Shown here: one piece after another, positions 1 to 25,637 of the stretch | Position numbering within the stretch: position 1 is the first letter of the stretch | Layout of the letters: every line of letters starts with the position of its first letter | Origin: a virus | DNA length: 25,637 bases | IMG/VR virus record: IMGVR_UViG_3300043313_002109 | Coordinates: 1-25,637 of that record | Direction: 5' to 3' (one strand) | Made by a program: the position numbers and the translations under genes | Notes under the pieces: model-generated | The model's database searches: none | Seen by the model: only the letters and a program-made list of their open reading frames with translations | What the model was told of the DNA's origin: nothing

Positions 1-56
1 CAGCGGCTATCGCCTCCAAGATCGAGGCTCGCTGGCGTCGGCGCAGGGGGTTCTGA
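1..56 (+). CDS. 3' end of an upstream gene (partial)
   Basis: Only the last 17 codons and the TGA stop (54-56) are inside the window. The frame reads AAIASKIEARWRRRRGF, a helical, strongly basic C-terminus. The next gene starts one base after the stop, so the two are very likely in the same tail operon. In siphoviruses the gene before the first minor tail protein is usually the tape measure or a distal tail protein, but 17 residues are too few to decide. Confidence 0.6.
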   Translation, partial: AAIASKIEARWRRRRGF

Positions 57-1373
57 GTGTTCGAAGCGTATACCCAGTGGGGCTGCGGCCATATCGACCT
101 GTGGAACGTGCTGCGCACCAGCCAGTACGTGAACCGGGCCCGGTTGGGCGACCCGGGCGCTTACATCGATCCCGCCTGTGTGCCGTCCGGACTGTCCACT
201 CTGCTGGGGAACCCTACTTACACCACTCCGGCAAACGACGGGGCGTGGTGGTACGACGAGAACCGGCCAGAGTCGTCCGGTTTCGCCGGGATGTTGCCGG
301 TGACTGTCGAAGGAATGTACTCCGGCACCTACGTCGGCACCACCACAACCACCATCGGGCGCTCCGGCCGGGTGGCCATCCTCGCCGGGCGAGAGGTCGC
401 TCGCACCATCACGATCGAAGCCGACCTGTATGGTGTGTCGTGCTGCTCCACCGCCTACGGGTTCCGGGTCGTCACCCAAGCGCTGCGAGGCTGTTGCATC
501 GACCCTTGCTGCGGCCAGCCCATGCGGACCCCCGCCTACATGCTCGGCACCGAAGACCCTTGCCAGGGCTTCACCCCGGTCGGGTCGCTGCTCACCGAGC
601 CGACCCCTTGGCGCACTCTGTTCGGGCTGGGGCTGATCGAAGGCCCCGAAGTGATCGAAGGCGTTGGCCCCCGCTGCGGCGCCTGTGGCTGCTGGCCGCA
701 GACCACCATCCGGTTCGTACTCGCCGCCGCCAACCCGACCCTGTACACCGACGCCACCGTCATCACCCCGTCGCCGGTCATCCTGTCCGACCCGCTGTCG
801 CCCATCCTGTGTAACATTTGCCAGGAGGACGCCACCACTTGCCCCGACCCCGAAGCGCAACTGGTCGACCCGCTGTGCATCGGCCTGCCCGCCCCACCGG
901 CCGTGCCCGATACCCTGATCCCCAACTGCTTCTGTGCTCCGATCGGCTTCCGGCGGCGCTGCTTCGAAATCGATTCCGGCAACGCCCGCTGGTTTGAAGC
1001 GCTGCTGAACGCTACTATCAAGACGGGCGCCGGAGCGCTGCGCAACCTGCGGGTCCGCATGTGGCAGAAGATCGGTAACAACGCCATGGATTCGGGTCTG
1101 TACACCGCCTGCAACGCCTGTACCGGGTTCCAACTGGGCTATGTGCCCGGCGGCTCGAAGGTCACCATCGACTCCCGCACCGGTTCGGTTGACGTGCGAG
1201 TAGGTGGTCAGTCCTACAACGGCTCCGGTCAAGTGTTCACCATCGACGGCCTTCCCTGGGACGGCTCGCTCCGCATGGCGTGCGGCAAGTATCTGGTCTG
1301 TGTCGACACCGACCCGTATTCAACCGCCGACGACGCCACAATCGAGTTGTCCACAGTGGAAGCCGAGCCGTGA
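57..1373 (+). CDS. Cysteine-rich minor tail protein
   Basis: A 438-residue protein starting at GTG 57, directly after the upstream stop. I infer a virion protein of the distal tail from its place at the head of a run of tail genes, its beta-rich composition (many G, T, V, P) and the absence of membrane segments or enzyme motifs. It is unusually cysteine-rich, with about 23 Cys, many in clusters (CC pairs near residues 125-155, CGACGC near 215, CFC near 295), which suggests metal binding or disulphides in the particle. The C-terminal 40 residues look like a compact beta domain. It overlaps the next gene by four bases (GTGA). I cannot assign it to a named family with certainty, so 'minor tail protein' rests on context. 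Confidence 0.65.
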   Translation: MFEAYTQWGCGHIDLWNVLRTSQYVNRARLGDPGAYIDPACVPSGLSTLLGNPTYTTPANDGAWWYDENRPESSGFAGMLPVTVEGMYSGTYVGTTTTTIGRSGRVAILAGREVARTITIEADLYGVSCCSTAYGFRVVTQALRGCCIDPCCGQPMRTPAYMLGTEDPCQGFTPVGSLLTEPTPWRTLFGLGLIEGPEVIEGVGPRCGACGCWPQTTIRFVLAAANPTLYTDATVITPSPVILSDPLSPILCNICQEDATTCPDPEAQLVDPLCIGLPAPPAVPDTLIPNCFCAPIGFRRRCFEIDSGNARWFEALLNATIKTGAGALRNLRVRMWQKIGNNAMDSGLYTACNACTGFQLGYVPGGSKVTIDSRTGSVDVRVGGQSYNGSGQVFTIDGLPWDGSLRMACGKYLVCVDTDPYSTADDATIELSTVEAEP

Positions 1374-2437
1374 GCCTCGGCATCGGTGACTACCGTGTCC
1401 TGATTTACGAGCGGGGCAGTGCCCGGTTCATCGCTGATCTTGGCCCGCTCGTATCCAGCGCAGAGTACGGCATCCCTCGCAACAGCATCGGCCAGGCTAC
1501 GGTCGATCTGGCGTTCGCCAACTCGCCCTCCGGGTCGAAGTGCGCAGCCGATCTCACCAAGGTCGAACCGTGGGCGCATGAGTTGGCTATCGTGCGCAAC
1601 GGTGAGTTGGCGTTCACTGGCCCGGTGTCGCTGCGGCCGCTGGTGTCGGGAGATTCGGGCACCCTGACCGCTGTGCAGATGCCTGGCTGGCTCGACGTGC
1701 GGTTCGCCCGCAACGATCGCCTGTGGGCGGCAGGGGTTGACGGATCGACCTTCGTCTCGGTCATGCTGCAAGACGCCCTGCTGGTCGATGATCCGCAGAT
1801 GCTCAACTACTGTGAGGTCCGACCTGGCATTGCCACCGTCCACCGTGACATCCTGGCGATCGATGACGAGATAGTATACACCGACGTGCTCGGCCCGATG
1901 CTGGGTGCCACGTTCGATATGGTGTCGATGGGGCGCAAGACCTGGTTCTGGCCAGCGAAGCAGGCGCTGGGCTACATCCCGCACGCCCTGTCGGCCTCGG
2001 ATTTCGGCGGTGCGTGGGATATGTTCATGGACGGCGCACTGTTCGCTAGCCGGTACTCCATCCATGGTGATCAGTCGACCGGCGTGCGGGGGGTGGCAGG
2101 CGGGGTGTCTGGCCGGTATGGTTTGGTTGAGCGGCGCTTCGATGACTCCGACATCTTGGACTCCGGCCAGGCGGCGGCCATGGCCCAGTTGCAGGTGTCC
2201 GGCCGCCCGCCAGTGACGATCACCGGCGCTCATGAGGCTACCCTGTCGTGCGACTCCCTGATCGATTTTCACCACCTGGTGCCTGGCTGCTACGGCCGTG
2301 TGTCGCTTATAGCCGAAGGCGAACAGGTCGACCGGTACCTGCGGCTCGAGGCGATCAAGGTGACCATCAACACTGACGAGAAGAATCTGGCCGAAGCCGT
2401 CTCGACCACCTGGACTGATGTGGAGCGCACCGGATGA
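1370..2437 (+). CDS. Minor tail protein, hub/baseplate-like
   Basis: A 355-residue protein. I chose GTG at 1370, which overlaps the previous TGA as GTGA; an in-frame ATG at 1280 would add 30 arginine-rich residues that read like an out-of-frame shadow of the previous gene. The protein begins VSLGIGDYRVLIYERG and continues as alternating strands (LIYERGSARFIADLG, LAIVRNGELAFTGPV). This resembles siphoviral tail-hub proteins of the Gp37-like/prophage tail-protein type, which link the tail tube tip to the fibres; these often have a similar opening in which a measured property is re-expressed in strand-turn-strand pairs. It follows the Cys-rich tail protein and precedes small accessory genes and the large fibre. 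Family assignment is by general look, so moderate. Confidence 0.65.
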   Translation: MSLGIGDYRVLIYERGSARFIADLGPLVSSAEYGIPRNSIGQATVDLAFANSPSGSKCAADLTKVEPWAHELAIVRNGELAFTGPVSLRPLVSGDSGTLTAVQMPGWLDVRFARNDRLWAAGVDGSTFVSVMLQDALLVDDPQMLNYCEVRPGIATVHRDILAIDDEIVYTDVLGPMLGATFDMVSMGRKTWFWPAKQALGYIPHALSASDFGGAWDMFMDGALFASRYSIHGDQSTGVRGVAGGVSGRYGLVERRFDDSDILDSGQAAAMAQLQVSGRPPVTITGAHEATLSCDSLIDFHHLVPGCYGRVSLIAEGEQVDRYLRLEAIKVTINTDEKNLAEAVSTTWTDVERTG

Positions 2438-2595
2438 GTGACCCAATCGATGATCTGCGGCGAGATATCCGGCACGCTCAGCGTCAGGGCGTGCGGGCGG
2501 GGGCGAAGATGGCCCGGGACGTGGCGGCACGCCTCGACCGCATTGAGAAGGCGTTAGAGGCGGCCGGTCTGCTAACCTTAGACCAGGAGGACTAG
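2434..2595 (+). CDS. Small coiled-coil protein between tail genes
   Basis: A 53-residue ORF starting at ATG 2434, overlapping the previous stop as ATGA, and ending with TAG 2593-2595 directly before the next ATG at 2596. The sequence is almost wholly helical and charged (DDLRRDIRHAQRQG, ARLDRIEKALEAAG) with heptad-like spacing of leucine and isoleucine, so a short coiled coil is likely. The overlap on one side, direct abutment on the other and codon use like the neighbours support a real gene. It has no recognisable family; a small tail accessory or chaperone role is a guess from position. Confidence 0.65.
   Translation: MSDPIDDLRRDIRHAQRQGVRAGAKMARDVAARLDRIEKALEAAGLLTLDQED
2585..2590 (+). 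promoter_or_regulatory. Strong ribosome binding site
   Basis: AGGAGG lies five bases before ATG 2596, inside the last codons of the 53-residue gene. It is one of the few full Shine-Dalgarno sequences in the tail operon and fixes the start of the next gene. Confidence 0.75.
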
Positions 2596-2820
2596 ATGGC
2601 CTGCGGATGCGAAGGATCGGACGGAATCTCGACCATGGTGCTCCGAGCCGGAGTCCAGGGCGGTATCCTCCGCTACGTCGTGGTCAACCTCGACGGCAAA
2701 TGCATCGTCACCCAGGACGGCGCCTGTGTCACCTACGAAGACCGGACCGAAGCCGAAGGCGCCGCAGCCGGTGCGGGCGGTATCGTCCAGCCGGTAACCC
2801 TGGAGGGATCGAATGCCTGA
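2596..2820 (+). CDS. Small hypothetical tail-region protein
   Basis: A 74-residue protein preceded by a full AGGAGG site. It begins MACGCEGSDG and has a strand-rich middle (ILRYVVVNLDGKCIV, CVTYEDRTEAEG) and an Ala/Gly-rich end. Four cysteines recall the Cys-rich tail protein at the head of the operon. It overlaps the next gene by eight bases. It has no recognised domain; the position between hub and fibre genes suggests a minor virion or assembly protein. Confidence 0.65.
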   Translation: MACGCEGSDGISTMVLRAGVQGGILRYVVVNLDGKCIVTQDGACVTYEDRTEAEGAAAGAGGIVQPVTLEGSNA

Positions 2821-3487
2821 CCTGATCGCATGTTGCACCGAGCCGGTCGACGCATCCGACCCCGACGTGTTCGTTGGCTACTATGTCGGCCCGATCTACA
2901 CCGTCGACGGGTGCGATGGCACGCTGGTCACTACCCGGGAAGGGCGCTTCGAGGAACTCGACGGCGATTCGCTCGGGCAGGGCCTACCGGCGGGCTGGTT
3001 CCCCTGCGGGGCTCGCCCCGGCGTCACCACTGGCGGCGGTGGAGGCGGTGGAGGTTCCGGTTCGGTTGCACAGATCGAGTTCACCTGGCAGCAGGGCAAC
3101 TTCGATGACGGCGGCTCGACCACGACGTGGCCAGATGGTGGCGCCCTGTCCACCTTGGCGGCCGAGCGCTGGACTCCTGCCCCGATCGCCGGTTCGTTCA
3201 CCACCTGGACCTGCGTGGGTATGGTGCTGGTCGTGCACAATGTCGGCGTTGCAACCACTGGAGCGATCGTGGTGGTCCTGCAGGACGACGGCGGCAACGT
3301 CTACGGCACCATCACCATCGCCAACGGCACCTCGCCCGACTCGCCCGGTACGGCGAAGTTCATCCGGCGCACTACGACCTCGAGTGTAGCCGCTGGTGTG
3401 GGTACCCGACTCCAATGGGTGATCCAAGACTCCCCGACCGGCAACGACTACTGGGTTGAGGCTTACGCCCTCGGGGTCCTTACGTGA
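2813..3487 (+). CDS. Minor tail protein with glycine linker
   Basis: A 224-residue protein starting at ATG 2813 with GGAGGG six bases upstream. It has two parts joined by a glycine run (GGGGGGGGSGS, around residues 74-84). The N-terminal part (VDASDPDVFVGYYVG, GCDGTLVTTREGRFEEL) is similar in style to the 74-residue protein before it, with Cys and short strands, and may attach to the virion. The C-terminal part (about 85-224) is a beta-sandwich-like domain rich in T, V and W, such as those at the ends of tail fibres. A flexible linker between an attachment part and a beta domain is typical of adhesion or host-contact proteins. The GTGA overlap with the next gene at 3484 suggests translational coupling to the large fibre. 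Function is inferred. Confidence 0.65.
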   Translation: MPDLIACCTEPVDASDPDVFVGYYVGPIYTVDGCDGTLVTTREGRFEELDGDSLGQGLPAGWFPCGARPGVTTGGGGGGGGSGSVAQIEFTWQQGNFDDGGSTTTWPDGGALSTLAAERWTPAPIAGSFTTWTCVGMVLVVHNVGVATTGAIVVVLQDDGGNVYGTITIANGTSPDSPGTAKFIRRTTTSSVAAGVGTRLQWVIQDSPTGNDYWVEAYALGVLT

Positions 3488-6400
3488 GGTCCTGCGCACC
3501 GGCCCGCTACGGTCGGCCGACCCGCTACACCGGCGGCAAGATGGCGCCCCGGCGGGTTTGGCTCCCGTCGACCATCGAGGCTACCGGCCGTACGATGTCG
3601 TGCACCTGGTCGGACCGCCGTCAGGGCTGGGTCATAGGGGTCGACGTGGCGATGCCGTCCGTGTGGTCCCGCTCGCAGCACATCTTCACCAACTACGGTG
3701 CCGGTGGTGCATGGTCGGGGTCGGATCTGGACACCGCCTACAAAAAGTCTCCTTGGGCGGCGGAATACGACGTCGACGCCCACTGGATGAGCGGGTCGAA
3801 CGGCAACGGCGGCATCTATCGGCGCTTGGCGGCCGACGTCGCCTGGACCAACCAGACCGTCACCTACTACGGCCAGGTCGACGAAGGCGGCTCCAGTAAC
3901 CCCCGGTCGGCGGGCTCAAGGCTGGGTGTCCGGGTCGGCGTGCGCACCTTCTTGTCGTGCACCAAGGCAGCGGGACGAGGGATCGCCAAGGCCGACACGT
4001 TGGGCGGCTCCTGGGCTGACTGGGCGTTCGGTACTTCCCGGCAATACACCGCTATCGTGGCTTCGCCCACCTGGGGTACTGCCCTGTACGCTTCGTCAGA
4101 CGGTACGATAGCCGCCACGGACGGGGTGTGGATCATGACCGGCCTGTCGTCGGGCACCGCCACCGTGACCCAGTTGGATACGGTCGGCACCGGCGCCCCC
4201 ACCCTGGCCGACGTGCGAGATGTGTTCGCCGTGACTCGGGCCGGGGTCGACTACATCTACGCCACAGTCGGTACCACCACTGACCGTGGTGTGTGGGAAT
4301 GTAAGATCACGCACGACCCGGCAGACGGTGGGTTCGTCGCCGCCACCCACGTTACCTGGCGCCGGGTGTTCACCTGCGACGACACCGCCAACGACCGCCC
4401 GCAGTCGTGCTGCGCCTACTACTACAGCGACACCGACAAGATCTATCTGTGGCTCGGGCTGTACTCCGGCAACGTGGACGGCACCGGCACCTGGACCGAG
4501 TATAACGGCCCGGTCAATAACTACAAGCGGACCCACTACCGTTGCGCTGACGCTCTGGCTGTCTCGCCCACCTGGACCACCATCTCCAACGCCACCAACG
4601 TGTCGGTGCAGACGGACGGGATCGAGGGTATCAACCATCCTCACATGATCACCATCATCGGTGAGTCCTCGGTCGAGAAGGGGCGCATCGGCGGGTCGAA
4701 CCACTCGTGCCAATCCATCAACGTCAACCCGGCCGGTACTGAGGTCTGCACCGTAGGCAAGTCGACCCCTTGGATCTGCCGCAACCCTCGAGACACCACG
4801 CCCCTGTGGCGGCCCTACTCCTACGGGCTCGGCGCCCTCGCCGGTGGCTACCAGGGCGTGATCGTCAACGAGTCTTCGCAAGGCTGGTTCGCCTTCACCG
4901 ATGACGACCGGGGCGGTTGGCTGTGCGAGCACGGTACTCCCGCCGTCCTGCGCTGGTGCCTCGCCAACGACAACTCCGGCATCCCGACCACCTCCAACGC
5001 CACGTTCGCCATGGCTCGGCATTACCTGGGAGTTGACAACGTTAACGGCGGGCTACTGTTCGCTGCACGTGACCTCAAGGGTTACCGGGTCCGGTATCCG
5101 TTCTCGCCGCCCGCCGCACAGGATGTGATACTGCGGGCGGTGGGTGCGCAGGCGGAGGTTAACGGCACCTCGGTCGCCGTGTCGATCCCGGGCACCGCTC
5201 TGGTGGGCGATCTGCTCATCCTGCACGGCACCACCCGCAACGCCACCGGCGCCTTCCCCGCCATCTCCGGCTGGGTAGCAGGCGGCTCGAGGACCCAGGG
5301 TTCGAACCAGCGTTCCGCCTGGTGGTACCGCTACATGCAGGAAGGTGACACCTCGGTTACGCTGGTGGCTGCCAACACCGGCACCCTGGTTGGCACTGTC
5401 GCCTCTTGGGGCGGGGTCGACGGAGCAGTCCCGCAAGACGTGGCTGAGTTTGACGAGGCGGCGGGTACTGCCACCACCTACCAGTTGTCGACCCCGCTGT
5501 CCACCATCACTAACCGAACGGTTGTGGTCAACCTGGTCGCCACTTCGGACGACAACGAACTGTCGATGACCACGGCGAACGGGTTCACCGCCGGGTACCA
5601 GGGGGCATCGTATTCCAGTGCGGTCGGCACCAAGGCGGCGCAGGCGATGGCCTACAAACTGGTCACCCCTGCTGGCGCATCGGGCTCCGCTCCGGTCTGG
5701 ACGCAGATCACCAACGCTGTGCCCAACGACGGCTGGGTAGGCTTCGAGATCGCACTGCGTCCGACTGGCTCCGGCCCGTCGCAGTTGGCGATCCTCACCA
5801 AGAACTACGCCAGCCCTCACGCCCTCGCCCTATCGCTGTCCGATATGATCGGGTTCTACTCGTATCCCGATTCGGGCGCCAATCTGCGCTATCTGGGGGT
5901 GCCGAAGGGCTCGGGCATCGTGCGCTCCGACGCTGGCGGTGGCACCGTGTCGTCGGGCGACACCCTGGTCCAGGCGTTCACCTCGATCGCCAACCGCACA
6001 GAGTTTCACGTCAACGGCACCAACCTGTTCCTGCACGTGCCCGACCTGGGTATCTACCGGTCGGTTAACTACGGTCAGACCTGGGATCTGCTGTGGAACA
6101 AGACGATTGCCGATCCGCAGCACCGCTGGTCGGGTCACATGGTCGGCGTGGCGGGCACCAACACCCTATGGGTCACGTTCGAGAACGGCGGGGTCTGGAA
6201 GTTGCCCAACGCTCACACGGCGACCGCCGGGTCGGGCACGGCGGGCTCGGTGCCCACTGCTGCAGCGAAGGTCACCGGAGGTTCGTTGCCCGCCGGGACC
6301 GAGCGATGCGGAGCGATCGCCGTCGACGTCGGCAACGGCGACCTTTGGGTGCTGCAACAGCCTTCGGCTGGCGCCACTATCGCCAAGATCCATCGTCTGC

Positions 6401-6543
6401 CGCAGGGCGCCGGTACCGCCTGGAAGCAGGAGGTCGACACTGAGGTTGCCGAAGGCGGCCAGTTGGGTCAACAACTGATAGCCTCCAACGGTATGGTCAT
6501 CATGCCCACCTCTGGCCAGGGCCTGCTTCGGAGGGTCTGCTAA
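3484..6543 (+). CDS. Tail fibre/spike with Asp-box repeat and inserted domain
   Basis: A 1019-residue protein, the largest in the window, starting at GTG 3484 (GTGA overlap). The flanking parts (about 1-546 and 761-1019) read like a beta-propeller of the sialidase/BNR type: repeated strand units and an Asp-box-like SVNYGQTW at residues 860-867 (consensus S-x-D-x-G-x-T-W, with Asn for Asp), followed by a second strand set (TLWVTFENGGVWKLP). Between them lies a distinct 214-residue beta-rich domain (about 547-760: DVILRAVGAQAEVNG to GFEIALRP), like jelly-roll modules seen in other phage fibres. No catalytic residues of a lyase or sialidase can be named. The likely role is receptor or glycan binding at the tail tip. 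It overlaps the next gene by one base. Confidence 0.75.
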   Translation: MRSCAPARYGRPTRYTGGKMAPRRVWLPSTIEATGRTMSCTWSDRRQGWVIGVDVAMPSVWSRSQHIFTNYGAGGAWSGSDLDTAYKKSPWAAEYDVDAHWMSGSNGNGGIYRRLAADVAWTNQTVTYYGQVDEGGSSNPRSAGSRLGVRVGVRTFLSCTKAAGRGIAKADTLGGSWADWAFGTSRQYTAIVASPTWGTALYASSDGTIAATDGVWIMTGLSSGTATVTQLDTVGTGAPTLADVRDVFAVTRAGVDYIYATVGTTTDRGVWECKITHDPADGGFVAATHVTWRRVFTCDDTANDRPQSCCAYYYSDTDKIYLWLGLYSGNVDGTGTWTEYNGPVNNYKRTHYRCADALAVSPTWTTISNATNVSVQTDGIEGINHPHMITIIGESSVEKGRIGGSNHSCQSINVNPAGTEVCTVGKSTPWICRNPRDTTPLWRPYSYGLGALAGGYQGVIVNESSQGWFAFTDDDRGGWLCEHGTPAVLRWCLANDNSGIPTTSNATFAMARHYLGVDNVNGGLLFAARDLKGYRVRYPFSPPAAQDVILRAVGAQAEVNGTSVAVSIPGTALVGDLLILHGTTRNATGAFPAISGWVAGGSRTQGSNQRSAWWYRYMQEGDTSVTLVAANTGTLVGTVASWGGVDGAVPQDVAEFDEAAGTATTYQLSTPLSTITNRTVVVNLVATSDDNELSMTTANGFTAGYQGASYSSAVGTKAAQAMAYKLVTPAGASGSAPVWTQITNAVPNDGWVGFEIALRPTGSGPSQLAILTKNYASPHALALSLSDMIGFYSYPDSGANLRYLGVPKGSGIVRSDAGGGTVSSGDTLVQAFTSIANRTEFHVNGTNLFLHVPDLGIYRSVNYGQTWDLLWNKTIADPQHRWSGHMVGVAGTNTLWVTFENGGVWKLPNAHTATAGSGTAGSVPTAAAKVTGGSLPAGTERCGAIAVDVGNGDLWVLQQPSAGATIAKIHRLPQGAGTAWKQEVDTEVAEGGQLGQQLIASNGMVIMPTSGQGLLRRVC

Positions 6544-7181
6544 TGTCTGGGCCGTGTCTGGCGGATACCTCCTCCATCATCATGAGCCGGGACGTGTCCG
6601 GCAACATCAAGGGCGATGTGCGGCTGCACGCAGGCGACTCCGGGCTCGGGATCGCTGGTGACGGCCTATACGTCAACCAGAACGCCAACGACGGGCTCGT
6701 GCGCACCGCCTACGGCATGACGGTCCGGATGAAGGACGATCATGTTGGCTGGTCGCCCGGGGTTGCTGATTTTTCCACCCCCGGCACCGCAGTCGGCCCA
6801 GGCGGCTACGTGCAGGTGGGCAGCGGGCTGTCACTCAACCTGTCCATCATGGGTACGCCACAGGTGGTGGCCCAAACGATCCACCTGTCCTACGGTGCGG
6901 TGGTCGACGTGGCCGACTCCGACGCCTCGACCGTCAACTTCTTCCATGGTTGGAGCATCATCCTCGAGCGATCGTTCAACTTCGGCGGCTGGGTGGAGGT
7001 CAACAAGGCCAGCCACTCGGGTGCCTACGCCGAGATGGACAACCTGTTTGGCCAAGAGTGGGTATTTCTCGGTGGCGGGGTCTTCAACATGCAACTGCGG
7101 ATCACGATGCGGGGCGGCCTGGCCGGTACCTCGATCGCCCGCTCGGTGCAGCAGTACTACATGCACGCTGCGTACCGCTGA
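6543..7181 (+). CDS. Minor tail/fibre-associated protein
   Basis: A 212-residue protein; ATG 6543 shares its A with the TAA of the fibre gene. The start (DVSGNIKGDVRLHAGDSGLG, then IAGDGLYVNQ) is the sort of beta-repeat found in phage tail fibre shafts, and the rest is beta-rich with many G, V and aromatic residues and ends in QQYYMHAAYR. It has no cysteine clusters, no signal peptide and no membrane segment. As the last structural gene of the operon, directly behind the large fibre, it is probably a second fibre, a tip protein or a fibre partner. The 17-base gap to the next gene is the first break in an otherwise overlapping operon. Confidence 0.6.
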   Translation: MSGPCLADTSSIIMSRDVSGNIKGDVRLHAGDSGLGIAGDGLYVNQNANDGLVRTAYGMTVRMKDDHVGWSPGVADFSTPGTAVGPGGYVQVGSGLSLNLSIMGTPQVVAQTIHLSYGAVVDVADSDASTVNFFHGWSIILERSFNFGGWVEVNKASHSGAYAEMDNLFGQEWVFLGGGVFNMQLRITMRGGLAGTSIARSVQQYYMHAAYR

Positions 7182-7198
7182 CCTAGAAGGGCCTATGT

Positions 7199-7390
7199 GT
7201 GAAGCGCCTGAGCAGGGCCACCACTCTGGTAATAGTGGCTTGCGTGTGGGGTACCTGGGAGATCGGGTGGCTGGGCGCTCGACCGCAAGTGCTAAGTCTG
7301 GTGCTGACGGTGTTCCTTGCCCCGGCGGCGCTGGAGTTGGATGCGCAGCGGCGCAAGGGTTCGAAGCCTCCGAAGGATGACGTCTCGTGA
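7199..7390 (+). CDS. Small two-helix membrane protein (holin candidate)
   Basis: A 63-residue protein from GTG 7199, with AGAAGG (7185-7190) about eight bases upstream. Two hydrophobic stretches, about residues 8-26 (TTLVIVACVWGTWEIGWLG) and 30-46 (VLSLVLTVFLAPAALEL), are joined by a short turn, and the tail is charged (DAQRRKGSKPPKDD). Small size, two membrane spans, a basic C-terminus and a position just after the tail genes fit a class II holin or another lysis-cassette protein. No endolysin is next to it, so the role is inferred only from shape and position. It overlaps the next 31-codon ORF as GTGA. Confidence 0.6.
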   Translation: MKRLSRATTLVIVACVWGTWEIGWLGARPQVLSLVLTVFLAPAALELDAQRRKGSKPPKDDVS

Positions 7391-7482
7391 TACGATTCGC
7401 TCACCATCACCTCGCTATCTCGGTCTTGTTTCTGTCCGGGATCAGCGCATCCCTCCTGTTCTGTCTGTTGCGGGGGGTGTAA
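7387..7482 (+). CDS. 31-residue single-span membrane miniprotein
   Basis: GTG 7387 overlaps the previous TGA and the ORF ends at TAA 7480-7482, directly against the next ATG at 7483. It encodes a short polar start (MIRFAHHH) and then one hydrophobic helix (LAISVLFLSGISASLLFCLL) with an RGV end. Overlap on one side and abutment on the other, between two membrane-protein genes, argue for a real coupled gene; it would be missed by a usual length cut-off. It may help or regulate the holin-like neighbours. Confidence 0.45.
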   Translation: MIRFAHHHLAISVLFLSGISASLLFCLLRGV

Positions 7483-7881
7483 ATGCCCAAGCGTATTGCC
7501 CGGTGGGGCAACCACCATCCGTTCATCACCGTGCTCATAGCGATCGGCATCTTCTCGTCGCTGCTGGCCTGGTCACAGTATGAGCAGTCGCAACGGCTGG
7601 CTGATGCGTCGGCCCACGAGGCGGCGGCTCGGGTCGTCGATCTGGCGAGCGAAGCCAAGGCTCGAGCGGAGCAGATAGCAGCGTCACAACTGGACGTGTG
7701 TGAGCGGGCGGTGCGGGCCGTCACCGCTGCCAGCAAGGTCGATGACCTCAAACTGATCCAATACCTACGTGATCGTGCTATAGAACTCGGGCGTCCGCCC
7801 GGTCGTGCGCTCGACGATCTCGAGCGTATCGTCAACAGCAGGGAAGCGCCTCTGGCGGCCTGCGTACCGAAAGGCCCATAA
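7483..7881 (+). CDS. Membrane-anchored coiled-coil protein
   Basis: A 132-residue protein starting at ATG 7483. After a short basic start (MPKRIARWGNHH) comes one membrane helix (about residues 13-31, PFITVLIAIGIFSSLLAW) and then a long charged, alanine-rich helix (about 33-95) with coiled-coil character, ending near a Pro/Gly segment. Two cysteines are present at residue 74 and near the C-terminus. The N-terminal anchor plus helical ectodomain is the layout of an inner-membrane spanin, or of an actinophage lysis accessory protein, but actinobacterial hosts may lack a classical outer membrane, so I do not call it a spanin. It abuts the following membrane gene with no gap. Confidence 0.6.
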   Translation: MPKRIARWGNHHPFITVLIAIGIFSSLLAWSQYEQSQRLADASAHEAAARVVDLASEAKARAEQIAASQLDVCERAVRAVTAASKVDDLKLIQYLRDRAIELGRPPGRALDDLERIVNSREAPLAACVPKGP

Positions 7882-8214
7882 ATGGAAAACCTTGCCCTAT
7901 TCGCCATCGTCGGCGTCCTCGGCTCCAAACTGCTCGACGTCGTGCGATACGCCCGGGGTCAGGATTGGAACGCCGTCGTCACCCAGGCGGCTGCCTGGGC
8001 GGTCGGCGTGGCTCTCACCTTCGTAGCGTCGGCTGCCGATACGTTCGGCACCCTGGTAGTGCCCGGCATCAACGTCCCGCTCAACGACCTGGACGGCTGG
8101 TCCAAGGTGCTGGTCGGTACGGCGATCCTGTCGCTGCTGTCCAAGGTGGTCGACCTGCAGAAGACGTTCGACAACACCCAGTCGGCGGCCGTTCCGAACC
8201 TCACCAACAAGTAA
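7882..8214 (+). CDS. Holin-like membrane protein
   Basis: A 110-residue protein from ATG 7882, directly after the TAA of the previous gene. It has an N-terminal hydrophobic segment (ALFAIVGVLGSKLLDVV), a polar turn with DWNAVVTQ, a second span (about residues 36-52, AAAWAVGVALTFVASAA), then a third weaker hydrophobic stretch (VLVGTAILSLLSKVV) and a polar tail. The opening and the DWNAVVTQ turn are like membrane proteins I know from actinophage lysis regions, usually called holins. Size, spans and neighbours fit a holin; the matching endolysin is not in the window. Confidence 0.65.
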   Translation: MENLALFAIVGVLGSKLLDVVRYARGQDWNAVVTQAAAWAVGVALTFVASAADTFGTLVVPGINVPLNDLDGWSKVLVGTAILSLLSKVVDLQKTFDNTQSAAVPNLTNK

Positions 8215-8217
8215 CCG

Positions 8218-8496
8218 GTGGCCCTCACCGCCCACGGACACCAGCAGATGTGCCGGATGGTGCGTCTGCTGGCCGTCGTTGCCCTCTCCGTGACCTTCCT
8301 TTGCACGTGGGGGCCGGGATGGCTACTCGCACCCGGGTCGGCCCTCGTGGTCGCTCTCGTGGAAACGGGGCTGCGGGAGCGCCGCCCTGTGCGGCTGGTC
8401 CATCGACCCGGTGTGGTGAACCGGGACGAGGAAGGGGAAGCGGGTCGGCCTGCGCATGGGCTGACCCGCCCTCTTACCGGCATCAACCTCCGCTAG
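8218..8496 (+). CDS. Small membrane protein at end of the plus-strand operon
   Basis: A 92-residue ORF from GTG 8218, three bases after the holin-like gene. Residues about 14-30 (MVRLLAVVALSVTFLCTW) and 35-50 (LLAPGSALVVALVETGL) are hydrophobic, followed by an Arg-rich, charged tail. It is the last plus-strand gene before the strand switch, and its 3' end overlaps the 3' end of the convergent minus-strand gene by 14 bases. I see no good ribosome binding site, so the start is uncertain; coding is supported mainly by the tight spacing. Confidence 0.5.
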   Translation: MALTAHGHQQMCRMVRLLAVVALSVTFLCTWGPGWLLAPGSALVVALVETGLRERRPVRLVHRPGVVNRDEEGEAGRPAHGLTRPLTGINLR

Positions 8497-9346
8497 AGCC
8501 GAACCCGGCGTCGCCTCTGTCCGACCGGTCGAGCACCTCGACCCGGACGGTGGCGATCCCGGGCGACAGCAGCGGCATGGGGATCAACTGGGCGAGCCGC
8601 TCCCCGGCCTTGGCCCAGGCGCCCTCCGGGCCCGGGTTGAACACACAGGCGAACAGGTCGCCCCGGTAGCCCTGGTCGATCACGGCGGAGTTGACAATCA
8701 GACCCCGTTTGAAGAAGGTCGACGAGCGGCCGACGATCATGCCCCACACGTCTTCGGGCAACTCGACCGCCACCCCGGCGGCTACATTGGTAAACGTACC
8801 GCCCTCGAGCCAGGTGTCGTCGGCCACGTATAGGTCGAACCCGGCGTCGCCCTCGTAGGTGCGGGTCGGCAACTGCCCCGGCCCGGCGACCTTCATCACC
8901 CGTACGAACGGCTCGATCTCGCCGTGGATGCCAAAGAAATCCTGGCGGGCCTCGAGCAGCAACCGCCCGGGCACGGCTCTCAACGCCACCTCGGCCTCTT
9001 CCGGCGTGTTGACAATGTGGGCGCCCGACCCGACCAGCGCCCACGACGCCCTCGTCTCGTCGGACACGATCACAATCGCCGGGATGCCCTGAGCGATCGC
9101 CTGGGCGATCTCCATCGGGACCCCGACCGAGTTGGTGTGCGGATAGTAGGCGACCAGAGCGTCGGCCAGCAGTAGCGCCTGCTGGTTCACCTGCTGCACC
9201 CGCTCGTCGGGCTGGCCGTTCACCTGCCAAGCAACCCCGGGCTCGTACACCGTGTGGCGGCGACCCAAGATGCGGGCGGTGCGGGTGGTGACCGACAGGT
9301 CGACCGCCGCATGGTCAAGCGGGTAGGCAAAGTAGATAGTAGCCAT
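8483..9346 (-). CDS. Nucleoside deoxyribosyltransferase-like/dUTPase fusion
   Basis: A 287-residue protein from ATG 9346 (AAGGAG eight bases upstream). Residues 1-135 look like a nucleoside 2-deoxyribosyltransferase: a MATIYFAYPL start and ADALVAYYPHTNSVGVPMEI, where Glu79 is in the place of the family's catalytic Glu, followed by GIPAIVI. Residues 140-287 are a complete trimeric-type dUTPase with all five motifs: DAGFDLYV (167-174), GRSST (206-210), AVIDQGYRGD (221-230, catalytic Asp near 224), GERLAQLI (248-255) and the C-terminal RGDAGFGSSGG. The dUTPase half removes dUTP and supplies dUMP; the first half could exchange or hydrolyse deoxynucleosides. It ends the PolA-PurZ cassette, so it likely shapes the nucleotide pool for an altered genome. 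The fusion itself is what I see; its combined function is inferred. Confidence 0.85.
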   Translation of the reverse strand: MATIYFAYPLDHAAVDLSVTTRTARILGRRHTVYEPGVAWQVNGQPDERVQQVNQQALLLADALVAYYPHTNSVGVPMEIAQAIAQGIPAIVIVSDETRASWALVGSGAHIVNTPEEAEVALRAVPGRLLLEARQDFFGIHGEIEPFVRVMKVAGPGQLPTRTYEGDAGFDLYVADDTWLEGGTFTNVAAGVAVELPEDVWGMIVGRSSTFFKRGLIVNSAVIDQGYRGDLFACVFNPGPEGAWAKAGERLAQLIPMPLLSPGIATVRVEVLDRSDRGDAGFGSSGG

Positions 9347-9358
9347 GGGGGAGGCTCC

Positions 9359-9589
9359 TTATTGGTGTAGAGCAGCAGATCGCCGCTCGTCGGGCGTTAC
9401 CTCGTGGGTGATCAGGTGGCCGTCGCCCAGGATGAGGTACTGTATGCGGCCGGTCTGGTCGGCCTGGTTCTGTGCGTTGCGTTGTACGTCGGTCCAGGCG
9501 ACCGGGTTGCGGCAGAACCAGACTTGGCCGCCCTTCTCGATGACGGTACCAGGGTACAACCAGGGGTTTTCGTGTGCCTCTATGGCCAT
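9359..9589 (-). CDS. Small unknown protein in the PurZ cassette
   Basis: A 76-residue protein from ATG 9589, with AGGAGG four to five bases upstream; it overlaps the end of the MazZ-like gene by ten bases. It has a compact alpha/beta look (NPWLYPGTVIEKGGQVWFC, then GRIQYLILGDGHLITHEVT), one Cys and no membrane segment. I do not recognise a family. Because it lies between the MazZ-like gene and the deoxyribosyltransferase-dUTPase in one operon, a nucleotide-metabolism or accessory role is possible. Confidence 0.7.
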   Translation of the reverse strand: MAIEAHENPWLYPGTVIEKGGQVWFCRNPVAWTDVQRNAQNQADQTGRIQYLILGDGHLITHEVTPDERRSAALHQ

Positions 9590-9981
9590 TGGCCCTCCTG
9601 CATGACGTAGCGGGCCATGCGGCCGTAGATGGATAGGTCGAGCCAGTCGTCGACGTTGGGCAGGCGACCGGATTTGAGCGCCGACAGCGCCCGGGCGATC
9701 TTACCTTCGGCGTAGAACAGGATGCCGACCAGGATATAGAACTCCTTCTCGCTCGAGCCGACCGGCACATCAACCTCGATGAATCCGGCCATGGTGCGGC
9801 CCAGCAACTCGAGGTCGTAGGCGCCCCGCTCGGCGGCTTTGGCGGCCACCATTTCGGCTACGTGTTGGCCTTCGCCGGAGAACCAGGCGTGGACCCGGGC
9901 GGCAGGGTCCATCCCGTCGCTGACCCCCCGCAGGAGAGCGCTGCTGTATTCGCTGCTGGGCACTTCCCGGCTGGTGGGCAT
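9580..9981 (-). CDS. MazG/MazZ-like nucleotide pyrophosphohydrolase candidate
   Basis: A 133-residue protein from ATG 9981, which overlaps the TGA of purZ by one base. The protein is nearly all helical. Features of the all-alpha NTP pyrophosphatases are visible: an acidic/helical segment (HVAEMVAAKAAERGAYDLEL, about 40-59), SEKEFYILVGILFYAEGKIA (about 78-97) and DDWLDLSIYGRMA (111-123), which resembles the metal-binding and DLxxY segments of the MazG/DUF1599 group. In Z-genome phages MazZ turns dGTP or GTP into the monophosphate that PurZ uses, and mazZ is often next to purZ. I infer this role from context plus fold-like motifs; the classical EExxE motif is not clearly present. Confidence 0.6.
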   Translation of the reverse strand: MPTSREVPSSEYSSALLRGVSDGMDPAARVHAWFSGEGQHVAEMVAAKAAERGAYDLELLGRTMAGFIEVDVPVGSSEKEFYILVGILFYAEGKIARALSALKSGRLPNVDDWLDLSIYGRMARYVMQEGQWP

Positions 9982-11027
9982 CAGGGCATCACCCACGTGC
10001 GGGGGCCGGTGGTCACGATCGACGGGACCGGCAGGTCGTACTTTTCGAGCCAGCGGGTCGCAGCCTCCGCCACCAGCAGGTCCGGCCCGTTGGGCTTGTA
10101 CACCAGCGGCATCTGCACCTCGTAGGTCGACGGGTCGATGTAGTCCCAAAAGGTGAGGCAGAGGTTGCAGGTTCCGGTGCTGGTGCCGTTGGCCGCCAAC
10201 GCCCGGTGGACCAGCGCCGGGTCGAAGTACGCTACCCGGCGAATCTTTTTGGTTACCGTCGTGCGCTCCGGCTTGATGTGGCCACCCGATTCGGCGTTCA
10301 GGTGCTCCCAGGTTGTCTCGTTCTCGAGGTGACCAGACGGGCCAGCCACCCGGATCGGGAAGGTGCGGGCCACTACGTAGGTGTTGATCGCATTGTCGAG
10401 CCCGACGTCGGCCATCGCCATGAAGTCGATCGCCCGACAGTCGCTAGATGTGCAGTGCGGGTAGTACCCGGCGTGCAACCCCAGGCCGTAGCCCTGGGTG
10501 CCTTCGAGCATCACCTCTTTGCCGTCGCCGTTCAGGTCGATGAATCCGACCGACCCGGGCAGCACCTGTTGGATCGCCATCTGTCCGGCGGTCGGGCATT
10601 GGCGCATGATCCGCTCGGCCCGGCAGGCGCCGACCCCTTTGCCGGTCGAGCCCATCGTCTCGTGCATCTGCAGCGCCCCCTCCCGGTACTTGTGCTCCGG
10701 GGTGAGGATGCTGGCCTGCGGCGAGATCACCAGGCGTCCGCTCACGCTGTGTCCGGCCTCGTCGAGCGCCACGACCTCTTCCCGCAGCACCTCGATGTCG
10801 ATCTCCGAGCCGGGACCCAGATAGATGGCGGCGGCGTGGTCCCAGATGGCGGCCACCGGCACCTGCCGTAGCGCCCACTTGCGCCCCTCCGAGTCGTAGC
10901 CGGTGTGCCCGGCGTTTGGTCCCGCCACCCTCACCAGGTAGTCGTACCGCTTCATCTGCGCCAAGGCGCACGCTACCGCACCCTTGGCTTCGGACCCGAA
11001 CTGTGCGCCTACGATGACATCAATCAT
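9981..11027 (-). CDS. purZ: PurZ, 2-aminoadenylosuccinate synthetase
   Basis: A 348-residue homologue of adenylosuccinate synthetase (PurA, about 430 residues); the shorter length is usual for PurZ. It starts at ATG 11027. The N-terminal nucleotide loop reads GAQFGSEAKG (7-16): the PurA motif GDEGKG has Ser12 in place of the catalytic Asp, the known PurZ hallmark. Other PurA landmarks are kept: AGPNAGHTGY (35-44), GSTGKGVGA (126-134), LEGTQGYGLGLHAG (174-187), YYPHCTSSD (188-196) and PERTTVTKKIRR (253-264). PurZ joins dGMP and aspartate to make the precursor of 2-aminoadenine deoxynucleotide. It lies 32 bases after a PolA polymerase and overlaps the MazZ candidate. A plain PurA is unlikely given the Ser substitution. 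Confidence 0.92.
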   Translation of the reverse strand: MIDVIVGAQFGSEAKGAVACALAQMKRYDYLVRVAGPNAGHTGYDSEGRKWALRQVPVAAIWDHAAAIYLGPGSEIDIEVLREEVVALDEAGHSVSGRLVISPQASILTPEHKYREGALQMHETMGSTGKGVGACRAERIMRQCPTAGQMAIQQVLPGSVGFIDLNGDGKEVMLEGTQGYGLGLHAGYYPHCTSSDCRAIDFMAMADVGLDNAINTYVVARTFPIRVAGPSGHLENETTWEHLNAESGGHIKPERTTVTKKIRRVAYFDPALVHRALAANGTSTGTCNLCLTFWDYIDPSTYEVQMPLVYKPNGPDLLVAEAATRWLEKYDLPVPSIVTTGPRTWVMP

Positions 11028-11059
11028 CGGGCTACCCTAGCAGCGCACTTTCACCGGAG

Positions 11060-12940
11060 TCAATGCCATACCTTGCCGTCGACCAGGAAAGGTGCGTCGA
11101 TCTGCGACTCGAACGCCTTCTGCATGATCGCCTTGTATGCCCGCACAATGTCTCGGCCCTCGTCGTCGTAGGGCACCTCGAGCAGCAGCGAGTCGTGGAT
11201 CTGCAGCAACTGATAGCCCGGCATCTGCGCCTCGGCCTCGATCTGCGCCATCGCCATGCACTGTGACACCGACCCCTGAATCTTGGCGTTGAACGCCTTG
11301 TGGGTCGGCTCCCCGAAGCGGAAATAGCGTCGCCGCCCGCCCGCCATCGTCACGTAGCCATACTGGTCGGCCTGCCAGTGAGCCAGCCGGGCGCCCTTGT
11401 CTAACTCCGGCATGGCGGCCTTGAAGTCGACCATCCACTCGTGCACCTCGGCCGGGTCCGGGTCGATCCCGACGAACAGCACGATCTGCTCCCGGATGAC
11501 CCCCTCCCCGGCGCCGTAGATCAGCCCGAAGTTCAACCGCTTGGAGATGTTGCGCAGCCGTTTCCAACTAGGCGAAGACTCGTCGATCTTGAACGTGGTG
11601 CGGCAGGTGATCGAGTGGGCGTCGTCTCCCCGCTCGAAGCCCTCAAGCATGGCGACACACTTGGTCATCCCGGCGGCCGTACGCATCTCCGCCTGGTTCA
11701 TATCCAACTCGACCAGGATAAATCCAGGCTTGGGGACGATGAACGACCGCACGGTCGGCAGGTCGGGCGGCAACTGGTAGTCGTGGGGGATGGCCTGGAC
11801 CTGCACCCGCTCGACCGCCACCCGGCCCGACACCGTACCCCGGTTGCGGTTCTGTCGCTCGTCCTGCGATTTGGTCTGCCAATACGACGTACGCAGGCGA
11901 CCATCCCGGCCCACCAGGTGGTACCAGTTGCCGTACCACATCGCCTCAGCCGTTTCGAGTTGCGTCAGCGTCTGGTACTCTCGGGCGCCCCGCACCCCCT
12001 CCTCCACCAACTGCCGCACCACATCCTTGGACACCGATGCCGCACCGTCTGGCGTCTCTTTGATCGGCGCTCGACGGCCGGTGCCGAACCAGTAGTGTCG
12101 CATCGACGCCTCAGTGAACAGCGACAGCCCTGTCTCCCGACCCAAATCGATCTTGGCGGCGTTGATACGGGTAAGTAGCGTGGCGTGCGCCTGGGCGGCG
12201 GCCTCGACGTCATAGCCGATGCCTCGCACCTCCATGCGGTACAGCACTTGGGCGAAATCTACCTCCCGCTCAGCCAACTTCGGGTCTAGTACCTTCTCGA
12301 CGTACAGCAACTCTCGCTGCAACTCGTACAGTCGCAGGGTGAGCACCGGGTCGTGCCGGGCGTAAGGCTCCATGATCTGCCACGGCGCCAGGTCGTAGCG
12401 GGGGTCTTTCTTGCCGCAGTACAGCCGCAGCCAGGTTTTCATCTCGATCTCGGCTGCAGTCTCCTGCGACCCCCACAGCCGGGTAGCGATCGGCTTCAAG
12501 CCGTTGGGCTCGTTGGGCCACAGCAGCGGGGCGACCACCATGGTGTCCCAGTGGTATGCCCGGCCCAACGGCATGGCCGTCTCGGACTCGAGCCCTCGCA
12601 GCCCGGTGCGCAGGATGTGCTGGTCATACTTGGAGTTGTGGTAGATCAGCGCCTGTCGCTTCAACCAGTCGCCTAGCGCCCGCCACTCGTCCACCCCCAG
12701 GTTGGTGGCTTCGACGTCGAACAGCGACGGCCCGGGGTAGCGGCGGGGGGTGTTGGTCTTGCGGCCCAGCCAGGTGTCGAGCCCTTGGTCGAAGGCGTAT
12801 ACCCGGGATTGGATTTCGTCGTGTTGCCGCCAGGCGCACGATACGACCGCCACCCGGGCCCCGTCGTCGACGAACAGCCCGCTGGCTTCGGTATCTAGCG
12901 CTACTGGCCAGTCGACGGCATCGGCTGGTAGATCAATCAT
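11060..12940 (-). CDS. PolA-family DNA polymerase with proofreading domain (DpoZ-like)
   Basis: A 626-residue family A polymerase from ATG 12940. The 3'-5' exonuclease is complete: ALDTEASG (Asp16, Glu18), IYHNSKYD (99-106) and YARHDPV (193-199). The polymerase has motif A VELDMNQAEMR (410-420, Asp413), motif B RNISKRLNFGLIYGAG (463-478; Lys467, Phe471, Tyr475) and motif C QIHDSLLLEVP (580-590, Asp583). There is no 5'-3' exonuclease domain. Motif C has HDS rather than the common HDE. It replicates the phage genome. Because it is followed by purZ, it is best read as the DpoZ-type polymerase that co-occurs with PurZ in Z-genome phages, where it favours aminoadenine over adenine; that preference is inferred, not visible. 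Confidence 0.92.
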   Translation of the reverse strand: MIDLPADAVDWPVALDTEASGLFVDDGARVAVVSCAWRQHDEIQSRVYAFDQGLDTWLGRKTNTPRRYPGPSLFDVEATNLGVDEWRALGDWLKRQALIYHNSKYDQHILRTGLRGLESETAMPLGRAYHWDTMVVAPLLWPNEPNGLKPIATRLWGSQETAAEIEMKTWLRLYCGKKDPRYDLAPWQIMEPYARHDPVLTLRLYELQRELLYVEKVLDPKLAEREVDFAQVLYRMEVRGIGYDVEAAAQAHATLLTRINAAKIDLGRETGLSLFTEASMRHYWFGTGRRAPIKETPDGAASVSKDVVRQLVEEGVRGAREYQTLTQLETAEAMWYGNWYHLVGRDGRLRTSYWQTKSQDERQNRNRGTVSGRVAVERVQVQAIPHDYQLPPDLPTVRSFIVPKPGFILVELDMNQAEMRTAAGMTKCVAMLEGFERGDDAHSITCRTTFKIDESSPSWKRLRNISKRLNFGLIYGAGEGVIREQIVLFVGIDPDPAEVHEWMVDFKAAMPELDKGARLAHWQADQYGYVTMAGGRRRYFRFGEPTHKAFNAKIQGSVSQCMAMAQIEAEAQMPGYQLLQIHDSLLLEVPYDDEGRDIVRAYKAIMQKAFESQIDAPFLVDGKVWH

Positions 12941-12941
12941 T

Positions 12942-13023
12942 TGGTCCCATCCCCGGAGTTGAACCGGCGCCCGGTGCCTGGCAGCAACCGACTTGTATGG
13001 CGGCCCCCTGTGGACCGGATGGG
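12942..13023 (-). other. tRNA-like element upstream of the polymerase gene
   Basis: On the minus strand the 82-base interval starts CCCATCC and ends GGATGGG-ACCA, giving a perfect 7-bp acceptor-like stem and an encoded ACCA end. Just inside it is a T-arm-like hairpin, CCGG-TTCAACT-CCGG, with a good B-box (GGTTCAACTCC). The rest is not canonical: the T-stem is 4 bp, so the T-loop-to-end distance is one base short, the D-arm (GGTCC/GGGCC) lacks the GG loop and no fully paired anticodon arm is clear (the best, GTCGG/CAGGC, has a mismatch with GCT in the loop). It could be a degenerate tRNA, a tRNA mimic or chance. Confidence 0.22.
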
Positions 13024-13036
13024 TGCCTCGAGCCTA

Positions 13037-13765
13037 CTAGGCCCGGGCGGTCTTGCGGGTGGCGAGCACAAGCAGCACGCCGACAGCGACAGCGACCAGC
13101 GACCACTGCCACGCTTCTGGTCCTCCGTTGCCCGTCGGGGGCAGGGTGGCACTCGGACCCGTCTTGGGCGCCAGCGTGGAACCGGAGGTCACGGAGACAC
13201 CAGGGGCGGGCACCGGAGTGGAGGTGGCGGGCGTCGTCGGGACGGTTCCGGGCGTCGTTGTGGTCGTGGTGTCCTGCGGGACCGCCACGCAGATGTACGG
13301 ACCGGCGACCCGGCCTCGCTCGTCTCCGTTGGCGATGAACACCGCTTTGACGTCCACCTGCCCGCAGGCGGTGGTGAAGCGCACCACGATCGGGCCGACC
13401 GATCCGGCCGGGAACGTTACGGTCACGTCCCGGTCGGGGGGCACCGGCAGGCCGTCACCGGACAGGCCGACGTGGGCGACCACCCGGACCTGGAAGTCCT
13501 GCGGCACCGACTTGTCGACTGTGAACGAAGCGCTCGATGCTTCGAATCCGCCGGTGAAGTGCATCACCGCAGTGACGGTCCGAGTCAGCGGTCCGAAGGT
13601 GAACTGTCGGCTGGAGGTGCAGTCGAACGGGGTGTAGTGGACGGTCTGGTTGCCGCCGCAGTTGCCCACGATCGGAGCGGCGTTGGCGCCGCCGATGAAC
13701 CAAGGCAGGGCCAAGGCTCCGAAGATGGCGCCGACGATCACGGCGCAGCGGATAAGGTGCTTCAT
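13037..13765 (-). CDS. LPXTG-type cell-wall-anchored surface protein
   Basis: A 242-residue secreted protein from ATG 13765, overlapping the lipoprotein gene as ATGA. It has a signal peptide (MKHLIRCAVIVGAIFGALAL, cleavage likely near ANA, about residue 29), an ectodomain of about 130 residues with several cysteines (GNCGG, FDCTSS, TACGQ, YICVAV), a Thr/Pro-rich stalk (about 163-205) and a full sorting signal: LPPTG (208-212), a hydrophobic helix and a basic end (RKTARA). Host sortase would cleave after the Thr and attach the protein to peptidoglycan. A phage gene for a wall-anchored protein, beside a lipoprotein and transcribed with early genes, suggests surface masking or superinfection exclusion; that role is inference. 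Confidence 0.8.
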   Translation of the reverse strand: MKHLIRCAVIVGAIFGALALPWFIGGANAAPIVGNCGGNQTVHYTPFDCTSSRQFTFGPLTRTVTAVMHFTGGFEASSASFTVDKSVPQDFQVRVVAHVGLSGDGLPVPPDRDVTVTFPAGSVGPIVVRFTTACGQVDVKAVFIANGDERGRVAGPYICVAVPQDTTTTTTPGTVPTTPATSTPVPAPGVSVTSGSTLAPKTGPSATLPPTGNGGPEAWQWSLVAVAVGVLLVLATRKTARA

Positions 13766-14172
13766 CGGGTACCTCCGGTGTAGGGGGCGGGTGCCCAGTA
13801 GTCGCTTGCGATGAACGTCATGCCGGAGTCACCGGCGACGAACGAGCCTCGGCGGGCGATGACCGGACCGTACAGCGCCCGGCCCGGCTTCTGCGCCATG
13901 TTGCCACGCACGCAGTCGTCGGCGTAGTTGTTGCCGCCCATCAGCGGAGCGCAGTCCTCGTCGACCACGATGCGGCGCTGGTTGGGGGCGGCCGGGCAGG
14001 CGGCCTGATCGGTGGTGAGCACGATCAGCACGTGATCGTTGATCGTCTGGCCGCAGTGCGGCGGCGCCAGCGACACGACCGGAGGCGGAGGCGGGGGAGG
14101 CGGATCGGGGAGGCAGGCGGTTGCTCCTGCAACGGCCAGGGCGCATGCGGCCAGGGTGGGGAGGATCTTCAT
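13762..14172 (-). CDS. Putative lipoprotein with polyproline segment
   Basis: A 136-residue protein from ATG 14172 (GGAAAG in the leader). The N-terminus is a short signal peptide ending in a lipobox-like AGATAC (Cys20), so export and lipid attachment are likely; Ala rather than Leu at the -3 position makes it a weaker lipobox. A run of prolines follows (about residues 24-31), then a folded part of about 100 residues with four cysteines (PPHCGQ, AACPAA, DEDCAPL, DDCVRG), suggesting disulphides outside the cell. It has its own promoter (14214-14243) and is coupled by ATGA to the LPXTG protein, so the two probably act together on the host surface. No known family is recognised. Confidence 0.75.
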   Translation of the reverse strand: MKILPTLAACALAVAGATACLPDPPPPPPPPVVSLAPPHCGQTINDHVLIVLTTDQAACPAAPNQRRIVVDEDCAPLMGGNNYADDCVRGNMAQKPGRALYGPVIARRGSFVAGDSGMTFIASDYWAPAPYTGGTR

Positions 14173-14213
14173 GGTGGATGCTTTCCTTTCGGTTGGTTAC
14201 TGCCAGTGAGGAA

Positions 14214-14243
14214 AGTAAACCATGCCGACTGCCTGGCTGTCAA
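14214..14243 (-). promoter_or_regulatory. Promoter of the surface-protein pair
   Basis: On the minus strand, TTGACA (14238-14243) and TTTACT (14214-14219) are 18 bases apart, with TGG directly before the -10 (extended -10). ACTTGACA also matches the other minus-strand promoters. The predicted leader is about 35 bases and carries the GGAAAG ribosome site. Confidence 0.6.
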
Positions 14244-14260
14244 GTGCTCGTATACGGGTC

Positions 14261-14293
14261 GACCCGGGAGCGCCTCCCCATGGCTCCCGGGTC
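14261..14293 (-). terminator. Hairpin after the SSB-like gene
   Basis: GACCCGGGAG (14261-14270) is repeated as its exact reverse complement CTCCCGGGTC (14284-14293), a 10-bp stem with a 13-base loop. It sits between the stop of the SSB-like gene (14319) and the promoter of the lipoprotein gene. No U-tract follows, as is common in high-GC actinobacterial terminators. Confidence 0.5.
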
Positions 14294-14318
14294 GATTACC
14301 GTCCTGATGCAGGTCAGG

Positions 14319-14882
14319 TCAGAAGGGCTCTTCCGCAGGCGGCGGCTTGCGGCGACCTCCCTTGGGCTTGGACGCCTCCGGCTCGGGCTCGTCGTCGCCG
14401 CCGAAGTCTTCGGGGGCGGCCGACCGGCCTCCGCCAGCGGCGGCGTGGTTGTCGTGCTCATCCGGGTCGTACTCGTCGCATTCGGACGCCGGGAAAAACG
14501 CCAGGGCGTTGTTGACGAACTTGCCCTTGTTCTTGCCGACCTCCTGTACCACCTTCTCGACCGTGACCCCGACGTACCAACCCAGGATGAGAGCGGTGTC
14601 GGTGTCGGCCGGAACCTCGAAGGCGGCCATGATCTGGCCGATCTTGCCCAGCGAGTTCGGGCTGAGGCTGGTGTTCTCCCAGACCCGGGTCTTGTCGCCC
14701 GGATGCTCGAAGACCCACCGCCAGTAGTGGTACCCGGACTTGCCCGGATTGTCGGACGAGGTGCACTCGATCAACTGGAACACGTAGTCGCCGTCTTCCA
14801 GCACCGAGAACTCGGGCAGTTCGTCCGGGTCCCAAGCGTTCTTCTCGGCCTGTTCGGCCACGTTCTTAGCGAGTTGCGGCAT
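14319..14882 (-). CDS. Putative single-stranded DNA-binding protein
   Basis: A 187-residue protein from ATG 14882, with a perfect AGGAGG six bases upstream; it overlaps the end of the Sak4-like gene by 17 bases. The first 130 residues have the beta-rich look of an OB-fold-type protein (SVLEDGDYVFQLIECTSSDN, YHYWRWVFEH, WYVGVTVEKVV), resembling DUF669-like phage proteins found next to Sak4 annealing/ATPase genes. The rest is a disordered acidic and Gly/Pro tail (ECDEYDPDEHD, GGDDEPEPEA) ending PPPAEEPF, like the acidic tip of SSBs that binds replication partners. The function is inferred from this tail and from the coupling with the ATPase. Confidence 0.7.
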   Translation of the reverse strand: MPQLAKNVAEQAEKNAWDPDELPEFSVLEDGDYVFQLIECTSSDNPGKSGYHYWRWVFEHPGDKTRVWENTSLSPNSLGKIGQIMAAFEVPADTDTALILGWYVGVTVEKVVQEVGKNKGKFVNNALAFFPASECDEYDPDEHDNHAAAGGGRSAAPEDFGGDDEPEPEASKPKGGRRKPPPAEEPF

Positions 14883-15831
14883 CGGTATCCTCCTGATCGC
14901 CGTCTTGGATGGACTTCACTTCCGCCTTGGTGTGTTCAGCGAGTGCCAGTCGGCGGGTTCTGGCCTCGATCTGCAGCGGGTCGGCCTTGGCGACCAACTC
15001 GCCCCTCACGTAGGCGAGCAGCCGGGGGAAGGTCGGGTTGACCATCCGGACCGGGAGCACGCCGAACGTGTCCTTGGCGTCGAACGGCCCTTGCGGGCGG
15101 CACAGCGCCGTGTACTCGTCGTCGCCTTCCTTCTCGGAAAACGACTCGTACCGCATGTGCAGGATGAAGTCGACTGCTCCCTGCAGGTCACGCAGCACGG
15201 CGGGGGTGACGCCTGCGGCGACCCTCAGCGCCTTGTTCTCATCCTGGTCCCGGCGGGGCAGGGCGGTGATGGCGAGATGGACCGGCAGGTCACGCAGCCG
15301 GTGCAAGATGCGCCGGAACTGCTCGGTCATATCGCCGTAGTCTTCCTGGTACAGCCGCACCGGGTTGCGCTGCTCGCCCTTGAAGGCGGCCCGCTCGACC
15401 GATTCGTCGACCAGGGATTCCAGCATCCCTCGGGTCTGCTCGGTGGCAGAGTCCCAGGCGACACCGTAGATCTGCTCGCCGTCGCTGATCCGGTCCTTGA
15501 TCTCGTTGGTCAACTCGAGCAGCGACGCATAGTCGCAGTCGGTCACCACTTCGATGTTGGACACGAAGTCGGGGTCGAGCCCGATCTTGGTGGCGACCCG
15601 TCGCAGCGGGGTGGCCTTCAACCGGTGCTCGGAGTCGATGTAGATGACCCGGCCGTTTACCGCCATCGAGGCGGCGCAGGTGGTCTTCATCAGCCCAGGA
15701 TCGCCGTAGTACAACACTCGGATGTACTCTTCGGCGGTGTCGAGGGTGGGCCGACCGGGGGTGGATGGTCGAATCGTCTGCACCGTCGCCGGGTTAGGCG
15801 AGGTACGACGACCCGGGGTCCGGGTTGCCAT
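14866..15831 (-). CDS. Sak4-like RecA-fold ATPase (recombination)
   Basis: A 321-residue protein from ATG 15831. A short disordered, basic N-terminus (1-30) is followed by a RecA-like ATPase: Walker A GDPGLMKT (43-50), IYIDSEHR (63-70) and a Walker B-like IYGVAWDS (121-128). The compact single-domain layout and the downstream SSB-like gene fit the Sak4 group of phage single-strand annealing/recombination ATPases, which work with SSB to pair DNA strands. It is the first gene of a short two-gene unit. The start has only a weak GAGAGA ribosome site. I am confident of the ATPase and moderately so of Sak4. Confidence 0.82.
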   Translation of the reverse strand: MATRTPGRRTSPNPATVQTIRPSTPGRPTLDTAEEYIRVLYYGDPGLMKTTCAASMAVNGRVIYIDSEHRLKATPLRRVATKIGLDPDFVSNIEVVTDCDYASLLELTNEIKDRISDGEQIYGVAWDSATEQTRGMLESLVDESVERAAFKGEQRNPVRLYQEDYGDMTEQFRRILHRLRDLPVHLAITALPRRDQDENKALRVAAGVTPAVLRDLQGAVDFILHMRYESFSEKEGDDEYTALCRPQGPFDAKDTFGVLPVRMVNPTFPRLLAYVRGELVAKADPLQIEARTRRLALAEHTKAEVKSIQDGDQEDTDAATR

Positions 15832-15888
15832 TTTCTCTCGTTTCTGCTAGTACCTACGGTTCATGCATCCCTTGCGGGCGCCGTCACC

Positions 15889-15918
15889 ACCGTAGCACAA
15901 GACCTGTCAAACTGGCAA
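15889..15918 (-). promoter_or_regulatory. Weak promoter candidate for the Sak4-SSB unit
   Basis: On the minus strand TTGCCA (15913-15918) and TACGGT (15889-15894) are 18 bases apart, and TGC precedes the -10. A perfect TTGACA (15905-15910) is nearby but has no -10 at 17 bases. This is a poorer match than the other promoters, so it is tentative. Confidence 0.3.
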
Positions 15919-15922
15919 GTCC

Positions 15923-16894
15923 CTATGCGAACTCGTCCAACCCTTCGAGGCGGGGCTTGTGCCATTCGGGTATCTCGTGGTCGGTATGGCGCAGGAACTT
16001 CGCCAGGTCGTGGCCCTTGCGGTTGGCGAGGCAGGCGTCGGTGTAGTCGCAGAACCGGCGGCACGTCTCCTCGTTGGGGGATCGGGGCGGCTGGTACTCG
16101 ATGTCGTGGGCGTACATCTGCCAGGCGGTGGCGATGGCGTCGTTGGCGATCTCTGACAACTCGACCTCCGACTGGTAGATCGGGATGCGCTTGAACCGCT
16201 CGGGCAGCGGCTGCGGCTTGGTCTTGTTCTTGCGGGCCAGGGCGTAGTTCCATATCGAGCCGAACACCGGCTCGGGGTACAGGCCGTGCAGCGCCATGAT
16301 CCAGTTATATAGTCCGGATTGGTCGTTGAACGCCAGATCTTTGCGACCCATGGCGGAGGTGGATTTGGCGTCGACAATCCAAATACGGCCCCGGCTGCCT
16401 CGACCCCGCTCCCGCACCAGCAGGTCGATGTACACCTTTAGCCAGATGGACAGGATACGGTCGGGCAGGTCGATCGTGGTTAGCAGCGCCTCCTTCCGGT
16501 ACTGCGTCTCGAGGATCTCCCACTTCGGGTCGGCGCCGTACGTCTCGATATAGCCGGAATACATCCAGCGCACCAGGTCCCGTAGTTCCCGTTCAGATGT
16601 GAGCAGATCCGGGTCGTCTTGGCACAGCGCCTCGATCTTGCGGGCGAACATCTTGTAGGCGGTGTGCTCGAGCCGGTCGGCAGGCCGGGCGCCTTCAACC
16701 TGGGCGGCCCGCAGTCCCTGGTAGTGGGTGTTCATCACGTCGTCCCACAGGTGACCCCGCTGGAATACCGGCTTCTCGACCTTGGGGGTCCAGCGTTGGC
16801 GGTACTGCAGCCAATGCTGGAATTGACAACGGCGCCAGGAGGATAGTTCAGAGAACGACACGGTGAGCCGGTCGACGGGCTTGTCTACGCCCAT
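15923..16894 (-). CDS. RecB/Cas4-like PD-(D/E)XK nuclease with Fe-S cysteines
   Basis: A 323-residue protein. I chose ATG 16894, which overlaps the previous gene by ten bases; longer in-frame starts add a Pro/Arg-rich stretch that is only antisense-like. It has the RecB nuclease core: FSELSSWRRCQFQHWLQY at the start (14-31, Cys23), GHLWDD (47-52), YIDLLV (155-160, Asp157) and IVDAKSTS (173-180, Asp175, Lys177). Near the C-terminus are Cys278-x3-Cys282-x5-Cys288. One N-terminal and three C-terminal cysteines is the 4Fe-4S arrangement of AddB/Cas4-type nucleases. It likely trims DNA ends or gives 3' single strands for the Sak4-SSB system encoded next. Confidence 0.85.
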   Translation of the reverse strand: MGVDKPVDRLTVSFSELSSWRRCQFQHWLQYRQRWTPKVEKPVFQRGHLWDDVMNTHYQGLRAAQVEGARPADRLEHTAYKMFARKIEALCQDDPDLLTSERELRDLVRWMYSGYIETYGADPKWEILETQYRKEALLTTIDLPDRILSIWLKVYIDLLVRERGRGSRGRIWIVDAKSTSAMGRKDLAFNDQSGLYNWIMALHGLYPEPVFGSIWNYALARKNKTKPQPLPERFKRIPIYQSEVELSEIANDAIATAWQMYAHDIEYQPPRSPNEETCRRFCDYTDACLANRKGHDLAKFLRHTDHEIPEWHKPRLEGLDEFA

Positions 16895-17199
16895 GGGTCC
16901 CACTCCGCTGCTCGTGCCCGCAGGGCCTTGACCAGGGGTTGGCGCTCGAGCCAGGCTACCGGGTCCTGCATCATGGCGTCGGTCAGCGCCTCCCACTCCT
17001 GCTCAGCGTAGTACTGCGCCATATCACCGTTGAAGTTGGGCGGCGGTAGCAGCAGCACGGCCCGGAACGCCAGCGATTCGGCCTGACGCAGCAGCAGGCG
17101 GTAGGCGTTTTCGGCGTGGCGTGGGGTCATATCCGATATCCGCACCCGGGTGCCGTCTCGCACCTCCCACATCTCGGTTTCGTCGAGGGTGATGCTCAT
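16885..17199 (-). CDS. Conserved actinophage-type hypothetical protein
   Basis: A 104-residue protein from ATG 17199, overlapping the WhiB-like gene's stop as ATGA. The start (MWEVRDGTRVRISDMTPRHA, about 10-29) is the 'dGxxixixdMxxxHxxN' style opening seen in small proteins of many actinobacterial phages; the rest is helical with Trp-rich ends. I know no function. It overlaps the RecB-like gene downstream, so all are likely translated from one mRNA. Confidence 0.7.
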   Translation of the reverse strand: MSITLDETEMWEVRDGTRVRISDMTPRHAENAYRLLLRQAESLAFRAVLLLPPPNFNGDMAQYYAEQEWEALTDAMMQDPVAWLERQPLVKALRARAAEWDPWA

Positions 17200-17543
17200 G
17201 ACGCCACCTCAAAGGTGCGCCGCACCTTGACGTACTGCTTGCGTTCCCGCTCCGTCATGCCACCCCACACTCCTATCTCACGTGGATGCTCCAATGCGTA
17301 CTCGAGGCAGGTCATCTGCACCTGGCAGTCGTGTTCGCAAATGTGCTTGGCCCGGCGCCGGTTGGTGACGTCGTGCTCGGACTGGCCTTCGCCGTGCCAC
17401 CAGCGGGGATCGTATCCCGGGTTGAGGCACTCGCCCTTCGACATCCAGGCGGGTTTCATCTGGCGCAGCAGGTCGAACACCGAGATCGGGTTGCCGTCGC
17501 AGCCCACCCCGTACTCCTGCCCGCCGTATTCGGAGCGGGTCAC
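17196..17543 (-). CDS. WhiB-like Fe-S transcription regulator
   Basis: A 115-residue protein from ATG 17543, overlapping the previous gene as ATGA. It has the WhiB signature: four cysteines (Cys39, Cys69, Cys73, Cys79), the EYALEHP helix and GVWGGMTERER (91-101), the G-V-W-G-G turn that binds sigma factor region 4, then a basic end (KQYVKVRRT) for DNA contact. WhiB proteins carry a 4Fe-4S cluster and control transcription in Actinobacteria, and phages encode them to influence host or phage promoters. One oddity is the Cys69-x3-Cys73 spacing, since the usual central pair is C-x2-C. It is the best single marker of an actinobacterial host in this window. Confidence 0.9.
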   Translation of the reverse strand: MTRSEYGGQEYGVGCDGNPISVFDLLRQMKPAWMSKGECLNPGYDPRWWHGEGQSEHDVTNRRRAKHICEHDCQVQMTCLEYALEHPREIGVWGGMTERERKQYVKVRRTFEVAS

Positions 17544-17875
17544 CCGGCGACCTGAGCGTCGTTGTCGGCCCGCTCGGCTCGCACCTTGTCCAGGGCGGCT
17601 CGCAGGGCGATCTGGCCTCGTGGATGTAGGCGCAGGGTCCCGATGATGCGTTTGGCCATCTCGACGGCGGGGTCATCCGATCGCAACTCGGAGTGATACG
17701 ACAGACGCACCGCCATCTCGGCACATCGCACCATCCAGGCGTCGCAGACCCGGGTCATGGTCTGGACCTTTTGGCACTCGGCGTAGTACTTGGCCCACCC
17801 GGCACGACGCAGCCCGTCGAGTGACTGGGCGGTCATGGCCATGGCGTGCATGGTCTTGCTTGCGGTAGAAGGCAC
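17540..17875 (-). CDS. Helical hypothetical protein
   Basis: A 111-residue protein from GTG 17875, seven bases after an AGGAAGG site in a leader with a good promoter, so this start is preferred over the three nearby in-frame ATGs. It is almost wholly helical (KYYAECQKVQTMTRVCDAWM, then AEMAVRLSYHSELR), with no known motif. It heads a four-gene unit that continues with WhiB, the 104-residue protein and the RecB-like nuclease. No function is assigned. Confidence 0.7.
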   Translation of the reverse strand: MPSTASKTMHAMAMTAQSLDGLRRAGWAKYYAECQKVQTMTRVCDAWMVRCAEMAVRLSYHSELRSDDPAVEMAKRIIGTLRLHPRGQIALRAALDKVRAERADNDAQVAG

Positions 17876-17905
17876 GGCATTCCCTTCCTGTTGATGTTGT
17901 CGGGG

Positions 17906-17934
17906 AGTCTAGCACAGGGCGGGTGCCCTGTCTA
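17906..17934 (-). promoter_or_regulatory. Promoter with an inverted repeat in its spacer
   Basis: On the minus strand TAGACA (17929-17934) and TAGACT (17906-17911) are 17 bases apart, with TGC before the -10. The spacer holds a perfect 6-bp inverted repeat, CAGGGC-GGGT-GCCCTG (17915-17930), a possible operator. The transcript would begin about 24 bases before the GTG at 17875. Confidence 0.7.
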
Positions 17935-17944
17935 GTGTGGGGTG

Positions 17945-18436
17945 TTAGGGGTTTGTTAGGAGTCCTAGCGCCTGGTCGAGTGCTGCCCGATCGGCACCTA
18001 GATCGACGATCAACTGGGCGTTGGCCCGGCTGACCTGGGGGCGGGGTGACGGGTAGACCTGCGCCAGGACGGCGGCGGCCGCCTTCAACAGGGCCAACTG
18101 CTCGAGGCGGGTCATGGCGGCGATGCGCTCGGCTTCCGCCTTCTGCTTGCGGCGCTCGTTGGCGGCCTCAGGGTCGGGCTCGCCCCGTGCGGCACGCTCA
18201 GCGTCCCGGTAGACCTTGGCCTTCGCCTTGATGGTCTTGGCGCCGTTCAGGTCAGGGGTCGGCTTGGGGGCGGTCTTGTCGTACAAATGCCACCACCCCA
18301 TGGACACGATCGTGGCTTTGGCCTCCTGGTCGCCCGATCGGGCGGCGGCAAACAGACGGGACTTGAGCCGGGCGTCGTGCCCAGGCTTGAAGCGGGACAC
18401 GACCGTCTCGCCGCATCCGCACATGCAGTCTGGCAT
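17945..18436 (-). CDS. CxCGC/RFKPGHD zinc-finger-like protein
   Basis: A 163-residue protein from ATG 18436 with a perfect AGGAGG six bases upstream. It starts MPDCMCGCGETVVSRFKPGH, a compact Cys-rich motif followed by DARLKSRLFAAARSGDQEAK. The same motif occurs in the protein encoded at 18934. The rest is a long, charged helix (AERAARGEPDPEAANERRKQ) followed by a small leucine/alanine-rich domain. The short Cys/His set suggests a small metal-binding finger, perhaps for nucleic acid. It is common in actinophage genomes as a hypothetical protein; no function is known to me. Confidence 0.7.
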   Translation of the reverse strand: MPDCMCGCGETVVSRFKPGHDARLKSRLFAAARSGDQEAKATIVSMGWWHLYDKTAPKPTPDLNGAKTIKAKAKVYRDAERAARGEPDPEAANERRKQKAEAERIAAMTRLEQLALLKAAAAVLAQVYPSPRPQVSRANAQLIVDLGADRAALDQALGLLTNP

Positions 18437-18446
18437 TATCCGCCTC

Positions 18447-18659
18447 CTAGCGGTTTGCGGCCTTTAGGGCCTCGTTGGCGAGGTCGAGCGCTCCGTTGGC
18501 GAACTCGACAGCCCGCATCTGCACCTTGCGCACCACCGGCCCACGCTTGAACGTGACCGTCACCCGGCCGTGCTGGTCGAGCACGGTGCCGATGTGGAAC
18601 AGGTCGTCGAGCGTGAACGTCGGGGTGGGCAGGGACCGGATGTCTTCCCTCGTGGTCAT
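18447..18659 (-). CDS. Small hypothetical protein, leaderless transcript
   Basis: A 70-residue protein from ATG 18659. A strong promoter (18666-18694) ends six bases before the ATG, so the mRNA would start at or next to the first codon; there is no room for a ribosome site. The protein has a strand pair (GRVTVTFKRGPVVRKVQMRA) and a C-terminal helix. It is followed after ten bases by the Cys-rich protein gene, whose AGGAGG site overlaps this stop region. Function unknown. Confidence 0.65.
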   Translation of the reverse strand: MTTREDIRSLPTPTFTLDDLFHIGTVLDQHGRVTVTFKRGPVVRKVQMRAVEFANGALDLANEALKAANR

Positions 18660-18665
18660 ACCACC

Positions 18666-18694
18666 ATTCTACCACACCCGTGCCTCCGTGTCAA
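18666..18694 (-). promoter_or_regulatory. Consensus promoter, leaderless start
   Basis: On the minus strand TTGACA (18689-18694) and TAGAAT (18666-18671) are exactly 17 bases apart, with TGG before the -10. Only six bases (18660-18665) lie between the -10 and ATG 18659, which predicts a leaderless mRNA. Confidence 0.85.
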
Positions 18695-18701
18695 GTACGC
18701 T

Positions 18702-18760
18702 ACTGCCCCCGCCTCCAACCGGGTCCCGGGGGGTCGGGGTTACGGTGAGGCGGGGGCAGT
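18702..18760 (-). terminator. Long perfect inverted repeat (terminator)
   Basis: ACTGCCCCCGCCTC (18702-18715) pairs perfectly with GAGGCGGGGGCAGT (18747-18760), a 14-bp stem with a 31-base GC-rich loop. A second, weaker hairpin (CCGtCCCCGG/CCGGGGCGG, about 18761-18789) lies beside it. Both lie between the stop at 18934 and the next promoter, so they probably end the upstream transcript. The rest of the 274-base gap (18660-18933) holds no credible gene. Confidence 0.65.
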
Positions 18761-18933
18761 CCGTCCCCGGGGGTTCGTCGCCGGGGCGGTTGGGAGGGAG
18801 TGCCGGGTTGTTGCTTTGGGTGTCAAGCCCTGGACGGATTCGGAGGCGAAGGTGAACGACCATCAAAGTCCCTCGAGCCTCCCCGCAGCGTACCCCGTAC
18901 AGTAGGAGTCTGTTAGGCACCCCCTCGATCTGG

Positions 18934-19665
18934 CTACTCGACCAGGGCCGAGCGCTTGACGGTCTTGCGGGTGGGCTGGCCGCCACCGGCGCCCTTGTAC
19001 TCGACCGTGACCGAGTCGGCATCCTCGGAGATGAGGATGGCGTCGTAGGTCCAGCGGCCGACCTTCACCCGGACCGGGTTGAACCCGGTGCGCTCGCCCT
19101 GGCCGTTGGACTTGGCCTTGCGGGGCGCCTTGGTGGACGGCTGGTCGGTGAGCAAGTGCTCCCAACCGTTCTCGGCGGCGACGTCCTTGGCCGTGGCAAC
19201 CTTGGCCTTCTCGCCGGAGCGGAAGAGCCGGAGCATGGTCCCCTTGAGGCGGGCGTCGTGGCCCGGCTTGAACCGGCGGGTGACCGGCTCGCCGCAGCCG
19301 CAGCCGCAAGCCTGGGTGGTGGTGGTGGCCATGGTGGATGTCCCTTCTTGCCCATCCTCAGGATCGGGCGGGTTGGTGGTGGATGCTGGATCAATCTTAC
19401 CAGACGTGAGCCCGGCAGTCAAAGTTGCGCAGGGCATGATCTGGAAGTCGGCCTCGGCGTAGCCCTGCTCGTTGTGAGTGTATTCGGCCGCCTCATCCTG
19501 GACGGCCTCCTGCGGGGTGTCGGCCGAGACGGCGTAGGCGTGGCTGTATTTGCGGAGGCGAATTCCCCGGGCGATGTCGACGCAGCCCTGGCGGTGGACC
19601 TGGAACTCGACGGCAGGGGCGGCGGTGCCCCCGCTCGACACGGCGATGGCAAAGATGGGCATCAT
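18934..19665 (-). CDS. CxCGC/RFKPGHD protein with N-terminal extension and internal start
   Basis: An open frame of 243 residues from ATG 19665 (ATGA overlap with the previous gene). The first 80 residues look like a small domain of their own (MMPIFAIAVSSGGTAAPAVE, then SHAYAVSADTPQEAVQDEAA). A low-complexity link (about 82-111) follows, then a second start at ATG 19332 (132 residues) beginning MATTTTQACGCGCGEPVTRR with FKPGHDARLKGTMLRLF, the same Cys-rich motif as the gene at 17945. The link is encoded by a promoter (19394-19422) and a ribosome site (AAGGGA), so the second part can be made alone. Whether the long fusion is made as well is not clear. The C-terminal part has a strand region (RVKVGRWTYDAILISEDADS) and a basic end. 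No function known. Confidence 0.65.
   Translation of the reverse strand: MMPIFAIAVSSGGTAAPAVEFQVHRQGCVDIARGIRLRKYSHAYAVSADTPQEAVQDEAAEYTHNEQGYAEADFQIMPCATLTAGLTSGKIDPASTTNPPDPEDGQEGTSTMATTTTQACGCGCGEPVTRRFKPGHDARLKGTMLRLFRSGEKAKVATAKDVAAENGWEHLLTDQPSTKAPRKAKSNGQGERTGFNPVRVKVGRWTYDAILISEDADSVTVEYKGAGGGQPTRKTVKRSALVE
19394..19422 (-). promoter_or_regulatory. Promoter inside an open frame
   Basis: On the minus strand TTGACT (19417-19422) and TAAGAT (19394-19399) are 17 bases apart, with TGG before the -10. It lies within the reading frame that runs through from 19665, about 60 bases before ATG 19332, which has its own AAGGGA ribosome site. Confidence 0.65.
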
Positions 19666-20240
19666 GCCCTACCCATGCTGCGCAGGTCCGACCACAGGTC
19701 GCCCTTGGGCGACGCCAGGTCCCGCCGCATCCAGTCGTCGAAGTCGTCCCGATCCTGGCGACGCTTGATCTCCTGCAGGTCGGCGGGGATCTCGTCGAGC
19801 AGCACCCGGTCCCAGGTGTCGCCGTAGCGGGACTCGCCCGCCGTGCGGCTCTTGGCCTTGCCCCGGGGCTTGCCCTTGGGCTTGACCTTGCGGACCTGGG
19901 CGTCGAGTTCGTACTCGATGGCGTGCAGCACCGCCCACACACGGTGGTAGGTGTCGGAGCGGGCCACGCCCTGGCGACGCATCACGGCGTTCTTGAAGTT
20001 GTCGTAGTCGACGCCTGCCGCCTCGGCGGCCATGACCGCCGCCCACTCGCCCGACGTCACCGTCATGCGGTAGGGGTAGTCGGCCTGGAAGGTGCGGTCG
20101 ATCGGGCGACCCTTGAGGATCGGGTTGACCCGACGCAGGCGCTCGAGGTCGGTGCGGGACCGGGCCCGCACGAGGATGGTGTCGGCCAGGTCACGGTGGG
20201 CGACGGCCGAGAAGAACCCGGTGGTGGTGGCGACCCACAT
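19662..20240 (-). CDS. Conserved actinobacterial phage hypothetical protein
   Basis: A 192-residue protein from ATG 20240, two bases after the previous TGA and with GGAGGG upstream. The start MWVATTTGFFSAVAHRDLAD and the block with YPYRMTVTSGEWAAVMAAEA, VDYDNFKNAV and YHRVWAVLHAI match a family I know from many actinophages and actinobacterial mobile elements. The middle has a basic low-complexity part (KVKPKGKPRGKAKSR) and the end is charged. Despite the wide spread of the family I know no function; a nucleic-acid role is possible given the basic stretch. It overlaps the next gene as ATGA. Confidence 0.75.
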   Translation of the reverse strand: MWVATTTGFFSAVAHRDLADTILVRARSRTDLERLRRVNPILKGRPIDRTFQADYPYRMTVTSGEWAAVMAAEAAGVDYDNFKNAVMRRQGVARSDTYHRVWAVLHAIEYELDAQVRKVKPKGKPRGKAKSRTAGESRYGDTWDRVLLDEIPADLQEIKRRQDRDDFDDWMRRDLASPKGDLWSDLRSMGRA

Positions 20241-20242
20241 GA

Positions 20243-20494
20243 TCAGCCCTCCAGCACGGCGATGCCGGTCAAGGCGGTCGTCACGAGCGGGTCGGGGCGA
20301 TCCCCGACGTGGAAGATGGCCTGGGTGGGCAGGATCACGGCGGACCGGACCTTCCACTGCGGGCCTTCGAACGGGGGCAGGTCGGGGCCGGTGGGCCGCA
20401 CGATGTTGTTGCGGGGGTTGTGCCGGACCAGCACCATCGAGTCGGTGTCGAACTCGTAGGTCGAGTCGGACTGGGTCTGCAGCATGAACTTCAC
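20243..20494 (-). CDS. Small hypothetical protein at head of a three-gene unit
   Basis: An 83-residue protein from GTG 20494, five bases after AGGAGG in a leader of about 27 bases. It is strand-rich (MVLVRHNPRNNIVRPTGPDL, VRSAVILPTQAIFHV) with no membrane segment or known motif. It starts the unit with the 192- and 243-residue proteins and has a consensus promoter. Function unknown. Confidence 0.65.
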   Translation of the reverse strand: MKFMLQTQSDSTYEFDTDSMVLVRHNPRNNIVRPTGPDLPPFEGPQWKVRSAVILPTQAIFHVGDRPDPLVTTALTGIAVLEG

Positions 20495-20527
20495 GGTCGC
20501 CTCCTGGCGGTAGTGGATGTTGGTACC

Positions 20528-20556
20528 ATTTTAACACAGCCGTGACGCCGTGTCAA
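20528..20556 (-). promoter_or_regulatory. Consensus promoter with extended -10
   Basis: On the minus strand TTGACA (20551-20556) and TAAAAT (20528-20533) are 17 bases apart, with TGT before the -10. Transcription would start near 20521 and give a leader with AGGAGG before GTG 20494. Confidence 0.85.
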
Positions 20557-20560
20557 GTGG

Positions 20561-20950
20561 TTAACCTGCGTAGTCCCGGTCGGTCTGAACCAGCCGAATC
20601 GACACGACGAAGTTGTGGCGCTCGGATTCGTTGCGGAACAGCCGGTACACCCGGATCACGCCGATGGCCTCGAGCAGCAACACTGCCCCCATGGCGTAGG
20701 CGTAGGCGACGTTGGGGGCGAGACGGCCCTCAGGGTCGATGATCTGGTCGGCCAGCCAGCGCAGCAGGCGCCCCGACTCGGAACGGTCCCACGCCTCGTG
20801 GTGGCCCACCGAGATGGTCGCCGGTCCTGACGTGAAGTCGGTGTAGTCGGGGGTATCGAGTTGCTCGAGCCACACGGCCAGCACCATGGCAGCGTCTTGG
20901 CAGGCAGGCGAGGACTGGGCCCGGGTCACCAGGTAGCCGGTGGTGGTCAC
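20561..20950 (-). CDS. Helical hypothetical protein
   Basis: A 129-residue protein from GTG 20950 (GTGA overlap with the previous gene). It is mainly helical (DAAMVLAVWLEQLDTPDYTD, GRLLRWLADQIIDPEGRLAP), then a hydrophobic stretch (about 82-98, AYAYAMGAVLLLEAIGV) that may be a buried helix rather than a membrane span. It ends with a strand segment. No recognised family or function. Confidence 0.65.
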   Translation of the reverse strand: MTTTGYLVTRAQSSPACQDAAMVLAVWLEQLDTPDYTDFTSGPATISVGHHEAWDRSESGRLLRWLADQIIDPEGRLAPNVAYAYAMGAVLLLEAIGVIRVYRLFRNESERHNFVVSIRLVQTDRDYAG

Positions 20951-21237
20951 GACTCGACGACCCGGCGCTCGACCCGGGCGGACGTCAACATTTTGTCGTC
21001 GTCGGCCACGTACAGCACGCCCTGCACGTAGTGGGGGTTGAAGGACTGGGCGTCGTTGAAGCGGATAGCCTGGGTACCAGCCTGCAAGCCGTGCTTCTCG
21101 AAGCCTTCGATCCAGGTGTGCAGGTGCTTGAGCGCAGTCTCTTCGGTCGAGTAGACGCCCTGGATGCCATCGTCGGTCAGGAACACGAAGACGAAGCGCT
21201 CGTCCTCGTCATCGGTGAGATCAAACATTTCGGTCAT
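20947..21237 (-). CDS. Small acidic hypothetical protein, leaderless transcript
   Basis: A 96-residue protein from ATG 21237, six bases after the -10 of its promoter, so leaderless. The start is acidic (MTEMFDLTDDEDERFVFVFL), then a helix with HLHTWIEGFEKHG and a strand segment (GVLYVADDDKM). The layout resembles small actinophage proteins that act as regulators or inhibitors, but I can name no family. It is coupled to the 129-residue protein by a GTGA overlap. Confidence 0.65.
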   Translation of the reverse strand: MTEMFDLTDDEDERFVFVFLTDDGIQGVYSTEETALKHLHTWIEGFEKHGLQAGTQAIRFNDAQSFNPHYVQGVLYVADDDKMLTSARVERRVVES

Positions 21238-21243
21238 GGGAAC

Positions 21244-21272
21244 ATTCTACCACAACCTTGACCTCGTGTCAA
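21244..21272 (-). promoter_or_regulatory. Consensus promoter, leaderless start
   Basis: On the minus strand TTGACA (21267-21272) and TAGAAT (21244-21249) are 17 bases apart, with TGG before the -10. Six bases (21238-21243) separate the -10 from ATG 21237. Confidence 0.85.
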
Positions 21273-21276
21273 GTGC

Positions 21277-21714
21277 TCAGGCGGTGGGCGCCTTGACCAA
21301 GATCTGGCGCAGATCGAACCGGGCGCCCTCGGCGCCGGTCGTCTCCATCGCCTGGACGTGGAAGTCACAGATCTGGGCATCGTCCCGCACCAAACCACCC
21401 TGCTTCAACCCGTCGAAGCAGGCCCGTAGCACCTTGTCCTTGTCGGGGATCACCACGTGCCAGCCGTGGTGCGACTTCGGGCGGGACTTCGGACGCTCGA
21501 ACAGCAAGGTCAACACCAGGCGGGTCGGCCCGACGAACTGGCCCGCCTGCGCCTGCTCAGCAGCGCACTCCGCCACCGACAGACGCCAGTTCTTCAACTT
21601 CGCCCGCCCCGAAGCGCTCGAGCCCTCCACCGTGGAGATCCCGCCCCGATGCTTGAACGAGGTCTTCGACCCCTGCGGAGCCGGGGTGCCATAGACGAAG
21701 AACGAACAGGCCAT
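21277..21714 (-). CDS. rusA: RusA-like Holliday junction resolvase
   Basis: A 145-residue protein with the RusA pattern: the start VYGTPAPQGSK (7-17), PDKDKVLRACFDGLK (90-104, with Asp91 and Asp93 in the metal site) and LVRDDAQICDF (108-118). RusA enzymes cut Holliday junctions as dimers and are common in phage recombination/replication modules. I place the start at ATG 21714, with an AAGGG site; a GTG at 21762 overlaps the previous stop as GTGA and would add 16 residues, so the start could be there. It follows the HTH regulator gene. Confidence 0.88.
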   Translation of the reverse strand: MACSFFVYGTPAPQGSKTSFKHRGGISTVEGSSASGRAKLKNWRLSVAECAAEQAQAGQFVGPTRLVLTLLFERPKSRPKSHHGWHVVIPDKDKVLRACFDGLKQGGLVRDDAQICDFHVQAMETTGAEGARFDLRQILVKAPTA

Positions 21715-21758
21715 CCGGCCCTTCACATCTGACCGGACATCGTCCGATACCGAGTGTC

Positions 21759-22010
21759 TCACGTCGGCTTGGTCCCACCGGCGGCGACGTACTTGGCGAA
21801 CCACGTTGCCTGCGCAGGCCCACCCGCCACACAAGCGACCAGCCCCGCCATCGCCTCCTTCGGAGTGACCTGCAGGACGTCGACGATTCGGGCGAACGTC
21901 TCGAGGCTGGGCGAACGGTGACCGTTGCGCATGCGAGACACCATCGTCGGGTGCATGCCCAGCGCCGAAGCGAACTCCGGGTTGGTATGGAAACGGATGC
22001 GATTGGCCAT
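21759..22010 (-). CDS. HTH (Cro/CI-like) transcription regulator
   Basis: An 83-residue protein from ATG 22010. The middle is a typical XRE/Cro helix-turn-helix: FASALGMHPTMVSRMRNGHR, where ALGM and PTMVSRM are the two helices, then SPSLETFARIVDVLQVTPKE, the following helix pair of the Cro fold. The C-terminus is short. It is probably a repressor or a regulator of early genes. The mRNA looks leaderless (see the site at 22017-22025), and the gene is followed at once by rusA. It is the only classical repressor-like gene in the window. Confidence 0.85.
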   Translation of the reverse strand: MANRIRFHTNPEFASALGMHPTMVSRMRNGHRSPSLETFARIVDVLQVTPKEAMAGLVACVAGGPAQATWFAKYVAAGGTKPT

Positions 22011-22016
22011 ATCGAC

Positions 22017-22025
22017 AGTCTACCA
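22017..22025 (-). promoter_or_regulatory. Extended -10 of the HTH gene, leaderless
   Basis: On the minus strand TGG-TAGACT (22017-22025) ends six bases before ATG 22010, the same distance as in two other leaderless genes. The nearest -35-like box, TTGACG (22044-22049), is 21 bases away, too far for a standard spacer, so this promoter may rely on its extended -10 or an activator. Confidence 0.55.
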
Positions 22026-22071
22026 GGCCGAAGCCAGCCGCCACGTCAAGTGGTGCCCCCTCGACACTCAA

Positions 22072-22105
22072 CCCCCGGGACCTCCTACCGCAAAGGCCCC
22101 GGGGG
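22072..22105 (-). repeat. GC-rich inverted repeat
   Basis: CCCCCGG (22072-22078) and CCGGGGG (22099-22105) can form a 7-bp stem. It lies in the 188-base gap between the primase gene and the HTH gene, upstream of the HTH promoter. It may add to termination or be an operator; I see no coding sequence in this gap. Confidence 0.35.
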
Positions 22106-22150
22106 GAGCGCAGCCCCTTGCCCTGTCAATTGCCGTGACCGGGAGTGCCC

Positions 22151-22176
22151 CCGCCAGCCAATGACGAAACTGGCGG
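22151..22176 (-). terminator. Hairpin after the primase gene
   Basis: CCGCCAG (22151-22157) and CTGGCGG (22170-22176) pair perfectly over seven bases with a 12-base loop. It lies 23 bases past the stop of the primase-helicase gene, as expected for its terminator. No U-tract follows. Confidence 0.5.
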
Positions 22177-22198
22177 TGCCCCACCATCCTAGCAGGTG

Positions 22199-24955
22199 CT
22201 ACCCCCACTCGTCGCTTTCCTCCGGGTCGTACAGATCACCTTCCGGGCGGGGTGGCAGGACCGGCAACCGGGCCTCCGCCGGGAACACGAAGTCGATGTC
22301 GTGGCAGATGCGGATGGCGTCGGCTGTGGTGGCCCTCCATACTCGCTGACCGACCCGCTGTGTGACGTTCTTAGGCGGGCGCCACCCCCGTTCGGTCAAC
22401 TCCTTGGCCCAGTTGGACTTGGACACCACCCGGTGTCCAGCCGACTGGTTGGTCCGTTGGTTCACCGCCCAGCGCTCGAGCCCGGGCAGATAGACGTATA
22501 CCACCGGCCGGTGATCCTGGTCCAGCATCACCTTCACCGGGTAGTTCTGTAGATGCTCGGTGGCGGTGCCATCCTTGGCGTTCTTCGGTAATACGAACGC
22601 CTGCTGATAGGAATCGAGTCCCGCCAGAAACTCGCAGATCACCCGCATCACATTCGAGGATCGGCGCATGATGCGCCCCGCCTCGTCATGCTGGATGCGT
22701 TCTTCTGTGCCCTTGGCCAACGCCTCGATCAGGTTGATCTCCGGATGGATCGGTTCCAGGTAGCCCGCCGTGTACCACGCCTTGGCCTCGGCGGCGGGCA
22801 TTCCCCTCGCCAGGTAGGTGGCCAGGCGGGCGCCGAACTGCAGCACGCCCTCTTTCAACGCCAACCGATCCGACTGGTCGGTCAGGCTCCCCAAAGCCTT
22901 CACGTGGTCGTACAGCCACTGAGCCGGGTCTGAGTGCCCACCCACCGCCTCGAGTGCAGCGGAAACCAAAGGACCGGCCAACGACGCCCCTCCGTCGAAC
23001 CTGCGGTCCCACACTTCGATGTCGTCCCACTGGGCACGCTTCGGGTCGATCAGCGAGCGCCGGTCTTTCACCATCCCCGGCAACTCGACGTGCACCACCC
23101 GTTCCTCGAGCGCACGCTCGCCCTCGAGCGAGCCCAGCGTCTCGCCCGTCAGCAAAGGGATCTGCAGCAGCGGGAACTCATTCATGCCACGGCTGGCGCC
23201 CGATATTGCCTGCGTCATCGTCCGCTCGTCGGTCACCTGACGCAGTACTTCTGCCAGGTTACCCGGGTCTTCGATGTCGTCGATCCATAGCCAGCCCGTC
23301 CTCGACTCGCCCATCATCCGCTTCGCCCCGGCGGCAGTGATCCGGCCGGTGCCGCCCTGCATACCCGATGCAGCAACCAGACGGCCCACCGCTGAGTTGG
23401 ACTTGCCCGACCCAGCCTGGCCCGTCACCGCCAGGAACGGGAAGAACGCCCTGCCCACCAGCAGTGGCTTCAACGGTAACATGCAGGTCAATGCAGCGAG
23501 CGGCGCCATTGCCTCCGGGAAGTGAAAGGTCAGCAGGTCACGCCATCCCTGCAGCGCCTCGGTACGGTCGATCTTGATGTCGTAGTTGGTACGCCTCGAG
23601 CGGGACATAAGCGGGATGGTGGGCTGGCCATGCTCGTCGTGCATCGGGATCACCCGGCCCTGCGGGTCGAGGGTGGTCTGCTCCGACACGAATAGATATG
23701 GGTGAGGCGACTCGTAGTCGAACCGGCGCAGCAGATCGGCGGCCGACCACAAGCCGGGCGGTATCTTCACCCAGTCGGTCGGGTAGGTGCTCTGCAGTAC
23801 CGCCTGCAGCCGGTGCCTGGCGTCCATCTTGGACTCCCGGGCAGGGACCCCCGGCGATAGCAGGGCGAGATTCTCCGCTGACAGCGAATGCTCAAGATCC
23901 CGGTTGGATTTGAACCTCCACGCTGGCACGACGGCCCGTCTCGTTCGTGTCTCGAGCCCCACCTTCACGTTGGCTGTGATGTACCACTGGTTCTCGTTCT
24001 CCACCGGGTCCCGCACAGATTGGGCGTCGGTGATCACCCAGGGCAGCCAGGTGCGATCCTCGTAGGTACGCTCATCCTTCGAACCGACCGCCACCTCGAC
24101 CGTCGTGACCAGGCGCTCCGGGTCGACACGCACCCCCAACTCTGCGAACACATCGGTGCGCTTGCGGTCCTCATAGGCCCACGCCCTCTCGAACCGGTCC
24201 ACCACATCGGCGGTGGGTATGTCAACCAGGGCCGCCGCTGCCCGGTCCACCTCGCTGCGGGCGTAGTCGTAGCGTGGCCAAGCCCGGTTGGCGAAACGGC
24301 CCAACGTGGAGATCAGCACCGCATCCCGGGTGCCCTCCACCGGCGGGCTGGCGATTAGAGCATCCAGCGTGGGAAGACCCGACTTGGACTTCAAAATAGG
24401 CTTGGCCGACGTGCCCTTGGATGGCGCCAGTAGCGCCTTCACCTCCGGCAGGTTCGACGGGAACATGGGCAGCAGGTCAGGTGTAGCAGGCAGTGGACGC
24501 TTCCACTCGTACACCGTGCCATCCCGGTGGCGGGTCGGCGGGACCAGGATCACCCCGAACGCCCGCACATCGAACCCCTTGTCGCCCCGCAGGAAGTCCT
24601 GCACCGGGAAGTCGGATGGGCGGCGGAACCACAGGTGGATACCCCGCTGGGTGCGAGGTTTCTTCGGGTTCGGGCCCCCCGACAGGGCGCAGGCGGCCTG
24701 CATCGCCAGGTCCTTCGGCAGAGCAGCCCGCCACGCCTCGATCCCGGCGTCCGAATCGAGATCGAGCACCAGGAGGTTGGAGCGGGCCATGATCGCTGCA
24801 GCCTGCTTCACGTTCGGATGGGCATCCCACTCCTGCAGACACTGCTCGGCGCTGTGTGGGTGCTGCCAGTCGTCCATCAGCGGATGCTGCTTGGCGGCGG
24901 GTAGAACCTCTAGCCCCCACCCGATCAGGTGGGCGGCGTCGGATCTTATCGTCAT
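22199..24955 (-). CDS. Primase-polymerase/helicase (PrimPol-helicase)
   Basis: A 918-residue replication protein. I chose ATG 24955, seven bases after a GAGG site; a GTG at 24988 would add 11 residues. The N-terminal part (about 1-165) is an archaeo-eukaryotic primase/PrimPol: VLDLDSDAG (63-71, metal-binding Asp65 and Asp67), RGIHLWFR (104-111, His107), then FDVRAFGVILVPPTRHRDG (128-146). A long middle follows. The C-terminal half is an ATPase: Walker A GQAGSGKS (512-519) and Walker B WLWIDDIED (near 555-563, Asp559/Asp560). It should prime and unwind DNA at the replication fork, supplying the PolA polymerase. It is the first minus-strand gene and may be an initiator for the adjacent intergenic region. 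Confidence 0.9.
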   Translation of the reverse strand: MTIRSDAAHLIGWGLEVLPAAKQHPLMDDWQHPHSAEQCLQEWDAHPNVKQAAAIMARSNLLVLDLDSDAGIEAWRAALPKDLAMQAACALSGGPNPKKPRTQRGIHLWFRRPSDFPVQDFLRGDKGFDVRAFGVILVPPTRHRDGTVYEWKRPLPATPDLLPMFPSNLPEVKALLAPSKGTSAKPILKSKSGLPTLDALIASPPVEGTRDAVLISTLGRFANRAWPRYDYARSEVDRAAAALVDIPTADVVDRFERAWAYEDRKRTDVFAELGVRVDPERLVTTVEVAVGSKDERTYEDRTWLPWVITDAQSVRDPVENENQWYITANVKVGLETRTRRAVVPAWRFKSNRDLEHSLSAENLALLSPGVPARESKMDARHRLQAVLQSTYPTDWVKIPPGLWSAADLLRRFDYESPHPYLFVSEQTTLDPQGRVIPMHDEHGQPTIPLMSRSRRTNYDIKIDRTEALQGWRDLLTFHFPEAMAPLAALTCMLPLKPLLVGRAFFPFLAVTGQAGSGKSNSAVGRLVAASGMQGGTGRITAAGAKRMMGESRTGWLWIDDIEDPGNLAEVLRQVTDERTMTQAISGASRGMNEFPLLQIPLLTGETLGSLEGERALEERVVHVELPGMVKDRRSLIDPKRAQWDDIEVWDRRFDGGASLAGPLVSAALEAVGGHSDPAQWLYDHVKALGSLTDQSDRLALKEGVLQFGARLATYLARGMPAAEAKAWYTAGYLEPIHPEINLIEALAKGTEERIQHDEAGRIMRRSSNVMRVICEFLAGLDSYQQAFVLPKNAKDGTATEHLQNYPVKVMLDQDHRPVVYVYLPGLERWAVNQRTNQSAGHRVVSKSNWAKELTERGWRPPKNVTQRVGQRVWRATTADAIRICHDIDFVFPAEARLPVLPPRPEGDLYDPEESDEWG

Positions 24956-25160
24956 TGTTTTCCTCGATTCTGCGTGGACGAGGTACACACAACAGGGCTG
25001 GTGTTGTGGGCGCCTCGTGGCTGGATGGTGGTAGCCACGGCATTGGCCTGCAGCCAGACTAGCAGGTGGCGCTGTGGCGCTCGCATCGGCTCGGACCCGT
25101 TGTGTGGGGCGGTGGTGGTTGTGACGGCTCGAGCGCCCAGCCCCCGGTCGGGGGTACTAA

Positions 25161-25180
25161 ACACAACACAACACAACACA
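25161..25180. repeat. ACACA pentamer repeat
   Basis: Four perfect tandem copies of ACACA, followed by ACAACA. The tract is free of G on the plus strand and stands out from the GC-rich surroundings. Confidence 0.9.
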
Positions 25181-25187
25181 ACAACAA

Positions 25188-25211
25188 AAGAAGAAGAAGA
25201 AGAAGAAGAAG
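25188..25211. repeat. AAG trinucleotide repeat
   Basis: Eight perfect tandem AAG units, a homopurine/homopyrimidine tract directly after the ACACA repeat. Such tracts can form triplex or slipped structures and could be variable in copy number. Confidence 0.9.
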
Positions 25212-25292
25212 GGGGACCCCCGGCGATCATTTCTTCCGTTTGTCGCCTCTCTCCGGAGTTGTTGTGACCTCGTTGTTGTGACCCCCCAGGCT

Positions 25293-25300
25293 GGTAGGCT
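25293..25300 (+). promoter_or_regulatory. Extended -10 for the gene at 25307 (leaderless candidate)
   Basis: GG-TAGGCT (with T at 25292, giving TGG-TAGGCT) ends exactly six bases before ATG 25307, the same geometry as the leaderless minus-strand genes. A weak -35 (TTGTTG, 25273-25278) is 16 bases upstream. Confidence 0.5.
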
Positions 25301-25306
25301 CAGGGT

Positions 25307-25615
25307 ATGGCCACCGCCGAGCAGGTACACCGCTGGAGCAGGGACCTCGGAGAATGGGCGGCCATGCTGGAGCGGGCGGCCACCAACTGCCGTTGGCTGC
25401 TGGCCAGACAGGACCCTCCGCTACCGCCGGTCATGGAGGACAACTGCCGGGCGAGGCTGCTCGAGGTGGAGCGTATGGCGGGGGAGTTCCGGGCGGAGCA
25501 GGCTATGTGGGCCCGGCTCGAGCAGGAGCATCCGGCGATCTTAAATCCGGCTAGTCGTGCGGGTCGTCAGATACGGGCGGCCCTTGCCCGTTGGGAACGT
25601 GATCTGGTAGTGTAG
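25307..25615 (+). CDS. Small helical protein, divergent from primase
   Basis: A 102-residue protein from ATG 25307 on the plus strand. It is wholly helical and charged (EQVHRWSRDLGEWAAMLERA, then CRARLLEVERMAGEFRAEQA), with Trp and Arg rich helices and likely coiled-coil contacts. Size and character resemble small DNA-associated or regulatory phage proteins, but no family is recognised. No ribosome site is seen, in line with a leaderless mRNA. The direction is opposite to the minus-strand replication operon, so this is the start of another plus-strand unit. Confidence 0.6.
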   Translation: MATAEQVHRWSRDLGEWAAMLERAATNCRWLLARQDPPLPPVMEDNCRARLLEVERMAGEFRAEQAMWARLEQEHPAILNPASRAGRQIRAALARWERDLVV

Positions 25616-25619
25616 GGGC

Positions 25620-25637
25620 ATGTGGTCGCCGCCCGAT
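25620..25637 (+). CDS. Possible start of the next gene (partial)
   Basis: ATG 25620 opens a frame (MWSPPD) four bases after the stop of the previous gene and continues beyond the window. There is no clear ribosome site, but TGG-TAGTGT lies six bases upstream, the same geometry as the leaderless genes. Only six codons are visible. Confidence 0.3.

Follow-up and report, generated by a model that had tools for sequence, protein, structure and literature searches.

A probable PurZ0-type Z-genome cassette in an actinobacteriophage-like genome fragment

Five consecutive ORFs, all on the minus strand at positions 8483-12940 of the window (the entire record analysed here, a linear fragment of 25,637 bases from an uncultivated phage), very probably form a PurZ0-type Z-genome cassette of the Wayne/Ghobes branch, including the activities proposed below. 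The cassette is thus a new, well supported member of the family of PurZ0 Z-DNA cassettes known from the phages Wayne and Ghobes (2026). This reading draws on a PurZ protein model, the position of the synthetase in the PurZ0 clade, its motif, the gene order, the DmtZ residues, the DpoZ-1 clade of the polymerase, the genera matched by the primase and the linkage of a helical protein to purZ0. Other phages use such genes to substitute 2-aminoadenine (Z) for the adenine of their DNA, and the virion DNA here would accordingly contain 2-aminoadenine and would be expected to resist restriction. The window extends the PurZ0 Z-phages by a deep-branching lineage and broadens what can be counted among them. 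The features are listed in Table 1; because the record is incomplete, little can be concluded from a gene being absent.

Table 1. Predicted features of the window discussed in the text
Feature	Position	Strand	Evidence
DutZ (dUTPase fold), C-terminal half of fusion	8483..8899	-	PF00692 4.4e-24; identity to Arthrobacter fusions
DmtZ-like (NDT superfamily) domain, N-terminal half of fusion	8957..9346	-	PF05014 E 0.0019 (below gathering score), alignment, residues
76-aa ORF, overlaps helical gene by about 10 bases, GGAGG site	9359..9589	-	
All-helical protein, 133 aa, unnamed purZ0-linked family; putative dNTP pyrophosphohydrolase slot	9580..9981	-	
PurZ0, succino-amino-deoxyadenylate synthase homologue, 348 aa, GSEAKG at residues 11-16	9981..11027	-	NF038379 310.9 bits, 7vf6 E 3e-69, tree
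PolA-family DNA polymerase, 3'-5' exonuclease motifs, DpoZ-1 (Wayne-like) clade	11060..12940	-	NF038381 263 bits (below cut-off 350), nearest phage polymerases, tree, motifs
AAA/Sak4-RecA-like recombinase, same replication module	14866..15831	-	PF13479, phrog_124
PD-(D/E)XK (Cas4-like) exonuclease, same replication module	15923..16996	-	PF12705, phrog_1218
WhiB-family regulator	17196..17543	-	PF02467 62.6 bits vs cut-off 23.6
Prim-Pol family primase/polymerase	22199..24988	-	PF09250 3.2e-16

The coordinates and the sequence agree with an earlier note on this DNA in that a polymerase, a PurA homologue and a helical protein are consecutive on the minus strand, with a gap of 32 bases between polymerase and purZ0 (11028-11059) and a one-base overlap, at 9981 in TGATG, between purZ0 and the helical gene. 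The gene list of that note was incomplete, since it did not mention the 76-aa ORF (9359-9589) or the 287-aa protein at 8483-9346, which combines an NDT-like and a dUTPase domain. All the cassette ORFs are intact and their GC3 values (0.85-0.88) fit real genes. The order polymerase, purZ, a variable gene, a small ORF and an NDT/dUTPase gene is common to the window, Wayne, PinkFriday, HunterDalle and Joann; together with the score of the synthetase above the PurZ cut-off, it bears out the proposal of a Z-genome cassette, here of the PurZ0 type. A DNA search of the window against phage genomes gave no match, and a scan of IMG/VR with the single window PurZ protein returned nothing, so that no close relative of the record's genome was found by that route.

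The synthetase passed the NCBIfam PurZ model NF038379 (310.9 bits, cut-off 300), a model without power to separate PurZ from PurZ0, and scored far under the cut-offs of the PurA models. Its best structure match (E 3e-69) was 7vf6, the solved PurZ0 from phage Archimedes (PMC12884076). A tree of the kind that had been suggested as a check, computed by maximum likelihood on 44 rows, placed the protein inside the PurZ0 clade (bootstrap/SH-aLRT of 100/99) and the PurZ rows of the phiVC8/S-2L type in a clade of their own (100/100), the bootstrap values being approximate because the run had not quite converged. The alignment separates the groups in the same way: GSEAKG, which the earlier note had read correctly, is found in 12 of the 13 PurZ0 rows, including the window (Parvaparticeps has GSEGKG), GSTGKG in all four PurZ rows and GDEGKG in the PurA of Escherichia coli. 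Ser12 of the window protein sits at the catalytic Asp13 of PurA. Genomes with PurZ0 also carry dutZ and usually dmtZ (PMC12884076), and both are present in the window in the form of a fusion. We therefore assign the synthetase, on the evidence of its sequence, to PurZ0 and not to the PurZ found together with datZ and mazZ; the original call of PurZ stands as far as the model goes, while tree and motif put the protein apart from PurZ of phiVC8 and S-2L. A classical cassette of PurZ, MazZ and DpoZ, in which DatZ would be missing merely because the contig is a fragment, is very improbable: the contig is indeed incomplete and the PurZ model was passed, but this model is blind to the distinction, tree and motif indicate PurZ0, no MazZ model picks up the helical protein, and DatZ or MazZ was matched in none of the PurZ0 loci screened.

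The change of Asp to Ser is by itself unfit for calling PurZ. When cellular genomes were scanned with GSE-type patterns, 80 loci came up: 76 with GSE[A/G]KG, two with GGEGKG and two that the script did not read. As the patterns included GSE, this fraction is biased by construction and shows no more than the existence of such cellular proteins. No helical or DmtZ match, and no Z cassette, lies alongside 79 of the 80 loci. The substitution and a length of about 350 residues do not by themselves mark PurZ, since cellular GSEGKG homologues occur without a Z cassette and the substitution alone is no proof. Such homologues could also suggest that the window synthetase uses IMP as an ordinary PurA-like enzyme would, or belongs to the cellular GSE family, an option to which we give the least weight of all those considered: the PurA models score far too low, and in the synthetase tree the cellular proteins fall outside the phage clades, with the single exception of locus L128, which has its own helical, DmtZ and Dut matches. 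This locus lies on a Verrucomicrobia-labelled MAG contig, and the presence of the same cassette there warns against certainty on the host.

The 287-aa product of 8483-9346 shares 36-37% identity over 99% of its length with fusions of Arthrobacter phages (36% with that of Wayne). Its C-terminal half matches the dUTPase family PF00692 clearly, and its N-terminal half matches PF05014 with a score under the gathering threshold. Residues Y5, D11, P36, N54, E79 and W102 correspond to Y6, D12, P57, N77, E103 and W124 of Ghobes DmtZ and are invariant in nine sequences; the window thus retains the unusual Asn that replaces Asp. Mutation of Y6, D12, P57, N77 and E103 affected the activity of Ghobes DmtZ (PMC12884076). 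In the Wayne/Ghobes system, DutZ was shown to hydrolyze dATP and dGTP, and DmtZ to hydrolyze dAMP, whose deoxyribose-phosphate it can transfer to Z (PMC12884076). The window protein is accordingly annotated as a DmtZ-DutZ fusion, and its copy would be expected to have these activities. The neighboring 76-aa ORF has no visible counterpart in the relatives and, judged by eye only, is unlike the small genes found at the same place.

The polymerase (626 aa) has the exo I motif DTE and the polymerase motifs A, B and C, including HD, as expected from the proposal of a PolA-family enzyme with proofreading. It scored below the DpoZ cut-offs (263 bits for NF038381 DpoZ_2, cut-off 350). The nearest phage polymerases are those of PurZ0 phages, and the tree places it with them in the DpoZ-1 clade (SH-aLRT of 100). 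The change of Tyr to Phe in helix O is described as the only mutation common to both DpoZ clades (PMC8599892). This proposed marker is absent from the window, whose steric gate reads FGLIYG (FSLIFG in Wayne and LGMIFN in phiVC8), and the call of DpoZ is supported by the clade but not by the gate residue or the model scores. Tyr is also found in Galactica, Hiyaa and many IMG/VR PurZ0 polymerases; either the Phe mark is not general or such polymerases differ in selectivity, and a Tyr-gate enzyme within the DpoZ-1 clade makes the marker testable.

It is unlikely, though less so than the other alternatives, that the cassette is present and the DNA carries Z in a mixed state or not at all, e.g., through a Tyr-gate polymerase without preference for dZTP or a degenerate component. 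The canonical Tyr and the low DpoZ score are in line with this, as is phage Marky, whose polymerase falls in the same clade and for which the 20 kb read showed no purZ (the Streptomyces records of the purZ search are other phages). The window helical copy also deviates from the family consensus at three conserved positions (R for Tyr52, which is Y in 98%; V at 41, E in 80%; L at 84, E in 93%), and keeps K48, K94, R97, D111, D115 and Y119. Against this, the ORFs are intact with coding-like GC3, the DmtZ residues are complete, and the frequency of Tyr among polymerases of PurZ0 contigs, as in Galactica and Hiyaa, points to lineage variation.

The helical protein had been described as MazG-like and taken for MazZ. 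Its helical nature is supported by a structure model (pLDDT of 90.4), while searches against Pfam, PHROGs and NCBIfam gave no credible match to MazG, MazZ (DUF550), DUF5664 or other families, and among PDB sequences there was likewise none, the top hits being designed helical repeats. PF18909 (DUF5664) matched 5 of the 16 proteins compared, the window protein not among them. Comparison of the family using hhalign gave probabilities of 0.2% with a two-sequence MazZ alignment and 0.15% with DUF5664, the MazZ, DUF5664 and DatZ alignments consisting of only 2 to 4 sequences each and all probabilities being 0.2% or lower. The protein is not recognizable as MazZ, since none of the MazG, DUF550 and MazZ profiles used here matches it, nor as DUF5664, for want of a PF18909 match; it belongs to an unnamed family instead. 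A MazG-motif regular expression was discarded because it missed known MazZ proteins, and the similarity of phiVC8 p22 (5.7 bits) in the region aligned with the C-terminal motif of the family was too weak to use.

This family is tightly linked to purZ0. A nine-member profile found it downstream of purZ0 in all of the 80 best-scoring IMG/VR PurZ0 loci, a proportion that applies to that sample. Using tblastn with the Archimedes copy, we found it in 31 of 50,697 phage records (18 Microbacterium, 6 Gordonia, 5 Streptomyces, 1 Micrococcus, and 1 Curtobacterium). The purZ search of phage records also gave 18 Microbacterium, 6 Gordonia and 5 Streptomyces, and purZ is also present in the Micrococcus and Curtobacterium records, so that by host genus the 31 records have the same make-up as the actinobacteriophages with purZ other than those of Arthrobacter when the two lists are compared as genus tallies and not record by record. 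Clustering of PurZ0 at 70% identity gave 50 clusters: 49 have the helical gene, one (Arthrobacter phages) has DUF5664, and none has both or neither; since the replacement concerns one lineage, this complementarity amounts to a single event. The slot after purZ is occupied by mazZ in S-2L and by DUF5664 in Wayne, and this shared position suggests, by analogy, that the helical protein most likely fills the same dNTP-to-dNMP slot. We put at about even chances the broader proposal that the family represents a hitherto undescribed component of Z-DNA synthesis bound to purZ0, offering another way, next to MazZ and DUF5664, of making dGMP and removing dATP; almost all PurZ0 phages outside the Arthrobacter lineage would have it, while the other phage genomes searched lack it. 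PMC12884076 does not mention the accession of Ghobes gp51, and no characterization of the family was found in the literature consulted.

Two structure models of the family (pLDDT of 90.4 and 90.1) are helical bundles with no significant fold match in the PDB, which does not show a new fold. In second-look lists, iMazG, DCTPP1, PRA-PH and DR2231 appeared at Z scores of 3.7 to 5.1 (4.0 to 5.1 for iMazG and DCTPP1), tied with unrelated helical proteins. Pfam DUF6378 was matched weakly (E 0.048) in 2 of 54 family members, and a BFVD structure of DUF6378 matched the helical model weakly (probability of 0.77). MazG and other all-alpha NTP pyrophosphohydrolases, and DUF6378, are helical like the window protein, with weak signals and no significant sequence or fold match. 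The modeled fold is compatible with a distant all-alpha pyrophosphohydrolase, without being proof of one. Being small and expressible, the members of this family are candidates for the dNTP hydrolase not yet accounted for in most PurZ0 phages, and the isolates Ghobes, Archimedes, Galactica and Goodman exist.

The proposed pathway would begin with PurZ0 condensing dGMP and aspartate to N6-succino-2-amino-dAMP, which the host lyase and kinases would convert to dZTP. The DutZ half may hydrolyze dATP to dAMP and part of the dGTP to dGMP, and the DmtZ half may remove dAMP as adenine or pass its deoxyribose-phosphate to a free Z base to yield dZMP. The helical protein could add a further dNTP-to-dNMP step, as DUF5664 (whose activity was shown for the Wayne/Ghobes system [PMC12884076]) does in Wayne and MazZ in S-2L, and the DpoZ-1-type polymerase would place Z opposite T.

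Among the closest known arrangements is that of Arthrobacter phage Wayne (PMC12884076), which shares the order of polymerase, purZ0, a variable gene, a small ORF and the DmtZ/DutZ fusion, has a PurZ0 43% identical to that of the window and a polymerase of the same clade; it differs in carrying DUF5664 in place of the helical gene, a Phe gate instead of Tyr, and an HNH gene between polymerase and purZ0, where the window has none. The Gordonia phages Ghobes and Archimedes share PurZ0, the helical gene directly after purZ0, DmtZ and DutZ, but the last two are separate genes and the polymerase gene lies several kilobases off, whereas in the window they are fused and it is adjacent. S-2L, phiVC8 and SH-Ab 15497 have in common with the window the pathway logic and an Asp-to-Ser synthetase; theirs is of the other clade (PurZ, GSTGKG) and is accompanied by DatZ (HD) and MazZ where the window has DmtZ-DutZ and the helical protein, and by DpoZ-2 or no DpoZ instead of a DpoZ-1 clade polymerase.

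The host of the phage is probably an actinobacterium, as proposed from the start, and the genome is actinobacteriophage-like in its WhiB gene and Wayne gene order. The window primase matched 137 phage records, whose genera correspond to the host-genus tallies of PurZ0 with one additional Streptomyces record; the WhiB gene and the restriction of primase matches to actinobacteriophages support an actinobacterial host.

At five loci of cellular genomes (L130, L139, L140, L155, and L176, at about 5900-10800), GSEGKG homologues of adenylosuccinate synthetase lie in a recurrent operon, where an RNase_H_2 protein with a kinase-like domain accompanies the synthetase and a protein of 355-400 aa. The latter is dCTP deaminase/dUTPase-like in L140 and L155, which also encode a deoxynucleoside-kinase-like protein, probably present in the operon of L176 as well. 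A clear match to this operon was not found with PADLOC. One possible reading is an uncharacterised operon for nucleotide modification or defence. In the same cellular scan, a contig assigned to a Verrucomicrobia MAG showed matches to PurZ0, the unnamed helical family, DmtZ, and Dut (7794-10157), which may reflect a wider host range or a misbinned phage.

The polymerase of Streptomyces phage Marky (9612-11959) falls within the DpoZ-1 clade. The replication module of this phage resembles that of PurZ0 phages, with a gene annotated as MazG-like directly before the polymerase gene, and no purZ was seen in the 20 kb read. Marky may have lost purZ or represent a pre-purZ state.

Immediately upstream of the polymerase gene of the window lies the gene for a 242-aa protein, which looks sortase-anchored from its sequence features and had no match in the phages searched or in Pfam. 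This gene overlaps by four bases that of a 136-aa protein, possibly a surface lipoprotein judging from its N terminus. Elsewhere in the window, two genes lying near each other have a motif in common and could be paralogues; the first had weak matches to PHROGs of unknown function.

Additional genes of the window and the features by which they were described
Gene	Position	Strand	Features
242-aa protein	13037-13765	-	N terminus resembling a signal sequence, linker rich in Thr/Pro, LPPTG, hydrophobic stretch, RKTARA tail
136-aa protein	13762-14172	-	lipobox-like N terminus (AGATAC)
First motif gene	17945-18436	-	C-x-CGCGE-x-V-x(2)-RFKPGHDARLK
Second motif gene	18934-19665	-	same motif
264-aa ORF	21277-22071	-	RusA-like resolvase domain in C-terminal half
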